This document shows positions 1 through 64,000 of a DNA stretch of 64,000 nt, piece after piece. The DNA lies in IMG/VR virus record IMGVR_UViG_3300031951_015091, positions 1 through 64,000 of that record. The stretch is one strand, 5' to 3'. This DNA is from a virus. The notes under the pieces were generated by a model. It saw nothing but the letters and a program-made list of their open reading frames with translations, had not been told where the DNA came from and searched no databases. Both the position numbers and the translations under genes were made by a program. Position 1 is the stretch's first letter; every line of letters begins with the position of its first letter.

Positions 1-302
1 AAAATAGCATCTCTGTTTGTAGAAGATGCTCCAACTGGATCTCTATCACACAAAGGTGCACCAACATAAGCTGCAAGAGGTATAATTATATCAGCTTGTT
101 TTAGAATTGGCAATAGGTCTGCTTCTACTCTTACATCACCACGATAAATCCTAAAATTTGGGTGATAGCATAATTGGCCAAGTGATGATTGTTGGTACAT
201 AAAATTATCTAACACAGTAACATTATGACCTAAACCTAATAGGTCTTGTGATAACATCGACCCAATATAACCTGCACCACCTGTAACTAATATATTTGCC
301 AT
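1..302 (-). CDS. NAD-dependent epimerase/dehydratase (extended SDR), C-terminus outside window
   Basis: Only the first 100 or so residues are present; the gene runs off the left edge. The N-terminus MANILVTGGAGYIGS carries the Rossmann glycine motif TGGAGYIG (residues 7-14) of extended short-chain dehydrogenases, followed by an acidic strand end (VLDNF) that would bind the NAD(P) ribose and a second strand with AAYVGAP, the usual AA-x-VG segment of nucleotide-sugar epimerases/dehydratases. It starts 2 bp past the stop of the ColD-like gene, so it is the next gene of the same sugar operon. A nucleotide-sugar substrate is likely from family and context; epimerase, dehydratase or reductase cannot be told apart without the Ser-Tyr-Lys part. 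Confidence 0.85.
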   Translation of the reverse strand, partial: MANILVTGGAGYIGSMLSQDLLGLGHNVTVLDNFMYQQSSLGQLCYHPNFRIYRGDVRVEADLLPILKQADIIIPLAAYVGAPLCDRDPVGASSTNRDAI

Positions 303-303
303 A

Positions 304-1473
304 TTAAGCCTCGTTTAATGTTTTGGTAATAAAATCAATTTCATCTAATTGCATTGATGGGAAATTACCAATATAAAATCCATAAAAATGAATATGTTCA
401 GTATTTGGAAAATTCAAATGATAGTTTTCTGGCACAATATTTTTAAGGTATGGTTGTCTTGTTTGATTACCACCACCTGCACTTCCACGGCGAAATTCAA
501 TGCCTTCTTCTTTCATTCTCGTCATAATTCTATTTGCGAAATCTTGGTCTTTATCATTGAGTATTAGATTGAAAGCATAGTTACTAGAGCCTATTAATTT
601 AAAGCCAGTAAAAAATTTCTTTGGGCTTAACTTAGATAAAAACCTTTCGTGATTTCTATTCCGTAGTTTAACATTTTCATTTAATTTTGGCAACTGTGAA
701 AGACCAAGTATACCGCCTAAATCGGTGTTACGCATATTGTATGCTGGGTAAGCAAAGATAAAATCAGGATTCAACTGTGGGTATTGTATCTTGTAAGCCA
801 GTTTCATTTTTTCATTACCACATTCTCTGACCATACCATGTGAACGAAGCATGCGAATTGTATTGTAAACTTCTTCATCGTTGGTACAAACCATACCGCC
901 TTCAATCGTTGTCATATGGTGTGCGTAATAGAAAGAGAAATTGGACATCCATCCAATACTGCCGCAAAGCTTCTCTCCGTGTCTTGCGCCATGCGACTCG
1001 CAAACATCTTCAATCAATGGAATGTTGTTTCTAGCTAGAGTTGATATGAGATCATCAGTTAATGCATTAAACCCTTGAATATGTGATAAAAATACAGCAC
1101 GGGTATTTGGAGTAATTGCACGAATGATAGAATCAGGATTCATACCTAAAGTGTCCATATCCACATCAACGAATACTGGTGTAAATCCACATTGAATCAC
1201 AGAGGCAACATCAGATATCCATGTTAAAGGTGGAACAATTACTTCACCGCCTTGTGGATATTTTATCTTCAACATGGTCATTGATAATAAATTGGCAGAT
1301 GCGCCAGAGTTTACAAATACGGAATACTTTACGCCTAACCATTTCGACCAAGCTTCTTCAAACTCTCGGCATTTTGGACCGTTAGTTAGAATAGGGTCAT
1401 CTTGTTTTAGATGCTCAATCATGGCATCTAAATCTTGTCTTGTAACATTATTTCTCATCAAAGGAAATTTCAT
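304..1473 (-). CDS. DegT/DnrJ/EryC1-fold PLP enzyme with His in place of the Schiff-base Lys (ColD-like sugar 3-dehydratase)
   Basis: 389 residues, full length for the DegT/DnrJ/EryC1/StrS family. N-terminal substrate loop, NSGASANLL (residues 55-63) for PLP phosphate binding, and IEDVCESHGA (154-163) with the Asp that binds the pyridine nitrogen. At the position where aminotransferases have SFxxxK, the protein reads SFYYAHHMTTIEGG (180-193), so H185 replaces the lysine. This substitution is the hallmark of the sugar 3-dehydratases ColD (GDP-4-keto-6-deoxymannose) and E1 (CDP-hexulose), which remove a hydroxyl rather than transaminate. I therefore infer a C3 deoxygenase on a 4-keto nucleotide sugar. 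It lies between the GHMP kinase and the SDR gene. An ordinary aminotransferase is unlikely without the lysine. Confidence 0.85.
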   Translation of the reverse strand: MKFPLMRNNVTRQDLDAMIEHLKQDDPILTNGPKCREFEEAWSKWLGVKYSVFVNSGASANLLSMTMLKIKYPQGGEVIVPPLTWISDVASVIQCGFTPVFVDVDMDTLGMNPDSIIRAITPNTRAVFLSHIQGFNALTDDLISTLARNNIPLIEDVCESHGARHGEKLCGSIGWMSNFSFYYAHHMTTIEGGMVCTNDEEVYNTIRMLRSHGMVRECGNEKMKLAYKIQYPQLNPDFIFAYPAYNMRNTDLGGILGLSQLPKLNENVKLRNRNHERFLSKLSPKKFFTGFKLIGSSNYAFNLILNDKDQDFANRIMTRMKEEGIEFRRGSAGGGNQTRQPYLKNIVPENYHLNFPNTEHIHFYGFYIGNFPSMQLDEIDFITKTLNEA

Positions 1474-1480
1474 TTTAACC

Positions 1481-2470
1481 TCACGAATTGTTTAATATAA
1501 CTTGAGTACCATGATTATCGAACTTAAATGGCACCCATACCTTTATTTGTTCCATCTTTAACTTGAATTCTTTTTGTTGATCTGGCGGCACAAGAAACAT
1601 AAAGAAACCGCCGCCGCCTGCACCCATTAGTTTACCACCATAAGCACCACTTTCAATGGCTGTATAATATATGTCATCTATCCATGGTTCAGTAACACCA
1701 TCTGCTAGACCTCGTTTAATTTCCCAAGCTTTGTGCATCAACTCACCTATTATAAACATTTCTTTTTCTTTGGCAAGCATATCGATAGCTTCGTTTGCTA
1801 AGTTTACCGTTTCTAATAAAAGACTATCTGTTTTGCCTTCTTTGATATTATCTACCTTTTTCTTTGCTTGAATTTCTGAGTGTCGAGAAACACCAGAAAA
1901 ACCAAGCATGATGTGTGATTCTAGATATGTTTTATAATCTAAATTCATTTTAAATGATTTGGCATCCCAACCTTCACTCGACATAGAAATAACTTGAATA
2001 CCGCCAAGTGCAGACATAATTTGATCTTGTATGCCAACATTTTCGCCAATAATATCTTGTTCAACTTCAATGGCTCTTTCTGCTAATTCTTTCTGTGTTA
2101 AATTATATTTCTTTAAACGATAGATTGCATTTAACAAACCTACTGTAAAGGTTGATGATGAACCAATACCAGACCTTGCAGGTAAATCACCTTCATGGCT
2201 AATAGAAATGTTTTCTGTTATATTGGTGTATTGCAAACAAGCACGTATAGCTGGGTGATCAATATCTTCTATTGAATTAACATTTTCTATTTTTGAATAA
2301 GTTAAACGAATGGTATGGTCAAAAAATGGCGGCAATTCTTTTATATGAACATAACAGTAATGTGCCATTGCAGCAGATATACATTTACTTGGATGTTTTG
2401 AAAACCAAGCAGGGTAATCGGTGCCGCCACCAAACAAAGAAAGTCTATAAGGAGTTTTTGTAATAATCAT
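1481..2470 (-). CDS. GHMP-family sugar kinase, D,D-heptose-7-phosphate kinase-like
   Basis: 329 residues, typical of the GHMP kinases. N-terminal TPYRLSLFGGGTDYPAW (6-22) is the substrate-binding start shared with HddA-type D-glycero-D-manno-heptose 7-phosphate kinases; GDLPARSGIGSSS (94-106) is the ATP-binding GHMP loop; KLMGAGGGGFFMF near residues 280-292 is the third GHMP motif. Family knowledge: these enzymes phosphorylate C1 of heptose 7-phosphate or similar sugars, before nucleotidyl transfer. The start ATG overlaps the stop of the preceding TPP gene by 4 bp, so the genes are translationally coupled. Heptose kinase is my preferred reading; fucose/galactose-type kinase is the alternative. 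Confidence 0.85.
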   Translation of the reverse strand: MIITKTPYRLSLFGGGTDYPAWFSKHPSKCISAAMAHYCYVHIKELPPFFDHTIRLTYSKIENVNSIEDIDHPAIRACLQYTNITENISISHEGDLPARSGIGSSSTFTVGLLNAIYRLKKYNLTQKELAERAIEVEQDIIGENVGIQDQIMSALGGIQVISMSSEGWDAKSFKMNLDYKTYLESHIMLGFSGVSRHSEIQAKKKVDNIKEGKTDSLLLETVNLANEAIDMLAKEKEMFIIGELMHKAWEIKRGLADGVTEPWIDDIYYTAIESGAYGGKLMGAGGGGFFMFLVPPDQQKEFKLKMEQIKVWVPFKFDNHGTQVILNNS

Positions 2471-2997
2471 TTTTCATTGTAATAGTCACCCCACTCTACA
2501 AGAATTGTTGAACGATTATCATCACGCAACAATGCTTTTACATAAGCAGGAAAAATTTGAAAGGGTTCATCTAAACGGATAACTTCAACCGTTTTACACA
2601 TCGATTTAAATGCTTCAGTAAAATCTCCCACATGTTGACATTGTGGGTGTAAAGGTCTTTCTGAACCAATACTGGTACGAATAATCACATTGGCCTTATA
2701 CTTAGACATTAAGGAAAGTTTATCCACATGATTTACTAATTGACTAACAGCACATAGTAAAAAGTTCCATCGTGGATAAATTGAAATTGGAATACGACCA
2801 TGTAATGCCATACCTAATGACATACCCATTTGCATTTCTTCTGCAACAGGCAATTCAATAAGTTTATCTTTCGATACATCTTTTAGTGTGTTAGACATTC
2901 CTGTGCCTGGTACAGCAACCGCTTGGCCAAGAAAAACAGTTCTATCATCGTTAGCCAAATATTCCATTGACCGTTTTAATTCATCAAAGTATTTCAA
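2467..2997 (-). CDS. Transketolase pyrimidine-domain protein (E1-beta-like, short)
   Basis: 176 residues matching only the first domain of 2-oxoacid dehydrogenase E1-beta/transketolase Pyr proteins: N-terminal MKYFDELKRSMEYL followed by DDRTVFLGQAV aligns with the E1-beta start, and ELPVAEEMQMGMSLGMALHG contains the Glu that activates the TPP aminopyrimidine. The usual C-terminal transketolase domain (about 120 residues) is missing. Start is TTG, overlapping the upstream stop (TTGA); the next ATG would delete the conserved N-terminus, so TTG is favoured. It must work with the E1-alpha-like neighbour to make one TPP active site. Probably an acyl or ketol transfer enzyme in sugar synthesis rather than a true pyruvate dehydrogenase, since no E2/E3 is near. 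Confidence 0.8.
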   Translation of the reverse strand: MKYFDELKRSMEYLANDDRTVFLGQAVAVPGTGMSNTLKDVSKDKLIELPVAEEMQMGMSLGMALHGRIPISIYPRWNFLLCAVSQLVNHVDKLSLMSKYKANVIIRTSIGSERPLHPQCQHVGDFTEAFKSMCKTVEVIRLDEPFQIFPAYVKALLRDDNRSTILVEWGDYYNEK

Positions 2998-3593
2998 AAT
3001 TGTACCCTCACTCCAGCACCAGCATGTGGATATTTGGTTTCGTATTTGTAATAGTAAATCATATCGGTATTATAATTTTCATAAGACAATTCTTTATCAT
3101 TCCATACTTCTCTTGTATCTGTACAAACTGATTTACCATTATCTTCAATAATAAATTTAATAGGTAAATTATATTGAATTGCATACTTCATTGATTCATA
3201 TGCAATTCCTGTTTCTGAAGTCATATCACCTAAAAAACAATAAACTTTAGAATCACCATTACTTTTTTTAATTGACATAGCTGTACCTACTGCAATTGGC
3301 AAAACTCCACCCACAATAGCAGAAGAATATATTTTATATTCTGGAAAACAAAGTGAGATAGAACGACCTTCTAAAATTTCTTTTTCTATTTCATCAGCAG
3401 GCACACCTTTTAGTAAGCATTGATAGTGTGAACGCCAAGAACAAAATACCCAATCTTGTTGGCGAACATCTTTAAATACATTAATTAGTTCATCTTCATT
3501 ACCATAATAGAGATGAACCGGTGATCGTATTTTTCCATTATTAAATTGGTCAGCAATACGATTTTCAAAATCAATTAGTTCTTGTTTAGTCAC
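2994..3593 (-). CDS. TPP-binding protein, E1-alpha-like (short)
   Basis: 199 residues, shorter than usual E1-alpha subunits (about 320-370). Visible: WRSHYQCLLKGVP early, the GGVLPIAVGTAMS segment, and the TPP diphosphate/Mg motif GDMTSETGIAYESM ending in EDNG (GD-x(n)-N). These define the PP domain of TPP enzymes; the partner Pyr domain is the next gene. GTG start, overlapping the radical-SAM stop by 8 bp. Split alpha/beta TPP pairs occur in pathways that attach two-carbon branches to deoxysugars (for example avilamycin-type octose genes); I infer a similar role here because the neighbours are ColD-like, GHMP kinase and SDR. Acetoin/pyruvate dehydrogenase is the alternative but lacks context. 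Confidence 0.82.
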   Translation of the reverse strand: MTKQELIDFENRIADQFNNGKIRSPVHLYYGNEDELINVFKDVRQQDWVFCSWRSHYQCLLKGVPADEIEKEILEGRSISLCFPEYKIYSSAIVGGVLPIAVGTAMSIKKSNGDSKVYCFLGDMTSETGIAYESMKYAIQYNLPIKFIIEDNGKSVCTDTREVWNDKELSYENYNTDMIYYYKYETKYPHAGAGVRVQF

Positions 3594-5100
3594 CTAATAT
3601 TTTCCTTTTCAAACGAATCTTTGACATTTCCTCTACATTCTGCCTTGATTGTAGGCCAAATTTATTTTCTACTAATTCTAAAAATGGTTTGTGTGAGAAG
3701 TAAGTATGCCATGCATCATCACGAAACTTTAATACTTCGGCACCAGATAACGATTTAGTTCTCAATGGTTTACAATCATATGATAAGAAAGCAAACTCAT
3801 CAAAAGTTTGTGGCAATTCCCAATTATTGTTTTTGGCTTCCATATACAATGGACTACCAGGTAATGCCATTGCTGCATAGAAGTTTGCGTGTTCACAGTT
3901 TAATTCTAAAGCTAAATCTAAAGTTTCTTGCATCGTTTCTTTGGTATCTTCTGGAAATCCAAACATATAATTACCAAGAACATTAATGTCAGCGTCTTTA
4001 ATTTGTTTTACAACTTCACGGATGTTTACTTGTTTGAATCTACCTTTGTCAATTTCTAAACGCACTTGTTGATTACCTGATTCAATGCCAAGTGCCAACC
4101 AATTTACGCCAGCATCTTTAAACAATTTCAGTTGATCTTCACGAACAGAATCTACTCTTGCATAAGCCCAAAAGTTAAATTTCATTCCTCTAGCCACAAT
4201 GCCTTGTAATATTGGCACATAATATTTTTTATTTAAAAAGAACATCTCGTCTGTAAGGCGAATAGTTCTAACTCCATTTTCATACAGGTACTCTAATTCT
4301 TTTAACATTAATTCTGCTGACCAGAATCTCATACCACGACTATCAGCTGATACGATACCTTCTTCGTATGAAGTTCTATTCACGATGTTAATCATACAGA
4401 AGTTACAACCAAATTGGCAACCTAATGATGTATAAATTGCCGCAAACGGTGTACGGCCTTCTTCTAAAAAATTAGTATGCCAATAGTGAGCTCTGTATTT
4501 GTCTAAAAGGTTCTTATCTTTAGGTAATAAGTCCCAAGCATAACCTGGCATTATAACATCCATGTCATCAGTCTTTACTATACAACCGCTTGTTGTAGGT
4601 CTTGGAAGTCCATGTTTTTTATACCACATACCACGAACATTATCTAAATCATTTTCTAAATCTGTTTCTAATAAATCTAAAAGACCATATACACCTTCAT
4701 TGATAAAAGCAAAGTCAACATACTTGTATTGAATTACCTCATGTGGTAATGCAGATGTATGTGACCCAATAAATGCAGTTTTTAAATTTGGATGTGATAA
4801 TTTGAGTTGAGTAGCCAGAGATTTGGCACCAATCATCATTGTGGTGCCTGAATTTGGATTTTGTCCGTAGAGAACAAATACTACCAGTTTTGGTTTTGTT
4901 GCTGCGATTTGTTCTGCCGCATCTTCATCAGTTGCAGGACAAGCATCAAAATCTAAAATGCATGGATCATGGCCTTTAACACGAACTGCGGATGCCAGCA
5001 ATGCTGCCCATGTAGGCATTTCAATTGCTGAATATGTTTTTGCTAAATCTTGGTAGGCTTTTGCGGCACTACTTGGTACCACGAAACACACATTTGCCAT
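3586..5100 (-). CDS. Cobalamin-binding-domain radical SAM protein
   Basis: 504 residues. The N-terminal 150 residues have the Rossmann-like B12-binding pattern (VVFVLYGQNPNS, AFIGSHTSALP, FAFINEGVYGLLDLL) but no DxHxxG base motif, as in many class B enzymes. The radical SAM cluster motif is CQFGCNFC with C228, C232 and C235, followed by RTIRLTDEMF and LGIESGNQQVR barrel strands and YMFGFPEDTKETMQ. The C-terminus is a helical tail of unknown role. First gene of the sugar cassette; upstream leader (5101-5124) has a TATAAT hexamer and an octamer CTAAATAT (5120-5127) but no clear -35. Chemistry (methylation or rearrangement of a sugar or lipid) cannot be deduced. Confidence 0.88.
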   Translation of the reverse strand: MANVCFVVPSSAAKAYQDLAKTYSAIEMPTWAALLASAVRVKGHDPCILDFDACPATDEDAAEQIAATKPKLVVFVLYGQNPNSGTTMMIGAKSLATQLKLSHPNLKTAFIGSHTSALPHEVIQYKYVDFAFINEGVYGLLDLLETDLENDLDNVRGMWYKKHGLPRPTTSGCIVKTDDMDVIMPGYAWDLLPKDKNLLDKYRAHYWHTNFLEEGRTPFAAIYTSLGCQFGCNFCMINIVNRTSYEEGIVSADSRGMRFWSAELMLKELEYLYENGVRTIRLTDEMFFLNKKYYVPILQGIVARGMKFNFWAYARVDSVREDQLKLFKDAGVNWLALGIESGNQQVRLEIDKGRFKQVNIREVVKQIKDADINVLGNYMFGFPEDTKETMQETLDLALELNCEHANFYAAMALPGSPLYMEAKNNNWELPQTFDEFAFLSYDCKPLRTKSLSGAEVLKFRDDAWHTYFSHKPFLELVENKFGLQSRQNVEEMSKIRLKRKILGD

Positions 5101-5124
5101 AACAACCTCATTATAATAAAATAT

Positions 5125-5574
5125 TTAGTGTAACTTTTTATTCTTCTTTTCTTTGATTAATTCTAACAATTCATCAACATTAAAATCTTTTGTTTCAGTT
5201 GTTTCTTCTTCATCTTCACCATCTTCTTCATCACCATCTTCCGATTCTGAAATAAAATCAACTTCATCCATTCTTTTTTGAGCTTCCATTACAACTTCAC
5301 CATAATGTTGTATAGCAGATTCTTTTGGATCAACAATTGTAAGTATATCTGAGGTATAAAGTACCGCTTGATTATTTTCAATGATTTCAATTGGCAACCA
5401 AGGCATCATCATCATTACTGTTTGACCAGTAGTAGGTATTCTTTTAAAAATAACTTGCATTGGGTCATGTAGTATGGCAGTTTCTTTATCTTCTGATTCA
5501 ATAAAGTTAGCTATAATATCTTCACCGCCATGTAGGCGAATAATCTTGATGTTATTGTTGTTGGTTGTTTCCAT
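5125..5574 (-). CDS. Sm-like small phage protein with acidic tail
   Basis: 149 residues. The first 75 residues (IKIIRLHGGEDIIANF ... AILHDPMQVIFKRIP) look like an Sm/LSm-type beta barrel as found in small proteins beside uvsW in T4-like marine phages. A strongly acidic stretch (residues about 110-130, mostly D and E) and a lysine-rich end follow. The start overlaps the 3' end of uvsW by 23 bp, so it is co-translated with the recombination genes. A role in RNA or recombination-intermediate binding is only a guess; the Sm assignment is by eye. Confidence 0.7.
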   Translation of the reverse strand: METTNNNNIKIIRLHGGEDIIANFIESEDKETAILHDPMQVIFKRIPTTGQTVMMMMPWLPIEIIENNQAVLYTSDILTIVDPKESAIQHYGEVVMEAQKRMDEVDFISESEDGDEEDGEDEEETTETKDFNVDELLELIKEKKNKKLH

Positions 5575-7033
5575 CTTTTAGCTCTATGTTATAAAATTTG
5601 TATTTGAATTTTTCTTCATCATATATTTTTACTCTCTCTATAAAATGTTTTAAGGTATAATTTGTAAACTTACCAACACGAAAATCATCAGCTATATCAA
5701 ACAATGTTGCTTCTGTTTTGTTATCACCTTTTCTTAACCCACGACCTATTGATTGAAGATTACGAATCCTGGATTTGGAGGGTGAGGCAAATATAATATT
5801 ATGAAGGTTACGGATGTTAACACCAGTACTAAAAGTACCGTATGAAGCAACAATAATAGCATCAGTTTCTTTTTCAGTAATTGAACGAACTGATTCCCGT
5901 ATTTCAACATCTGTGCCGCCAAATACAAAGAACACATGACGCTTACTTGTTGCAGTTTTGATAATATTGTGTAAATCTTTTCCATGTTTCTCCACAAATT
6001 GAAATAAAATTAATGTGTTGCCTTCTAAAGACAATGCCAAATTTTTAATAAATTCATTTCGAGCTTTATTCTGAACAATATAATCAATCTCTGTATTGTA
6101 ATCCCAATCACGAGCCATTTTACAGATAGGTTCAGGATATTTTAATACAAGGCACTTAATAAAGAATTCTGCTAGATGCCCTTTCTCAATCAATTCTGAG
6201 GTGGTTGTGGCCTTATAAACTGGACCAAACAAACCTTCTAATACTAGGCGATGTGTTTGTGTACCATCTAGTGTACCTGTGGTGCCTATTCTATATTTAG
6301 CGTTAGTACAACCAGACAGTATCGTAGTAAGTGATTTGGCCTTAAACTGGTGTGCTTCGTCACCCATCACATAATCAAACTGTTCAAAGTAATCTTTTTC
6401 ATTCTTATAGATTGATTGCCATGTGGTGATAGTAAGAAACTTGTTTGTGTGTTTCTCTTTACCAGAGTATTGACGATGGCAGTATTGGTCTGAATCATAA
6501 CCATAAGAAGCAAAGTCACTATACATTTGTTCTACTAATGATGTAGTAGGAACAATTAACAACCCTCTTTTAAAATCTGCTTCTTGTAACCAACGAACAA
6601 TCAAATAAATGATAAGAGATTTACCTGATGCAGTTGGTGATAGAATGAGTTGGCGTTTATTGCGTACAGCCTGTAGAAAACATTTCCATTGATACTCACG
6701 CAATTCATGTGGCAGTTTTAGTGTTTGTATAAACTCTAATGCCTCAACACCTGAGAATTCTTGTGTAAGCTTGATAGCATCGGCTATCTCTAAACTATAA
6801 TCTCTTTCGGCACAAAATTTTTCTATGTATGGGATTAGACCATGATATATGGTAAATGTGCGTAAGTCCGCCAGGCGAATCTTTCCATCCCATACACGGC
6901 TCTTATATGCAGGTGTAAATTGGTAATTTGGTACAAAGAATGTGAAGTAGTCTGACAGTTCTTGTGCTATACTTCTTTCACATTCAAACTGTATAAACGC
7001 TTCATTCTTTTTGGTTAATAATAAATCAGACAC
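5552..7033 (-). CDS. uvsW: UvsW-like helicase (RNA-DNA and branched-DNA)
   Basis: Superfamily 2 helicase. An N-terminal domain (TFFVPNYQFTP ... VWDGKIRL) matches T4 UvsW; motif I is SPTASGKS, motif II GDEAHQF, motif III region IGTTGTLDGT, and motif VI LQSIGRGLRKGDNK near the end. Known role in T4: unwinds R-loops and branched DNA, switching origin-initiated to recombination-dependent replication. I place the start at GTG 7031-7033, giving 493 residues and an N-terminus about as long as T4's; an in-frame TTG at 7055-7057 would add 8 residues. The GTG lies just inside the uvsY end, so the two are coupled. Downstream is the Sm-like gene. Confidence 0.93.
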   Translation of the reverse strand: MSDLLLTKKNEAFIQFECERSIAQELSDYFTFFVPNYQFTPAYKSRVWDGKIRLADLRTFTIYHGLIPYIEKFCAERDYSLEIADAIKLTQEFSGVEALEFIQTLKLPHELREYQWKCFLQAVRNKRQLILSPTASGKSLIIYLIVRWLQEADFKRGLLIVPTTSLVEQMYSDFASYGYDSDQYCHRQYSGKEKHTNKFLTITTWQSIYKNEKDYFEQFDYVMGDEAHQFKAKSLTTILSGCTNAKYRIGTTGTLDGTQTHRLVLEGLFGPVYKATTTSELIEKGHLAEFFIKCLVLKYPEPICKMARDWDYNTEIDYIVQNKARNEFIKNLALSLEGNTLILFQFVEKHGKDLHNIIKTATSKRHVFFVFGGTDVEIRESVRSITEKETDAIIVASYGTFSTGVNIRNLHNIIFASPSKSRIRNLQSIGRGLRKGDNKTEATLFDIADDFRVGKFTNYTLKHFIERVKIYDEEKFKYKFYNIELKDGNNQQQ

Positions 7034-7460
7034 CTTGTATAAATTTTTCCCAATCAATAAATGATCTAAGTTGATATGTTCTACTATTTAGCTCTTTTAA
7101 AATAGACTGGCATATCTCAACAACTTCTTCGTGTATGGCCTTCTTCGCCATATACTTGTTTAAATCTTCATCACTCTCCAGATATGTAGACAGATCGGAT
7201 TTGATGACAAATGGAAATGGTTCCCATCCATGTTTCTCTAATGCCTCATCATCTAACTTACCTGTGTAATACTCCCACTTAATTTTTTTCCATTTATTAT
7301 AATTGAATTCTGCTTGCTTGGCAAGCATACGATGTTGAGATAATACGTTTAGGTATTTACTATGAAGTTTGGGTATATCTAACAATGCCTTACCTGGTTC
7401 GGTACGGTCAATATTGGAATCTTTCCGCCATTCTTCTAACACTTCATCCAGATTTTTCAT
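7026..7460 (-). CDS. uvsY: UvsY-like recombination mediator
   Basis: 144 residues, close to T4 UvsY (137). MKNLDEVLEEWRKDSNID then LLDIPKLHSKYLNVLSQHR and the KWEYYTGKLDDEALEKHGWEPF segment are the family pattern; the rest is helical. UvsY loads the UvsX recombinase onto Gp32-coated single-stranded DNA. Start chosen at ATG 7458-7460 because AGGAGG (plus-strand cctcct at 7470-7475) lies 9 nt before it; a further upstream start would add 11 residues and bury the ribosome site. It is the first gene after a strong sigma70 promoter and leads the uvsY-uvsW-Sm operon. Confidence 0.93.
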   Translation of the reverse strand: MKNLDEVLEEWRKDSNIDRTEPGKALLDIPKLHSKYLNVLSQHRMLAKQAEFNYNKWKKIKWEYYTGKLDDEALEKHGWEPFPFVIKSDLSTYLESDEDLNKYMAKKAIHEEVVEICQSILKELNSRTYQLRSFIDWEKFIQGV

Positions 7461-7483
7461 GCCAATAAACCTCCTGTTATAGG

Positions 7484-7512
7484 AGTATAACAAAAAACGG
7501 TTAGAATGTCAA
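7484..7512 (-). promoter_or_regulatory. sigma70-type promoter for uvsY
   Basis: On the minus strand TTGACA (7507-7512) and TATACT (7484-7489) are separated by exactly 17 bp. The -35 begins just after the stop codon of the upstream tail gene (7519). Expected start about 7477, leaving a short leader that contains AGGAGG. It separates early-type recombination genes from the late virion genes. Confidence 0.8.
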
Positions 7513-7518
7513 GCTGTT

Positions 7519-8067
7519 TTAGAACAATTTTTCAACATCATAATAACTATACCGAAATGTGGCATCGGCAGTTAATATGGTATCAGGCCCATCTTGAGCA
7601 TTCATTATGAAAGTTGAAAGTGTTGTTGGGAATACTTCGTAAAATTTAAAACGGTAGTATTCTTTATTTGAGGAAGAAAACAATGTTAAAGAGGCATCAC
7701 TAAATTGTGGAAACTTATTACTAATATCATTCTTTGCTGATTGATATTTATTTAATTTGGATAAATTTCTATACTCTTTAAACTCCACAGGGAAAGTCAT
7801 CGCACGAATCCAATCGTGTATTTCTAACCAACCTTTTAGTTCTTCATCAATGATGAATGTGACATTTAATAAATCATAAATGGCCTTTTCGCCTGGAGAA
7901 TATATGTCAACGAATGGGTTTGTAATTACAGCTTCAGATAAAGACAGACCTGGCACGGTAACATTTTGGCAAAAGTATTGCATATTTGGTACACGACCAA
8001 ATGTCAATAAAAACTTATTAGGTTGTAATGGATTAGGATTACTTGGGTTGCGTGTGAGTGCGGTCAT
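7519..8067 (-). CDS. Tail-tube-fold structural protein (gp19/gp3-like)
   Basis: 182 residues. The pattern NPLQPNKFLLTFGRVPNMQYFCQ / VTVPGLSLSEA / NPFVDIYSPGEKAIYD / FIIDEELKGWLEIHDWIRAMTFP is that of the tail-tube fold family: short beta strands and a W-x-EIHDWIR helix, as in gp19 and tail completion proteins. In T4-like marine phages a protein of this type commonly lies between gp23 and uvsY. It is a second tube-like protein besides gp19 (14993-15538), so a tail-completion or tube-end role (gp3-like) is my inference. Overlaps the preceding 68-residue gene by 4 bp. Confidence 0.65.
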   Translation of the reverse strand: MTALTRNPSNPNPLQPNKFLLTFGRVPNMQYFCQNVTVPGLSLSEAVITNPFVDIYSPGEKAIYDLLNVTFIIDEELKGWLEIHDWIRAMTFPVEFKEYRNLSKLNKYQSAKNDISNKFPQFSDASLTLFSSSNKEYYRFKFYEVFPTTLSTFIMNAQDGPDTILTADATFRYSYYDVEKLF

Positions 8068-8270
8068 AAAGTTTTCTTAATATGCAGACCAATATCAATG
8101 ACATGTTCTTTTTCAATCATGTTAATAATACGATTTGTTAGTGTTATTTCCTGTTGAATAAAAGTCATCTTTAATTGGAGTTCTTTTAATTGTTGATTAT
8201 AGAAATCCAATTCTTTTAGTTTTCTGGCTCTTATATCGAGCAAGTCAGACATTACTATAATATCGGTCAT
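8064..8270 (-). CDS. Small coiled-coil protein downstream of the capsid gene
   Basis: 68 residues, mostly one helix with heptad-like spacing (LLDIRARKLKELDFYNQQL, then LKMTFIQQEITLTNRIINM). Not recognised. It follows the capsid terminator and has a late-promoter-like CATAAATA 5 bp before the ATG at 8270; an alternative ATG at 8252 (MSDLLDI) would fit transcription starting from that motif. Overlap with the tail-tube-fold gene suggests a helper or minor virion role. Confidence 0.65.
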   Translation of the reverse strand: MTDIIVMSDLLDIRARKLKELDFYNQQLKELQLKMTFIQQEITLTNRIINMIEKEHVIDIGLHIKKTL

Positions 8271-8275
8271 AAGGT

Positions 8276-8283
8276 TATTTATG
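8276..8283 (-). promoter_or_regulatory. late-promoter-like octamer CATAAATA
   Basis: Minus-strand CATAAATA differs from the T4 late consensus TATAAATA at one base. It lies directly after the gp23 terminator and before the 8064-8270 gene, the place a new late transcript would be needed. Confidence 0.5.
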
Positions 8284-8286
8284 TAT

Positions 8287-8318
8287 AAAAAAAGACCCGC
8301 TTTTTAGGGCGGGTCTTT
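8287..8318 (-). terminator. Intrinsic terminator after gp23
   Basis: A perfect 10-bp stem (8291-8300 with 8309-8318, arm AAAGACCCGC) with an 8-nt loop, followed on the minus strand by a run of seven T (8293-8287). It lies 52 bp past the gp23 stop and ends the capsid transcript. Confidence 0.9.
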
Positions 8319-8328
8319 AAGTTTTAGC

Positions 8329-8361
8329 GGGTATCTTATAGTTATTCTTATTATGATACCC
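8329..8361 (-). other. Second hairpin in the gp23 3' untranslated region
   Basis: Arms GGGTATC (8355-8361 read on the minus strand) and GATACCC (8329-8335) can form a 7-bp stem with a 19-nt loop immediately after the gp23 stop, upstream of the terminator. It may stabilise the capsid mRNA 3' end. Confidence 0.5.
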
Positions 8362-8369
8362 TAGTTAGA

Positions 8370-9707
8370 TTACATTAGGTTAGCAATCTGGAATGCACGA
8401 TAGTAGAAGTTGGACTGTGCTGTCAAAGCGCCTGAACCAACATTTGTACCTTCTGCAAACGGATTAGCAACTAGACCGTAACGAGTCTTGAAGCCAATTT
8501 TTGGTTGGAAAGTACCTGTATCTACTGCACGAACCATTTGCAGCGGAACATATGGGCAGTAGAAAATACCTGCGTCATATGCATTAGATCCTTTGTAGCC
8601 GAGAACAGCAAACTCGGAAGTCGAGGACGTTGGAGCATACGGATCGATATACACTTTGATACGACCAAACAGCGTACCAGCAAATGTATTGCCAGTATCA
8701 TCAACTGTCAGGTTAACTTGACCTTGCAGAGCAGATTGATAGTCGAGGATGCCAGCCATTGCAAGAGCAGAAGCAACATCAGACGAGCAAATCATAACAT
8801 TACCTTTACCTCTACGAGTCGTTTTAGCAATTGTATTAGCTTCACGCTCGAGTTGGAAAGCAAGACCTTTAACTTTTTCAACCATCCAACGACCGTTTGA
8901 ATCGGTGTCGAGGTCAAATTTACCAGCAGTAGTAGTACCTACTTGGCAACCAATCTTAGCTACACCGTAGATTGTACGGATAACTTCACGATTGATTTCA
9001 GCAAGAATTTCTGTAGACAGAATGTTTGCGAGCTCGGTTTCTGCATCGAGACCATGAACTGCTTTCAGGTCTTGTGCAAGTTCCATCGAGTATTCTGCTT
9101 TGAGAGCACGGGTCTTTGCAGTAACCGTAACTTTCTCAATTGAGAATGCCATTTCTTGGAATGTGTTAGCAGCTTGGCCATCACCAAGAGCCTCACCACG
9201 AGCTGTTGTCATAGCAGCAACAGCAGCAGCGTTAGAAGTAAATACTTCAGTTGGCAAAGTGCCAGTAGAGATAGCTGTTTGTGCGGTACCAAGACCAGCA
9301 AAACCGGTATTAGCTTCGTTGTAGAAAGCCTCTGTGCCGCCTTGCGTTGCATAACGGGAACGCATAGCGAAGATCAGTCCTGTAGGACCAGTCATCGGCT
9401 GAACTCCTGCAACATCATAAGCAATCAGGTTTGGCAGCGAACGGCGAACCAACGAGATAAGGATTGGGTCGAAACCAGCAACTGGAGTTGTAGCAGAACC
9501 AGAGAAACCGGTCTGTGTACCACCAGCAGATGCTGAGTTAGTTGGCGTGGCTTCCATAAGGATGCCAGAAGCCTTTTGCATTTCTTGAGCTTGATTCTCA
9601 AGAATAACAGCCGTAACGGCTTTACGATATGGATCTTTAATAGACGGCAGATCTGCGTGATCTAGAACGCCTTCCCATTTCTTTTGTAGATTTTCGGACA
9701 AATACAT
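8370..9707 (-). CDS. gp23: Major capsid protein gp23
   Basis: 445 residues, the usual size in marine T4-like phages (T4 521). N-terminal MYLSENLQKKWEGVLDH, then a probable prohead protease site L50-M51-E52 before A53 (family rule L/I-x-E), then GFDPILISLVRRSLPNLIAYD and VQPMTGPTGLIFAMRSRYA, the most conserved stretch of gp23. After cleavage it forms the hexamers of the capsid shell. Ribosome site AAGGAGAT just before the ATG. Preceded by scaffold gp22, followed by a strong terminator. Noticeably higher G+C than the tail genes, as expected for a highly expressed gene. Confidence 0.97.
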   Translation of the reverse strand: MYLSENLQKKWEGVLDHADLPSIKDPYRKAVTAVILENQAQEMQKASGILMEATPTNSASAGGTQTGFSGSATTPVAGFDPILISLVRRSLPNLIAYDVAGVQPMTGPTGLIFAMRSRYATQGGTEAFYNEANTGFAGLGTAQTAISTGTLPTEVFTSNAAAVAAMTTARGEALGDGQAANTFQEMAFSIEKVTVTAKTRALKAEYSMELAQDLKAVHGLDAETELANILSTEILAEINREVIRTIYGVAKIGCQVGTTTAGKFDLDTDSNGRWMVEKVKGLAFQLEREANTIAKTTRRGKGNVMICSSDVASALAMAGILDYQSALQGQVNLTVDDTGNTFAGTLFGRIKVYIDPYAPTSSTSEFAVLGYKGSNAYDAGIFYCPYVPLQMVRAVDTGTFQPKIGFKTRYGLVANPFAEGTNVGSGALTAQSNFYYRAFQIANLM

Positions 9708-9731
9708 TTAAATCTCCTTAATTGTTATTAC

Positions 9732-10787
9732 TTAAATTTTTGTTTTAGAAATTGCTTGGGATACTGCTGCAACGAATGGGTCAGCAATGACTTTCTTCTC
9801 GCCTTCAGCATCTTCTACTTTTTCGTGCAGTTGCTCTTCATCTGCTTTTTTAACGCCAGATGGGAAATAGTTCTCACGAATTGTTTCAAGCTTCTCTTTG
9901 TATTCTTCCTCTGTGGAGAATTCAACACTCTCTGCGAGCTGTTTTACTTTTTCAGCTTGTGTGGTTGTGAGGCCTTCAGTAACTTCACGGGTAATTTCAT
10001 TCTTGCGGGACTCTACGAGAGCCTTGGCAAAACCAATGCCACGCTCAATTTCTTCGTTGAGTTTGCTTTCGAGTTCATCAACTTTACCAGCAAGCTCATC
10101 AACGAGGTCAACCTTCTCAGCAGGAACATCGATATAATGCTCAGCAAAGAGGTTACGCAGACCAGCAATGAATTCTTCGGTGAGTTCAGAACGGAGTCCC
10201 GACTCAATTGCAATTTCGTTATCTGCCAACCATTGCTCAACAACATAGTTGAGGTAGTCATCTACTTTGGTTGTCAGATCAGATTTGATTTGATCGACTG
10301 CTTCGGAAAGCATATCAGCATATTTTGCTTCAGTTTCTTCCTGAATTTGAGCAACACGATCAGCAACCCGTGCTTCAAAAATGGTAGAAACTTTTGATTT
10401 GAATTCTTCAGAAATGGTAGAATCATCTGCAAAGAGGGCATCAACATCCTCTTTCATTTTCTTCTTCTTCATTTCTTCTTTATCATCTTCGTCTTCCATT
10501 TCATGGGACTTTTCAGCGATGATTTCTTCTTCGGTTTCAGCTTGTTCTTTTTTCATCTTAAGCTGAGTATCTGGAGAAGCATTAGAAGCTTTGGTTGTTG
10601 GTGCCGTAGCACTCTTAGACGATGGTGTAATCTTTGCAGAATCATCATCGGGTTTTGAATTTTGTGGTGTTGGGCCGCCAGCATCGTGAATCTCTGCTGC
10701 TAGTTTTTCAGCAGGCATAGCTGTAGCTTTGCTTTTTGATCCTGACAGGATCTCTGCTGCGGCTTCCATGAGTTTTGATGTTGCCAT
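9732..10787 (-). CDS. gp22: Prohead core scaffold gp22
   Basis: 351 residues; very rich in Glu, Lys and Ala. The first 90 residues are low-complexity (SKSKATAMPAEKLAAEI, PTTKASNASPD), then a long acidic helical and coiled-coil region (EEEIIAEKSHEMEDEDDKEE onward). The end IADPFVAAVSQAISKTKI matches the conserved C-terminal patch of gp22 scaffolds. Several L/I-x-E sites suit removal by gp21. Position between gp21 and gp23 is as in T4. A perfect TATAAATA lies 22 bp upstream, and AAGGAGAT precedes the ATG. Confidence 0.92.
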   Translation of the reverse strand: MATSKLMEAAAEILSGSKSKATAMPAEKLAAEIHDAGGPTPQNSKPDDDSAKITPSSKSATAPTTKASNASPDTQLKMKKEQAETEEEIIAEKSHEMEDEDDKEEMKKKKMKEDVDALFADDSTISEEFKSKVSTIFEARVADRVAQIQEETEAKYADMLSEAVDQIKSDLTTKVDDYLNYVVEQWLADNEIAIESGLRSELTEEFIAGLRNLFAEHYIDVPAEKVDLVDELAGKVDELESKLNEEIERGIGFAKALVESRKNEITREVTEGLTTTQAEKVKQLAESVEFSTEEEYKEKLETIRENYFPSGVKKADEEQLHEKVEDAEGEKKVIADPFVAAVSQAISKTKI

Positions 10788-10809
10788 TAGGAATCTCCTT
10801 ATGATTTCT

Positions 10810-10817
10810 TATTTATA
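10810..10817 (-). promoter_or_regulatory. late promoter TATAAATA before gp22
   Basis: Exact match to the T4 late-promoter -10 octamer on the minus strand, 22 bp before the gp22 ATG, in the only gap between gp21 and gp22. Confidence 0.75.
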
Positions 10818-10820
10818 AAA

Positions 10821-11471
10821 TTAAAGTTTTCTGAGGTAATTTTCGAATAATTTAAGAGCGGTTTCCTCTATTTTTGCCTTAGAAACCCTCTGAATTGTTT
10901 TCTTTGTACGGTCAAAATCCGCCTCTACAAATTTGCCGTCAATCATCATCCATTCTTTGTTTTCCATAATGCCTTGAACAAATGCACCAGGTGCAGATGG
11001 ATCGGCAACAATGTCAGCTGCCGTGGCCAGTCGCAGATCGTCTTGTACCAAATTATAACCCTCTTTGGTCTGTTGTAGAGAACCAAGAGCTCTGGAAGAT
11101 ACACCAACTTGAATGTCATTGTTGATAAAGTTCTCAACGATTTGACCGTATGGTGTGCCAAGAATAAGTGCTTTGCCATAGAAAGTGTTGCCATCTTCTT
11201 TTAGAGATACAATCTTATGTGATACACGCTCAAGGTTAATTGATGGTGTATCTGGATGACCTAGTTCACCAAGCGCACGATTGGTGTCAATGAATTCTTC
11301 TGTATAACGAGTAACTTCATTACGAAGTGTGTCCATTTTATACATGCGATTGTTCTTGTTAACTGCATCGCCAACAAGAAATGTTCCTTCAATGTAAAGT
11401 TTTTTCTTACCATCTTCTGTTTTTTCAACAAGGTATTTTACATTTTCTATGGATTCTCTAATAAGTTTCAT
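10821..11471 (-). CDS. gp21: Prohead maturation protease gp21
   Basis: 216 residues (T4 212). Serine protease of the herpes-like assemblin fold: catalytic His in GELGHPD (H72) and Ser in VGVSSRALG (S125 or S126), with DDLRLATAADIVADPSAPGAFV as the conserved following segment. It cleaves gp23, the core proteins and itself during prohead maturation. ATG overlaps the stop of the preceding 120-residue gene by 4 bp. Confidence 0.95.
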   Translation of the reverse strand: MKLIRESIENVKYLVEKTEDGKKKLYIEGTFLVGDAVNKNNRMYKMDTLRNEVTRYTEEFIDTNRALGELGHPDTPSINLERVSHKIVSLKEDGNTFYGKALILGTPYGQIVENFINNDIQVGVSSRALGSLQQTKEGYNLVQDDLRLATAADIVADPSAPGAFVQGIMENKEWMMIDGKFVEADFDRTKKTIQRVSKAKIEETALKLFENYLRKL

Positions 11472-11830
11472 ATTGTTTGTCCTGTATATGGGTCAACATT
11501 ATATGTGGCTTCTTTTGAAACTTCCAAGAAAATAGTTCCGCCTGTACCAATTGTAACAACTATATTTCCAGTATTGTTGCTAGTAATAGCACCACCAAAT
11601 TCATCAAATCTCATTTCACCAGATTGATGTAAACTTAATGCTGTTACACCGCCTCTAGCTACTGAGATACTGCCACTTGTTGACCAAGTTACTCTTTTGA
11701 TCGCTGCATTTGTTACCAATTCTGTAGTAGCATTTGATCTTAAATCGTTAAGTGTAATTGTATAGGTGCCAGCATCAACAGCTCGAATGATTGATGGCCC
11801 TCTTGTAGAATTATTAATATATGCTGGCAT
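11468..11830 (-). CDS. Unknown virion-type protein in the prohead cluster
   Basis: 120 residues, Thr/Ser/Gly-rich and apparently all beta (TYTITLNDLRSN, GSISVARGGVTALSLHQSGEMRFDEFGG, NIVVTIGTGGTIFLEVS). Not recognised by family. Located between gp68-like and gp21, overlapping gp21 by 4 bp and starting 1 bp after the gp68-like stop, so it is expressed with the head genes. A capsid-associated or decoration role is possible but not shown. Confidence 0.7.
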   Translation of the reverse strand: MPAYINNSTRGPSIIRAVDAGTYTITLNDLRSNATTELVTNAAIKRVTWSTSGSISVARGGVTALSLHQSGEMRFDEFGGAITSNNTGNIVVTIGTGGTIFLEVSKEATYNVDPYTGQTI

Positions 11831-11831
11831 T

Positions 11832-12269
11832 TTATCTTAGTCCCATTGATGTTCGCCTACGCATTGACATTTTTCTTTTCAATAAGCTTCGGCGAAGTTT
11901 AGCTCTTCTAGTTGTTTTCCATGATCGCTTTAATAAGCGAGCCTTCCTTAATCTTGCAGCTGCAGGTATACGGCGAACAGTATTACCTACAATCCTATAA
12001 CCTTTAATGCCTGACCGTCTTTTATTTTTCTGAACAACTATACGGCCTTTTGCATTACGCCGAATACGCCGGCGAATTTTTTGTATTCTACCTTGACGAA
12101 TGATATTAGGATTTCTCCTAACTGCTTCATCGAGTTCTTCAAAAACATCTGCTTGCACATAACGCTTTGCTTCTTGCAACCGTTTACCGGCAATTTCATT
12201 TAAGCGAGAACGCAATTGTTCTCTTGCCTCATCTAATTTACCAGATACAATTAAATCTATAAAATTCAT
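11832..12269 (-). CDS. gp68: Prohead core protein, gp68-like (basic)
   Basis: 145 residues (T4 gp68 141). N-terminal MNFIDLIVSGKLDEAREQL resembles the gp67/gp68 core-protein start, with an L-x-E site nearby; from about residue 60 it is extremely basic (RIRRNAKGRIVVQKNKRRS and arginine-rich blocks to the end). Position between gp67 and gp21 matches gene 68. Likely an internal core protein binding scaffold or DNA. The gp68 name rests on position, size and composition, not on a clear signature. Confidence 0.6.
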   Translation of the reverse strand: MNFIDLIVSGKLDEAREQLRSRLNEIAGKRLQEAKRYVQADVFEELDEAVRRNPNIIRQGRIQKIRRRIRRNAKGRIVVQKNKRRSGIKGYRIVGNTVRRIPAAARLRKARLLKRSWKTTRRAKLRRSLLKRKMSMRRRTSMGLR

Positions 12270-13078
12270 TTTGCTCTACTAAAAGCAAAGTCAGAAGCTT
12301 TTGCTAAGTGTGCAGGCGATTTATGAACCATATCCGCAAACTTCTTTTTGTTATCATCATTCAAAGCTTTATGTACTTGCGTAATAGCAGAAGCTGTAAA
12401 ATGGTCTACCTTCTTTGATTGACCATTACCAAATTTAACTGTTTGTGCCTGTTTATCAGCAACAATTTTATGAAGCTGATCCATAACAGCTTCTTCTATT
12501 TGTGTTTCTTCTGCCTGTATAGCAGCACCAAGAGGGCCGCCATACGGTACAGAGAAATACTTATCTAATGTTTTACTGTAATACAACGCAACTTTTGTTT
12601 TATCAGGATACAATCTGATGGCTCTGCGTTTCAAAACCAAAACAAAAGGTGGGTCATTATCAAAATCTACTGGTGCTTCAACTAATTCAAAATCTTCTTT
12701 AATATCTTTTTCAACACCGTAAGCAAGATCACCTATTTTAATACGATGTGCTCTTACTTTACGGCCAGAAGGACCAACTTTAAAATCTGATGTGTCAACA
12801 ACATCTTCTTCTAGTTCTTCTTTTACTGCCTGTCTTGTCTTTTGAAAAACTTGTTTATTATTGGCAATTAAATCTACCATACGATTAAACAAATTTCTCA
12901 CAATCTCTTTATCAGCATTATTGAACTGTGGCCGCTCTTCGGTCATCTTATCCAAAATGCGATGAATTCGTGCCAGTTGTGCCTTATTGGCAAGACCAGC
13001 ACGAACAAGCATATCAAACTTTGTGTAGTCTGACTTTTCTTCTTCTACAAGATTACGAAATTCTTGTAAATCTTTCAT
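12266..13078 (-). CDS. Unknown protein between gp67 and gp68-like genes
   Basis: 270 residues. Helical N-terminal third (FRNLVEEEKSDYTKFDML ... ADKEIVRNLFNRMVDLI), a mixed middle (HRIKIGDLAYGVEKD, PPFVLVLKRRAIRLYPDKTK, KYFSVPYGGPLGA) and a helical end with VKFGNGQSKKVDHFTASAI. No family recognised. Overlaps both neighbours by 4 bp (ATGA), so it is tightly coupled to prohead core genes; T4 has no gene of this size here. Possibly an extra core or internal head protein. Confidence 0.75.
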   Translation of the reverse strand: MKDLQEFRNLVEEEKSDYTKFDMLVRAGLANKAQLARIHRILDKMTEERPQFNNADKEIVRNLFNRMVDLIANNKQVFQKTRQAVKEELEEDVVDTSDFKVGPSGRKVRAHRIKIGDLAYGVEKDIKEDFELVEAPVDFDNDPPFVLVLKRRAIRLYPDKTKVALYYSKTLDKYFSVPYGGPLGAAIQAEETQIEEAVMDQLHKIVADKQAQTVKFGNGQSKKVDHFTASAITQVHKALNDDNKKKFADMVHKSPAHLAKASDFAFSRAK

Positions 13079-13278
13079 TCTTCTGCGGCAGTTTCTTCTG
13101 TATCTTGTACTTCAGGCTCTGAGGTTTCTTCTTCGCCTGTAAATAGTGTTTGTGCCATTTCAATTTTTTTAGCATCAAGTGCTTCAAAAGCTTTAGCAGC
13201 TAAAAGATCATTTAGCAAATCTTTTGCACTCGCAGCATCACCTGCTGCAACTTGATTAATAAATGTTTGCGTATCCAT
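13075..13278 (-). CDS. gp67: Prohead core protein gp67
   Basis: 67 residues (T4 80). Helical N-terminus MDTQTFINQVAAGDAASAKDL and an acidic tail (GEEETSEPEVQDTEETAAEE), the composition of gp67. Directly downstream of portal gp20, as in T4. GGAGAA ribosome site 6 bp before the ATG and a CTAAATAG octamer at 13298-13305. Confidence 0.8.
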   Translation of the reverse strand: MDTQTFINQVAAGDAASAKDLLNDLLAAKAFEALDAKKIEMAQTLFTGEEETSEPEVQDTEETAAEE

Positions 13279-13290
13279 AGTATTCTCCGT

Positions 13291-14946
13291 TTAGCGCCTA
13301 TTTAGTAATGCTGAATATTTTTCTACCTCAGCATCTAACATTGGTGTCATTGATTCATTTGCAGCACCAGTATTATCTTCTGGTGGGTACTGTTGTTCCA
13401 TTGCCTGTTGTTGTGCTTGTGCTTCAGGCGGCATTGTTGGTCCACCATTACCTGCATCCGACTCTTGTTTGATTTGTTCATCAATAGCTTCAATTTCTTC
13501 TTGTGTTTGTTGAAGAATATGTTTACGAACCCATTCAGCAGAGAAGTAACGACCAACATATGGATCAACAACTTGAAGTGTTTGAACACGATTCTGTAAA
13601 AGCTCTGCATCACGCAGTTCAGTAAAGTTATTATCTTTTACATAATCATAATAGATTTGTTCTTTAAAATTTTGCCATTCTTCTCTAGTACAAATACCTT
13701 TAAGAACTAATTGTTTCTCTAAAGCGTGGTCAAAAATTTGTGAGAATTTATTGCGTAGACGAATGATGAATTTAAGAAACTTAACCTCATCACGGGTAAC
13801 CTCAGTTGTACGACCAAGACCAATCATACCACCTTGTTGTGGTTCTAAACGACTGATAGGTACATTAAGTGATTGTAGAAGTTTTTGACGGAAGTATTTT
13901 ACATCTTCCAACTCACCAAGGTTTTGGCCTGCTGGTAATGTGGTAATCTCTGTGCCTTTACCACCTTCACGGCGTGGTAACCAAAAATCTTCAAGCATCG
14001 AGAGATGTTTACGATCATCACGCAACTCACCAGTGTTCGCATCGTAAACCATTTTGTTACGATATTTGACCATGATCGATTGAATATACTGTTCAGCCTT
14101 ACCTCTTGGTAAATTACCTACATCAATATAAAATATACGGCGTTCTGGTGCTCGTGAGAGGCGATAGATTACAACCGCATCTTCAATCATTCTTAACTGA
14201 TTAAGTGGCTTTATCGCCTTATGAAGAAAAGAAATAACAAATGTGTTTTTGGCATCCATCAAACCAGAGTTTACATTTACAATCGCATCTGGTGCAATAC
14301 GAAGGCCAGAGTTTACTGATGCACCATAAGATTGTGTTGCAGTACCACGATCACTATAAACATAATACTCAGCAATCGATTTGATAATGTCTGCACCAGT
14401 TTTTGGGTCACGTTCTTTTTTAACTTCACGCACTTTACGAATCTTGCGTGGGTCGATGTACCGTAGTTCTTGTATGCCTGATTTTGGATCGTTTTCGTCT
14501 ACAACCACATGGTAGTAAATACGACCATCAATATACCAACGCTTAAACAGGTCATCTGAAAGATTACCAAAGTTTAGCATACGAAGAATGTTTTCGAATT
14601 CTTCCGTAATTTTTTTCTTAACTGCATCTGGTTGTTTCAGTTTATCTAATACGATATTGACTGTACGACCAGATTCATCGTGTGAAATGGCTTCATTGAC
14701 AATATCATCAATTGCCATTTCTAATTCTGGATGATTTGCCATTTCACGGTACCGAGTAATGAGTTCTAATTCATTACGAATAGAACCTTCTAGGTCAACA
14801 TATGTACCGTAATAGGCATTTTGTGTGATTGTAACTGCACCATCATCGAGTGCAGGAGTTGGAAGTGCAAAAGAGGGTTGCTCAGGTGATTGAACCTGAA
14901 CAACATCTTTTTTGCCTAGGGTGAAGCCGAAGAGCTTAATAGCCAT
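13291..14946 (-). CDS. gp20: Portal protein gp20
   Basis: 551 residues (T4 524). Conserved blocks: NELELITRYREMANHPELEM with AIDDIVNEAI, RWYIDGRIYYHVVVDE, LRYIDPRKIRKVREV, LNQLRMIEDAVVIYRLSRAPERR with FYIDVGNLPRGKAEQY, and WLPRREGGKGTEI with TTLPAGQNLGE. These are diagnostic for gp20. It forms the dodecameric DNA-entry vertex and docks terminase and neck. The Gln/Pro-rich C-terminus is variable in the family. Confidence 0.97.
   Translation of the reverse strand: MAIKLFGFTLGKKDVVQVQSPEQPSFALPTPALDDGAVTITQNAYYGTYVDLEGSIRNELELITRYREMANHPELEMAIDDIVNEAISHDESGRTVNIVLDKLKQPDAVKKKITEEFENILRMLNFGNLSDDLFKRWYIDGRIYYHVVVDENDPKSGIQELRYIDPRKIRKVREVKKERDPKTGADIIKSIAEYYVYSDRGTATQSYGASVNSGLRIAPDAIVNVNSGLMDAKNTFVISFLHKAIKPLNQLRMIEDAVVIYRLSRAPERRIFYIDVGNLPRGKAEQYIQSIMVKYRNKMVYDANTGELRDDRKHLSMLEDFWLPRREGGKGTEITTLPAGQNLGELEDVKYFRQKLLQSLNVPISRLEPQQGGMIGLGRTTEVTRDEVKFLKFIIRLRNKFSQIFDHALEKQLVLKGICTREEWQNFKEQIYYDYVKDNNFTELRDAELLQNRVQTLQVVDPYVGRYFSAEWVRKHILQQTQEEIEAIDEQIKQESDAGNGGPTMPPEAQAQQQAMEQQYPPEDNTGAANESMTPMLDAEVEKYSALLNRR
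13298..13305 (-). promoter_or_regulatory. late-promoter-like octamer CTAAATAG before gp67
   Basis: Minus-strand CTAAATAG inside the last codons of gp20, 19 bp before the gp67 ATG, the same spacing as the identical octamer before gp19. Confidence 0.45.
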
Positions 14947-14968
14947 TAATATATCATCCTATAAAAGT

Positions 14969-14992
14969 GAAGAAAGGCCGAAGCCTTTCTTC
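14969..14992 (-). terminator. Hairpin terminator with UUCG loop between gp19 and gp20
   Basis: Perfect 10-bp stem (14969-14978 with 14983-14992) closed by a minus-strand TTCG tetraloop, the most stable RNA tetraloop, immediately after the gp19 stop. The following minus-strand bases ACTTTTATAGG give only a short U stretch, so it may attenuate transcription or protect the tail-tube mRNA rather than stop it completely. Confidence 0.75.
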
Positions 14993-15538
14993 TTACACTA
15001 CACCGTCTGCTACTGATTCCCACCATTGATAGGTGAGAGTAACTGAAAACTCCTCAATTGTATCATTTGAACCCCAATCAACATCAATTGGAGTAACATC
15101 GCTTGGAAAGAGTCCAACAAACTTGTATTTCTTTAGAGTGTTGCCTGTTTTACCAAACTGCGTAACATCACCATCAACAGTATAACCAAGTGGTGAAAGT
15201 GCAGCTGGGGTGCGAACATTAAGATTGTGTGAATTGATGCCGTTCATCCAACGCTCAAATGCGTTACGAATAACGAAATCTTCATCATTGATAACCGTAA
15301 TTGTCCAGTCAGCAAATGTTCTGTTACCTACAAATTTGAGTTCACGACCAAAGTATTGAACAGGCACAACACCTAGCGTAGCGCCAGGTAATTGTGCTGT
15401 CTTACACATGAATGTTAATTTTGTTTGTGCGTTACCTGGTGCAGAGAAACCAGGGAACGGCATAGAAACTTCAAACAGATTAGGACGAGCACCGTCTCCA
15501 ATCATTTGACTTCTAAATTCGTTTACATTAAATGCCAT
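14993..15538 (-). CDS. gp19: Tail tube protein gp19
   Basis: 181 residues (T4 163). MAFNVNEFRSQM, then ARPNLFEVSMPFPG, KTAQLPGATLG, FGRELKFVGNRTFADWTI, NAFERWMNGINSHN and FVGLFPSDVTPIDVDW are the family pattern of gp19. It polymerises to the inner tail tube. GGGAG ribosome site before ATG and a CTAAATAG octamer at the end of gp18. Followed by a stable UUCG hairpin. Confidence 0.96.
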   Translation of the reverse strand: MAFNVNEFRSQMIGDGARPNLFEVSMPFPGFSAPGNAQTKLTFMCKTAQLPGATLGVVPVQYFGRELKFVGNRTFADWTITVINDEDFVIRNAFERWMNGINSHNLNVRTPAALSPLGYTVDGDVTQFGKTGNTLKKYKFVGLFPSDVTPIDVDWGSNDTIEEFSVTLTYQWWESVADGVV

Positions 15539-15557
15539 TTAATTTTCTCCCGTTTCT

Positions 15558-15565
15558 CTATTTAG
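15558..15565 (-). promoter_or_regulatory. late-promoter-like octamer CTAAATAG before gp19
   Basis: Minus-strand CTAAATAG overlapping the gp18 stop codon, 19 bp before the gp19 ATG. It would allow separate late expression of the abundant tube protein. Confidence 0.5.
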
Positions 15566-17238
15566 AACTGTCCTACAACCTCATCAAACGAAACACCTGT
15601 GCGAACGGCCACAAAGTTAAGTTGAATGAAGTTGATCGAACGAGCAGGTTTAATATAAATGTCACCAACAAATTCGTTCCGGTCAATAACTTCACCGGTA
15701 TTATTTGTTTCATCGCAAACAACACGGAAGTCTGTGATACCACGGCGACCTTGTACATCACGCAAGAATGGTTCTACGAGCGCTACAAACTGAGCACGGG
15801 TAAATTGATCATTAAATTCGAATAGAGAGAAGCGGGCTGCACGAGCAATTGCTTTCTCCAGAACAATGAATAGTCGGCGAACATTAATGCGGTCAAACGC
15901 AGATGGTTTACTTAACATTGTTTTATCGCCAAACAGAACCGTACCTTCACCTTGGAAAGAAACAATTGGATTAATTCCTTTTACATATAAGTCATCACGG
16001 TTTGTTTTGGTTGGATTGTAGGCCAACTTAATAACATTTTTTAAAATACCACGATTTAGTCCACCAGGTGAGAACCAAGGATCACGTTCTAAATCTGTAC
16101 GAGCACAAAGACCAGCAACATCACCATTGCATGGTACCCAACGATACACATCATTGTATTTGTCGTATTGATATTTCCAGTTGCCATCTAATACTGCATA
16201 TGAAGATGAAGTAAGAGTATTGCGATAAGCAACTGTATCGGTAACTTCATCACCAGGATTGTTTACACAATCTGCTTTTTCTGGTGATAAGAAAACTAAA
16301 CAATCTTTACGTGATATTGCCATTGAAATCAATGAGTCAGCCAAAGTTTGTTCTGCTGGTCCAGAAATAACTAATGAAATATCTACTGATTCAGCAGAAT
16401 CAAAAGAATCGTAAGCGGTAACTACGTTAGCAGTACCAATTGTGCCATCAACACCACCAGTTAAAGAAACTGTTACATTTGAAGATAGATTAGCAAATGC
16501 TTTAGCTGAAACCGTTGTTCCCCAATTTGTAGCACCATTTGCTATTGCATGGTCCATCCAGTAAACATATTTTGATTGTGCAGAAATTACATTTCTATAA
16601 TAACTAGAATTACCAGAATCATCTTTTGCATCTGAACCTTTGGATACAAATGCATATTTTTCTAATACAGTACCTTGAGTGCCACTTATTAGTCCATCTT
16701 CATCAATAACAATTACATGTAATTCATCAAAAGAACCACCTTGTTTTACAGCATAGGCTGAATTAGCTGGTGCTGAAGTAAATTGTGAAGCATATGTCCA
16801 AGTGCTGTAAGTAGCAGCATCGGCCATGGAAACTTTAAGTGAGTTACCTATAGAACCAGCATATCTTGCAGCAAATACACCATAGGCGTTTGAGGAACCT
16901 CCTGCATAGGTATTTTCCCAAGAATCTTCATTTTTAATTAGAATAGCTGTACCACTTGTAGCGTTTTTGCTAGTACCTTCATTTATAGCTCGAACAACTT
17001 TTAAGTTATTTGAATATGCCAAAAAATTTGCAGCAGAGAACCAGTATTCATAATTTGTAGAGTCAGGTTTGCCAAATGTATCAACAAGACGGACCTCATC
17101 GGAAATAGTGATGATTTCACCAGCTGGACCCCAAGCAAATGGACCGGCAAATGCTCCAATCGAAGTGGAGACTGATGGGACAATTGTAGTCAGATCGATT
17201 TCTGATACATTCACCCCAGCGGATAATTGAAATGCCAT
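15562..17238 (-). CDS. gp18: Tail sheath protein gp18
   Basis: 558 residues (T4 659). Start MAFQLSAGVNVSEIDLTT with IGAFAGPFAWGPAGE and ISDEVRLVDTFGKP is the conserved sheath N-terminus; C-terminal GINPIVSFQGEGTVLFGD with INVRRLFIVLEKAIARAAR and the end VGDIYIKPARSINFIQLNF are the interlocking sheath core. The middle (about 110-320) is the variable outer domain. AAGGAGAA before the ATG; two late-like motifs upstream. Confidence 0.97.
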   Translation of the reverse strand: MAFQLSAGVNVSEIDLTTIVPSVSTSIGAFAGPFAWGPAGEIITISDEVRLVDTFGKPDSTNYEYWFSAANFLAYSNNLKVVRAINEGTSKNATSGTAILIKNEDSWENTYAGGSSNAYGVFAARYAGSIGNSLKVSMADAATYSTWTYASQFTSAPANSAYAVKQGGSFDELHVIVIDEDGLISGTQGTVLEKYAFVSKGSDAKDDSGNSSYYRNVISAQSKYVYWMDHAIANGATNWGTTVSAKAFANLSSNVTVSLTGGVDGTIGTANVVTAYDSFDSAESVDISLVISGPAEQTLADSLISMAISRKDCLVFLSPEKADCVNNPGDEVTDTVAYRNTLTSSSYAVLDGNWKYQYDKYNDVYRWVPCNGDVAGLCARTDLERDPWFSPGGLNRGILKNVIKLAYNPTKTNRDDLYVKGINPIVSFQGEGTVLFGDKTMLSKPSAFDRINVRRLFIVLEKAIARAARFSLFEFNDQFTRAQFVALVEPFLRDVQGRRGITDFRVVCDETNNTGEVIDRNEFVGDIYIKPARSINFIQLNFVAVRTGVSFDEVVGQF

Positions 17239-17285
17239 GGATTTCTCCTTTTGTTATCGGGTCAAATTCTTTTCAATTTATAGTG

Positions 17286-17293
17286 TATTTATG
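17286..17293 (-). promoter_or_regulatory. late-promoter-like octamer CATAAATA before gp18
   Basis: Minus-strand CATAAATA in the 58-bp gap between gp17 and gp18; a second A+T motif CTATAAAT lies at 17275-17282, nearer the gene. Either could drive late sheath synthesis. Confidence 0.5.
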
Positions 17294-17296
17294 TTT

Positions 17297-18919
17297 TTAC
17301 AATCTTGACGAAATATAACCTTTTTCCGACCAAACATCACCTGAATCCACAGTAACTTCTGGTTTTAAACCATCATCTATGAATCCAACTGGTGCCATAT
17401 CTTCATCACCAAGCATATCGTTTTCTTCCAAAAGTACCTTACGAATGTCAATATTCGTAGAATCTTTGAAGTATGTCTGTGCGGTAAGCCACGCAAACAG
17501 TACCAGACCCATCACTATGTCGTCATTATTACCTTCTTCAGCCGCATATGAATCCCTTACACGAACAAAAGTATTCAATTCTGCTATTGTATCAAAGTCT
17601 TGGATGAGTAACTTGTCGGACTCAATGAGGGTTTTGAGGTTAGCACAACCAATTTTCTTAACGGTTTTGGTAGTTTTAATGCCAAAACCAGAGGACTTTC
17701 TAAATCCACCTGAGATTGTTTGACCTTTGATGTGGTGATGATCAATCTTATAAACATATTCATACTCCAAATCATAATGTAAAATATCTACCACCTGTTG
17801 ACCCACATTATTCGTTTCAATCAATGCGTAGGCCTCATTGTATCTCTTGCACAGGCTATAAATCACCGTTGGAAAGAACAAAAGTGGCAACTTGTTATTT
17901 CTATATTTAGCGACCTGCCTATAGGGGGTTTCAGTTACATCTAAAACATTAATTGTATGATAGTCTAGGCCAACACCTTCTGAACAATCTACGGTGGCAA
18001 TATACATTCTGCCTTGTTGTGGTTGTTCATAAATGTCCAAGCAATCTTCTTGCCATGGCGGGTCACGAAATGCTAATGACCTTAGTTTGGCGCCAGTGAT
18101 CAAAGTGGCAGAAGAACCAATAAACTCCGTTTCAAACTCTTGGCGAAATTGTTCTTCTGAGGTATTACGAATCGTTTCTTCTTTCCACTTTGCATCACGA
18201 CCTGGTACCTGTGACCAATGAATCTCAATTGGTTTATAGAGGCTACGTTTTTCTGTGGCATCCACCCACATCTTATAGAAATGATTGAGGCCACACGGTG
18301 TAGAAACTATAATAACCTTAGAGGTTTGACCAGAAGAAATAACCGGGTAAGTAGATGTGAAGAATTCATCTGCCATATTCTTAGGTACGAAAGCAAATTC
18401 GTCTAAGAAAATTAAATTGTATGTACCGCCTCGAACACCGGCTGCAGATGTTGCGTATGCAAAAATCTTTGAACCATTTTCTAGTTCAATGTTTCTTTTA
18501 TTCCATGTGATAATACCTTGTTGTAACCACAATGGAAGATATTCGTAAGCCTTTTGAACCCGAGATAGAATCTCTTGTGCTAATTGACCTTTGTTAGCAA
18601 GAATAGCAATATTGTATTCTTCTTGGAATAAAACACACCACAACATATAACCAACCGTTGTAGTAGTTTTACCAACCTGCCGAGGCATTTTACAGATAGA
18701 GAAACGATTGGCATGAAAGTCACGCACCATTTCTTCTTGGAAATCCCACATATTAAAAGGAATAAGACCTGAGTCCACATTCACAATTTTTACATAGGTT
18801 TTTATGAAATAAACAGGATCAGAAGCACACTTAATAAACTCTTGTGCTTCTTCTTCGGTAAATGATATAGTAACTCCAACCCTTTTTAGGTTGGAATTTC
18901 CCAAATAACCATCGTTCAT
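17297..18919 (-). CDS. gp17: Large terminase gp17
   Basis: 540 residues (T4 610). ATPase: Walker A PRQVGKTT (79-86), Walker B LIFLDEFAF (169-177), coupling motif VIIVSTPCG. Nuclease: acidic residues in YIATVDCSEGVGLDYH, in ALIETNNVGQQV and in NDDIVMGLVL. It packages DNA into the prohead through gp20 and cuts concatemers. Start ATG overlaps the Dps-like stop (TAAATG). In T4 it follows gp16 directly; here a Dps-like gene intervenes. Confidence 0.97.
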   Translation of the reverse strand: MNDGYLGNSNLKRVGVTISFTEEEAQEFIKCASDPVYFIKTYVKIVNVDSGLIPFNMWDFQEEMVRDFHANRFSICKMPRQVGKTTTTVGYMLWCVLFQEEYNIAILANKGQLAQEILSRVQKAYEYLPLWLQQGIITWNKRNIELENGSKIFAYATSAAGVRGGTYNLIFLDEFAFVPKNMADEFFTSTYPVISSGQTSKVIIVSTPCGLNHFYKMWVDATEKRSLYKPIEIHWSQVPGRDAKWKEETIRNTSEEQFRQEFETEFIGSSATLITGAKLRSLAFRDPPWQEDCLDIYEQPQQGRMYIATVDCSEGVGLDYHTINVLDVTETPYRQVAKYRNNKLPLLFFPTVIYSLCKRYNEAYALIETNNVGQQVVDILHYDLEYEYVYKIDHHHIKGQTISGGFRKSSGFGIKTTKTVKKIGCANLKTLIESDKLLIQDFDTIAELNTFVRVRDSYAAEEGNNDDIVMGLVLFAWLTAQTYFKDSTNIDIRKVLLEENDMLGDEDMAPVGFIDDGLKPEVTVDSGDVWSEKGYISSRL

Positions 18920-19354
18920 TTATTTTGTGATGCTACGAAGCATCCATTGGTGTTTACTATGAGTATCAATACGACCTGCAATAAAATCAGCAAGCCCTTG
19001 TTTGTCAAATTGATCTGCTAATTTAAAAGCAACATTTAAAGTGGCAAGAACTCTTTCGTTATCAGTCATTAAACGGCGAGCCATTTCTACACCTGCAGGT
19101 ACAGAAGTTTCATCTTCAATCTCTGATAGTTCCATAAAACGAGTGAAAGAACCTGGTGCATATGTGTCTAAAGAACGAATCTGTTCGGCAATTGGATCTA
19201 CCGCACCATGCAGTTCTTCATAGAGATTACCAAAGAATTCATGGTATTGTGGAAAATTAGAACCTTCCACATTCCAATGGTAGTTGTGAGCTTTAAGGTA
19301 TAATGCAAAAGTATCTGCAAGAACCTTCTTCATTATTTCTTGTAAAGTTTCCAT
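18920..19354 (-). CDS. Dps/ferritin-like protein between the terminase genes
   Basis: 144 residues of the Dps miniferritin pattern: KAHNYHWNVEGSNFPQYHEFF, then AVDPIAEQIRSLD. Aligned by eye with E. coli Dps, the inter-subunit ferroxidase residues H26, H38, D53 and E57 are present but the residue equivalent to D67 is G42, so the site may be altered. Family role: dodecameric iron storage, peroxide detoxification and DNA protection. It sits between gp16 (4 bp gap) and gp17 (0 bp gap), in the terminase operon. It could protect DNA in the infected cell or be packaged; neither can be shown here. Confidence 0.85.
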   Translation of the reverse strand: METLQEIMKKVLADTFALYLKAHNYHWNVEGSNFPQYHEFFGNLYEELHGAVDPIAEQIRSLDTYAPGSFTRFMELSEIEDETSVPAGVEMARRLMTDNERVLATLNVAFKLADQFDKQGLADFIAGRIDTHSKHQWMLRSITK

Positions 19355-19358
19355 GGTT

Positions 19359-19745
19359 TTATTTATTTTCTTTCAATTGTTTAAGTAGTTCTGCCGTAGA
19401 TCCAACAAATACAGCTTTATCTATGTTCAAATTTTGAGTATTGTTTGTGGTCTTTGGTTGTAAATCTTGTTTGCGTTTCTGTACCTCTAATAAATCTTTA
19501 TTCATATCTGCAAGGTTTTTCAACATACCTGCTACAACCTCAAATGCTCTTGGGTGATCAGATTGTTTGGCAACAGAAATGATATGGTCTGCTGCATCAT
19601 TACCTTTTTCAATTAAATCACGAAGGTTTTGTCTAGCAAACTCAGCATCATCTTCAACAGTATCTTTTACTTCTACAATTTCTGTTGTTATTGGTATTGG
19701 TTCTATCTCTAATGCTTCAGATAATTTCTCATTTAATTTTTTCAT
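19359..19745 (-). CDS. gp16: Small terminase gp16
   Basis: 128 residues (T4 164). Central helices ARQNLRDLIEKGNDAAD and VAKQSDHPRAFEVVAGML with LADMNKDLLEVQKRK are the family signature of T4-type small terminases. It forms the ring that recognises DNA and stimulates gp17. The C-terminal NIDKAVFVGSTAELLKQLK is the usual conserved tail. The N-terminal 40 residues are variable. Confidence 0.9.
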   Translation of the reverse strand: MKKLNEKLSEALEIEPIPITTEIVEVKDTVEDDAEFARQNLRDLIEKGNDAADHIISVAKQSDHPRAFEVVAGMLKNLADMNKDLLEVQKRKQDLQPKTTNNTQNLNIDKAVFVGSTAELLKQLKENK

Positions 19746-19778
19746 ATTAAAGTATTATTAACTATTATGTTTTAATTT

Positions 19779-22700
19779 TTAATATTCTGGAAGATCATTA
19801 CCATTTTCGGGATCAACATTTGCTTTTTTGATAAACAAAACTAACGATCCACCAGGCTTTATATCAACCCATTTATCATAAGGGCTAATATATCCTACTT
19901 GTACAGGACTACTCCTATAGGCATTAGAATTGTCAACAGTATAACCATGAATTCCGACATTCCCACCCCAGGCCCACATAGTACCATTGGTTTTCATAGC
20001 TCCAGCTGCACCGTGAGCATCAAATGTCATATGCCAATTAGTATTGGCACCAATTTGATTAGGTGAAGATCGGCTAACGCCACCCCCTTCAGAATTACCT
20101 GTGATGCCGTATAATTGACTCCCAGTCGCCCAAAGTGTTCCATCTGTTTTAACAAAAAGAAGGTTTTGGTTTAAAAGTGTAACCGATTTCCAATTAGTTT
20201 CAGTACCTAATTGTGTTGGAGATGACCTTCTTACAACTACTCCTTCATTTAATCCAAGTTTACCGTAAGCATTTCCACCCCATAACCAAAGTGTTCCATC
20301 ATCTTTTAAAGCAGCTTTGCCACCATTTCCTATTCTGTCCGAAAATAATTTTTTCCAACCAGCATATGTTCCAACTTGAGTTGGACTTGATCTATTGGCT
20401 GTATCATTAAGACCTAATTGAGCAACAGCATTTTTTCCCCAAGTCCATAAAGTTCCAGTACCTTTTAAAGCCATTACACTATCAACACTAGCTATAACAT
20501 CTGTCCAAGTATTACTTGTTCCTATTTGCACAGGTGAAGAAAATGCAGCATTAAAAGCACCATCTAAACCTAATTCTCCACTTGATTGTGTGCCCCAACC
20601 CCAAAGTGTTCCATCCATCTTTAAAGCAACAGTAAAATCTAATCCTTTACTGACAGTTCTCCAACTACCACCTCCAAGGACTTGTACAGGAGAACTTATA
20701 TAATTAGTTGCATTATCACCTCTTTGACCACCAGTTCCCGTTCCCCAAGACCATAAAGTGCCATCTGTTTTGATGGCTGATCCTGTTTTTATTTGGGTAT
20801 AACCTGCACCTGTAGCCAATTTTTTCCAATTTGTAGCTGTTGTAAGTTGAACTGGTGAAGAAATATTTTGGCCTGGACGTCCTAGTAAAATACCATTACT
20901 GAAACCGTCACTACCAATTCCCCACAATTGTCTTTCAGGACCACCACTACCACTAGAAGCCGCCGCAGCTGCAGCATTGGCCGCAGCAAAGGCACCGTTA
21001 GCATATACACCAGCAGAAGTAGCATTGACATTTGCTGAGTTAGCAGCTGTAAATGCAGCAGTAATAGAATTGTTTTGTGTTATATTTGTAGTAGTAGCTG
21101 CATTAGCAGCAGCAAAGGCACCATTAGCATAAACTCCAGCAGAAGTAGCAATGACACTTACTGTATTGGAATTAGCAAAGGCACCGTTAGCATAAACTCC
21201 AGCAGAAGTAGCAACGGCATTTGCTGAGTTAGCAGCTGTAAAAGCAGCATTAGCATGGATAAAAGAACTGTTAGCATGAATAAAAGAACTGTTAGCATGA
21301 ATGAAAGCAGCATTAGCATGATTTCTAGCAAAACTATCAGAAGCGAATAAAGCTGCATTTGCAGCTGCAAAAGCACCATTAGCGTAAATACCAGCAGAAT
21401 TAGCAGCTATGAAAGCATTGTTAGCATGAATGAAAGCAGCATTAGCAACAGCAAAAGCACCAACACTATTAGCTGCATTAGCTAATGCAGAATGACTAAT
21501 AATTACAATATTGCCATTAGAAAAATTAGCTGAAGCTCCGTTTTCATATTTGTAAATTTTACCTTCAGCTGACGTAGGAACTTTCCAATATACAGAACCA
21601 GCAAATTTAGGGGTACTGCTATAAGATGCGCCAGTTATAGAACTTGTATTAGCAGTAGAAACATAAGCTACATTTCCTGTAAATTCAGTATTACTATCAT
21701 CAAGAAGTCTAAAGTAACTAGAACTTCCACTACGATCTTGGTTAAAATTAAAATCAAAAACATATGTTTGACCTGATATAACATATATTGTTGGGTAATT
21801 TCCTGAATATTGATCTATTTGCCAATTGGCTCCACTAGCTCCTTCAGTAATTCTAAATTTTGTAGCTGCAGGTGTTAATGATCTATAAATTGCTGTGTTT
21901 GATGCGGTATTAGCAGCACTAAATGCAAGACCACCATCAGCTGGACTTTGTACTCTAATAGAACCAAAAATTGAATTATATGTGGTATCACCGTAGCCAA
22001 GAGTGGTATTACCAACTAAACTGGTAGGTGCGGTCCAATATAAAATACCATTTGTATATCCAGATGTTGCATTTGAAGTAACTACTCCAGAAGATGAAAC
22101 GTGTGTAACTCCTGAGAGAGCACTACCGCTTGCAAAAGGAGAAGCGGTATATAATTTAAAACCACCAAAACCAGAACCTTCTATAGCACTAACGTCAAAA
22201 GCATATGTTTGCCCAGCAATAACATTTAATGTTGGGCTATTAGCTGTTGGACCAGCAATATCAGGAAATCTATAACGAAAAGAAATTCCGCCTTCTTGGA
22301 AAACAACAAGTCTTTGTTTTGTAGCTGAAATAAAATTTGTTCTATAAGCAATATTAGCAGTATTATTGGCAGTATTTGCTGTCAAAAACGCTGCGTTAGC
22401 AGTATTTCTTGCAACTTGATCTGCTCCACTAGCATTGTTAGCAGCTAAAAATGCAGCATCAGCAGTATTTTGTGCATTGGTAATATTGGTATTCTGTGTA
22501 GCATTAACACCAGCTTCATTGTTAGCTGCTGCAAAAGCAGCTGTAATGCTATTATTTTGTGTAGTGTTTATACCATCAATATTATTAGCAGAAGCAAAAG
22601 ATGCATTTGCTGTATTATAAGCACCATCAATATATGTTTGTAAATTTTGGTTGTTTAATGTAATTAATTGAGTTTTTAAGTTAGCATTAAGAGTTGCTTT

Positions 22701-24968
22701 TTTGAATGAAGGATCTGTAATAATAACGTCATTATTCGCACCAATTTCACCTGTATAACCTTCAAACAGTTGCCACTCTTTTGTTCCGTGATCTCGAATT
22801 AAACCAGTATGAGCATTGACACCATCGTTATAGTGTGCTGAAATACCAATATCTAATAAATCGGAAGTATAATTGCCAGCACCAAGAAGAATAACAGTAT
22901 CATTAGCAACGATTGTTGTAGCACTTATAGTAAATGTATTTCCTAAAACACTTAGGTTACCTGTAATGCTAACATCACCAGTAATTGTTCCGCCGTTGTT
23001 TGCATTGAGGGAATTATTAGCACGAATAAATGCGGCGTTTGCTGTATTAAAAGAAGGTTGTATTTGAGGAAATACATTATTAGCTGCATTGAAGGAAGCA
23101 TTAGCGTGAATAAATGCAGCATCACCGGTATTTTGAGCATTGGTAATATTGGTATTCTGTGTAGCATTTACACCAGCTTCATTGTTGGCTTTAAGGAAAG
23201 CCGCATCACCGGTATTTTGAGCGTTGGTAATGTTTGTATTTTGTGTAGCATTAACACCAGCTTCATTATTAGCTTTGGCAAAAGCACCATTAGCCGTAGT
23301 AAAAGCTGGTTCAATTTGTGGTGCTACATTATTAGCTGAAGCAAAAGCTGCATTAGCATGATTTCTAGCATAAGGATCAATCTCATCACCAGGCACATAG
23401 GCTGTAGTTTGAACTGTGCTATCAGGAAATGTTATTGTTCCATCTTTATTAAAATTCCATTGTGAGAAGGTTGCACCACCAGTATTTGCTTGTATTATAA
23501 CCTCTGTATTTGCATATACTGTTGATACACCTGTTGCTAGAGCAATAAAACCAGAAACATCAGTATCAACATTTGCGGTAATTGCTATTTGATTTGTTGG
23601 TAAATTTAATATTCCACCACCGCCACCAAATTTTAAATCTCCGGTCATTGTGTCGCCGGACTTACTTACTTTGGTGTTAGCAGAAGCAAAAGCTCCATTA
23701 GCAGTATCTCTTGCAACTTGATCTGAACCTGAGATTTGTGTTGGTGGTTGCCCGCCAACAGAAACAGCCAAAGTACCATTTTGATTGCTTAATACTAACC
23801 CACCTAAATCAATTGATCCTGGCCCAACATAAAGAGAATGCCAACGATTAGAATCTGAACCAAGGTAATAAGTGTTAGTAGTGGTTGGTAATAAATTTCC
23901 ACTAATTGCACCGCCAGTATTTGCATTAAGAGAATTGTTAGCACGAATAAATGCAGCATCACCGGTATTTTGAGCGTTGGTAATGTTTGTATTTTGTGTA
24001 GCATTAACACCAGCTTCATTGTTGGCTTTAAGGAAAGCCGCATCACCGGTATTTTGAGCATTGGTAATATTGGTATTCTGTGTTGCATTTACACCAGCTT
24101 CATTATTGGCTGCATTGAAAGAAGCATTAGCATGAACGAAACCGGCATCTGCTGTATTTTGAGCTATTGTTATATTGGTGTTTTGAGTTGCATTAACACC
24201 AGCTTCATTATTGGCTGAAGCAAAAGCACCATTAGCATAAAATCCTGCTGAAGTACCTTTATTATCTGCTGTTGCAGCTGCTGTTCTAGCTACGTTGTCG
24301 ATTGATGCACCACCTGATATAGTATTAGCATAATCAAATGCAGCATTAGCATAATTCCAAATATACGATATATTGGTATTTTGAGTTGCATCTACTGTAT
24401 TGGAATAAGCAGCTGCACTATTAGCAACATCAAATGATGCATTAGCATGGCCAAAAGAACTGTTAGCATGGTTCCTAGCAAATTGTATACTGGTATTCTG
24501 AGAATCACTTACGGTATTGGAGTAAGCAGCTGCACTATTAGCAATATCAAATGAAGCATTAGCATGGTTCCTAGCAAATTGTATACTGGTATTCTGAGAA
24601 TCACTTACGGTATTGGAGTAAGCAGCTGCACTATTAGCAATATCAAATGAAGCATTAGAATGGTTTCTAGAATAAGGATCAACCTGAGTATCACTTACAA
24701 TAGTATTAGCGTAATTAAAAGCAGCTTGAGCAAGAACACTAGCTGAATTAGCAGCTGTAAAAGCTCCATTAGCGTAAATACTAGAACTATTGGCTAATGC
24801 AAATCCAGCGTTAGCTTGTAAAAATGCAGCACTAATGCTATTGTTTTGTGTGCTATTTGTATTGTATAACTCAGTAAAGTTATTGTTTGTTTTGGTAAAT
24901 CCAACTCTTATTCGATCACCAGTTCCATCGTTTGCAACTGTACCAATATTAATCGATTCTTTTGCCAT
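19779..24968 (-). CDS. Giant tail fibre: ANAAF-repeat shaft with C-terminal RCC1 propeller
   Basis: 1729 residues. N-terminal MAKESINIGTVANDGTGDRI is a virion-attachment start common in marine phage fibres. Residues about 30-350, 500-620 and 1110-1340 are dozens of short AF-x-x-AN repeats with 28- and 32-residue super-repeats, probably trimeric coiled shaft. Islands: GSDSNRWHSLYVG near 370, a GNLSVLGNTF-YNDGVNAHTGLIRD module near 690-760 shared with the 458-residue fibre, and two GQTYxFD beta domains near 930 and 1050. From about 1345 to the end there are seven RCC1 repeats (SSPVQ ... DGTLWSWG), a complete beta-propeller. Likely a receptor-binding fibre. It is inserted between gp15 and gp16, where T4 has no gene. 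Confidence 0.88.
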   Translation of the reverse strand: MAKESINIGTVANDGTGDRIRVGFTKTNNNFTELYNTNSTQNNSISAAFLQANAGFALANSSSIYANGAFTAANSASVLAQAAFNYANTIVSDTQVDPYSRNHSNASFDIANSAAAYSNTVSDSQNTSIQFARNHANASFDIANSAAAYSNTVSDSQNTSIQFARNHANSSFGHANASFDVANSAAAYSNTVDATQNTNISYIWNYANAAFDYANTISGGASIDNVARTAAATADNKGTSAGFYANGAFASANNEAGVNATQNTNITIAQNTADAGFVHANASFNAANNEAGVNATQNTNITNAQNTGDAAFLKANNEAGVNATQNTNITNAQNTGDAAFIRANNSLNANTGGAISGNLLPTTTNTYYLGSDSNRWHSLYVGPGSIDLGGLVLSNQNGTLAVSVGGQPPTQISGSDQVARDTANGAFASANTKVSKSGDTMTGDLKFGGGGGILNLPTNQIAITANVDTDVSGFIALATGVSTVYANTEVIIQANTGGATFSQWNFNKDGTITFPDSTVQTTAYVPGDEIDPYARNHANAAFASANNVAPQIEPAFTTANGAFAKANNEAGVNATQNTNITNAQNTGDAAFLKANNEAGVNATQNTNITNAQNTGDAAFIHANASFNAANNVFPQIQPSFNTANAAFIRANNSLNANNGGTITGDVSITGNLSVLGNTFTISATTIVANDTVILLGAGNYTSDLLDIGISAHYNDGVNAHTGLIRDHGTKEWQLFEGYTGEIGANNDVIITDPSFKKATLNANLKTQLITLNNQNLQTYIDGAYNTANASFASANNIDGINTTQNNSITAAFAAANNEAGVNATQNTNITNAQNTADAAFLAANNASGADQVARNTANAAFLTANTANNTANIAYRTNFISATKQRLVVFQEGGISFRYRFPDIAGPTANSPTLNVIAGQTYAFDVSAIEGSGFGGFKLYTASPFASGSALSGVTHVSSSGVVTSNATSGYTNGILYWTAPTSLVGNTTLGYGDTTYNSIFGSIRVQSPADGGLAFSAANTASNTAIYRSLTPAATKFRITEGASGANWQIDQYSGNYPTIYVISGQTYVFDFNFNQDRSGSSSYFRLLDDSNTEFTGNVAYVSTANTSSITGASYSSTPKFAGSVYWKVPTSAEGKIYKYENGASANFSNGNIVIISHSALANAANSVGAFAVANAAFIHANNAFIAANSAGIYANGAFAAANAALFASDSFARNHANAAFIHANSSFIHANSSFIHANAAFTAANSANAVATSAGVYANGAFANSNTVSVIATSAGVYANGAFAAANAATTTNITQNNSITAAFTAANSANVNATSAGVYANGAFAAANAAAAAASSGSGGPERQLWGIGSDGFSNGILLGRPGQNISSPVQLTTATNWKKLATGAGYTQIKTGSAIKTDGTLWSWGTGTGGQRGDNATNYISSPVQVLGGGSWRTVSKGLDFTVALKMDGTLWGWGTQSSGELGLDGAFNAAFSSPVQIGTSNTWTDVIASVDSVMALKGTGTLWTWGKNAVAQLGLNDTANRSSPTQVGTYAGWKKLFSDRIGNGGKAALKDDGTLWLWGGNAYGKLGLNEGVVVRRSSPTQLGTETNWKSVTLLNQNLLFVKTDGTLWATGSQLYGITGNSEGGGVSRSSPNQIGANTNWHMTFDAHGAAGAMKTNGTMWAWGGNVGIHGYTVDNSNAYRSSPVQVGYISPYDKWVDIKPGGSLVLFIKKANVDPENGNDLPEY
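24463..24654 (-). repeat. 96-bp identical tandem repeat inside the giant fibre gene
   Basis: Two adjacent copies (24463-24558 and 24559-24654) appear identical and encode a 32-residue unit with NHANASFDIAN and SQNTSIQFA. The in-frame length allows expansion or contraction of the shaft by recombination. Confidence 0.9.
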
Positions 24969-24970
24969 TT

Positions 24971-26092
24971 TTATTCCCTGTCTACGGTATAAATGATTGT
25001 ATCTGCTCCAAATAATGTACTATCACCAAAAGGCACATATGTATCTTGAACATCTTGTTCTGGCCATTCCGCTATATCAGTTAAAAATCCAAAATCTCCA
25101 TCATATTCAGCATTTCTTGGAACAGCCCTAGTCACAATTGATACTGCCTTAACTGGCAAAATATCAATCTCTGTTATTTTATAATTTGCTTTTGTATAAT
25201 CACCAATTACATTATCATTTACTTTTAGTAATTCTGTTAGTTCACCTAAAATTAAAATTCCTGAGCTAGTATTACTGAAATAAACTACTTTACCTGTAAT
25301 TTCATTTGTACCATTTCTATTTACACGAATTGTTTCGCCTGTGCTAAAGTAATTATTTCCTGTAGAATAATTTACATAAACTTTTTGAGCATCACGTTTT
25401 TGATTATCAATAAAAATATTTGTGTTTGCAGTACCATATCGACCTGTTATTGGACTAAAGGCACCGATAATAGATGTATTACCTGTTATGTTAGGCCACA
25501 GATAACTTTTAACAGTAAACTCTAAATCCCAAACAATTAAACGAGTGGTTCCATCACTTAAACCACCTTCATAATCTGTAGTCATATTTACAGAATTTAA
25601 TATAATTGGCATATCATATTTTTGATCCATACTTGGAATCATGTTTACAGTAACAGTAAAATCAGGTTTAAAAAATGGCAATATTTGTTCTACAATTTGT
25701 GTGCCATCTTCTGTGTTGCGAACAAAAATTGACATACTAAAATTGAAATCATACGGTACAGGAACATACTGAGATTCTAAACGACCACTTGAATTTTTAG
25801 AAAAATTCTTTAATAGTGATTGTTGTTTACGGCTATTGTCATAAGACATACCGGTAAGTTCAAATGAAATTCTTGGTACGGAAACAGCAATTGATTTTGT
25901 TAAAGTTGGATCAGATTCGATAGCTGTTAACCAACGCTCTTTTGAACCATAAGTTAATGGTACTTTAAATATTTCAAAATTTGTTGCGCCGTCTTTAGAT
26001 GTTCTTTGTATTTGAAGATCATTGAAAATTGTTCCAAATGCTACAACAACCTTGCGAATTGAACGATTATAATATTGTGATTTGCCTAGCAT
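24971..26092 (-). CDS. gp15: Proximal tail sheath stabiliser gp15
   Basis: 373 residues, longer than T4 gp15 (272). SQYYNRSIRKVVVAFGTIFND with TYGSKERWLTAIESDP and VPRISFELTGMSYD, then VPYDFNFSMSIFVRNTEDG and ILPFFKPDFTVTVN are the diagnostic gp15 blocks. It caps the tail tube and sheath at the head-proximal end. An extra C-terminal beta region (about 235-330: FSTGETIRVNRNG, GKVVYFSNTSSGILILG) accounts for the additional length and looks like an inserted module. ATG overlaps the gp14 stop. Confidence 0.95.
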   Translation of the reverse strand: MLGKSQYYNRSIRKVVVAFGTIFNDLQIQRTSKDGATNFEIFKVPLTYGSKERWLTAIESDPTLTKSIAVSVPRISFELTGMSYDNSRKQQSLLKNFSKNSSGRLESQYVPVPYDFNFSMSIFVRNTEDGTQIVEQILPFFKPDFTVTVNMIPSMDQKYDMPIILNSVNMTTDYEGGLSDGTTRLIVWDLEFTVKSYLWPNITGNTSIIGAFSPITGRYGTANTNIFIDNQKRDAQKVYVNYSTGNNYFSTGETIRVNRNGTNEITGKVVYFSNTSSGILILGELTELLKVNDNVIGDYTKANYKITEIDILPVKAVSIVTRAVPRNAEYDGDFGFLTDIAEWPEQDVQDTYVPFGDSTLFGADTIIYTVDRE

Positions 26093-26982
26093 TATGGTTC
26101 ACCAAATGGGTTTGTTTCAGTAAAATCAATAATGCCATCAGATTCGGATTCAATTCTTGCGTTATCTTGTATATCTTCAAAGGCAGTATTCATGTATGCG
26201 GTATCATTTACAGATAGAACTGTCCAATCAGCTAAACTTGTATTGCCTTTTATTGCTGCACCTGAAACAAAAGTTCCTCTTGTTAAGATTATATCTATAT
26301 GAGTATTTGGAACAAAGTCATAAACTTGAGCTTGTGCTGTTGCATAAGTTAAGTTTGCGCCTTGATAGATAATCTCATCATTAACAAATTTACCATTACC
26401 ACCAACACTCAAAGCAATTTTTGTTCTTGGATAGTAACTGCGAATTTGATTATCAATTTCTGGAATACCAACTTCAACAACTTCATTAGAAAATACATAT
26501 TGTTTAAGTTTTAATCCATAAACATAAACATTACCACCACGACCACGACCCAAAGTATAGAACATAGCTTGATCATTTTCATGTTCTACAAATGTAATCT
26601 CAAAGAAGTTTCGTAGTAAAGGAATATAAAGCAAGTCGCCTTCTAAAGGCCTTGTCATTGGTATTACTGCTTGAAATCTTCGGCGAGAAACTAAGAATTG
26701 AACCTCATCACGAATTTCTAAACCAAATTTAGATATAAAATCTTGTTCGCCATCCATACCCGTAACATTTTCCAAATACATTTCAATTGGGTAAGCATTT
26801 ACATACTGTTTAAGTGTATCTTCTCCATATAAAAAATCAACTTCATCACGACTTGAACGTGGAAGATAGTAAACATCCATACCATATATTTGTAAAGCTT
26901 CAATAACCAAATCTTCAATGAGCAATTGCTCAGAAGTTATTTGACTAGAAGGAAAGTTATTGAAGTATAGATTGGTTGCCAT
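26092..26982 (-). CDS. gp14: Neck protein gp14
   Basis: 296 residues (T4 256). MATNLYFNNF, then LIEDLVIEALQIYGMDVYYLPR, YGEDTLKQYVNAYPIEMYLE and FISKFGLEIRDEVQFLVSRRRF are the conserved gp14 start. A beta-rich insert (about 180-250) follows, and the end IIDFTETNPFGEP matches the family C-terminus. With gp13 it closes the filled head and makes the tail-docking site. Ends where gp15 begins. Confidence 0.95.
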   Translation of the reverse strand: MATNLYFNNFPSSQITSEQLLIEDLVIEALQIYGMDVYYLPRSSRDEVDFLYGEDTLKQYVNAYPIEMYLENVTGMDGEQDFISKFGLEIRDEVQFLVSRRRFQAVIPMTRPLEGDLLYIPLLRNFFEITFVEHENDQAMFYTLGRGRGGNVYVYGLKLKQYVFSNEVVEVGIPEIDNQIRSYYPRTKIALSVGGNGKFVNDEIIYQGANLTYATAQAQVYDFVPNTHIDIILTRGTFVSGAAIKGNTSLADWTVLSVNDTAYMNTAFEDIQDNARIESESDGIIDFTETNPFGEP

Positions 26983-26987
26983 TCATT

Positions 26988-27941
26988 TTAACCTGTAATT
27001 ATCTCACTTGGCAAACTGTTAAATTGATATAATTCTTCTTCTACTTCTTTGATTTCTGCTCTAGCTTCTTCTGCAATACGAACACCATCCAATGTTACAC
27101 CTCCTGGCATTTGTATACCAGAAAACTTAGAAAGGTTATTACCCCATTGAAGTTTGATTAAAGCAGTAGCATACTTTTTAAGGAATCGATCATTCCAAAC
27201 ATCAGAAATGCCTGTAACTGTGGCCGTTCCACTTGCTAAATTTGAAGCAAGAGGACTTTGTAATTCTAATGTTGTTGGTGAAATAATTTTTTTAACCTGT
27301 TTTGATTCACCATTGATATTGATGAAATCATTTTCTAATAATTCTTGGTCAAAAATGGTATTTGTTCCTGTTACAGTATTTGCGGTTGTATTTCCAGACA
27401 TTGTACCGGTTAAAGTTACTGTATCTGGCCGCATAGCTCTATAGCATTTAACAATTACATAATCACCAACTTCTAAATCTCTAGACCAATCTATGTCTAA
27501 AAATACTTTATTTTGTTTACGATTGAAACGAAATTGTGGTGTGCCAGAAAACAACAATTGTAATGAGCGAATGTGTTGCATGGTAATCTCATATGACACA
27601 TACGATACCGATGTAAAGTCATAAAGATCATGCAAGCGTAATTGATACCGCAAATCAAACATATTGATTGACGAATTTGAATCATCAAATGGAAATACTG
27701 CGGTAACAAAAGTCACCGAATCAGGACAATATATCCAACCACGTTGAATATCTTCTGATGATATACGGTGTTTCATATACATTTCTTCTACACCATCAAA
27801 ATGATAATCTTCAAAAAATTGAAGAGCATCATCAATACGATCATCTACTTGATCATCATCAACATTTATATCAATAACGGGCCAACCTAGACGCCGCAGG
27901 CAATAATTTTTAAATGTTGCTCTTGTTGTAGGATTAGCCAT
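26988..27941 (-). CDS. gp13: Neck protein gp13, with an inserted beta module
   Basis: 317 residues (T4 309). ATFKNYCLRRLGWPVIDINV, QVDDRIDDALQFFEDYHFDGV, SVTFVTAVFPF, FSGTPQFRFNRKQNKVFLDI and the end LKKYATALIKLQWG with KFSGIQMPGGVTLDG are gp13 blocks. Between residues about 175 and 240 there is a small Thr/Asn-rich beta segment (NTIFDQELLENDFININGES) of the same type as repeats in the 973-residue virion protein. First gene of the 13-14-15 operon. Confidence 0.95.
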   Translation of the reverse strand: MANPTTRATFKNYCLRRLGWPVIDINVDDDQVDDRIDDALQFFEDYHFDGVEEMYMKHRISSEDIQRGWIYCPDSVTFVTAVFPFDDSNSSINMFDLRYQLRLHDLYDFTSVSYVSYEITMQHIRSLQLLFSGTPQFRFNRKQNKVFLDIDWSRDLEVGDYVIVKCYRAMRPDTVTLTGTMSGNTTANTVTGTNTIFDQELLENDFININGESKQVKKIISPTTLELQSPLASNLASGTATVTGISDVWNDRFLKKYATALIKLQWGNNLSKFSGIQMPGGVTLDGVRIAEEARAEIKEVEEELYQFNSLPSEIITG

Positions 27942-27968
27942 ATATTATTTGAATGTTTTTGTTTTTAA

Positions 27969-28298
27969 TTATAAAGCTGCAATTGCAGTTTTAAAATCAT
28001 TATATGTTGCAGAATTAGCTACTAAAACTTTTAAATTAGCAATAGTAATTGTTGTACTATTAATACCATTAGCACGATCAAAAGAAGCATTAGCTTGATT
28101 TCTAGCATAAGTATCAACCTGTACATCACTTACTTCAAAGTTTCCAGTACTAGAATTGTATATTAATATATCACCTTCTTTAACACCACTTAAATTTACT
28201 CCACTTATATCTGATATATCAATTTTGGCCGAATAGTTCTGTGAAACAATTGACGGCCTAGTTGCTTGCCGTATCTTTACTATGCCTACCTTGGACAC
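27969..28298 (-). CDS. Small fibre-associated virion protein (SQNY/F type)
   Basis: 109 residues from a GTG start. N-terminal VKIRQATRPSIVSQNYS resembles the start of the 100-residue protein at 36839-37141 (RIRPGVKPKLASQNF). The middle GVKEGDILIYNSSTGNFE is a common fibre-attachment motif and the end carries a single ANASFDRAN shaft repeat. Probably a small structural adaptor; no family name known to me. The GTG has only a weak purine ribosome site. Confidence 0.65.
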   Translation of the reverse strand: MSKVGIVKIRQATRPSIVSQNYSAKIDISDISGVNLSGVKEGDILIYNSSTGNFEVSDVQVDTYARNQANASFDRANGINSTTITIANLKVLVANSATYNDFKTAIAAL

Positions 28299-28310
28299 TT
28301 TATTTCTTTT

Positions 28311-28505
28311 TTAAGGTAGAATAGGGGTCAACTCAGGCATATTAAATTCACGATTAGTAGTATAGATTACTCTACCACCATATTGCACAACATGCTCATC
28401 AGCGCTCGAAAGACGAGCACAAAGGTTCATGGCAGCCGTTATTGGCAAATTTACTTCATAGAAACGATGAAATCCAGGGTACATTGCTAAAAGTTCATTA
28501 TACAT
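28311..28505 (-). CDS. Small conserved-looking protein upstream of the neck genes
   Basis: 64 residues starting at ATG 28503-28505, preceded by AAGGACA; a longer reading from TTG at 28535 would add a Phe-rich, implausible start. MYNELLAMYPGFHRFYEVNLPIT suggests a small globular domain; not recognised. Late-like octamer CATAAATA lies about 40 bp upstream. Confidence 0.6.
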   Translation of the reverse strand: MYNELLAMYPGFHRFYEVNLPITAAMNLCARLSSADEHVVQYGGRVIYTTNREFNMPELTPILP

Positions 28506-28544
28506 TTGACTGTCCTTAAAAAAATAAAAAAACAATAGTTCTTC

Positions 28545-28552
28545 TATTTATG
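28545..28552 (-). promoter_or_regulatory. late-promoter-like octamer CATAAATA
   Basis: Minus-strand CATAAATA, followed by GAAGAAC, in the 54-bp gap before the 64-residue gene; could start a late transcript for that gene and the neck operon. Confidence 0.5.
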
Positions 28553-28559
28553 CTATTTG

Positions 28560-30851
28560 TTAGTTCCAAAATTGTAATGGTTCAGACTTAACTCTAAACG
28601 CTGGATCAGCGGCAGAAAATACTCTGCCAGTTTTGGACATAATGCTAGCTATTTTACCTAAATTTGGTTGTAAGTTAAATACTGTTGATTGAAATTGATT
28701 TAATTTAAAAGGTTCAATTAAGTCTACTTTAAATACCCTTTGGTCATACTCTTTAGATACAGCATTTTTTATAACAACAATAGGTTTTGTTAATGTATTT
28801 GTATCAAATATTTTTTCTTCTAAAAATTTAGAAAAAGCATTTCGTACAACAAAACCTTTAGAGATAAAATTAGAATTAAATTTCTTAGTATCAAAATCTT
28901 TTGGAAAAACATCTTTTAAAGCAATATAGGCTTTGTTTAATTGGGGTAAAGTAGTATTTAAATCAAATACTTGAGTTTTTGTAAATGGTGTTTTAAAATT
29001 ACCATAAGATACATCAAATATTTTTTCATCTAAATCTTTTGGAAAAATATTTCTGGCAACAAAACCAGATTTTAATGTGCTAACTCTATACCCCTGTTCT
29101 TCCAAAGATTTTGGAAAAGCAGGTTTTAATCGAACTATTGGTTTTGTTAATTCAGTAACATTAAATCTATTTTGAGGAGTTGGAGTTGCAGCAAAACGGC
29201 TTCGACTAGAATATAAACCTGGTGCTATTATTGCATAATATAAATTTTCTCCTGGAGTTGTAGGAGCTGTAGTTGGGTAAACATTAGATTGAGCAATAAA
29301 ATTACTTACGTTAAGTGTATCAAGATAAACACGGTTGCTAAGTGGTGTTTTAACAATGAGTTTAGGATTGTTTAATACCGTTACAACTTTAGCTTCTAAT
29401 GATTTAGGAAAAGCAGGTACTGTAGGTAATAAAGCATTACTCCATGGCCTACGAGATTTATCTGCTCTTAAACCTGGTGCTCTAGTGAAATAATAAAAGT
29501 TTTCACGGGCATTGGTTGGAGCTAAAAGTGTAATAACTGTATTTTGGCTAACATTAGAAGTTATGACTCCTCTTGCATCTTTACTAATTGTTATTGTAAG
29601 AGATTTAGACCATGGTGCTCTAGCTTTATCTGCTCTTAAACCTGGTGCTCTAGTGAAATAATAAAAGTTTTCACGGGCATTGGTTGGCGAAACAAGTGTA
29701 CTTACGGTATTTTGGCGAACATTAGAAGATATGTTTGCTTGTCTACCATTTAATGCTGCAATGTTGATGTAAGCCGGAAATGTTTTAGACCATATTGCTC
29801 TGGCTTTATCTGCTCTTTTACCTGGAGCTATGGTAAAATAATAAAAATTTTCACGAGCATTGGTTGGCTCTAAAAGTGTGCTTACGGTATTTTGTCGAAC
29901 ATTGGAAGAAACATTGGCGATAGTTGTTCCTAAAGAAAATACTTGTAATCTATCTGCTCCTTTTTTCCCAGAATAATTAACATTTGCGGAGGCATCAACC
30001 TTAATTATAACATTCGACAGTAGACTTAATGCTGGTTGAGACCAAATATCTCTAGCTCTATCCGCTCTTTTACCTGGAGCTATTGTGAAGTAATAGAAAT
30101 TCTCACGAGCATTGGTTGGAGCTAATTTTGTGCTAACATTAGCTTGTGCTACATTTGAGGTTATATTTGCTTGTCTACTAAGAGAACGTATATCAATTAA
30201 ACCTGGTGTTGTTCTAAAAAATATATCTCTAGCTAGATCTTGGCGTTTACCAGGAGCTATGGTAAAGTAATAGAAGTTTTCACGAGCATTAATTGGTGCA
30301 GTAGTTGTACTGACTGTATTTTGGCGAATATTAGAAGAAACATTAGCAATTGTTGTTTTTAAAGAAAAAATAACATCAGTTTTTACTTTACCAACAGATT
30401 TTAATTTACCAAACAATCGATTAGGTAAAGGAGTTCGCAAAACTGTAAAAGCTTTGTTTAATTGAGTAACTATTTTATTTAAAGAAAATACCTGTGTTTG
30501 AGCAATAGGTAATTTAAAATCGCCATAAGAAACATCAAATACCTTTTCATCTAAATCTTTCGAAAAAGCATTTTTTACTACAAGACCCTTAGAAACTATA
30601 TTTGATTTAAATAATGTGGATTCATAAGTTTTTGGTAAAGCACTTCGAATAACATCTCTACGGTTTACATTACCTACTTTGCGGTTGTTTACTTCATTAT
30701 TTTTTGGTAAAGGATTTTTTAATTGAAGGCTAGTTTTATTGGAAATAAAACTTTTGGTTACACTAAAACCAGTAAATGAATTAGCTGTATCTGTCCATTG
30801 TGCATTGTTATTGCCTACTGGACCTGGAGCGGGAAAAATTAAAGCTGGCAT
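28560..30851 (-). CDS. 763-residue virion-type protein with NARENFYYFT repeats
   Basis: Not a family I can name. Centre: five copies of NARENFYYFT followed by I/R-APG-K/L-R-x-D-x-A/S-R and a sixth weaker copy (PGENLYYAIIAPG), 50-90 residues apart, each followed by a variable beta segment and a SNVxQNTVxT linker. Two 63-bp stretches of this repeat are identical (29457-29519 and 29625-29687). Outside it, an unrelated 50-residue unit (KDLDEKVFDVSYGDFKLP ... TQVFSLN) occurs near both the N- and the C-terminus. No transmembrane segment. Lies among fibre genes, downstream of a terminator, so a late virion component is likely. Confidence 0.8.
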   Translation of the reverse strand: MPALIFPAPGPVGNNNAQWTDTANSFTGFSVTKSFISNKTSLQLKNPLPKNNEVNNRKVGNVNRRDVIRSALPKTYESTLFKSNIVSKGLVVKNAFSKDLDEKVFDVSYGDFKLPIAQTQVFSLNKIVTQLNKAFTVLRTPLPNRLFGKLKSVGKVKTDVIFSLKTTIANVSSNIRQNTVSTTTAPINARENFYYFTIAPGKRQDLARDIFFRTTPGLIDIRSLSRQANITSNVAQANVSTKLAPTNARENFYYFTIAPGKRADRARDIWSQPALSLLSNVIIKVDASANVNYSGKKGADRLQVFSLGTTIANVSSNVRQNTVSTLLEPTNARENFYYFTIAPGKRADKARAIWSKTFPAYINIAALNGRQANISSNVRQNTVSTLVSPTNARENFYYFTRAPGLRADKARAPWSKSLTITISKDARGVITSNVSQNTVITLLAPTNARENFYYFTRAPGLRADKSRRPWSNALLPTVPAFPKSLEAKVVTVLNNPKLIVKTPLSNRVYLDTLNVSNFIAQSNVYPTTAPTTPGENLYYAIIAPGLYSSRSRFAATPTPQNRFNVTELTKPIVRLKPAFPKSLEEQGYRVSTLKSGFVARNIFPKDLDEKIFDVSYGNFKTPFTKTQVFDLNTTLPQLNKAYIALKDVFPKDFDTKKFNSNFISKGFVVRNAFSKFLEEKIFDTNTLTKPIVVIKNAVSKEYDQRVFKVDLIEPFKLNQFQSTVFNLQPNLGKIASIMSKTGRVFSAADPAFRVKSEPLQFWN
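29216..30300 (-). repeat. Coding repeat array in the 763-residue protein
   Basis: Six units at about 29216, 29470, 29641, 29821, 30071 and 30248, each encoding the NARENFYYFT / APG core. Spacings are multiples of three but unequal. Copies 29457-29519 and 29625-29687 are identical over 63 bp, showing recent duplication or gene conversion. Confidence 0.85.
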
Positions 30852-30880
30852 ATAGGCTATTTACCAAAAATTTTGTTTAT

Positions 30881-30916
30881 TCCTAAAAAGAAATAGCCGT
30901 ACTAGACGGCTATTTC
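30881..30916 (-). terminator. Intrinsic terminator after the 973-residue protein
   Basis: Perfect 11-bp stem (30890-30900 with 30906-30916) and a 5-nt loop, followed on the minus strand by TTTTTAGGA (30889-30881), 27 bp past the stop at 30943. Ends the upstream fibre-protein transcript. Confidence 0.88.
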
Positions 30917-30942
30917 CAAACACTTCTAAGTTTAATTGCTGT

Positions 30943-33864
30943 TTAAGCAGGTATAGCGAATCGGAAGTTATTAGTAAATGCTGCCTGTGTATTAATTGCT
31001 TGAGGTCCAGTACCATCTTCCAAACTACGGTATGATTGAGAAATAGTTGTACCAAAGAATTGGAATCTTGTAGTGACAACTGTAGAAGTTAATACCCAAT
31101 GATCAACAGCAGATTGAGTTGAATCATAGAAGAAATCACTATCAGAAGTAATGCTTACTGTATCCATTAAAGTACCAAGAGCACTTGGAATAACTTTCAA
31201 TCCGTAAAATCTACCACGAATATCTGGATCATATGTTGGTCCAAGAACAACAACTGGACTAAACATAAAGCGCTTACTGTTGTATACATTGGTTGCAACA
31301 GGTACAAGATGACCCAAATGAGGTTGAGGAATCGTGTTAGCTGGATTAGTTGTCAGAATACCAGCAACTGGTGCGTTAGTTCCCTGATAAGCACCAGAAC
31401 CACCAATTTCATACAAATGTCCCCAGCGACCAGTTGTAATTGTACAAGCACTATAAACGTGTGCATTGTGATCAACTAGGTCACCAGCGGAGTTACGAGC
31501 TCTAGGCACAGAAAACACGCAACCATGTACCGGACTGTTTTGGAGAACAGGGAAAGTTGGGAACAATTGAGCGCCAACCGGGAATCTGTTTCCGTTAATG
31601 TGAGCATATGTTGGCCATGGACTTATTGCAGTTGCACCAGTAATATTGTTGTTTGCAGGCGATACTGAGAAGTTAATACCTGTAACACCAAGACCTGTCG
31701 AAGCATCTTCTGGTTGAGCTCTTTCAAACTCAACGCAACCTAGCCAGTTTGTTGCTAGGTTAGCAAAAGATTTACCTTGTATGATAAAGTAACGAGGATT
31801 TCCAAAGAGATACAAGAAACCGCCAGATGTTTGTGTTGTCGAAACAACATCGTTAGCGTTACTTGCTGGGCCAGGACCAGTAGAACCGTTAACTGTAACT
31901 GTTGTAAGTGTTTGTGAACCAGACACCGTATATGTTCCTGTGTTACCTGTACCAGTACCAAAGGCAGTTACGTTACCAATTGATGAACCCATAAATGTAC
32001 CAATTCTGATTTGGCCAGAGGTCATCGTGTTAACTGTTAACGATGTAGTTGTTTGAGAAACTTGAGCAACAATACCACCTGATTGGTCAGCGATGTTAAC
32101 ACCAACACCGTTTGTAGCACCATAAGAACCTAACCAACGCTCATAAACTGGTAATGAGTAAGTTGCGTTAGCAGTTGTAATGACACCAGTATTAAACAAT
32201 GGGAAGTATCTGAATCCCATGAACTTGCGGTCATTACTTGTGTTGCGTAATGTTGTGGTTGCCTCAGCTGATTTGTTTGGACAAGAATAAACGTACTCAA
32301 TAAAGTCAGCACCAGCAATTGTAGCCGTTGTTAAGTTACCTGGAGTAAAGAGTTTTGGTGGGTTAGCACCAACAGAAGTTATAGTGTTTAAAAGTGGATT
32401 ACCAAGTGTAAGGTTATTACCAGCAACACCAGCAAGATAAGTAAACAATGGAACTGATCTGTATAAACTAACAGGACTAGTAACAGTAATTGGCAGGTTA
32501 ACCGTCAATGTTGTGTTGTTACTGATTGCGTTAACAACTAAATGTTGACCAGCGATAACGATTTCAGCACCAACATGAAGCTCGGTTGTAAAGAGTGTTG
32601 ATTGACCGTTAACTTGTGTTGTAGCTGCCGCCGTAAGAATATTACCGGTCAATCGTGTTGCTTGACCACCACCACTTTGTACTTTAACGATGTTATTTAA
32701 AGTGAAACCAGTAGCAGAAGTAACTGTTACTAATGTTGTGCCTGCCGGAAATACTGTATTAGCAGTTGCGGTCATTGTGGACTCAATACCTAATTTACCG
32801 TTAGCGTGCTGAGCTGTGTTACCACTACCTTCACGGGTTCCTTCTAGTATCCAACCATGGAGTTTTCTTTTCTTGTAGATTGCAACACCACTAAGATTGC
32901 TTACAATTGGACGATTTAATCGTATAAGAGTATCTGATAAAATTTCATTAACTGAATATTCAGAACCATCAATCATAATTTCTTCATTCACACGAAGTTC
33001 TGTTGTAAATGTGGTTCCTGTGCCAGTCAAATAAGTTTCTTTTACACGAACTGGCATACCTAGTACGCCTTGTGTCATTGCTGCTGCTGGTTGTCCTGGT
33101 AAAGTTGTAAGCGTAGCAGCTGTTGCAGTTGTTGGAGTAAATACTCGTAATTCATCTCCAATATATACTTCTTCTCCTGAAATAATATCAGCAGTAAAGT
33201 TAGTGCCAGTACCAGTTACAGAAGCTGAACCGCCACTCACAGCAACAGTTCCTCTTGGAGTTACTCTATAGCGTAGTCCAGCATCTGTAAAGTCCATTGC
33301 TGCACCTAGGGTCATAGAGGTATTACTTGCAATAGCACTAATAACTCTGACACGACCATTAATAACAATTGTTCTACCAGCTACTCCTGCTGTATTTGCA
33401 GCATCAAATGTAGCTTCAGTTAAAAAGAATGTTCCGTTACCTGTAACCGTTGCGGAACCGTTTGTAACAGACACAGTACCTGAAGTATTGCCAGACACGT
33501 TTGTTACATCTGCGGTACCTGTTAAAGTGTACTGAATAAATTTAACTGCACATGCGTCTGTTGGTGTTCTTGTCCAAGGTGCAGTAACAGTAAAAGAAGT
33601 GTCAGAAGCAACTGCCGCAACAGTACGAACTTGGCCGTAGATACTAATTACATCACCTGCTCTTAATTGAGTAGTGAAAATTGTTCCAACACCCGTTACG
33701 GTTCCGGTGCCACCTGGATTAGTAATATTGACATAACCCTGTAGAGTATCATTTCTTAACCATTGATCTACTAAGGCAAAAGTTGGCCATATATCCGCAC
33801 CTGTTGTATAAGGGCCATAGGTAATAGAGGCACTATTTCTACCTAATTCATTTAGTGTTGCCAT
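30943..33864 (-). CDS. 973-residue beta-repeat virion protein
   Basis: Gly/Thr/Ser/Val-rich, predicted almost all beta. N-terminal MATLNELGRNSASITYGPYT, then at least five units of a roughly 60-residue module with GTGTxF, L-x-x-GD-x-I-x-I-x-G and a V-x-A-I-x-S-x-T tail (for example GVGTIFTTQLRAGDVISIYG, GTGTNFTADIISGEEVYIGD). The C-terminal half (from about 520) is non-repetitive, with YVYSCPNKSAEATTTLRN and PVHGCVFSVPRARNSAGD. AGGAGAA ribosome site; two CTAAATAA octamers upstream and a terminator downstream, so it is its own late unit. Probably an abundant exterior structural protein; function unknown. Confidence 0.8.
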   Translation of the reverse strand: MATLNELGRNSASITYGPYTTGADIWPTFALVDQWLRNDTLQGYVNITNPGGTGTVTGVGTIFTTQLRAGDVISIYGQVRTVAAVASDTSFTVTAPWTRTPTDACAVKFIQYTLTGTADVTNVSGNTSGTVSVTNGSATVTGNGTFFLTEATFDAANTAGVAGRTIVINGRVRVISAIASNTSMTLGAAMDFTDAGLRYRVTPRGTVAVSGGSASVTGTGTNFTADIISGEEVYIGDELRVFTPTTATAATLTTLPGQPAAAMTQGVLGMPVRVKETYLTGTGTTFTTELRVNEEIMIDGSEYSVNEILSDTLIRLNRPIVSNLSGVAIYKKRKLHGWILEGTREGSGNTAQHANGKLGIESTMTATANTVFPAGTTLVTVTSATGFTLNNIVKVQSGGGQATRLTGNILTAAATTQVNGQSTLFTTELHVGAEIVIAGQHLVVNAISNNTTLTVNLPITVTSPVSLYRSVPLFTYLAGVAGNNLTLGNPLLNTITSVGANPPKLFTPGNLTTATIAGADFIEYVYSCPNKSAEATTTLRNTSNDRKFMGFRYFPLFNTGVITTANATYSLPVYERWLGSYGATNGVGVNIADQSGGIVAQVSQTTTSLTVNTMTSGQIRIGTFMGSSIGNVTAFGTGTGNTGTYTVSGSQTLTTVTVNGSTGPGPASNANDVVSTTQTSGGFLYLFGNPRYFIIQGKSFANLATNWLGCVEFERAQPEDASTGLGVTGINFSVSPANNNITGATAISPWPTYAHINGNRFPVGAQLFPTFPVLQNSPVHGCVFSVPRARNSAGDLVDHNAHVYSACTITTGRWGHLYEIGGSGAYQGTNAPVAGILTTNPANTIPQPHLGHLVPVATNVYNSKRFMFSPVVVLGPTYDPDIRGRFYGLKVIPSALGTLMDTVSITSDSDFFYDSTQSAVDHWVLTSTVVTTRFQFFGTTISQSYRSLEDGTGPQAINTQAAFTNNFRFAIPA

Positions 33865-33916
33865 TAATTATTCTCCTAGAACATGTACCGCAATTTTTAC
33901 GGATTTAGTTTGTATA

Positions 33917-33924
33917 TTATTTAG
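33917..33924 (-). promoter_or_regulatory. late-promoter-like octamer CTAAATAA (proximal)
   Basis: One of two CTAAATAA copies in the 103-bp gap before the 973-residue gene, 52 bp before its ATG. Confidence 0.5.
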
Positions 33925-33944
33925 TTAAAGTTGTGGATTTCCGC

Positions 33945-33952
33945 TTATTTAG
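33945..33952 (-). promoter_or_regulatory. late-promoter-like octamer CTAAATAA (distal)
   Basis: Second CTAAATAA, 28 bp upstream of the first. The gap (33865-33967) holds nothing else obvious apart from a weak CCGU/GCGG hairpin. Confidence 0.45.
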
Positions 33953-33967
33953 TATTTTAAACCATTA

Positions 33968-34981
33968 TCAAGTATTGAACAAGGTCATAGAAAAATTACT
34001 GCCTATTCCTTCTATGATACTAACTTTTATATAATCAGTAGTAATTATTGCATAGTCTAAATCACTATATTTGACTGTAAACTGACCCATAGGTAATGTA
34101 AAATATTGTAAAAGAATATCATTTTTATACAGGCCTGCGGTCAAATTTCTATCTACAGGACCTCCATTTGTTAAGCGAACTGAGCGAATGGTGTTTGTTG
34201 CTTCAGGTACAAATATGGCTTTACCTGGAACTGGCGCTGAAAAATCACTTAGAACATTGAAAGTTTTAATTAAATTGCTACCTGAACCACCACCGGTATT
34301 TGCAGCATTAAATGCAGCATTAGCATGATTAAAAATTCTACCGCCATCAAAAGTAATTGACTTCGGATTGGCCAGCGTATTGCTGGTAATTGAAATACCA
34401 TTAGATGCAACAAACGCAATTGTATCTAGGCCATTCGCAATTAGATCATTTTGACCTGCAATCTTCCACGTTTTAAATGTGGAGTTCATGGCAATCTTTA
34501 CATTGCCAGATCCTAAATTCGTTACATCAAAACCTGAGTTGGCATCAAAACGAATGCCAGTTACAGCTGTTACTACATTTGTATAGTTATTTGAATCATC
34601 AGTTAGGCTTACGGTTAGTGGACTACCGCCACCTCCAGATCCAGCATTTGCAGTATATTGCCGACTACCATCACCAAACTGAATGTAATCTCTTGTAGCA
34701 ACAGTATTAGCTGTTACATTACCAGTTCTAAAGAGGCCTGTTGCTTTATCAAAGGTTAATCTTGGTGAAGAACCAAGAATACCAGAATCATTGAATTGGA
34801 TTTCAGTATCTAAACCCGCCGGGCCTTCATACCTTTCAATGGTCTGGATTGTATTGGAAGGGCCACCACGATAGAAAATTTTGCCATCATATGTGTTGAT
34901 GGCAATTTCACCATTTGCTAGGCTAGTAGGAACATTCCCACTAATATAGGAATGCCGTAACTCAATGACTGTATTAGACAT
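33968..34981 (-). CDS. Tail fibre protein (337 residues)
   Basis: N-terminal VIELRHSYISGNVPTSLANGEIAINTYDGKIFYR is the phage fibre/hyaluronidase-type N-terminal head (P-T-x-L-x-x-GE-x-AxN) that anchors fibres to the baseplate. GLDTEIQFNDSGILGSSPRLTFD is another common fibre motif; a single FNHANAAFNAAN shaft repeat lies near 220; the C-terminal 100 residues form a beta domain (LTAGLYKNDILLQYFTLPMG) that may be the tip. Short overlap (1 bp) with the coiled-coil gene upstream. Confidence 0.8.
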   Translation of the reverse strand: MSNTVIELRHSYISGNVPTSLANGEIAINTYDGKIFYRGGPSNTIQTIERYEGPAGLDTEIQFNDSGILGSSPRLTFDKATGLFRTGNVTANTVATRDYIQFGDGSRQYTANAGSGGGGSPLTVSLTDDSNNYTNVVTAVTGIRFDANSGFDVTNLGSGNVKIAMNSTFKTWKIAGQNDLIANGLDTIAFVASNGISITSNTLANPKSITFDGGRIFNHANAAFNAANTGGGSGSNLIKTFNVLSDFSAPVPGKAIFVPEATNTIRSVRLTNGGPVDRNLTAGLYKNDILLQYFTLPMGQFTVKYSDLDYAIITTDYIKVSIIEGIGSNFSMTLFNT

Positions 34982-35442
34982 TAGAACGAGCTGCCGTCAT
35001 TTACCTTTATATTAAAAAGATCAGTAACTTTTTGCTCAACCTTCTTTTCTTCCATTTTTTCTGGATTTAACTTCTTTAATTTGGAAGGTGTGGCAATGTT
35101 TTCTAATTTTTCAACGTATTCTTTTAGATTAGTAATTTCTGTTTTTTTGTTTTCTAAATCTTTTTGAAGGGCTGTATTTTTCTTCATTACATCATTTAAA
35201 GCACCTTGCAACCTAGATTTTTCCTCATGAGCAGTAGCGTTTACTTCTGCTTTCATTTTGAATTCTTTTAATTCTTCATAAGTCTTAATCAGCTCATTAT
35301 ATTTTTGTTCTACTTCTACTTTTGCTTTACCGGTATCTTCTGCTAATTTTAACTGAGTTTGAAATACAAAATTTTGCTTAATGATTGAAACTAAGTTATC
35401 AAGCAATATCTCCTGGTAAGCATTTGAAAATTCTACATTCAT
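34981..35442 (-). CDS. Coiled-coil protein within the fibre cluster
   Basis: 153 residues, nearly all helix: residues about 40-115 are Lys/Glu-rich heptads (VEVEQKYNELIKTYEELKEF, LQKDLENKKTEITNLKEYVEKL). The N-terminus FSNAYQEILLDNLVSIIKQN may be a docking helix. AAGGGG ribosome site. Similar short coiled-coil proteins accompany fibre genes in T4-like marine phages; a connector or assembly chaperone role is inference. Confidence 0.75.
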   Translation of the reverse strand: MNVEFSNAYQEILLDNLVSIIKQNFVFQTQLKLAEDTGKAKVEVEQKYNELIKTYEELKEFKMKAEVNATAHEEKSRLQGALNDVMKKNTALQKDLENKKTEITNLKEYVEKLENIATPSKLKKLNPEKMEEKKVEQKVTDLFNIKVNDGSSF

Positions 35443-35461
35443 AACGACCCCTTATCATTGT

Positions 35462-36838
35462 TTAAAATGTTCCACCAGATAGGTGAGCAAATGTTGGAAC
35501 GCCAGTATTATTAATTGTCAAAACATGACCTTCAGTTGATGAAGATGCGGTAGTAAATGCTCCTGAACCTTGGCCAAGTAAAACACCGTTTGTTGTAAAT
35601 GTTCCTGCACCAGTACCGCCTCTTGCAACACCTAATGTACCTGAAGTAATTTGCGATGCAGAAATGCCAATAAGTGTTGAATTGGCCTGTGAGATTCGGC
35701 CATTTGCTTCTAATGTAAATGAAGCAATTGTTGCACCATTACCATAACTTCCTGCAGCCGCTGTTATTGTTGTATAATCTGTATTAGCCTGATTAAATGC
35801 CGCATTAGCATGATTGAAAGCGGCTTGTACATATGCAGAAGAACCTGCGGCGTTTGCAGCTGCAAAAGCGGCATTAGCCTGATCAAATGCAGCAGTAATA
35901 TTGGTGTTCTGTGAAAGATTTACACCATTGATATTGTTTGCAGAAATGAAAGCTGCATTAGCGGTATTATAAGAATTATAAACTAATGTCTGTAAATCTT
36001 GTCCGTTTAATGTAATTGACTGTGATTTTAGATTAGCCCTAAGAGTTGCAATCTTAAATGAAGGATTATTAATATCGATGTTATTGTTAGCACCAATTTC
36101 TGCTGTATAACCTTCAAAAAGTTGAAATTCTTTTGTACCTGCATCACGAATAAGACCGGTATGAGCATTGACACCATCGTTATAGTGACCTGTAAAACCA
36201 ATATCAAGTATGTCTGAAGTATAATTACCTGCAGCAAGAATAATTAAACTGTCATTAGCAACAATCTGCGAAGAACTTACAGTAAAGGTATTACCTAAAA
36301 CACTTAAATTGCCTGTAATACTTAAATCACCAGAGATTGTGCCGCCAGTATTTGCATTAATCGAATTATTAGCACGAATGAAAGCAGCAGTAGCAGTATT
36401 TTGTGCATTAGTAATATTGGTGTTCTGTGTATTATTAACACCAGCTTCATTGTTGGCCTTAGCAAAGGCGCCGTTAGCATAAATGCTTGCTGAGTTAGCT
36501 GCAGCAAAAGCGCCGTTTGCATAGATTCCAGCCGAAGTAGCAGTTACGAGAGCAGTATTTGCTTGAATGAAAGCTGCATTAGCGTGATTTCTTGCATATA
36601 CATCAGCACCAGCATTAGCAACAGTATTTGCAAGGTCATAGGCAGCATTAGCATGATTATAAGCTCTTTCAAACTTATCAATGTAAAACTTACCGCCAAT
36701 TGCAATCGAACCTGTGCCATCAGGTGAACCAATAAACAGAGTATTACTTGCATATGAATAAGCTGGTTCACCGGCAAGTAGAGAGGTTGGCGTTGCCGTT
36801 CCTGTAGAAAACTTTAATTGTATTACGGTATTAGCCAT
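35462..36838 (-). CDS. Tail fibre protein with ANAAF shaft (458 residues)
   Basis: N-terminal MANTVIQLKFSTGTATPTSLLAGEPAYSY is the fibre-head attachment motif. Shaft regions at about 55-150 and 295-350 carry HANAAF/AFAAAN repeats. Residues about 165-295 (SITGNLSVLGNTF, YNDGVNAHTGLIRD, FQLFEGYTAEIGANN) closely resemble a segment near residues 690-800 of the giant RCC1 fibre, so the two are paralogues by module exchange. C-terminus (GTLGVARGGTGAGTFTTNGV) is the GGTG motif typical of long phage fibres; no propeller is attached. Confidence 0.85.
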   Translation of the reverse strand: MANTVIQLKFSTGTATPTSLLAGEPAYSYASNTLFIGSPDGTGSIAIGGKFYIDKFERAYNHANAAYDLANTVANAGADVYARNHANAAFIQANTALVTATSAGIYANGAFAAANSASIYANGAFAKANNEAGVNNTQNTNITNAQNTATAAFIRANNSINANTGGTISGDLSITGNLSVLGNTFTVSSSQIVANDSLIILAAGNYTSDILDIGFTGHYNDGVNAHTGLIRDAGTKEFQLFEGYTAEIGANNNIDINNPSFKIATLRANLKSQSITLNGQDLQTLVYNSYNTANAAFISANNINGVNLSQNTNITAAFDQANAAFAAANAAGSSAYVQAAFNHANAAFNQANTDYTTITAAAGSYGNGATIASFTLEANGRISQANSTLIGISASQITSGTLGVARGGTGAGTFTTNGVLLGQGSGAFTTASSSTEGHVLTINNTGVPTFAHLSGGTF

Positions 36839-37141
36839 TTAAAATGAGCCTCCGACTATTATTGTAACTGGTGGTTTTATTTCGTATTTTCCTGTGTCCG
36901 CATTAAACACAACACTATCTCCATCTTCAGCTGAGCCAGTAACATCAACAAGTTCTGCTAAAGCAACATTTGGTTTTGGTCGGAAATTTTGCGAAATCAT
37001 TACTGATTTGTTTGTTTGAGTAATTCGTACTTTGCCTAAAAGATTTATTTGAGGCTCAGCAACATTTGCACTTGGTGTAAAATTTTGTGATGCTAATTTA
37101 GGTTTAACACCTGGCCGTATTCTAATTGCGCCTATATCCAT
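36839..37141 (-). CDS. Small virion protein with duplicated SQNF motif
   Basis: 100 residues. Two copies of one unit: AIRIRPGVKPKLASQNFTP and KVRITQTNKSVMISQNFRP, each followed by NVA, about 36 residues apart, then GDSVVFNADTGKYEIKPP, a fibre-attachment type segment. Related to 27969-28298. Overlaps the next upstream gene (TAATG). Probably a small fibre adaptor. Confidence 0.7.
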   Translation of the reverse strand: MDIGAIRIRPGVKPKLASQNFTPSANVAEPQINLLGKVRITQTNKSVMISQNFRPKPNVALAELVDVTGSAEDGDSVVFNADTGKYEIKPPVTIIVGGSF

Positions 37142-37473
37142 TATCGTGTTATTCCAGGTAGAACATTTACTATGCCTTCAACAACTCTTGTTCTTGTGGT
37201 ATCTGGAGCTGTAATAACCAAATCATACAAATATCTTCCGGGAGTTATATTTGCAGTATTGGCTGCTGTCATCGTGAGAGTGATTTCACCATTTGAGATG
37301 CCCGTAACTGTTGCGGTAAAGTTATTGGCTACTGAAGAATAATATGATTTTCTTATTTGAGATGCAGCGGTATAACCTGCCAAGTTAATTGAATCACCGC
37401 CAATATCATCAACATTAATTATGACAGAAAAAGACGCATTTTGTTCGATATTAAGTTCTGAATAAGCAGCCAC
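37141..37473 (-). CDS. Small beta-sandwich fibre-base protein
   Basis: 110 residues from a GTG start, set by GGGAG 6 bp upstream. ELNIEQNASFSVIINVDD, then DSINLAGYTAASQIRKSYYSS, ITLTMTAANTANITPGRYLYDLVI and a closing EGIVNVLPGITR resemble BppU-like N-terminal baseplate/upper-fibre domains found in many phages. Its ribosome site lies in the 3' arm of a hairpin whose loop holds a late promoter (37480-37512). Confidence 0.75.
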   Translation of the reverse strand: MAAYSELNIEQNASFSVIINVDDIGGDSINLAGYTAASQIRKSYYSSVANNFTATVTGISNGEITLTMTAANTANITPGRYLYDLVITAPDTTRTRVVEGIVNVLPGITR

Positions 37474-37479
37474 AAATTA

Positions 37480-37512
37480 CTCCCGTTTTATCGTCTATTT
37501 AGTTAAAACGGG
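37480..37512 (-). promoter_or_regulatory. Hairpin masking the ribosome site, with late promoter in its loop
   Basis: Minus strand: 5' arm CCCGTTTTA (37512-37504), 13-nt loop containing CTAAATAG (37502-37495), 3' arm TAAAACGGG (37490-37482). The 3' arm contributes GGG of the ribosome site GGGAG (37484-37480) for the GTG at 37473. Read-through RNA would fold and hide the site; RNA begun from the loop promoter, about 6 bp on, would lack the 5' arm and be translatable. T4 genes e, soc and 49 are known to work this way. Confidence 0.65.
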
Positions 37513-37527
37513 TACTTACCAAAAAAT

Positions 37528-38355
37528 CTAATTTAAACCCATTTCTTGACGAATTTTAGTGGCTGATATTGAATGAATTGTATCATCAAAGGTTTCTTGT
37601 TCGATTTTATAACCAACATCTCGTCCATAGGTTATATTGACAATATTTGGCACAAGAAGAATTTCATATTGACCTTGATAAAGGGGGTCGAGGTCTTTCT
37701 TAATGAGTTCTTTAACTTGGTTTGACGCAAAAGGATTTGATCCATTCCAACCTTGGCAATCACGAATCATAATTACAACTTGTCCTGTCTTAGAGATTGC
37801 TCTATCAAATAAAGCCCTATGCCCTTTATGCCAAGGTTGCCATCTACCTAACATTTGAACAGTTTCTTTCTTCCAATCAAAAGTTGGCCGGCGCCGGTCA
37901 GAAAGTATATGGTCACCAACAAATTCTACCCACTTCTCCGCATTTTGTTCTGTTATACGAAAATCATAAACCTCTGGAGGAACAAAAACTTTATTTGTAT
38001 CTTCAAATCTACCTTTTTCGATTGTGTCGATCCATATGGTCCAATCTGCTTTAAAATTATGCCTCATTTCTGGTAATGGAGCTATAAAATCTGCAATAAC
38101 AAAATCTTTTAAAAAAGAATCTGCTAACTCTCTCATTCTGATTGATTGACGTATTCTGCCTTCATTAGAGAAATCCCAATCATTATATTTTTTTCTTACA
38201 TCGTCTGCATTTATCCACTTAACTTTAGCTCTAGTTTCACCAACATTATCAGCCATATTAAAAAATTCTGAATGATCCTCTAGATATTTTTTTAATTTTT
38301 CTGCAAAATATGTTTTACCAGATCCTGGTAATCCCATTATCAATATTCTTTTCAT
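37528..38355 (-). CDS. APS-kinase-like / HxGH adenylyltransferase fusion
   Basis: 275 residues in two domains. Residues 1-150: P-loop GLPGSGKT (8-15), then INADDVRKKYNDWDFSNEGR and IRQSIRMRELADSF, VIADFIAP, TIWIDTIEKGRFEDTNKVFV, the block order of APS kinase (CysC). Residues about 166-275: LGRWQPWHKGHRALFDRAI with HKGH at 176-179 and SISATKIRQ near 262-270, the HxGH and IS-x-T-x-x-R signatures of nucleotidyltransferases. Next to a sulfotransferase gene (4 bp overlap), so PAPS supply is plausible. The second domain is shorter than ATP sulfurylase and looks more like NMN- or cytidylyl-type transferases, so its substrate is open. Confidence 0.82.
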   Translation of the reverse strand: MKRILIMGLPGSGKTYFAEKLKKYLEDHSEFFNMADNVGETRAKVKWINADDVRKKYNDWDFSNEGRIRQSIRMRELADSFLKDFVIADFIAPLPEMRHNFKADWTIWIDTIEKGRFEDTNKVFVPPEVYDFRITEQNAEKWVEFVGDHILSDRRRPTFDWKKETVQMLGRWQPWHKGHRALFDRAISKTGQVVIMIRDCQGWNGSNPFASNQVKELIKKDLDPLYQGQYEILLVPNIVNITYGRDVGYKIEQETFDDTIHSISATKIRQEMGLN

Positions 38356-39143
38356 ATTTTATAATCTTTCTCCATTTCAACAAAACGATTGTAAAGTTCT
38401 TCTCCTAAAATTTCTTTTGGATCTTTAGCTGTCTTTTGTAGTTTTGGCCTAATTGTATGTAATCCTTCAATACCCCAAGCAAGTAAATCAGCATCCTGCG
38501 TATCATTTTCTATATCATCAAAATTATAATTCCATTTTGGTAGTTCTAAAAATTCTTCAATTTTTTGTATTTGTTTTATTGGTTGATTAATAAGATCATC
38601 ATAATTCACAATTACAATTTTGTTTGGCGCCTCTATTTTAATTTGTTTTAAAACTTCCATATCTTCTTTAACTATTTCATACCAGATAAATCCCATTCGA
38701 GTATCATCATTTATTAAACAGTTATTTTCGTGTAGTATCTTATCTACATTTGAAGTTATATCTTTTTTAATTAATGAAAGCCAACTTGCCATTACACTTG
38801 GTAAATCTCTTTCTGTTACTATAGCTTTCATTTCTCTACCAAATAATTCCGAAGCATATAACATATTTTTTCCCCAAGCTCTGTCTTTATCGATTATTAT
38901 TGGTTCTGAACGATGTTTCCAAAAAGCAGGAAGTATTGCTTTTGTTATATTATTAATTTGTTCAACAAAACGATTTGCATTAACTGCTGGTTCTTTATCC
39001 CATATTTCTTGAAGTTTTGAAGTTACTTGAAGCATAGGAGAAGTTGGAGTAACATAAACATTTGGATTCTGATTTAAAATTGAAGCTAAAACAGTTGATC
39101 CTGATCTTGATAGTCCTGCCATAAAGTGATAAGTTTTATCCAT
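38352..39143 (-). CDS. PAPS-dependent sulfotransferase
   Basis: 263 residues. Near the N-terminus YHFMAGLSRSGSTVLASIL is the 5'-phosphosulfate binding loop; PIIIDKDRAWGKNM and KAIVTERDLPSVMASWLSL correspond to the 3'-phosphate binding part (RD-x-x-x-x-x-S). The end is helical (LGEELYNRFVEMEKDYKI). Transfers sulfate from PAPS to a hydroxyl of a sugar, lipid or peptide. Cytoplasmic: no signal peptide. Start codon overlaps the stop of the Cys-cluster gene (TAATG). Substrate unknown; its neighbours suggest a glycan or a fibre protein. Confidence 0.88.
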   Translation of the reverse strand: MDKTYHFMAGLSRSGSTVLASILNQNPNVYVTPTSPMLQVTSKLQEIWDKEPAVNANRFVEQINNITKAILPAFWKHRSEPIIIDKDRAWGKNMLYASELFGREMKAIVTERDLPSVMASWLSLIKKDITSNVDKILHENNCLINDDTRMGFIWYEIVKEDMEVLKQIKIEAPNKIVIVNYDDLINQPIKQIQKIEEFLELPKWNYNFDDIENDTQDADLLAWGIEGLHTIRPKLQKTAKDPKEILGEELYNRFVEMEKDYKI

Positions 39144-39502
39144 TATTTTAAAGTCATATTTGGTATATTTGGGTGATGATTTTTACGACAGTCAAATTGA
39201 CGACAAGCTATTGGCCTATCTTCATATATTGAACATTTACCATTAATGAACATACCACATCCACCTTCTTTTTTTCTATAGAGAACAATTGTTGGACCAA
39301 CATTTGGGTTTATTTCTAAATGACCTTCATTTGGATTTAATAAGCTGATTGGATATTTACCAGAAGCAACTTCTTCAATTGTAAGATATGGAGATAATTT
39401 TTCACAACAAAAAGTGCAAGTACCGCAAGGCACTTCGGATATTTCTTCATCGGATCTAATTGAAGTTATATTAATATTTTTTATATCAAAGTTAATTTTC
39501 AT
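39143..39502 (-). CDS. YkgJ-type cysteine-cluster protein
   Basis: 119 residues. CGTCTFCC (C26, C29, C32, C33) is the CxxCxxCC motif of the YkgJ/zinc- or iron-chelating family, followed by GGCGMFINGKCSIYEDRP and ACRQFDC, the second half of the same metal site. Family function is uncertain (metal binding, sometimes beside modification enzymes). Overlaps the TPR glycosyltransferase end by 11 bp, within the enzyme cassette. Confidence 0.88.
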   Translation of the reverse strand: MKINFDIKNINITSIRSDEEISEVPCGTCTFCCEKLSPYLTIEEVASGKYPISLLNPNEGHLEINPNVGPTIVLYRKKEGGCGMFINGKCSIYEDRPIACRQFDCRKNHHPNIPNMTLK

Positions 39503-40799
39503 GTAGGTATTCTTTAAGCTCTGCTAAAGGTAGATCCCAATTATCATATCGTTTTTGTCTAAAAATAGTAAGATTATCATTATACCATTTTGTTTTATGA
39601 CCAGGTATTGCCCAAGTATAATAGTTTAAAAGTGGTGTTAAAACCACAGAAAGTTTTCCCATAGCTCCTGCTGCATGAATCAAAGAGGTGCAACTAGAAA
39701 CAACTATGTCCATTTGATCGATATAGTCGAAGGTATCATCCCAATTTTTAATTTTGTCTTTTAAATTAATCACTCTTGGATGATTAAAATCTTCATCCAT
39801 GTGAAAGGAATAAATTGTATAATCTTCTGGAATACAATCTATCATTTGCTCAAAAGGAACAGTTCGATGAAGGTCTTGGTCATAGTGTGGATTTCCCATC
39901 GATTTAATACCAATTTTTTTCTTACCTTCTAATTTTGGCGCTTTTCTGATGGGTGACAAATATGGCCCATACCATAATTCATTTTGTTCTAGTTCTAAGT
40001 AACTAGGTACAGGCATCGAATATGTCCATAACCAATCGTCTGGTAATTGTTTGACATTTGACATGCAAGGAAAACCACATCTTTCAAATATATTAATAAC
40101 GGCTTTACTGTTTGAAAACCATATAGGATTTAAACCTCTTTCTTTAAGGTGCTTCATAAACCTTACAGAGATAATCTCATCACCAATACCGCCTTCAGCG
40201 CAAACAAGTATGGTTTTTCCTTTTGCTGGTTCTCCTTGCCAAAGATTAGTTTTTGGAAAAGGAAATTCATGCCAAGAATTAAACGCTCGACCTCCTAACA
40301 AGACTTCTCTCAAACCTTTTTTAAATAATCCATTTCTCAGATCATATGTGCCAAGATTAAATTTTACTTTTCTACCAAGTTCTTCATCGTGAGGTTTAGT
40401 TAGAATATCCCTTAAAACTTTTTCACCTAAATCTTTTCGATCTAATAAAAAATAAGTAAAAGCTTCTTCCATTCTAAGTTCTGGATCATCAGGATTATCT
40501 TTTAGAGATAATTGTATAAATTTTAAAGCATCTTCAGGTTTGTTTAGTTGAAGGTAACCTCTTATAATATTTGTTCTTACTTTATATTTTTCTTCTGTTG
40601 GTAAAGAAAAATCATTATACATCTTTAATGCTATTTTTAATGATCCATCAAAACTTTTACATCTCACATATAATTGTCCTAATTCATCAAAATGCTCTAT
40701 ATTTTGAGCATAAGGAAACATTAGATCTAAAACAATTTTAGCTTTTTCTTTTTGATTAATGTCAATAAGAAATTTAGCTGTTGATAGAGGATCATTCAT
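39492..40799 (-). CDS. TPR-domain glycosyltransferase (GT-B, GT9/OGT-like)
   Basis: 435 residues. The N-terminal 150 are tetratricopeptide-like helices (EHFDELGQLYVRCKSFDGSL, IIRGYLQLNKPEDALKFIQL). The C-terminal part is GT-B: GKTILVCAEGGIGDEIISVR (GDE loop, as in heptosyltransferases and O-linked transferases of bacteria), WFSNSKAVINIFERCGF, and DIVVSSCTSLIHAAGAMGK for the donor nucleotide. TPR-GT fusions of this kind modify proteins or build surface glycans. Part of the overlapping enzyme operon. Acceptor and sugar unknown; tail-fibre glycosylation is my inference. Confidence 0.85.
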   Translation of the reverse strand: MNDPLSTAKFLIDINQKEKAKIVLDLMFPYAQNIEHFDELGQLYVRCKSFDGSLKIALKMYNDFSLPTEEKYKVRTNIIRGYLQLNKPEDALKFIQLSLKDNPDDPELRMEEAFTYFLLDRKDLGEKVLRDILTKPHDEELGRKVKFNLGTYDLRNGLFKKGLREVLLGGRAFNSWHEFPFPKTNLWQGEPAKGKTILVCAEGGIGDEIISVRFMKHLKERGLNPIWFSNSKAVINIFERCGFPCMSNVKQLPDDWLWTYSMPVPSYLELEQNELWYGPYLSPIRKAPKLEGKKKIGIKSMGNPHYDQDLHRTVPFEQMIDCIPEDYTIYSFHMDEDFNHPRVINLKDKIKNWDDTFDYIDQMDIVVSSCTSLIHAAGAMGKLSVVLTPLLNYYTWAIPGHKTKWYNDNLTIFRQKRYDNWDLPLAELKEYLHEN

Positions 40800-41295
40800 T
40801 TTTTTCTTCTAATCTAAAAATTTGTACTAAGCCGCCTGAAAAAGAATGAAACAACCATGGTCTAAACAAAACGCCTTGGCCTGGTTTAAAATCATAAGAT
40901 ACAATTAAATCCCAATCATGTAAATTTCTATAATTCAATTTATATTCTTCTAAAGCAGTTTTAGGACCGTTTAAATTTTCATAGATGTTTAACAAAGTCC
41001 TGTCTAATGCTACAACAAAAATCCATTCGTTTAATTTTTCAAAACTTTCAAAATGAATAAAAGGAAAAGGATGCCTAAAAATTCCTGATTTTTCTTTATT
41101 GACAATAACATTAGTGCCTAAAACAATTTTAAATCTTTCTTCAATATCTTTAGGTATCATATTGAAATCTGGTATTTCTTTTCCAAATTCTTTATCTACA
41201 AAGCTCAAATTGCTAGTAATATTGCCAATATTTGTAGAATCTTCTCTTGTAATAAAATCGTCTACACTAATTATTTTAACTAATCGATGTAACAT
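40792..41295 (-). CDS. Possible 2OG-Fe(II) oxygenase-like cupin-fold protein
   Basis: 167 residues, weakly similar to small phage double-stranded beta-helix proteins. H81-F-E83, H150 and R161 (FIHFESF ... LFHSFSGGLVQIFRLE) fit the H-x-D/E ... H ... R metal and 2-oxoglutarate pattern, with the Arg 11 residues after the distal His as in that family. Strand-rich between 70 and 165. Stop overlaps the next gene by 8 bp. A hydroxylase acting on a sugar or peptide would suit the context; if the motif is chance, it is simply an unknown protein. Confidence 0.6.
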   Translation of the reverse strand: MLHRLVKIISVDDFITREDSTNIGNITSNLSFVDKEFGKEIPDFNMIPKDIEERFKIVLGTNVIVNKEKSGIFRHPFPFIHFESFEKLNEWIFVVALDRTLLNIYENLNGPKTALEEYKLNYRNLHDWDLIVSYDFKPGQGVLFRPWLFHSFSGGLVQIFRLEEKNE

Positions 41296-41297
41296 CT

Positions 41298-41882
41298 TTA
41301 AGTATTAGCAACTTGATACATTATATTTTGTGGTTCATCTATTTTATGAACCGACCATGTTATTAATATTTCAGCAATAACATTATTATGTGTTCTGGAA
41401 GCATGAATACATTGTTCATCATTATAATTTTTGAATATTTTGTCCCAATAAGGATCAAGAACAAACTTATAATCTATAACACGCATATCAACATCGTGAA
41501 TTAATCCAAGAGGAGTTTCACTTCCGCCGCTTTTAATGTCTTCCTTATTTCTTTTTTTGGAAAACATATCAAGAGTGTGGCTATAGATTGCTCTTTTATG
41601 TGTGGGATCTATGAGGAAAATATCATGTCGAGGATGAGGAACTCTAATATCAATTTGAGTGCCGTGTTTACAAACACGAAAAAGTTCTTTAATGCAATGA
41701 AAAAAACCATCACCTAAGTGTTCAAGTATGTGGTGTGCAATCACATGGTCTACACTATCATTATCAAAAGGCAAATTATCCCGTTCTAAATCTAGAACAT
41801 GATCTGGTTCAGAACCAGCATAACTGTCTATATTAATATAATCGGGAATTCTTTTGTTGCCTGAACCAATATTTATTTTCAT
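41298..41882 (-). CDS. Class I SAM-dependent methyltransferase
   Basis: 194 residues. MKINIGSGNKRIPDYINID is motif I plus the ribose-binding Asp; LPFDNDSVDHVIAHHILEHL with FFHCIKELFRVCKHGTQIDI gives motifs II-III of the Methyltransf_11 type seen in surface-polysaccharide clusters. The ATG at 41880-41882 is chosen because AAAGGTGAT lies 6 bp upstream; a GTG 9 bp earlier is possible but would overlap that site. First gene of the six-gene enzyme cassette, right behind a sigma70 promoter. Substrate unknown. Confidence 0.85.
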   Translation of the reverse strand: MKINIGSGNKRIPDYINIDSYAGSEPDHVLDLERDNLPFDNDSVDHVIAHHILEHLGDGFFHCIKELFRVCKHGTQIDIRVPHPRHDIFLIDPTHKRAIYSHTLDMFSKKRNKEDIKSGGSETPLGLIHDVDMRVIDYKFVLDPYWDKIFKNYNDEQCIHASRTHNNVIAEILITWSVHKIDEPQNIMYQVANT

Positions 41883-41904
41883 AATTATCACCTTTAAACA
41901 TGAA

Positions 41905-41933
41905 ATTATAACACATCTTTATTTATTTGTCAA
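41905..41933 (-). promoter_or_regulatory. Consensus sigma70 promoter of the enzyme cassette
   Basis: Minus strand TTGACA (41928-41933), 17-bp spacer, TATAAT (41905-41910): both hexamers are perfect and the spacing is ideal. The -35 overlaps the end of the upstream RCC1 gene (stop at 41930). The spacer includes AATAAATA, one base off the late octamer. Expected start near 41898, 16 bp before the methyltransferase ATG. Confidence 0.88.
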
Positions 41934-43183
41934 TAATACAAATTAGAAATAGCGGCAATTGTATTGTTTCCACTTAAATATGGTGTAAAAAGTTTTGAGC
42001 TGGAGATTGTACTCCATTTTCTGTCTGTGACTATTTGAACAGGAGAAGATACTCCTATTGCACCTCTTGTACCTTGTGGAGATTCTTGATTATTTCCAAA
42101 TACTCCGGCTTCATTTCTTCCCCAAGCCCATAATGTTCCATCTTCTTTAAGAGCAAAAGAAGTATCTTGTGAAACGGAAATTTCTGTCCAATCACTTCTA
42201 CTGGATATTTGTGTTGGAGAAGATCGTTGTGCTAAACCTAAGCCAGCTTCTGATCCAATTAAAGGCAAACCTAATTGTCCATAACCATTAGATCCCCAAC
42301 CCCAAAGAGTTCCATCGGTTTTAATAGCTAAAAAATGTATGTCTGCTGCTAGCGAATTTGGCCCAGCAATTTTTTTCCAATTAGTTGAAGAATCGAATTG
42401 AACCGGAGAAGATCGGTCTACTTTTATTCCTAAACGCTCTTGAGTTTGGCCCCAAACCCAAAGAGTTCCGTCAACTTTAATAGCTGTCACTACATTTTGG
42501 CGTGAAGAAGGATTAACAAATTTCCAAGTCCTGTCTAATCCAATTTGAACTGGAGAAGATCGATGTAAAAGAACACCACTATTAATACCTAAAGTACCAT
42601 AATCATTAGAACCCCAAGAGTATAATCTACCTTCATCTTTATCGCCTCTAATAGCAAATGTTGTATCTAATCCACAAACAACATATTTCCACCAAGTGTT
42701 TGATCCAATTTGAACAGGAGAAGATACACTAATACTTATGCTAGTATTAGTTCCTAGTTGACCGTATTCATTTCTTCCCCAACTCCATAATGTTCCATCC
42801 GTTTTTACAGCGCTACTATGTGCATTACCAGCAGATATATGAGCCCAATTTGTATCAACTCCAATTTGAACAGGAGAAGATAAATTGATTGTTGTGCTAT
42901 TTCCTAATTGGCCATATTCGTTTTTTCCCCAACTCCATAATGTTCCATCCGTTTTTAACGCTAAGGCATGACCAGATATATCAATTTCTTTCCAAAATTG
43001 GGAAGATTGTAATTGTACAGGTGATGATCTGGAAATTGTTGTTCCGTCACCAATAATACCAGATCTTCCGTCAGGTGAATTATCTCCCCAAATGAATATA
43101 TGACCAAATTTTGTTACCCTTTTTAAAATATTAGGTTTTAAAAATCTAGAAGTAACGTCTTTATTCCTCGATCTATATGTCAT
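41930..43183 (-). CDS. RCC1-type seven-bladed propeller protein A
   Basis: 417 residues. After a basic 27-residue N-terminus (MTYRSRNKDVTSRFLKP) there are seven repeats of the RCC1 type, each with SSPVQI, a W about 7 residues later, and KTDGTLWSWG plus NEYGQLG. Seven units close one beta-propeller. RCC1 domains are protein- or ligand-binding platforms; in phages similar proteins are tail-fibre or receptor-binding candidates. No signal peptide. Third of three tandem paralogues; the conserved blade core and varied loops suggest selection on a binding surface. Confidence 0.88.
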   Translation of the reverse strand: MTYRSRNKDVTSRFLKPNILKRVTKFGHIFIWGDNSPDGRSGIIGDGTTISRSSPVQLQSSQFWKEIDISGHALALKTDGTLWSWGKNEYGQLGNSTTINLSSPVQIGVDTNWAHISAGNAHSSAVKTDGTLWSWGRNEYGQLGTNTSISISVSSPVQIGSNTWWKYVVCGLDTTFAIRGDKDEGRLYSWGSNDYGTLGINSGVLLHRSSPVQIGLDRTWKFVNPSSRQNVVTAIKVDGTLWVWGQTQERLGIKVDRSSPVQFDSSTNWKKIAGPNSLAADIHFLAIKTDGTLWGWGSNGYGQLGLPLIGSEAGLGLAQRSSPTQISSRSDWTEISVSQDTSFALKEDGTLWAWGRNEAGVFGNNQESPQGTRGAIGVSSPVQIVTDRKWSTISSSKLFTPYLSGNNTIAAISNLYY

Positions 43184-43189
43184 TTTGTT

Positions 43190-44416
43190 TTAACCAAAAA
43201 AAGTTTCATCTTTTATACCAACAAATCCAGAAGCGACAGATGATACACTTACCCAATTATTGGCCCAATCAGTCCTGCTAGGATTCCACGAACCAAATAA
43301 AACAGGTGAACTTTCTGGTCCTGTTACGCCGAGCCTATATCCGTTAAAAGGTACGTTACTGCCCCACCCCCAAAGAGTTCCATCCGCTTTGATAGCCATA
43401 TTATAACGAAAAACTTCTACCCAATCGTTTGATGTTCCAATCTGTACCGGAGATGATTTTGCCGATCCAGTACCAGGCGGTTCATTTAAGAAACTTCCTC
43501 CCCAAGCCCATAATGTTCCATCGGTTTTAACTGCTGTAGCGCTGATCTCTGATCTTATTACTGATTTCCAATTATTTTCTGTACCAAGTTGTACAGGTTC
43601 TCCCCGCGTATCAGAATAACCGCTAGTAGAATTTCCAAACCCTCCGTAAAAATTTTGACCCCAAATCCAAAGAGTCCCATATCTATCAATTACAGCATAG
43701 GTGTCTACTAATTTACTCCAATCTCTGGATGATCCAATTTGGGTTGGAGAGGAAAATATTGTAATATTATTAATATCAATGCCCCATTTCCAAAGAGTTC
43801 CATCTGATTTGAGAGCAAACGCTCTGTGATTACCCTGATCAGATTTTACAGATACCCATTTATTATCTGTACCTATTTGTGTTGGAGAAGATACGTTGTT
43901 GGATAAAGATCCAAAAGTAAAAGATGGTGGACCATAACCTAATTGGGCTCTATAATTATGCCCCCAAGACCAAAGAGTTCCATCGGTTTTAATAGCAAAG
44001 GTTGAATATATACTTCGTTCTACCATTAACCAGTTAGTATCTGCTCCAATTTGAGTAGGAGAAGATTTTCCTTGCAAGAAGTTTGATGTATTATCTCCAA
44101 TTTGACCATAATCGTTTGCACCCCAACCCCAAAGAGTTCCATCCGACTTAATAGCGTGAACACCTAAAGCATCACAAGAAATTGAAGCCCAACCAACTCC
44201 ACTTCCAAGTAAAACGGCAGATGATCGATAAGTTTGATCATTAAGACCTAATTGGGCTCGATCATTTGCGCCTAAACCATAAAGATAACTTTGTAAAGGA
44301 AAATCTCTAATATATCCATAGTTGTCAAATAATCTAGTCGTAGACACATATGATCCAAGTGAAGTATTGGATATATCTGTTGTGGTGCTATTTTGAGTAA
44401 TGAGATAATTAGTCAT
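43190..44416 (-). CDS. RCC1-type seven-bladed propeller protein B
   Basis: 408 residues. N-terminal 48 residues (MTNYLITQNSTTTDISNT ... IRDFPLQSYLYG) differ from A and C and may be the attachment segment. Seven RCC1 units follow, with SSPTQI/SSPVQI marks (the first and the fifth degenerate: RSSAVLL, GEPVQL) and DGTLWSWG cores. Gaps to its neighbours are 6 and 5 bp, so A, B and C form one operon. Likely role as for A. Confidence 0.88.
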   Translation of the reverse strand: MTNYLITQNSTTTDISNTSLGSYVSTTRLFDNYGYIRDFPLQSYLYGLGANDRAQLGLNDQTYRSSAVLLGSGVGWASISCDALGVHAIKSDGTLWGWGANDYGQIGDNTSNFLQGKSSPTQIGADTNWLMVERSIYSTFAIKTDGTLWSWGHNYRAQLGYGPPSFTFGSLSNNVSSPTQIGTDNKWVSVKSDQGNHRAFALKSDGTLWKWGIDINNITIFSSPTQIGSSRDWSKLVDTYAVIDRYGTLWIWGQNFYGGFGNSTSGYSDTRGEPVQLGTENNWKSVIRSEISATAVKTDGTLWAWGGSFLNEPPGTGSAKSSPVQIGTSNDWVEVFRYNMAIKADGTLWGWGSNVPFNGYRLGVTGPESSPVLFGSWNPSRTDWANNWVSVSSVASGFVGIKDETFFG

Positions 44417-44421
44417 TTGTA

Positions 44422-45639
44422 TTATTTAAAACCTGGATCTTTTAAAGCCAAAAAATTTACACTACCCGTCACGCCTGAGGCCGACTGGATTGTAGAAATC
44501 TTTCTAAATCCAACATTTGATGTAACGGGTATTGGGGCAGTCGCATGAAGTGTCAAGAGTTGAACTGGAGATGATCGATAAGGAATCCATGTTCCGTCAG
44601 CTGTATTTGAAGGATTATAACTCCATGTGCCCCAAACCCAAAGAGTTCCATCTGATTTTATGCCCATACCGTGATTGCTACCAGAAAAAAACTTGTTTCC
44701 GCCAATTTCCACATATCTCCATGGAAGTTGACCATTACCTTGTCCAAGCACCTGAACAGGAGAGCTTCTAGAAATATTTGTACCATCACCAAGTTGTCCT
44801 ACTGTATTACTTCCCCAAGCCCATAATGTTCCATCGGTTTTAAATGCTGTAATTCCTCCAGAATTAACTGATCTCCAATTCGTGTTTGCTCCAATTTGAA
44901 CGGGTGACGAATACTCTTTACCAAATGGAGAAGTTTCAGCCGGATTTAAACGAGCAGCGTTGCCCCATAACCAGAGAGTTCCATTTGATTTAATAGCTGC
45001 TCTAACAGAACTAGAACTACTAATATATTTCCAATTTGTGTTTGTTCCAATTTGAACAGGAGAGCTTCTGGGAATTATCGTATTATCACCAACTTCACCA
45101 TTAGAATTAAAGCCCCAAGACCAAAGAGTTCCATTATTTTTAAGGGCTAATCCATATTCTATTGCAAACCAATCATTTGAACTACCAATTTGAGTAGGAG
45201 AAGAACGATCAATTAGGTCACCAAGACCTAGGCCACCAACATTATTAAGCCCCCAAGACCAAATAGTTCCATCAGTTTTAACAGCGTTAGCCACATAACT
45301 GAAAGCTGAAATTTTTTTCCAATTTCTGTTTGTTCCAATTTGAACTGGTGATGTAATATTTGTTCCTGGAGCACTTCCAGTATACCATTGTGGGTCATAT
45401 CCGTAAGCCCATAATGTTCTATCCGATCTGATAAGAAAAGCATAATTTGAGCCTGGATCTCCCTCTATTTCTCTCCAAGAAGCTGAGTTTGCTGTTACAT
45501 CATAAAATTTTTCTCCATTGCTATTTCTATTGTAATAATGCCATACTGTTCCACCAATGGTTATACTATCTAAAAATTCAAGATCGGTATCAATTGCATC
45601 GCTTAAAAGATCTTGATCAGTATTAACTTTAAATACCAT
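44422..45639 (-). CDS. RCC1-type propeller protein C
   Basis: 405 residues. MVFKVNTDQDLLSDAIDTD and VWHYYNRNSNGEKFYDVTAN form a distinct N-terminus; similar HYYNxNxxGE-type segments occur in phage fibre proteins. Six clear SSPVQ units plus one N-terminal unit without it (WREIEGDPGSNYAFLIRSD, RTLWAYG) give seven blades. The start overlaps the end of the S74 chaperone gene by 11 bp, linking the propellers to a fibre-maturation gene. Confidence 0.87.
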   Translation of the reverse strand: MVFKVNTDQDLLSDAIDTDLEFLDSITIGGTVWHYYNRNSNGEKFYDVTANSASWREIEGDPGSNYAFLIRSDRTLWAYGYDPQWYTGSAPGTNITSPVQIGTNRNWKKISAFSYVANAVKTDGTIWSWGLNNVGGLGLGDLIDRSSPTQIGSSNDWFAIEYGLALKNNGTLWSWGFNSNGEVGDNTIIPRSSPVQIGTNTNWKYISSSSSVRAAIKSNGTLWLWGNAARLNPAETSPFGKEYSSPVQIGANTNWRSVNSGGITAFKTDGTLWAWGSNTVGQLGDGTNISRSSPVQVLGQGNGQLPWRYVEIGGNKFFSGSNHGMGIKSDGTLWVWGTWSYNPSNTADGTWIPYRSSPVQLLTLHATAPIPVTSNVGFRKISTIQSASGVTGSVNFLALKDPGFK

Positions 45640-46180
45640 TTTTATTTTCTAATTCTTGTACTCTATGATTTAATTCTTTAACTGTTTCTACCAAATAAGC
45701 AATAAGACCTTGATAGTTTATTGTTTTGAAACCTTGTGTTGTTTCATTTACTAAATGAGGTAAAGTTTTTTCAACATCTTGAGCAATAAAACCAGAAGCT
45801 TTTCTACCGTTATCTTTCCAATTAAATTCAACTCCAGATAATTTTGAAATCATTGAAATTGGATTTTCAATTTCTAAAATATTGTTTTTTAATGTTATAT
45901 CGGATACCGTATTAAAATTAATTGAAGTAAGAGTTGCTGTATTTGGATTAAAATACAATTGAGTATTTGATATGAAAACATTTGGAGAAAGTAAACCAGT
46001 ATTAGAAGAAGCCAAACAAACTGGATAATCTAAATTTGTAGAGGTGTTTACGGTAGCAATAGCCGGTACAGCTATTGAAACATTAGAAATTTGATAAACT
46101 TTACCTTGTGTGTCTACACTAACAATTGCAGTTATTAAATTACTTCCATATGTTCCTGCAGGTACGCCAAGAATAGCCAT
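45629..46180 (-). CDS. Fibre-tip protein with S74 intramolecular chaperone
   Basis: 183 residues. N-terminal 90 residues are beta and Ser/Asn/Thr-rich. From residue 93, SDITLKNNILEIENP, then LSGVEFNWKDNGRKASGFIAQDV and a closing amphipathic helix (LIAYLVETVKELNHRVQELE) are the peptidase S74 auto-cleaving chaperone, with catalytic S93 and K98 dyad in place. It trimerises the fibre, then cuts itself off. The upstream part is very short for a full fibre, so a small tip protein is made, next to the RCC1 genes. Confidence 0.9.
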   Translation of the reverse strand: MAILGVPAGTYGSNLITAIVSVDTQGKVYQISNVSIAVPAIATVNTSTNLDYPVCLASSNTGLLSPNVFISNTQLYFNPNTATLTSINFNTVSDITLKNNILEIENPISMISKLSGVEFNWKDNGRKASGFIAQDVEKTLPHLVNETTQGFKTINYQGLIAYLVETVKELNHRVQELENKNGI

Positions 46181-46181
46181 T

Positions 46182-46508
46182 TTATGTTATCTCCAAAGCT
46201 GAAACAACCACATCAGCTGAACTTGCCAAAGAAGTTTGAACATTTATAAAATCTCCAGCTTCTAAAACTAATTTTTGATCTCCTCCAATTGGCACTAAAG
46301 TTTGACCTGTAGCTATGGGTGCCATGTGAGTTAAAAAGCATAATGTGCCGCCGGAATTTATCATCACATTTGCTGTAATTGCTGTTCCAGTTTTATTAGC
46401 AACAGACATACCAATTATTGTTGTTTGAGTTGCAGCTTGACAAATGTAAACATTTGAAGCTGAAGTACCAACCGAATTAGTTAAATTATTTTTAAAACTA
46501 TTTGCCAT
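46182..46508 (-). CDS. Small beta-rich virion protein
   Basis: 108 residues. NVYICQAATQTTIIGMSVANKTGTAITANVMI (in two parts) and LEAGDFINVQTSLASSADVV are the pattern of small phage structural beta-sandwich proteins seen next to fibre genes (head-fibre/neck-like, QTTIIGxxVAN). Start 1 bp after the S74 gene in reading direction. Function unknown. Confidence 0.7.
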   Translation of the reverse strand: MANSFKNNLTNSVGTSASNVYICQAATQTTIIGMSVANKTGTAITANVMINSGGTLCFLTHMAPIATGQTLVPIGGDQKLVLEAGDFINVQTSLASSADVVVSALEIT

Positions 46509-46519
46509 TTTAGTACCTT

Positions 46520-47068
46520 TTATCCTAAAGCAATTGAAAATGCAAGAGCATCCGCACTAGCAACATTTGCCGCAGTGAAAGCTCCGTTAGCGTATACAGC
46601 AGCTGAATTCGATTTAGCTGAAGTTGTGTTTAAGAGATTACCAGCAGATCCAACCAATAAAGTCACATTTGCTATTTCGTGATTACCATATGAAACAAAT
46701 GTTGTGCCAGCAAATGTTGCAGTATTTTGTATAATGGATGTTGTATTGCCAACATACAAATCTCTAGTTATATCTAAAGTTTTAAGTATGTTAACATTAC
46801 CAGAAACATTTAAATCTTCTAAAATATATCCAGAACCGTTTACATTGAGATTATCAAAACCAATAACATCTAAAGTGATATTACCACTTACTGTAAGATC
46901 TCCTCCAATTGTAACGTCATTTTCAATATGCATGTTGGTGTTAGCAACATAAGTTTTGGTTACACCACCTTCTCTCAATAAATTTATATCATCAACTATA
47001 TTTTGAGTTGTTGATAACCATTGATAAAATGTGTTAGTGGTAACTACTGCGCTTATTATATTAGCCAT
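46520..47068 (-). CDS. Small fibre-shaft protein
   Basis: 182 residues. Helical start MANIISAVVTTNTFYQWLS, then repeats of the type DVTIGGDLTVSGNITLD, NVSGNVNILKTLDITRDL, that is a beta-helix shaft with G/N-rich turns as in phage fibres, ending in one AVYANGAFTAAN shaft repeat. Overlaps the 81-residue coiled-coil gene by 1 bp. Confidence 0.75.
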   Translation of the reverse strand: MANIISAVVTTNTFYQWLSTTQNIVDDINLLREGGVTKTYVANTNMHIENDVTIGGDLTVSGNITLDVIGFDNLNVNGSGYILEDLNVSGNVNILKTLDITRDLYVGNTTSIIQNTATFAGTTFVSYGNHEIANVTLLVGSAGNLLNTTSAKSNSAAVYANGAFTAANVASADALAFSIALG

Positions 47069-47313
47069 TATTGTTTCCGGAGTGAGGCAATTTCAATGAG
47101 TAAATTTTTAATATCTTGCATATCAGATTCTAATTTTGCCAATCGTTGTTTAGTTTCACTTTCATCTTTTTTAAGTGCTTGAACGAGATTTTTTTTATTT
47201 CTATATTCTCTTAAAGCCGCTAAATTATTATTTAGAAGAGCTTTGGAATTTACATCTCTAACTAAATTTTCATCTTCAGTTTGTATTAAAATATTAGAAT
47301 CTATCATTGTCAT
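47068..47313 (-). CDS. Small coiled-coil protein
   Basis: 81 residues; residues about 30-78 form one charged coiled coil (LAALREYRNKKNLVQALKKD, ETKQRLAKLESDMQDIKNLL). ATG overlaps the upstream stop (ATGA), so it is translated with the large tail proteins. Possibly a fibre assembly factor; not recognised. Confidence 0.75.
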   Translation of the reverse strand: MTMIDSNILIQTEDENLVRDVNSKALLNNNLAALREYRNKKNLVQALKKDESETKQRLAKLESDMQDIKNLLIEIASLRKQ

Positions 47314-48896
47314 GGTGCTAATGCTATTGCTCTAAAATCTTTAATTATAGGAACATAATTTGTATCTGAAGATCTCATCACTATTTTAATTGAGAATGTT
47401 TTAAAGTTATTGTATGTCACACCATCTGTTCCAAGGTAAGAACAGTCTAATGTTGATGGTTTAAACAAATATTCTATAAAATCTGTTTCAACTTGTGATT
47501 TAAGAGTATTTAAAATTGATTCATTACCTTGTTGAACATTTATCATTCTAACATAAGGTCTATCTTCAAATAAAGTTTCATCTTCATCTGCTAAAACTCT
47601 GTAGTAAACTTCAATAGTTGTTGCTGATGGTTGATAAGCAGTAAGGTAAACACGAATCATATTTGCATCAAAACCATCTGCTAAATTAACTCTACGTGTA
47701 ATGTAACGAGCTGCAGCTGGTCCACCTGTTGGACTAATTTCCGATTCGCAAGATATAACAGCTCTATTTTCTGAAGTAGATTGTGGACCTCCTGCATCAT
47801 AAGATAGAAATATATTCGTATTACCTACGTAACCAGAACCTTCAGTCGTTATTTCAATTCTTTCTATTTTACCTGATGTTGTATTAGCTACTGCTTTTCC
47901 TACAAAACCTGAACCTGGATAAACATCTGAATAAGATGCTGTGCTATTAGAAACATAGAGAGTAGCATTACCTGTTTGATTTCTACCAGCATCAACAATA
48001 GTAAATTTATTCAAAGCTAACCCACAATCATTAATTACATTTTTAACTCCAATCAAATTAACTCTAGTAGAATCAATCATGGGCGAAACTGTATTATCTG
48101 ATGTTACTAAACCAGCTTTAATAAAAACTGAATTTCCACTGGTATAAACTACTTTTCTAGTATCTAAAACTAAATTTTCATCTTGTAAAAAAGAAGTATA
48201 TTCAGTATCTAAAACGCCGCTAGAATTATCTCTTAATCTATACGAATAATTTGTTGAGGCTCCGTCAAATAATAACTCTTGTGTTCCAACTTTCATTAAA
48301 TCAAATTCAATATTTGAAGTTGGACTTATATTTTCAAAAACAACTTCTGTAGTTGAATTTGGTGTAAAATCACATGCGTTTAAACGAAACATTAAATCAA
48401 TATCTTGATATGCGGTATAAGTTGATCCGTTTTGTGATTTAAAAAATGAACCCGTATAAACTTGTTTATCTACTCGGCGATCTGAACCATCAAGTCTTGT
48501 ACCGCCAACCTCTGCTATAAAAACTTCATAATTATCAGAATTGGTAAACATAACAATAGCATGCTCGCCAGGTAAAAGAAAAATTGGCGCAGGAAATTTA
48601 AATCTTGTATAATGATTTGGATTTGAAAGATTTGGAATATTAGTACCAGAACCAGTAACAACATTAATTTTATCTGGCCTTAATGATACTTGGCCAAGAG
48701 CTGCACTACTATGAATTAATGATGAGTGTGGGTAACCATTTATAACAGGTCTAAGTTGAACTGTAAATGGTTGATATGTTACTTGGTCTTTTTTCTTAAA
48801 AACTAAATCAACACTATGTACAAACATACCTTTTGGATATGTTGCTGCGTCAACAAAAAAAGTTTGTGCTACTGGATCAATAAACGATGTTGCCAT
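47310..48896 (-). CDS. Tail/baseplate protein, partner of the DUF4815-like protein
   Basis: 528 residues. MATSFIDPVAQTFFVDAATYPKGMFVHSVD is the DPLAQTF-x-V start that in related phages occurs inside or right after the DUF4815 tail protein; LPGEHAIVMFTNSDNYEVF and YTGSFFKSQNGSTYT follow. The C-terminal 150 residues (VNLADGFDANMIRVYLTAYQ, STIEVYYRVLADEDE, FSIKIVMRSSDTNYVPI) form a beta domain. 1 bp gap to its neighbour. Probably part of the outer baseplate or the fibre base. Confidence 0.82.
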   Translation of the reverse strand: MATSFIDPVAQTFFVDAATYPKGMFVHSVDLVFKKKDQVTYQPFTVQLRPVINGYPHSSLIHSSAALGQVSLRPDKINVVTGSGTNIPNLSNPNHYTRFKFPAPIFLLPGEHAIVMFTNSDNYEVFIAEVGGTRLDGSDRRVDKQVYTGSFFKSQNGSTYTAYQDIDLMFRLNACDFTPNSTTEVVFENISPTSNIEFDLMKVGTQELLFDGASTNYSYRLRDNSSGVLDTEYTSFLQDENLVLDTRKVVYTSGNSVFIKAGLVTSDNTVSPMIDSTRVNLIGVKNVINDCGLALNKFTIVDAGRNQTGNATLYVSNSTASYSDVYPGSGFVGKAVANTTSGKIERIEITTEGSGYVGNTNIFLSYDAGGPQSTSENRAVISCESEISPTGGPAAARYITRRVNLADGFDANMIRVYLTAYQPSATTIEVYYRVLADEDETLFEDRPYVRMINVQQGNESILNTLKSQVETDFIEYLFKPSTLDCSYLGTDGVTYNNFKTFSIKIVMRSSDTNYVPIIKDFRAIALAP

Positions 48897-48897
48897 A

Positions 48898-51800
48898 TTA
48901 ATTCCTAATTAATTTACTTTTGAAGTATTCTTTAATTACTTTAAACGGTGAAGTTACAATATTAATTGAAGAAACTAATATGTAAAATGCTACCATGAAA
49001 GTAAAGATAGTGTAACCTTTTAATCTAGAATCTGGTTTACTTAGGTTTGGATTTGTTAAACCAACTATTGAACAAATAATTAAACCTAACCAAAACACAA
49101 GTTTACCAACTAAAGAACCTTCGTCACGAACTCTTTCAACATATGCCATTTCATCTGACCAAGGTCTTGCAATTACTTCTGTCATATGTAGTGCTATATT
49201 TCTTTGCATTTCGTTATTGTCTTTCATATCCCAAAGATATAAACTTGGCCCACGACCCTTTAACCATTCGACAATTGTTTTTGCCCAATACACATAACCA
49301 CGATAAATGATTGGATGATTACGTTGCAGGCGGCGACCAAATCTTTGATCGGCTTCATTTATATCTGGCGCAAAGAAACCTTGTTGTGCCATTTCAGAGC
49401 AGATAATTTTACAACCAGAACCTCCGCCACTTGGAGGTGGAGTTCTATCTCGAATTAGAGTTGATCCAAGAACTTCTCTTTGAACAACCGAACTTTTTGC
49501 AATATTATCTTGTCTTTCATAAATTGCTTGAACTTGAATAGTAGGAACACGAACAGAAACCGAAACATTTTCAACAGTATTTAAAACACCTTGAGCATAC
49601 CATTGTTCTTCTGCAAAAGAACTTGTTAGTTGAGGATCATTTGTTGAAGAATTCGTTAATCTGATTAAACGAGCTCCTGTCCTGCTTCTCCATCCATTGT
49701 CATAAGCGGTTGGGCCATAATTTGGCAAATACCATCGGCCCGCCATATCGCCATGATCATCAGACTGTGGTTTACCTACAGACCAACGAGAGGTGCTATC
49801 AGGATTTACATCCCAATTGGAAGAAAGTGTTGCAACTTTAGTGCTTCCATTATAATTTATAATTGTTCTTTCTTGGCCAATTCCTGTACCAGCAATAATT
49901 CTTATTTTATAAAATTGTGTTGCATCAATTGGATCTTCTAAAACTTTAGTTCCAGTAAATGGCCAAGTGACATTTGCATAGGTTGTTACAACATCAACAT
50001 ATGTGTTATTATAAGGAGCTCCAGAACCAAGAGTTACTGTGTTGGCAGTAGCAGATGTTACATTACCGTTATTCCAAAACATAATATCAATTTTAGCTGT
50101 AGCTCCACTTAATGTACCTGTAATTGTATCATTTGCTGCAAAAGTTCCTCTTACATCACTTAAATAAATGACAGGTTGATCTAATGACCAAGATCTACCA
50201 GATTGTTTTACAACAATAGCTGAACCACCACTAGAAGAAGTTACTCTTTCATAAACTCCATAACTATCATTAAAATCACTACTTACATTAGCTAACCAAG
50301 CTATAGAAGGAAATTCAATATATTTTGTTCCGTCAAGATCTCCTTGTTCTGCATACAAATAGTGATATTCATTTGGCCTTAAATTTTTTGCTACTGTAAT
50401 AATCCATTGAGCTCGAATATAAGGTATAATAGAGAGATCAACTTGCCTAGCTCCAATACTTTTAGTTATTCTTTCAGGAACAAGAACCTTTTTAGTTCCT
50501 GTTCTATCTTTTGAATAATATGTTGTTGTAGTAGTTGATTTTACAGTATCATTATAATCGAGATATCCTGATGATCTTCCTTCAACCCGTGTTTGCACAT
50601 CAACAGTTTGTCCAGAAACAAAAGTATTCCAAGAATTCCATTGATTACCCCAACCAGCCGCTCTAGTGTCGTGAAGTGCTTCTCCAATTTGAGCCCATGC
50701 GTCATTTTCGCCTTCTAGGTTTACAAGAACATCTGGCCGTGTTTCTTTATCGATCCAAAAATCTCCTGGCGGAGTAAAATCAAGTGTGCCAGAATAATTT
50801 GAAAGAACAAAAGGATTTACAGCAATTCCATTTGTTGCTACATTTTGACTAATTATTGATTTGATTGTATATGGACTAACTACAATTTGACCAGCTTCCA
50901 CATTAGCAGTTGTAAAACTTGTATTTACAACAAAAGAAATGCTTTCATCTTCAAAATAAGGTCTAAGTTCTCCAGCTTCAAAATCCATCGCACACTTATA
51001 ATCAACATTTTTAACATCGCCAACTTGATGACCTCTAAATGTATCAGTTAAAATACCATTTTTAAATCTTTCTAAACCATTATCATCAAGAACAGTTAAA
51101 TCTTGAGCTGATCTTTCTAATAGATTTAGTGTAGTATAATATTCTAGATTATCAATACGTTTTTCTAATTTACCAATATCTCGCATTGTATATCGTTTGT
51201 TTTCAATATACTTAACCTTTGTATCAGAAGGAAAAAAAGTATACGGATTAACAAAAATAGTATACAAACTCATTGTACCATCTGGTTCAGCTGGCGTATT
51301 TGGATTTAAAGAAGAAATTCCTTTAACAACTCTAAATTTTTTATCTTCACCTAAAACAATTCTATCTATTCTTGGAATATAATAACTATAATCAGATTCT
51401 AAAGCTTCATCTGCTCTAGGGATTGAAATACCAGAAAGAGTAAAATTTCCTGAAACAGCACTAGCATTGGTACGAATTGGCCTAAAATCAACACAATCTC
51501 TAAGTTTATACACTTCACCAGTTGCCGGACTTGTATAATTTGGTATTTTAGCATATCGAATATCTTCAGTTGCTCCAAGTGAAGCATTATTATATGAATC
51601 AACAGTAAAATAACCATCTCCAGTATGAGTAAAATAATTAACTAATACTAAAAGTTGTCCTGTTGGAGGCAAAGCACCAGCTTTTAATGTAATAGAACCA
51701 TGATCGTAATAAGCATCCGTTTGACCATCATTTAAGATATACCTATCAGTAATGTCTTTTGATGTGTCGGACAAATCTGCAGCAACAACAGCAGTAGAAA

Positions 51801-54186
51801 TATCTTTTGAATCAATGACTTTAAAAGAAGATTTATAACTGCGGCCTCCTGAAGTTATAGCAAAATACCCATAAGTTTCTTCAAATTTGCCTTCTAGTTT
51901 ATAAATGTCAGAGATGTAAAGGCTATCTGATCTTCCAGGAATTTTATTTGGAACTGCAAGAGCAACTTGACTATCATTTAAATAAACTGTTGTATTTCCT
52001 ACTGGAGAAACTCCTCCGGTTCCTATAGAATTTGTTACAGCCGATACAAGTGTTTTTACTTTTGGAGATGTTGTATTAAAATCAACAGTTGCTATAACAT
52101 CAACTGTTATCGAATCACCAACATTATTAAAATTAAGTGTTGCAGTAGAACCGCCACCAGATATTTGAACGTATCTTCCATCAAATGGAAATGAAGGACC
52201 AAAACTACCAGAAGATCCAAAAGGAATAATTTGACCTTTTAAAAACTTTGTTGATGAAGTAACATTATTTGCAACAACTAAAAAATGTTGTGAAACTTGA
52301 GCTTCACTTAAAGTACCTGAGCCAACAAACAAATTTGTAGCAGAACCAGTAGAAAGAGAAAGTGCTCCAGTGCCTCCATTTACCGTTTGATTTCTAAATA
52401 AAACTTTACCTCTAAAATCTTGGTCAGTCATTCCAAAACTAACGAAAGATTGAGGCACACGATATACTAGAGATTTAAAATTCGTATCAGAAATAAATGT
52501 GTTTCCAAAAGCAGCCGAAGGAGAAGAAAGTGTTTTATTAACAGAATCTACGTTTGCTGAAGAAAGAATATGTGCGCTAGAATTTGATTTAATAAAAGAT
52601 TGTACATCTTTAATATTAAAATCTATTGTATAAGAAGAATTGCTTCTTGGTTGAGTTACAAACGTATCAGCAATTTTAGCTGTTTTGTTTAGGTGATCGT
52701 AAGAAACAATTCTATGTTTTACATTATCAGCACCATAACCAGAAGAAATGCGAACAATAGCATTGTAATAAGCATTAGCAACATTTGATACTTGACCTGC
52801 GGTAGTTGAAAGGATTATGTGTGTTGAATTGCCTGATCCTCCACAATTTCCTGTTACTGTAGAAAGTCTTGTATCAAAGATATAAAAATTATATTTGTGT
52901 GTATCTGAAATTGCAGTATTGGAAGCTGAGACAAATTCAATTTCACGAATTCTTGCTGTACCAATTTTAGTAGAACCGTAAGATGTGGTATTTGATGTAC
53001 TTACATTTCCATTAGCTACACAATGTAAATCAAACCCTTCCATTGTTCCAGTATCAAACAATCCTTTAGCATTAGTTACAGTAATATAATTTCCATAGTT
53101 AGCTGCAATATCATAATTTTGAACAGCATATTTTTCTCTTGCTCGTTCTAATGTTATATTTGTTGGCGATATAGTTTCAATTTCAAAACCACGTACATAT
53201 GCTTTTCCTGCACTCAGTTTAGCAGTAAATAAAGCTGAATTTGAAGTATTGGATGCACTATCAGGAACATGATCTTTTAAATAAATTGTAAAAGGTTGTA
53301 CTGTATAGTTACCTGATTCATCATAAGTTCTTCTAGCAAAAGTTTTTTCTAATTCAGCATAAAGAGGGTAATTATTTCTTAATGTAATTGTTCCGTTTTC
53401 AATTCGAACAATTTCAATAAATTTCGTGTCATCAGTAGAATTTAAACTCCTTGCAGTTAATACTAAATCTACTTTATAACGAGTAGCTCCTGGTGCTTGA
53501 TAGTTTGAAGCATTTAAAGCAGGATCTAGTAGAGTAGTATCAGTTCTCTCATCAATAATACTCTCTTGATAAGCTAAACCAATTCGATATGATGGAGAAT
53601 TATCATATTTGTTCAATACAATTGTTTGAGATGAAACTTTAACAAAAAAATCATCTATAAAATAAACACCTTCATTTACACTTGCAGTTGATCCTTTGCC
53701 CGTAGATTCTATTGGCAATAAACGAGCTTCAAATTGATCATCATCTATTGTAAAAAAAGTTTCATTGTCTACAAGAGTTAAACCTGTTTTATATTCAACA
53801 AATATTGTTGGAGGATCTGTTAATGTTCCTTCTTTTATCGCAACAACTTTTCCTAATGAACCATTTGAAGCTAAAGCGTGAGCATTACCAATATTTTTTC
53901 CAAGAAAATTATTTACATCAATATCTTGGCCACCAACAGTTGTTGTTCTTAGTTTATGATATATTACTGAGGTAGAAACAGAAACTTCTCCTCCAGTAAC
54001 AACCGATCCATTTTTAAAAATATGTTTACCAAAACGAGAAATTTGTTTTTGAAGAATGGTTTGAAGTTGAGTTAATTCTCGAGCTTGAACAGCATAACCT
54101 GGCCGAAAAAGAACTCGAAGAAATTTTTTATCTTCATCGTAATCATCATAGTATGGATTTACATTAAAATTTTGAACTAATGCCAT
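48898..54186 (-). CDS. Giant DUF4815-like tail/baseplate protein with C-terminal membrane-like helices
   Basis: 1762 residues. MALVQNFNVNPYYDDYDEDKKFL and RPGYAVQARELTQLQTILQKQISRFG are the conserved start of DUF4815 phage tail proteins; a long beta-rich body follows with YKLRDCVDFRPIRTNA and YRYTMRDIGKLEKRIDNLE-type blocks. Near 1590, GCKIICSEMAQQGFF with ADQRFGRRL is another shared phage motif. The last 71 residues contain two hydrophobic stretches (about 1692-1711 and 1724-1744) split by a charged loop, unusual for a virion protein. Position after gp8 is that of the T4 gp9-gp12 region, so it probably links baseplate to fibres. Confidence 0.85.
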   Translation of the reverse strand: MALVQNFNVNPYYDDYDEDKKFLRVLFRPGYAVQARELTQLQTILQKQISRFGKHIFKNGSVVTGGEVSVSTSVIYHKLRTTTVGGQDIDVNNFLGKNIGNAHALASNGSLGKVVAIKEGTLTDPPTIFVEYKTGLTLVDNETFFTIDDDQFEARLLPIESTGKGSTASVNEGVYFIDDFFVKVSSQTIVLNKYDNSPSYRIGLAYQESIIDERTDTTLLDPALNASNYQAPGATRYKVDLVLTARSLNSTDDTKFIEIVRIENGTITLRNNYPLYAELEKTFARRTYDESGNYTVQPFTIYLKDHVPDSASNTSNSALFTAKLSAGKAYVRGFEIETISPTNITLERAREKYAVQNYDIAANYGNYITVTNAKGLFDTGTMEGFDLHCVANGNVSTSNTTSYGSTKIGTARIREIEFVSASNTAISDTHKYNFYIFDTRLSTVTGNCGGSGNSTHIILSTTAGQVSNVANAYYNAIVRISSGYGADNVKHRIVSYDHLNKTAKIADTFVTQPRSNSSYTIDFNIKDVQSFIKSNSSAHILSSANVDSVNKTLSSPSAAFGNTFISDTNFKSLVYRVPQSFVSFGMTDQDFRGKVLFRNQTVNGGTGALSLSTGSATNLFVGSGTLSEAQVSQHFLVVANNVTSSTKFLKGQIIPFGSSGSFGPSFPFDGRYVQISGGGSTATLNFNNVGDSITVDVIATVDFNTTSPKVKTLVSAVTNSIGTGGVSPVGNTTVYLNDSQVALAVPNKIPGRSDSLYISDIYKLEGKFEETYGYFAITSGGRSYKSSFKVIDSKDISTAVVAADLSDTSKDITDRYILNDGQTDAYYDHGSITLKAGALPPTGQLLVLVNYFTHTGDGYFTVDSYNNASLGATEDIRYAKIPNYTSPATGEVYKLRDCVDFRPIRTNASAVSGNFTLSGISIPRADEALESDYSYYIPRIDRIVLGEDKKFRVVKGISSLNPNTPAEPDGTMSLYTIFVNPYTFFPSDTKVKYIENKRYTMRDIGKLEKRIDNLEYYTTLNLLERSAQDLTVLDDNGLERFKNGILTDTFRGHQVGDVKNVDYKCAMDFEAGELRPYFEDESISFVVNTSFTTANVEAGQIVVSPYTIKSIISQNVATNGIAVNPFVLSNYSGTLDFTPPGDFWIDKETRPDVLVNLEGENDAWAQIGEALHDTRAAGWGNQWNSWNTFVSGQTVDVQTRVEGRSSGYLDYNDTVKSTTTTTYYSKDRTGTKKVLVPERITKSIGARQVDLSIIPYIRAQWIITVAKNLRPNEYHYLYAEQGDLDGTKYIEFPSIAWLANVSSDFNDSYGVYERVTSSSGGSAIVVKQSGRSWSLDQPVIYLSDVRGTFAANDTITGTLSGATAKIDIMFWNNGNVTSATANTVTLGSGAPYNNTYVDVVTTYANVTWPFTGTKVLEDPIDATQFYKIRIIAGTGIGQERTIINYNGSTKVATLSSNWDVNPDSTSRWSVGKPQSDDHGDMAGRWYLPNYGPTAYDNGWRSRTGARLIRLTNSSTNDPQLTSSFAEEQWYAQGVLNTVENVSVSVRVPTIQVQAIYERQDNIAKSSVVQREVLGSTLIRDRTPPPSGGGSGCKIICSEMAQQGFFAPDINEADQRFGRRLQRNHPIIYRGYVYWAKTIVEWLKGRGPSLYLWDMKDNNEMQRNIALHMTEVIARPWSDEMAYVERVRDEGSLVGKLVFWLGLIICSIVGLTNPNLSKPDSRLKGYTIFTFMVAFYILVSSINIVTSPFKVIKEYFKSKLIRN

Positions 54187-54195
54187 TTTTAACCT

Positions 54196-55797
54196 TTAAA
54201 AATTAATAATAATTTTAATATTTTCAGCTTGACCAAGTATTCTGTCTGTTTTTTGTTCATTCGTTACATATAAAAATTCACCAGAATATGGTTCAAATTC
54301 AGGATTATCAATTGTAACTATTGTTCTAGTAGCTCCAGAGGTAAAGCCAGTTATGATACCTCCAGAAGTAAATGTGCCTTTTACTTTTGTTAATTTTACA
54401 GAACTAAGTGTTTGGTCATTAACAAATCCGTAAGCAATAGGACTACTTGTATTGCCTTGGTAAACATATTCGTTTAAATTAAAACTTGCTCCAGCAATCA
54501 AAGATAAATCTGTTGTTTGTGAAAATACTGAATTTGATGTGCTATTATTTGAAGCTAAAAGTTCTTCATATTTATGAGGATTTCTTAAAAGACTAACTTG
54601 CCTAAAACTTGTATTTGGAGAAATTAAACCACTTTCTGTGGTATCATTTTCTCCGATAGTAACAGCTATCATTACGTTATTTGCATTTAGTTCTCTTGCT
54701 GGGTTAAAACCATGGCCGTATTTTGAAGGTAAAATTACACGGCAATTTGCTCCTGTTCCTGAACCATATATTGTTGCATTAGCATATGTGTAACCTGTAC
54801 CAATACTCGTTACTGTTACTTTAGAAACATTTGCATTTGCAGCAGAAACACCTGAAGAAGTATCAGATAACAAAACATTTGCTGCTGCACCTGTGCCTGA
54901 ACCATCAATAAAAAGTCTTGTGGATATTGAAAGGTCATTTGTGTTCCCTCCAGTTCCAGTTGTTGTTGAAGAAAGATTTATAACACCAGTTGAAATTGAT
55001 ATATCTTCAATATGTGTTGTTGGCGGTATTCCTGTTCCAGAAATTAACATGTTTTGTAAATTTGATAAAGTAGGAATACTAAAAACTTCTAAAACTAAAG
55101 CAGTATTTGATAATTTTAATGTTGTTTGACCAGATGTAAAACCATTAACTTTAATATTTGAAGCTTGACGATAGTTTGTTCCTTTATCTGTTACTATAAT
55201 ACTTGTTAATTCTCCATCTACAACATTTAATGAACTAACATTAAAATCTAAGGCCGATGTATTTGTTGGTGCAGGAATCCATTGATTTGTAAAAAATTTG
55301 TTAAAAGGAGTAATATTATACATGTATTTCCAAATATAACCATCAGCAGTAGCAATATTACCATTTGAAGTTACATAATCTCCAGTAGGTTCAACTGTTG
55401 ATAAGGAAGAATTATTATTTGAAACACACTTGTAAACATTTCGTGCCGAAGTCATAACATACATTGGGTTTAAACTCTGAGAACTATTTGATTTAAATAA
55501 TTCAGAAAATTCTATTGTATCATCAAAAGCTCTGTATTTTACGTTTGCTGTCCAATTGTATCTAGGGATTACTAACTGCACATCATTACCTGTTATTCTT
55601 TTTCCAGCAAACATATTATCCCAAACCAATTTGTCCGCTGAAACGGTTTCAACTATTGAATCTGGAGAAGATTCGTTAGCATATACTATGTGATTTCCAA
55701 TAGTGATATAAGCAATCGTTGGAGTTTCTTCTGAAAAAGACTCCTTGAACTGCTCAGCAGCATTAAAAGACAGTTTTTTGGTTATAATTGATGGCAT
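54196..55797 (-). CDS. gp8: Baseplate wedge gp8
   Basis: 533 residues (T4 334). WDNMFAGKRITGNDVQLVIPRYNW, MTSARNVYKCVSNNN, TADGYIWKYMYNIT and FRQVSLLRNPHKYEELL match T4 gp8 (wedge dimer) blocks in order. The extra length is a beta-rich insert at about 190-330 (GTNYRQASNIKVNG, GTGYTYANATIYGSGTGA), a repeated module seen in other phage baseplate proteins. Order gp6, gp7-position, gp8 is as in T4. CATAAATA 6 bp upstream of the ATG. Confidence 0.9.
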   Translation of the reverse strand: MPSIITKKLSFNAAEQFKESFSEETPTIAYITIGNHIVYANESSPDSIVETVSADKLVWDNMFAGKRITGNDVQLVIPRYNWTANVKYRAFDDTIEFSELFKSNSSQSLNPMYVMTSARNVYKCVSNNNSSLSTVEPTGDYVTSNGNIATADGYIWKYMYNITPFNKFFTNQWIPAPTNTSALDFNVSSLNVVDGELTSIIVTDKGTNYRQASNIKVNGFTSGQTTLKLSNTALVLEVFSIPTLSNLQNMLISGTGIPPTTHIEDISISTGVINLSSTTTGTGGNTNDLSISTRLFIDGSGTGAAANVLLSDTSSGVSAANANVSKVTVTSIGTGYTYANATIYGSGTGANCRVILPSKYGHGFNPARELNANNVMIAVTIGENDTTESGLISPNTSFRQVSLLRNPHKYEELLASNNSTSNSVFSQTTDLSLIAGASFNLNEYVYQGNTSSPIAYGFVNDQTLSSVKLTKVKGTFTSGGIITGFTSGATRTIVTIDNPEFEPYSGEFLYVTNEQKTDRILGQAENIKIIINF

Positions 55798-55803
55798 GGA
55801 TTC

Positions 55804-55811
55804 TATTTATG
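55804..55811 (-). promoter_or_regulatory. late-promoter-like octamer CATAAATA before gp8
   Basis: Minus-strand CATAAATAG only 6 bp before the ATG and overlapping the upstream stop codon. If used, the transcript would be leaderless or nearly so; it may instead be chance. Confidence 0.3.
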
Positions 55812-58545
55812 TCAATATAATTAAAGATTGATTGCTTGTATTCTTTGTAAAGGCAAGAGATACTGATAAGTTTGTGTTACTAATTATGCTGTTTATTGTT
55901 CTAATTTCACCGTTGACTGAAACATTAGAACCAAGAGTTAAAATACCTCTATTATTTGCAACACTAAAATAAGTGTTGTTTCCAATTATGTAAATTGAAT
56001 TATTTTGAGTTGTTACTAAACCAGAAATTGTATTTGTTGATTGATAAAATACTTGAGATTTTGGCGCATTTGCTTCTTTCTCCATATTAAACCAAGCAAA
56101 ATTAATAAACCCTGTTGGATGCAATAGTTGTTTTAATATATCTTTATATTTTGCAAATGAAATTGTTGATGAGGTTATGTACGCATAATCATAGTAATAA
56201 TTACCTCCTTGTATGCGTCTTTCGTAACTAGAAATAATAGAATCTGTTGTTGTCCATCTTCCAGGAAAAGTTGAAAAAGAAGGTCCAATATTTGCTGTTG
56301 CGGAAGCTGAACCACTTCCTTTTTGTGTCAAATCTATTGTTGGCGCAAATCTATAATTATTTCCTGGATAAGTAATCTTAATTGTTTTAATAGCACCTTC
56401 TCTGAAGGTTACATCCGTAGATATATTATCTCCATCTCCCATCAAAGAAGTAATTGCTATTTGAGCTCCATTGCCTGTTGTTGAATAAATCGCAACATTT
56501 GGAAAATTATTTTGTGTATAATTTGATCCTCCAACAACACCCCTCGCATAAGATCCTAACTTAGTATTAGAAAAAGAAGTTGTTCCATCAGTAAACCGGA
56601 AAGCAACATTAACAGTAGCATGTGTGGTATTAATTACCGAATTTACATATCTTTCTTGACACCGAATAACAATTTTATCATTTACTCGTAAATCATTTGT
56701 GAAATTTGTATTAGTTCCAATTATTAATATTGAATTATTTGTAATGGCAACATTACCATCAATTCTAGGAGGTTGAATTTGTACTGCTTGAACAAAGCCG
56801 TTTGATGCAACATTACTTACGGCAGCTGCAGCTCCATATCCTTTAGTTCCTATAGGATTTGAATAAAAATAAACTTCATCTCCAACTTTATAATTTAAAC
56901 CTCCTACAGTAGTTAAACCACTAATGCCTTTACTAACATCTATCCTGCCAATTGACCTCAAATCTTTAAGATCTTTTTCAATATAATTATCTAATTCACC
57001 AGCAGTGTAAATAGCTGCCTGATATACATCCATTTCTGCTTCTTCAACACCGGTTAAAACCCATTCTGTTTCACCTTTTTGGATTGGTCCAAGATTAATA
57101 ATAATATTAGAATTAAAAGCATCCACAATTCTAGTATTTGCATTTTGTGTTCGAGTATTTACTATATTATAACTAGCGGCATTAATTGTTGTAGCAGCAT
57201 ATGGGCCTATGTAACCTGAAGCTAAGACACTATAAGTATTATTAGTAAAAATAGTATTAGCTGTTTCTGTAATAACTCCTATTGTCACTACGTTAGAATT
57301 ATAATAACCTCTAAAAAGACTATCTTGAGCTTTAAATCCTGCACCACCATATGATACATTTATAGAAGCAACATTTGTTCCTTGTACTTCTTCAACTTCT
57401 GCTGTTGCAATTTCTTCAGCACCACCACCTAATACTAATATAGGGTCTCCAACATTATAAGAAAAACCTACATTATTAATTTGTATGCTATTTACAATAG
57501 AAAAAGTATCAGCATTAAAAGTTATTAAAGAACCATCACTAGCAATAACATCAAATTTTACTATTTCTCCATTTATAAAATTACCTGCTAATGATTTACC
57601 ATCAATAAACAATTCAAAAGGTAAAGGAAAATTTGCGTTTTCAGAAATAATTGTTTCTACAGCTTTTTCAATAAGAGCTGTAGCACCAGATGTTAAACCA
57701 GTAACTTTTCTATTTTTTAAAATAGTATAGTCAAATTTATTGTAAACAATTTTTATATTATCACTAGAAGTAGGAGTTGTTGTAAAATATATTTTTTTTG
57801 ATTCTCTACGAATTTCGTAATCTACATTTTCTTGTTTTAAAGTATTATTAATGTAAACACTTATTTCGCCAGAATTAACAAATTGAGCAAGCAAAATTTC
57901 TTTATTGCTACCATTACCAACATGAATACTTCTAACATCTTTTTCTATTTTAAGACTTTTTTCAATTATCCATTTTCCATCAGAAGCTCTCAGTATTCTA
58001 CTTTTTGGAAGAATAATGTCAACATCTTCATTAAATAAAAGCTTAAACAATAATTTAAAAGATTCGTCTATACCTTTTGATAGGTAAAGTGGTAAAATAT
58101 TTTTAATTAAAAAATCTTTATCTACTTGAACATCTTTAGGTATTAATGATACAAAACTATTCACAAAATTATCTTCAAATTGATCTACTGATCTATCAAC
58201 ATCATTAATATTTCGTATATCTTTGATCGAAGATGTTAAACTATTGCTTGTTGGATTAGTAAGTGTAGCTGTTCCTGTGCCTGTTCCAACACCAGTAGCG
58301 ATAAAAGAAGTTCCAACTGTTGCTCCGGCTGGAGCTCCAATTGCTTGCCAATTTGTTGTTCCTAAAGTATTGATAGTATAACGAGTTCCAATAACAAAAG
58401 AACCAGCTAAAACAGGAAGTGTTGATTGATCTTGTTCTAAAAACTGATAATAAGCTTTTAAAAATTGAATGAATAATGGATATTCTTCCCGAATAAATTC
58501 AGGGACTTGTTCACTAACAAAAAGTGAAGTATTGGAAAATGACAT
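55807..58545 (-). CDS. Baseplate wedge protein at the gp7 position
   Basis: 912 residues (T4 gp7 1032). Starts FVSEQVPEFIREEYPLFIQF with LKAYYQFLEQDQ, the opening of the wedge/initiator proteins found after gp6 in marine T4-like phages; no direct gp7 signature is seen, so the name rests on position and size. Embedded modules: GTRYTINTLGTTNWQAIGAP (about 52-71), and two small beta units NSILIIGTNTNFTNDLRVND (central) and NSIYIIGNNTYF (C-terminal) of the type in the 973-residue protein. C-terminal YKDILKQLLHPTGFINFAWF is characteristic. Start overlaps the gp6 stop. Confidence 0.75.
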   Translation of the reverse strand: MSFSNTSLFVSEQVPEFIREEYPLFIQFLKAYYQFLEQDQSTLPVLAGSFVIGTRYTINTLGTTNWQAIGAPAGATVGTSFIATGVGTGTGTATLTNPTSNSLTSSIKDIRNINDVDRSVDQFEDNFVNSFVSLIPKDVQVDKDFLIKNILPLYLSKGIDESFKLLFKLLFNEDVDIILPKSRILRASDGKWIIEKSLKIEKDVRSIHVGNGSNKEILLAQFVNSGEISVYINNTLKQENVDYEIRRESKKIYFTTTPTSSDNIKIVYNKFDYTILKNRKVTGLTSGATALIEKAVETIISENANFPLPFELFIDGKSLAGNFINGEIVKFDVIASDGSLITFNADTFSIVNSIQINNVGFSYNVGDPILVLGGGAEEIATAEVEEVQGTNVASINVSYGGAGFKAQDSLFRGYYNSNVVTIGVITETANTIFTNNTYSVLASGYIGPYAATTINAASYNIVNTRTQNANTRIVDAFNSNIIINLGPIQKGETEWVLTGVEEAEMDVYQAAIYTAGELDNYIEKDLKDLRSIGRIDVSKGISGLTTVGGLNYKVGDEVYFYSNPIGTKGYGAAAAVSNVASNGFVQAVQIQPPRIDGNVAITNNSILIIGTNTNFTNDLRVNDKIVIRCQERYVNSVINTTHATVNVAFRFTDGTTSFSNTKLGSYARGVVGGSNYTQNNFPNVAIYSTTGNGAQIAITSLMGDGDNISTDVTFREGAIKTIKITYPGNNYRFAPTIDLTQKGSGSASATANIGPSFSTFPGRWTTTDSIISSYERRIQGGNYYYDYAYITSSTISFAKYKDILKQLLHPTGFINFAWFNMEKEANAPKSQVFYQSTNTISGLVTTQNNSIYIIGNNTYFSVANNRGILTLGSNVSVNGEIRTINSIISNTNLSVSLAFTKNTSNQSLIILT

Positions 58546-60608
58546 TAGTTAGTAAGTGCAGTTAAAGTTGTTACCACAGAAGATGGATCTGTGCTATCAA
58601 TTGTTAAAATAGTATTTCTTACTGGTTCAATAATACCTTTTTCCGATTCTACGGTCAAACGCATTTGGCCGTCAGTAGAAGAAACGGTAACGATATTAAT
58701 ATCATTCAATGTAATTTTACCTGTTTCGTAATTTATTTCACCAACATTTTCATCAACAACTTGCCTTTGAGCTGTAGAATCATAATAAATTGTTCTAAGA
58801 GTTCCTATCTTTGCATCAATTTGTGCGGTTGCTGTAGCTGAAATACCTCCACCACCAGATAACGTAATTATAGCCCTAGTATAATCAATACCTCTATTTG
58901 TAATCACAATTTCTTTAACTGTTCCATTCACAAGTTTTGCTTCAGCTGAAGCGCCAGTTCCGTCACCGGTAATAACAACGGTTGGAGCAGTTATGTAATT
59001 TAAACCAGGGTTAGTAATTAATATTGAAGAAATTCCGGTAAAAGATGATGGCACTTCTTCAATCACAACCGTCCTTAACACAGAAGATGAATCTCTAGTT
59101 TGAAATTCTGTTGAAGAAAGTCTGTTCGTTGTAGTTCCTCTTTTTAAAGGAATATTAAAATTTATTTCATATGAAAAATTTTGATTTAATCTTGGCGTAA
59201 ATCTTTTTTGAGCTTTTATAACTAATTGATTACCTATAATTGCATTTAAATCAACTGCATCAATTGAAGCTTCTAATTTTGAATCAACCAATCTAGAATT
59301 AAATTTATTCAAATAAGTATTTCTATATTCTAATATAGCGTTTTTAATATTATCTTTTAATCTTTGTTCAGTTACCGTTGTTTTTTTAGGATCATATCTA
59401 GCATCTACATCAATTAAAATGTACAAATATGTTGGATCTATTATTTCTGTACTAACCGATATTACAGATTTTGGATCAATAATTTCAGAAACAATTCTTT
59501 GTTTTTCTGCTTCAGAAATATAATAATTTTCTTTTGGTTTTAAAGAAACAAATATTTTTCCGTATACAGGAGGATCATTATCTTCTCCACCCCAAACAGA
59601 AATTGATTCGATGTTTGGATAACTATTTAAAATATATGTAGCATAATCTTTATTTGTTACTAAACGATTTTGTGTAGAAAATCTGGCTGAAGCTGAAAAT
59701 TTTATACTGTCAACAGATTCTCTAAGAGATCCACCTGAAGCTGAACTTTTTGGATTTATTAAAAAATTTGTTAGTGCAGCACCAGTTGAATCAACTACGG
59801 TAGAAGTAGCAATAAAAGTATTTGCTTTATTTGCTTCAGTTGCACTTGTTACAAGATATGTAGCAGTAACAATTGATCCATCTGGCAAAGATTTTCCAAT
59901 AACATCGTTACCAAAATAAATTTGATATAACCCGCCTCTTCCTTCCTGTAAAAAAAACACTTCAGAATCAGAAGTTATATCTAAAACATCAGTTACTTTT
60001 TGATAAATTTTTGCTGCACTATTAGCTGAATTTGGCGTTACACTAACCCTTAATGTTGTTGTATCGATGTTTGGATCTGGTAATTGAAAGATTGATTTTG
60101 GATTTGAAGATTTTTCAAAAGAGAATGAATAAGAAATGAACTGACCTTCATAAATTTGTAGATCTTCAAAAATATATTTTGTATTTGATTTTGTAACAGT
60201 TGTATCTTGAACAACAACAAAGTTATAAGCTTTACTATCAATTTGGCTAGAAAGAAAAGAAAATCCTTGTGGTAATGTACATGTTCCTGATGTTGTATTG
60301 TTTGATTCAACGGTAAAATCAATAATTGCTACCGGAGCTTTTGACGAATAAGGAATATACCCTAAAGATTTTGCGTGTGAAACAACAGAATCTCTGAGTA
60401 AGGCGGTATCTAAAAAAGATTCATTTGCTACCATATTTAAATAGTAGGCATTATAATGAGTATTGTAAGCAAGAATGTCTAACAGAATAGAAAGTCCAGC
60501 ACCATCAAAATCATAATCTTGAAATTCTGCTTGTTGTTTTAAAAATGCTTTTAAATTTGCTTTGATAGTATCAAAGTCGAGTTCTGTTACTCTTAAACGA
60601 TCTACCAT
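58545..60608 (-). CDS. gp6: Baseplate wedge gp6
   Basis: 687 residues (T4 660). VTELDFDTIKANLKAFLKQQ, FQDYDFDGAGLSILLDILAY, NTHYNAYYLNMVANESFLDT and LRDSVVSHAKSLGYIPYSSK are diagnostic gp6 N-terminal blocks; SASARFSTQNRLVTNKDYAT with YILNSYPNIESISVWGGEDN is the conserved J-like core. It forms the inner ring of the baseplate. A beta insert (about 535-595: NPGLNYITAPTVVITGDGTG) lies near the C-terminus. Gap to gp25 is 1 bp. Confidence 0.95.
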   Translation of the reverse strand: MVDRLRVTELDFDTIKANLKAFLKQQAEFQDYDFDGAGLSILLDILAYNTHYNAYYLNMVANESFLDTALLRDSVVSHAKSLGYIPYSSKAPVAIIDFTVESNNTTSGTCTLPQGFSFLSSQIDSKAYNFVVVQDTTVTKSNTKYIFEDLQIYEGQFISYSFSFEKSSNPKSIFQLPDPNIDTTTLRVSVTPNSANSAAKIYQKVTDVLDITSDSEVFFLQEGRGGLYQIYFGNDVIGKSLPDGSIVTATYLVTSATEANKANTFIATSTVVDSTGAALTNFLINPKSSASGGSLRESVDSIKFSASARFSTQNRLVTNKDYATYILNSYPNIESISVWGGEDNDPPVYGKIFVSLKPKENYYISEAEKQRIVSEIIDPKSVISVSTEIIDPTYLYILIDVDARYDPKKTTVTEQRLKDNIKNAILEYRNTYLNKFNSRLVDSKLEASIDAVDLNAIIGNQLVIKAQKRFTPRLNQNFSYEINFNIPLKRGTTTNRLSSTEFQTRDSSSVLRTVVIEEVPSSFTGISSILITNPGLNYITAPTVVITGDGTGASAEAKLVNGTVKEIVITNRGIDYTRAIITLSGGGGISATATAQIDAKIGTLRTIYYDSTAQRQVVDENVGEINYETGKITLNDINIVTVSSTDGQMRLTVESEKGIIEPVRNTILTIDSTDPSSVVTTLTALTN

Positions 60609-60609
60609 T

Positions 60610-61014
60610 TTATCTAATTCGCTCTAGAAAAAAATTAATTGTGATTGGGTTTGGACTATTAATAATATAAAATTCTAAAGTTATTTTATATGTATTGTCA
60701 TCTGGAGAAGCTGTAGCAATAACTTTAGAAACTTGAGCTCTAGGCTCAAAATTGCCAATTACTTCGGTTATTTCTCTTTCAATTCTTGCCGCAATTATTG
60801 AATCAACATTTTCAAATAATAAACGCCTAACATTGCTACCTATTTCTGGTTGAAAAGGTCTTTCATAGTGATTCGTTAAAATTAAATTTTTAATTGAATT
60901 AATAATAGCATATTCATTTACATGCGTATTTACATCTTTTTTGATTGGATGTTTTGTAAATTTTAAATCCAAATCTTTAAAGGTGCGTTGAGATTTTATG
61001 TCTATGGTGGCCAT
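60610..61014 (-). CDS. gp25: Baseplate wedge gp25
   Basis: 134 residues (T4 132). FKDLDLKFTKHPIKKDVN, NSIKNLILTNHYERPFQPEIG and VRRLLFENVDSIIAARIE are the gp25/T6SS-sheath-initiator pattern (ERPFxP). Initiates sheath assembly on the wedge. AATAAATAG lies 4 bp before the ATG. Confidence 0.95.
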   Translation of the reverse strand: MATIDIKSQRTFKDLDLKFTKHPIKKDVNTHVNEYAIINSIKNLILTNHYERPFQPEIGSNVRRLLFENVDSIIAARIEREITEVIGNFEPRAQVSKVIATASPDDNTYKITLEFYIINSPNPITINFFLERIR

Positions 61015-61018
61015 TTTC

Positions 61019-61026
61019 TATTTATT
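61019..61026 (-). promoter_or_regulatory. late-promoter-like octamer AATAAATA before gp25
   Basis: Minus-strand AATAAATAG between the PAAR gene and gp25, 4 bp from the ATG. Same leaderless arrangement as at gp8; weak support. Confidence 0.3.
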
Positions 61027-61316
61027 CAACCTCCAGCAAAGACGTTACCTGATCCCGCAGCCACAGATGTACATCCAGAAATTGCATCTCCAACTCTACC
61101 TGCACCCTTTGAATTAACATAAACTGTTGTTGATCCAACAGCAATTGGAGCTGCATGAGCTGGACATGGAGCTCCAGGCAATAAATGAACCGTGTTCACA
61201 TCGCCTTGTCTAGACCAGGCTATACCGTTAACAAATACATCTCCTGAACCTTGAGCTCTAGTTGGTCCAGAACAATGTGTAACATCTGCATCACCAATTC
61301 TTGTTGCTGCGGGCAC
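61026..61316 (-). CDS. PAAR-motif tail spike tip
   Basis: 96 residues. MPAATRIGDADVTHCSGPTR, VFVNGIAWSRQGD, CPAHAAPIAVGSTTVYVNSK and GAGRVGDAISGCT are PAAR repeats, with His and Cys residues placed to bind the apical metal ion. It sharpens the gp5 needle, equivalent to T4 gp5.4. GTG start, supported by GGAG 7 bp upstream; the start lies 26 bp inside the upstream 71-residue gene. Confidence 0.93.
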   Translation of the reverse strand: MPAATRIGDADVTHCSGPTRAQGSGDVFVNGIAWSRQGDVNTVHLLPGAPCPAHAAPIAVGSTTVYVNSKGAGRVGDAISGCTSVAAGSGNVFAGG

Positions 61317-61506
61317 GCTCTTTCTCCATCAGTTTTTGAAGTTTATTATTCCAACTTTCAATTTCTTCATGTTGTTCTTCAGTATGTGGTGCATCCGGCA
61401 CCTCAGGTAAAAACTTAATCACATTGTCAAATTCTTCAGGTATATCTTCATACCTTGTATATGTTTCTAATTTTCCATTTACTAAAATAACAAATTCGTG
61501 TGGCAT
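61291..61506 (-). CDS. Small protein between gp5 and PAAR
   Basis: 71 residues: a beta start (EFVILVNGKLETYTRYEDIPEE in outline) and a charged helix (HEEIESWNNKLQKLMEKERA). Unnamed but of a type that lies at this place in T4-like marine phages. Overlaps PAAR by 26 bp and gp5 by 1 bp, so expression is tightly coupled; may help assemble the spike. Confidence 0.75.
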   Translation of the reverse strand: MPHEFVILVNGKLETYTRYEDIPEEFDNVIKFLPEVPDAPHTEEQHEEIESWNNKLQKLMEKERARSNKNW

Positions 61507-62399
61507 TATGGGTTTAAATCTATTCTTGGTGCAGTTAATGTCATATTGCCACCAGAGGTTATTTTACAAGTTCCTCCAATGTCTGCTTGAAAATTGCCTC
61601 CAATATCAGCTGTAAAATTACCGCCAACTTCCATTGTTACGTTTCCATCAACATAAACCGTCACATCACCCTTAACATAAACCTTTTCGTTTCCAACAAC
61701 CACAGTAAACTTATCTTTTTCAATTCTCTCTGATCTATCTCCATTAGCTGCCCATTCAACATAAGAACCTGAACGATGATATAGATGTATTCGTTCTGCG
61801 TCTTTTGTATCATCAAATTCTAATGCATGTCCTGATTCAGATTCATAAACATTATTATAAGGATATTTTGCATTGTAGTAGGAAGACGGTTCTACTTTTG
61901 AAGCTTTTTTAGAAGCTTTACTTTGATTAATTGGAGAAGGATAATCAGAATCGTTTCTTGCTAAGCGTGAAGTAGAAGGTTCATCTAATCTTCTAGGATA
62001 TAAAGTTGCTGATTCAGATGGTTTTACTGGAGCAGAAGATAATTGTCCACTATCTCGGTTATCATTAAAAGCTTCTTGTGCATTTCCTGCTTTTAATGGT
62101 ATACTTGGAAAAACTCCAACAATAACAGGAGATTGAGCTGATTCTCCATCAGCAAAAAATCCAAAAACCATATCACTCTCTTTTGGAGCATATGGATTCG
62201 TATTGTTCAACGGAAAAGTTGGTATTGCCCAAGGTAACATATCTGTCGGAAGATTAATTTTATTTTCAGCATGCCATCCAACACATCGAACACGAACTCG
62301 ACCCATCTTTAATGGATCTTGTCTATCTTCAACAATTCCAACAAACCAAGTAAAACCATTCTTACCTGCAAAATTTTTATTATCTTGATTATCTTCCAT
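61506..62399 (-). CDS. gp5: Central spike gp5 without lysozyme domain
   Basis: 297 residues (T4 575). N-terminal OB fold: FTWFVGIVEDRQDPLKMGRV with VRCVGWHAENKINLPTDMLP and MVFGFFADGESAQSPVIVGV. A polar linker (about 110-185) follows, then HALEFDDTKDAERIHLYHRS and the beta-helix end with VYVKGDVTVYVDGNVTMEVG and GGNFQADIGG repeats. The T4 lysozyme domain between these parts is absent. Trimeric membrane-puncturing needle, tipped by PAAR. Confidence 0.93.
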   Translation of the reverse strand: MEDNQDNKNFAGKNGFTWFVGIVEDRQDPLKMGRVRVRCVGWHAENKINLPTDMLPWAIPTFPLNNTNPYAPKESDMVFGFFADGESAQSPVIVGVFPSIPLKAGNAQEAFNDNRDSGQLSSAPVKPSESATLYPRRLDEPSTSRLARNDSDYPSPINQSKASKKASKVEPSSYYNAKYPYNNVYESESGHALEFDDTKDAERIHLYHRSGSYVEWAANGDRSERIEKDKFTVVVGNEKVYVKGDVTVYVDGNVTMEVGGNFTADIGGNFQADIGGTCKITSGGNMTLTAPRIDLNP

Positions 62400-62400
62400 T

Positions 62401-63735
62401 TCAATAATTTTCTATAGCTTTAGTCTGTATTGGATTACTTGCAGGTATAAATTCATTAGCTGAAGATGATGTAGCAACTTCTATAATTGTTTCGTGTTTT
62501 TCGTAACCGATGATGTGTCTAGAAGCAACAATTAAATATTTACCACTTAAACTTGCGTCATTATTGTCATCACCTTTATCTTTTCTTCCAGAATTTGGAA
62601 CAATTAAATTAACATTAAATCCTGAAGTTAACTGAAAATTTCCAGGCATTACAATTTTAATTCTTTTTGTCATTAAATTTTTAATAATTGATTTTCTTTG
62701 TGACAACCAAGCTTCAACATTTTCTTCTTTTGAGATAGAAAAAGGATCTTTCTTTTTAATATATTCACTAAATTGTCTAGCTGCTCCAAAAATATTTACT
62801 GTTTTACTGGCATTGTATGTTTCTGTATTGTTTACACCATCACGATTTTGTATTTGCGAAAAATTTGGACTTTCATTACCGTGTTTCATATTTGAATAGT
62901 GATCGCCATAACTTATATTCTTTGTTGCGATAGTTCTTGTTAATGGATCAAAACCAATAAACTTAGAAGCATTAACTCCCGATCTTGTTTTTTCTATTTC
63001 ATTAGATTGAGAAACAACTTCAATTGATCTAGCTGTATTAATTTCACTACCTGGATTTCCTCCAGGCTGATTTTTTGGTTCGAATTTTATATCTAATATT
63101 TCAGGTAATGTTAATAATTTTGATAAAGATGCAAAATTGTAACCTATGGAATTTTGATAAAAAACAAAATTTGGCGATTGATTAATATCAACAGAGCGTT
63201 TAGCACACCATTCAATTGCTTCTAATGGTCTTAAATTAGGTATTACAATTTTTTTAAGACCAGAAGTTAAATCATAAATGCCTTTTAAATTATTTTTTGG
63301 AACTTTTAAATAATTTAAAAGTATTTTTTCTACAATTTGAGCGTATGTTAATTCATAACTTTGATTAATTCTTTGTTGATCTGAATACATTAATTCATCA
63401 GAACAAAAGTGTAACGTAAACAATTCATTATTCATTCCATCATTTTGCCTATCAGATTGTTTGTATATTCTGAATGCTTTCTTATATTCAGCTATATCTG
63501 ACTCATCACTCTTTTTTATATCAATTAATAATGATTCTGAACCATCAAATAACAATTTTCCAGATAAACCAATAGAATCACGAACTACTATATTGCCATT
63601 AACTACAGGTAAAAATAAAGAATCAAAAATGTTTATTTCTTCATACAATTTAGAAATATCTAAAGGCCCAGCTTTAGTAACAACAACAAGTTCACTAAGT
63701 TTAAACTGTGTGGATTTTTTTAATTCAAAACTCAT
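62401..63735 (-). CDS. gp27: Baseplate hub protein, gp27-like
   Basis: 444 residues (T4 gp27 391). KLYEEINIFDSLFLPVVNGN with IVVRDSIG, then ELTYAQIVEKILLNYLKVP, PNLRPLEAIEWCAKRSVD, and the C-terminal FNVNLIVPNSGRKDKG with LSGKYLIVASRHII and HETIIEVATSSSANEF are the hub (gp27/gpD-like) pattern. It joins the gp5 spike to the tail tube. The gene ends 1 bp before gp5, as expected for partners. Start ATG overlaps the stop of the partial gene upstream (ATGA). Confidence 0.85.
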   Translation of the reverse strand: MSFELKKSTQFKLSELVVVTKAGPLDISKLYEEINIFDSLFLPVVNGNIVVRDSIGLSGKLLFDGSESLLIDIKKSDESDIAEYKKAFRIYKQSDRQNDGMNNELFTLHFCSDELMYSDQQRINQSYELTYAQIVEKILLNYLKVPKNNLKGIYDLTSGLKKIVIPNLRPLEAIEWCAKRSVDINQSPNFVFYQNSIGYNFASLSKLLTLPEILDIKFEPKNQPGGNPGSEINTARSIEVVSQSNEIEKTRSGVNASKFIGFDPLTRTIATKNISYGDHYSNMKHGNESPNFSQIQNRDGVNNTETYNASKTVNIFGAARQFSEYIKKKDPFSISKEENVEAWLSQRKSIIKNLMTKRIKIVMPGNFQLTSGFNVNLIVPNSGRKDKGDDNNDASLSGKYLIVASRHIIGYEKHETIIEVATSSSANEFIPASNPIQTKAIENY

Positions 63736-64000
63736 ATTTTAATAATTCTCTTAAATTCTTTTTCAATATCAGGTATAAATTCTTTTTTTATAAGTTTAAT
63801 TTCTCTTTTCTTTTCATTTTCTTCAACTTCATGCTCATAAAAAGAACGTGTTTCTTTTGAAACTTTTACTGTTACAATTTCATTATTTGCTGTTGTATAG
63901 GTGTTTGTTGTTGCTGCAGTATTTGCATATGTATTAGAATCAATTTGATATTTGTTTATGGTTACTATATTATCACTTGATGTTGTGGTAATAACTTTAA
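63732..64000 (-). CDS. C-terminal fragment of an unknown gene, N-terminus outside window
   Basis: The last 89 residues are readable: a Thr/Asn/Ala-rich part (NKYQIDSNTYANTAATTNTY) then a charged helix (RSFYEHEVEENEKKREIKLI) ending KEFKRIIKI. Stop TGA overlaps the gp27-like start by 3 bp, so it belongs to the hub operon. Composition suggests a tail or hub component; family unknown. Confidence 0.7.
   Translation of the reverse strand, partial: KVITTTSSDNIVTINKYQIDSNTYANTAATTNTYTTANNEIVTVKVSKETRSFYEHEVEENEKKREIKLIKKEFIPDIEKEFKRIIKI

Follow-up and report, generated by a model that had tools for sequence, protein, structure and literature searches.

What do six enzyme genes do between the virion genes of a T4-like phage, and from which promoter are they expressed? 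The stretch of DNA analysed here (64,000 nucleotides, referred to as the window) carries six minus-strand ORFs that fill 41891–37528 and lie between virion genes, as a sequence-only reading of the window had described. That reading had called all six genes overlapping; this holds at four of the five junctions (8, 11, 1 and 4 nt), while the first is a 2-nt gap. The features are listed in the table. A search of phage-collection DNA with the cassette as query gave no match. The tail sheath was nearest to those of Pelagibacter, Stenotrophomonas and Methylophilales phages. A cyanobacterial host was considered and set aside, as no psbA-type match was found in G001, a 124-kb relative (a linear record, possibly a fragment). 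It may be noted that the window also carries sugar-precursor genes, namely a DegT aminotransferase and a heptose-kinase-like GHMP kinase.

Table. Features of the cassette and its surroundings (positions in the window).
Feature	Position	Strand	Evidence or remark
MTASE, SAM methyltransferase	41298..41882	-	PF08241 E=1.7e-5; phrog_6636 methyltransferase 2.7e-12
MTASE start	ATG 41882; GTG 41891 as alternative		
OXY, probable 2OG-Fe(II) oxygenase-like	40792..41295	-	invariant H81, E83, H150 across 12 aligned homologs
TPRGT, TPR repeats and glycosyltransferase-looking C-terminal domain (by eye)	39492..40799	-	
CYS, CxxCxxCC metal-binding protein	39143..39502	-	PF03692 E 6.7e-8, over cut-off
SULF, sulfotransferase	38352..39143	-	PF13469 3.1e-14; TPST1 E 1.7e-4
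KIN, putative compact bifunctional PAPS synthetase, 275 aa	37528..38355	-	
KIN residues 1-155, APS-kinase-fold P-loop domain	37891..38355	-	PF01583, VIA
KIN residues 160-275, small HxGH nucleotidyltransferase, candidate ATP sulfurylase	37531..37878	-	
Three RCC1-repeat fibre genes directly upstream of the cassette	41930..45639	-	Pfam on nearest gene only
LtfC-like virion gene, next downstream of KIN	37141-37473		
Sigma70-type promoter TTGACA-17-TATAAT, extended -10	41905..41933	-	12/12
AATAAATA, late-promoter-like octamer inside the sigma70 spacer	41920..41927	-	also in L002, L188
ACTAAATA, late-type octamer before the LtfC-like gene	37496..37503	-	by eye

Pfam confirmed the labels given earlier to the methyltransferase, the Cys-cluster protein, the sulfotransferase and the APS kinase, but returned no glycosyltransferase or oxygenase match. 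The sulfotransferase domain of SULF scored 54.2 bits against a curated cut-off of 27, and the nearest solved structure was protein-tyrosine sulfotransferase 1 (TPST1), with an E value of only 1.7e-4. For TPRGT, the TPR matches stayed below the Pfam cut-off and no glycosyltransferase Pfam match was obtained. Its matches to PDB entries fell on the TPR part, bar one among the 60 rows listed, a marginal N-acetylglucosaminyltransferase match (E 0.07, profile positions 340–385). OXY had no match in Pfam or in the PDB. Its invariant residues H81, E83 and H150 fit the HX(D/E)...H triad of 2OG-Fe(II) enzymes, and it is because of this fit that OXY is likely a 2OG oxygenase.

The N-terminal half of KIN matched PF01583 (APS_kinase; E 7.4e-6) with 26.5 bits, above the cut-off of 21.1, and scored 19.3 bits against the stricter NCBIfam apsK profile, far short of its cut-off of 138.7; its specificity for APS is therefore putative. 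An AlphaFold model of KIN reached a pLDDT of 88, compared to 70 for an earlier model built from close relatives only. When the model was searched with Foldseek, the first 41 rows were APS kinases or PAPS synthetase, and VIA, carried out with residues 1–155 only, gave a Z of 17.6 to APS kinases against 14.4 for the next family, gluconate kinase; the predicted fold is thus that of an APS kinase. The alignment of human PAPSS1 with the model extended past the kinase half (233 columns at rmsd 11.4 for 1xjq; model range 1–275 at rmsd 15.9 for 1xnj), a resemblance that is weak in that region because the rmsd is large.

The C-terminal half of KIN contains the nucleotidyltransferase (NTase) motifs GRWQPWHxGH, NITYGR[DG]VGY and ISATKIR, and gave a CTP_transf_like match just below the Pfam cut-off. 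The nearest PDB families were NMN adenylyltransferases (E 2e-8 over the first half of the NTase), and the similarity to the best-scoring of these ends before their second half. Scores against the NadM and NadR profiles were 26.9 (TIGR01527, cut-off 181.2) and 18.3 (TIGR01526, cut-off 341.15). By sequence, KIN matched neither PF01747 nor any other ATP sulfurylase. Human PAPSS1/2, which are APS kinase-ATP sulfurylase fusions, resemble KIN in that two activities (putative in KIN) reside on one chain in the same order; they differ in size (about 600 aa, against 275 aa) and in the second half, which is a PF01747 ATP sulfurylase in PAPSS1/2 and a NadM-like nucleotidyltransferase in KIN. As the PF01747-family (or CysD/CysN-family) domain that marks a canonical PAPS synthetase was not found, KIN would work like the canonical bifunctional enzymes without being a member of them. 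The earlier label of an APS-kinase fusion was correct as regards the kinase and understated as regards the whole, since KIN looks like an enzyme that carries out the entire synthesis of PAPS.

Homologs of the NTase half occur in cells, and their neighbourhoods bear on its function. In haloarchaea, a homolog of the NTase half (with the motifs GRxVGY and ISxTxxR) is joined to an APS kinase that exceeded the curated apsK cut-off in all three fusions scanned. On haloarchaeal plasmids, the fusion gene follows a sulfotransferase gene in each of the four regions opened, out of nine haloarchaeal records found. A Rhodoferax plasmid carries genes for tail fibre assembly, a sulfotransferase and the kinase half only, in this order; the matches on Cupriavidus and Methylosinus plasmids were likewise kinase-only, with no sulfotransferase among the genes listed in these regions, and a match on a Microvirga plasmid lay in a region without annotation. 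Among 80 cellular KIN loci, eight had a profile match to a sulfotransferase; three of the four matches put to Pfam were confirmed, and the fourth (L142) found no match.

In SAR116 and in some SAR11, the stand-alone NTase is found with the genes of APS reductase. One SAR116 locus (L151) reads NTase-AprM-AprB-AprA-x258-x116-CysC, in which CysC is a bona fide APS kinase. By listed coordinates, the NTase lies one AprM-AprB length ahead of aprA in at least 14 of 247 genomes of the SAR11 order (defined as the order to which G007 belongs, the source genome of the Pelagibacteraceae locus L109), and eight of these adjacencies were read in sequence. Other SAR11 have a 132-aa ORF ahead of aprM; it was considered as a diverged NTase and rejected, since the copy in L216 proved to be a HIT-family protein. 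Ten of the 44 apr loci examined had been selected for adjacency or were already known to show it (six that were fetched, together with L207, L211, L151 and L157). The NTase was adjacent to apr in eight of the remaining 34, some of which were known beforehand to carry it elsewhere; most sampled loci thus lack the adjacency. Another SAR11 locus (L108) has a KIN-family copy that adjoins a sugar isomerase, GmhA-like by eye.

Across the 247 genomes, the KIN family and aprA occurred together in 180, the KIN family only in 15, aprA only in 19 and neither in 33, in co-occurrence tests that ignore shared ancestry. The KIN profile also catches canonical APS kinases, such as that of L151, so some of the 195 genomes counted for the KIN family may carry the canonical enzyme. 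No known ATP sulfurylase was found in 189 of the 199 apr-bearing genomes, some of which may be incomplete. All 10 CysD-bearing genomes lacked the KIN family; PF01747 showed no such exclusion, as 10 of the 13 genomes with a PF01747 ATP sulfurylase also had the KIN family.

In phages, KIN is often accompanied by a sulfotransferase. The best 80 of at least 598 KIN loci were taken, of which 65 remained after dereplication and 53 had 3 kb of upstream sequence. With a profile trained partly on KIN loci, a sulfotransferase was detected upstream of KIN in 31 of these 53, and in one of the 45 neck loci that lack KIN (p=5.6e-10); the other 22 of the 53 had none by this profile. For KIN loci with RCC1 genes, the proportion was 22 of 24. 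A Pfam tally assigned 12 of the 145 proteins upstream of KIN to sulfotransferases. Among 142 control proteins, chosen by rules similar but not identical to those for the upstream set, there was no sulfotransferase in the 25 families listed out of 72, so that an unlisted sulfotransferase family would cover at most one control protein. Moreover, the C-terminal domain of TPRGT and SULF were fused into one protein in all 10 long ORFs tested, from 10 relatives. In a search with OXY alone, an RCC1 or other fibre gene stood directly beside OXY in 18 of 20 loci, often on both sides as two RCC1 genes; the other two were the window's own contig, where the fibre gene is one gene away, and L098, which begins inside OXY.

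The sequence-only reading had proposed to look for the cassette at the same site in relatives, and variation of the kind expected of a moron was indeed seen. OXY is missing from this site in the closest relative (L002). L188 has kept MTASE, TPRGT and CYS there and is missing OXY, SULF and KIN. In the distant L193 and L194, none of the six enzymes was matched at the site and the RCC1 genes are missing too. The cassette is, to judge from these sites, modular and swappable. As for a moron's own promoter, what it possesses is a promoter-like sequence.

That sequence, the perfect TTGACA-17-TATAAT reported earlier directly before the cassette, is present with all 12 consensus positions, a 17-bp spacing and a TG ahead of the -10, and its TTGACA shares bases with the stop codon of the RCC1 gene before it. 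It is the only perfect match at 15–19-bp spacing in the window, where 0.22 were expected and 19 of 100 shuffles gave at least one. The chance of a perfect match (16–18 bp) within the cassette's own 80-nt junction was about 2.3e-4 by first-order resampling. The promoter is kept in L002 and L188, and L082/L083 have one with an unrelated spacer. Sigma70-type matches of at least 11/12 were found at seven of 24 fibre-to-enzyme junctions against 10 of 183 other junctions (one-sided p=0.001), in a dereplicated set that retains homologous junctions (L001, L188). A chance origin was rejected on this recurrence; taken by itself, the count over the whole window is not significant. G001 has five perfect matches, three inside genes and two intergenic, the latter being that of the cassette and one ahead of a 496-aa ORF.

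Does this promoter imply early and separate expression, as had been claimed? The cassette had been set apart from neighbours with late-type octamers, and the LtfC-like gene has one, ACTAAATA. The motif NATAAATA, presumably the T4-type late-promoter motif, does not recur on the minus strand between 41928 and 54568, which leaves the three RCC1 genes without a copy ahead of them, and the spacer of the cassette promoter itself holds AATAAATA. Early and separate expression is therefore not implied, and dual early and late use is equally compatible. NATAAATA is not enriched in the window: the minus strand has 11 copies, where shuffles averaged 20.4, and the plus strand has none. The late-promoter label therefore rests on position before genes and on the T4-type motif. 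In the gap between KIN and the LtfC-like gene, no minus-strand terminator-like site was reported; an inverted repeat without a T-run was noticed there by eye.

From the gene content and linkages above, we infer the following course of events. The block, flanked by the RCC1 fibre genes on one side and by further virion genes on the other, would serve glycosylation and sulfation; its own sigma70-type promoter would drive it, possibly together with a late promoter located within the spacer of the first. The C-terminal NTase of KIN would form APS from ATP and sulfate, the N-terminal APS-kinase-like half would phosphorylate APS to PAPS, and SULF would transfer sulfate from PAPS to a target, for which the RCC1 fibres or a glycan attached to these are the likeliest candidates. 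The same target would receive a sugar from TPRGT, a methyl group from MTASE and a hydroxyl group from OXY. The glycan/sulfate identity proposed earlier is supported, and we consider it probable that this is a sulfation cassette in which KIN, a compact PAPS synthetase, feeds a TPST-like SULF with RCC1 fibres or their glycans as the probable target.

KIN could also be read in two other ways. If it were NadR-like, a nicotinamide riboside kinase joined to an NMN adenylyltransferase, it would restore NAD and be unconnected with sulfation. The affinity of the NTase half to NMN adenylyltransferases suits this, as do Stenotrophomonas phage homologs that lack annotated sulfotransferase neighbours; yet that affinity stops before the second half, the NadM and NadR cut-offs are far off, the modelled kinase half has the APS-kinase fold, and homologous NTases occur in haloarchaea as fusions to a bona fide APS kinase, next to a sulfotransferase gene, and elsewhere as members of aprMBA clusters. 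We regard this reading as very improbable. HldE and a Campylobacter CysC-like kinase are activators of non-sulfate groups, and CysC-like kinases with other substrates exist; KIN might similarly turn a sugar or a phosphoramidate-like group into a nucleotide-activated donor. The SAR11 copy beside the sugar isomerase and the KIN loci devoid of a sulfotransferase fit such a role, which is improbable given the linkages to sulfotransferase and APS-reductase genes seen across phages, bacteria and archaea.

A further explanation concerns the target. The cassette might alter the host envelope glycan early, with sulfate or sugar, and so exclude competing phages, in which case the linkage to RCC1 would be modular co-inheritance. 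Its own sigma70-type promoter, recurrent in some relatives, and the DegT and GHMP kinase genes of the same window agree with this. The direct neighbourhood of OXY and fibre genes, the closeness of SULF to protein sulfotransferases and the late-type octamer within the promoter speak against it, and we hold it to be unlikely. Modification of the RCC1 fibres is the reading towards which the RCC1 linkage and the TPST-like SULF lean.

On the preferred reading, in which KIN is a PAPS synthetase, the cassette may be compared with known systems. Bacterial RaxST with RaxPQ follows the logic of a PAPS maker paired with a sulfotransferase, a pairing putatively shared by the cassette, which is phage-borne; TPST1 resembles SULF itself. 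Synechococcus phage S-SRM01 (MW015081) shares RCC1-type fibre genes, a TPRGT homolog preceded by an 11/12 sigma70-type match, and a sulfotransferase; unlike the window, it has other intervening genes, the 17 kb that were read contain no homolog of KIN, and it is not one of the five phage records with a KIN homolog. The kinase genes of Stenotrophomonas phages Suzuki and DLP_6 encode full-length KIN homologs, 40% identical (compare phrog_10255 'kinase'), outside a fibre-enzyme block; no sulfotransferase is annotated near them, most neighbours being hypothetical, and in Suzuki a tail-fibre gene lies about 4 kb away on the opposite strand. The AprBA sulfite-to-APS system of SAR11, which has the stand-alone NTase before aprMBA in some SAR11 and SAR116, differs from the phage cassette in serving cellular sulfite oxidation.

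According to PMC5069961, Ca. P. ubique lacks sat, and sulfite detoxification is proposed there; some SAR116 genera have sat together with aprABM (PMC8547437), and the function of phage sulfotransferases was called unclear in 2023 (PMC10580990). Neither an ATP sulfurylase activity assigned to the KIN NTase family nor a phage PAPS synthetase was found in passages of these three articles, of PMC2211403 and of PMC5864207, or in literature listings that cover few subscription journals and no preprints.

Taken as a whole, the evidence inclines us, with moderate confidence, to regard the NadM-like NTase as a third, so far overlooked type of ATP sulfurylase, alongside Sat and CysDN. It would be the missing partner of AprBA in SAR11 and SAR116 (APS + pyrophosphate -> ATP + sulfate) and, fused to an APS-kinase domain, would be a compact PAPS synthetase that phages have spread, the central enzyme of a sulfation cassette directed at their own tail fibres. 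A phage with its own PAPS and sulfotransferase could sulfate its own fibres or the host surface. If the NTase is an ATP sulfurylase, it would provide a direct and testable explanation of why AprBA is retained in SAR11 when sat is lacking, and would bear on whether sulfite oxidation in these ocean-abundant bacteria can yield ATP.

The window belongs to an 82-kb virus record of a T4-like phage, in whose structural half the cassette is found; the proteins flanking the cassette were 99–100% identical to IMG/VR contig 3300031857_016023. In minus-strand order, three RCC1-repeat fibre genes are followed by genes for a methyltransferase (MTASE), a probable 2OG-Fe(II) oxygenase-like protein (OXY), a TPR and glycosyltransferase-like protein (TPRGT), a CxxCxxCC protein (CYS), a sulfotransferase (SULF) and the kinase-fold protein KIN, and then by an LtfC-like virion gene. 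Adjacent cassette genes overlap at four of the five junctions; at the first they are 2 nt apart. By eye, an inverted repeat (CCCGTTTTA...TAAAACGGG, with ACTAAATA in the loop) was seen between KIN and the LtfC gene.

Coordinates of the cassette and of features observed in the window and in other genomes (L numbers, sequence regions opened there; G001, 124-kb relative phage record)
Feature	Location	Position in G001	Strand
Modification cassette	window 37528-41933		minus
Inverted repeat	window ~37480-37515		
Sugar/precursor gene cluster	window 1-5100		
Fusion of OXY and a kinase half	L025:7037-7999		
HIT-family gene ahead of aprM	L216:2702-3100		
Holo-ACP synthase to ketoacyl-ACP synthase gene row (by eye)	L199:59-2616	G001:117679-120707	
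Second perfect TTGACA-17-TATAAT	L196:1501-1529	G001:33493-33521	

KIN was modelled with a pLDDT of 88 (32 aligned sequences). Its N-terminal half matched APS kinases better than every other kinase listed. The C-terminal half carries the nucleotidyltransferase (NTase) signatures HxGH and ISxTxxR along with a nearly invariant NIxYGRxVGY, and by profile is closest, across its first half, to NMN adenylyltransferases. Among cellular homologs, some SAR11 and SAR116 have the fused form, and SAR86 and many SAR11 have adjacent split genes (an adjacent pair in 6 of 11 SAR11 regions read); in other cellular genomes the NTase occurs alone. A Pfam-confirmed sulfotransferase adjoins KIN in three cellular loci (L111, L119, L177). 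On haloarchaeal plasmids a bona fide APS kinase (curated cut-off passed in 3/3 scanned) is fused to a homologous NTase, with 25–28% identity to KIN across 97–98% of its length. This fusion comes after a sulfotransferase gene in all four regions opened, separated by nothing, a short gap or one small ORF. One SAR11 pair (L202) was seen near DddP-like and methanethiol-oxidase-like genes, both under curated cut-offs, and a lone NTase (L208) near TauE/SafE-type permeases, by eye.

The NTase was also found beside the APS reductase genes. It heads aprM-aprB-aprA in SAR116 (L151, L157), the L151 cluster ending with a canonical APS kinase, and it stands immediately ahead of aprMBA in at least 14 of 247 SAR11-order genomes by listed coordinates, eight of them read in sequence. 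Among 34 SAR11-order apr loci not picked for adjacency, the kinase-NTase pair faced aprMBA in 8 and was not near apr in 26. A HIT-family protein was observed just ahead of aprM in L216, the NTase's place in other SAR11, and ORFs matching it in size precede aprM in other SAR11 apr loci; since APS is a substrate of some HIT proteins, it may be an alternative APS-consuming step.

The KIN family was matched in 195 of the 247 genomes and aprA in 199 (both 180, KIN only 15, aprA only 19, neither 33; p = 1.8e-16), a co-occurrence p value that is too strong because the genomes are mutually related and possibly incomplete and the KIN profile can also pick up canonical APS kinase. PF01747 exceeded the cut-off in 13 genomes and CysD in 10. 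Both were absent from 189 of the 199 aprA genomes, 171 of which had the KIN family. Neither the KIN family nor aprA was found in any of the 10 CysD genomes, but the KIN family was present in 10 of the 13 PF01747 genomes; hence mutual exclusion holds with CysD only. A published study describes Ca. P. ubique as carrying aprBA without the ATP sulfurylase gene sat, and proposes sulfite detoxification (PMC5069961).

KIN is strongly conserved in phages, at 72–82% identity across the best 80 of at least 598 loci once the two nearest are set aside, whereas the neck proteins downstream of KIN were 28–72% alike. A neck-gene-anchored search gave 80 loci, of which 49 had at least 3 kb upstream; KIN was present in 4 of these 49, two of them with a sulfotransferase. 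Using a profile trained in part on KIN loci, a sulfotransferase was found in 31 of 53 KIN-anchored loci vs 1 of the 45 neck-anchored loci without KIN (p = 5.6e-10), and in 22 of the 24 KIN loci that also had RCC1. A Pfam tally made independently of that profile gave a concordant result: the sulfotransferase families PF13469 and PF00685, at 12 each, ranked first for the 145 proteins upstream of KIN, and were absent among the 25 of 72 Pfam families listed for 142 control proteins.

Presence or absence of cassette genes at the same site in relatives, a check proposed with the sequence-only reading, was indeed seen. L002, which is 80–98% identical to the window outside the RCC1 genes, lacks OXY. 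L188, whose listed virion genes are 40–89% identical to those of the window, has MTASE-TPRGT-CYS and then LtfC directly, with OXY, SULF and KIN missing at the site. In L193 and L194 (33–52% identity where matched), nothing between the tail genes and LtfC matched RCC1 or the cassette enzymes. Among relatives found with OXY alone, RCC1-OXY-RCC1-MTASE-TPRGT-CYS was a frequent order, and a fibre gene directly adjoined OXY in 18 of 20; the other two are the window's own contig, with the fibre gene one gene off, and L098, which starts within OXY. In 10/10 long ORFs tested, SULF was joined to TPRGT's C-terminal part in a single protein, and L025 has OXY fused to a second kinase half resembling that of KIN. 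Taken together, the cassette enzymes look like one pathway tied to the fibres. The P-loop of the L025 kinase half appears degenerate.

The extended −10 promoter TTGACA-17-TATAAT stands directly ahead of MTASE. Perfect matches are not unusual across 64 kb, 19 of 100 shuffles having at least one, but the chance of one inside the cassette's own 80-nt junction is ~2e-4. The promoter is unchanged in L188 and in L002, where the adjoining RCC1 gene is only 71% identical; L082/L083 have a perfect 17-bp-spaced promoter at the same place with a different spacer sequence, and L086/L096 and S-SRM01 an 11/12 match. In the dereplicated set, scores of at least 11/12 were reached at 7 of 24 fibre-to-enzyme junctions, the other 17 scoring lower, vs 10 of 183 other junctions (p = 0.001). 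The spacer contains AATAAATA, an octamer that agrees with the late motif of T4-type phages. The minus strand has 11 copies of NATAAATA, 8 of them no more than 60 nt upstream of a gene, but this total is under the mean of the shuffles, 20.4; the plus strand has none. The observation of a cassette with its own promoter is borne out, with corrections. The interpretation drawn from it is partly supported overall; expression may be early and separate, or the site, judging by its sigma70 and late-type elements, may work in both early and late phases. A second perfect intergenic copy in G001 stands before a 496-aa ORF that by eye resembles a metallopeptidase-like non-structural gene.

In the mechanism that we propose, KIN would make APS first and then PAPS, which SULF would consume; TPRGT, MTASE and OXY would attach further groups. 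The closest solved structure to SULF is protein-tyrosine sulfotransferase 1. Because the cassette enzymes travel with RCC1 genes, our best guess for the target is the RCC1 fibres themselves or the glycans that they bear. The activity, substrate, step order and timing given here are those that we infer. The cluster at the start of the window, a possible supplier to TPRGT, includes an NAD-dependent epimerase-like gene, identified by eye, together with a DegT aminotransferase, a heptose-kinase-like GHMP kinase, a split transketolase/E1-type pair and a B12-radical SAM protein. Outside the cassette, consecutive G001 genes, judged by eye from translations to encode holo-ACP synthase, acyl carrier protein, fatty-acid desaturase and ketoacyl-ACP synthase, would make up a mini-cluster for fatty acids or polyketides in this phage.

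With this cassette, phage fibre-side modification loci gain a new member. Should its activity be confirmed, KIN would be a new variant of PAPS synthetase: it would work like the canonical enzyme but falls outside that family, since the domain in its second half is not PF01747.
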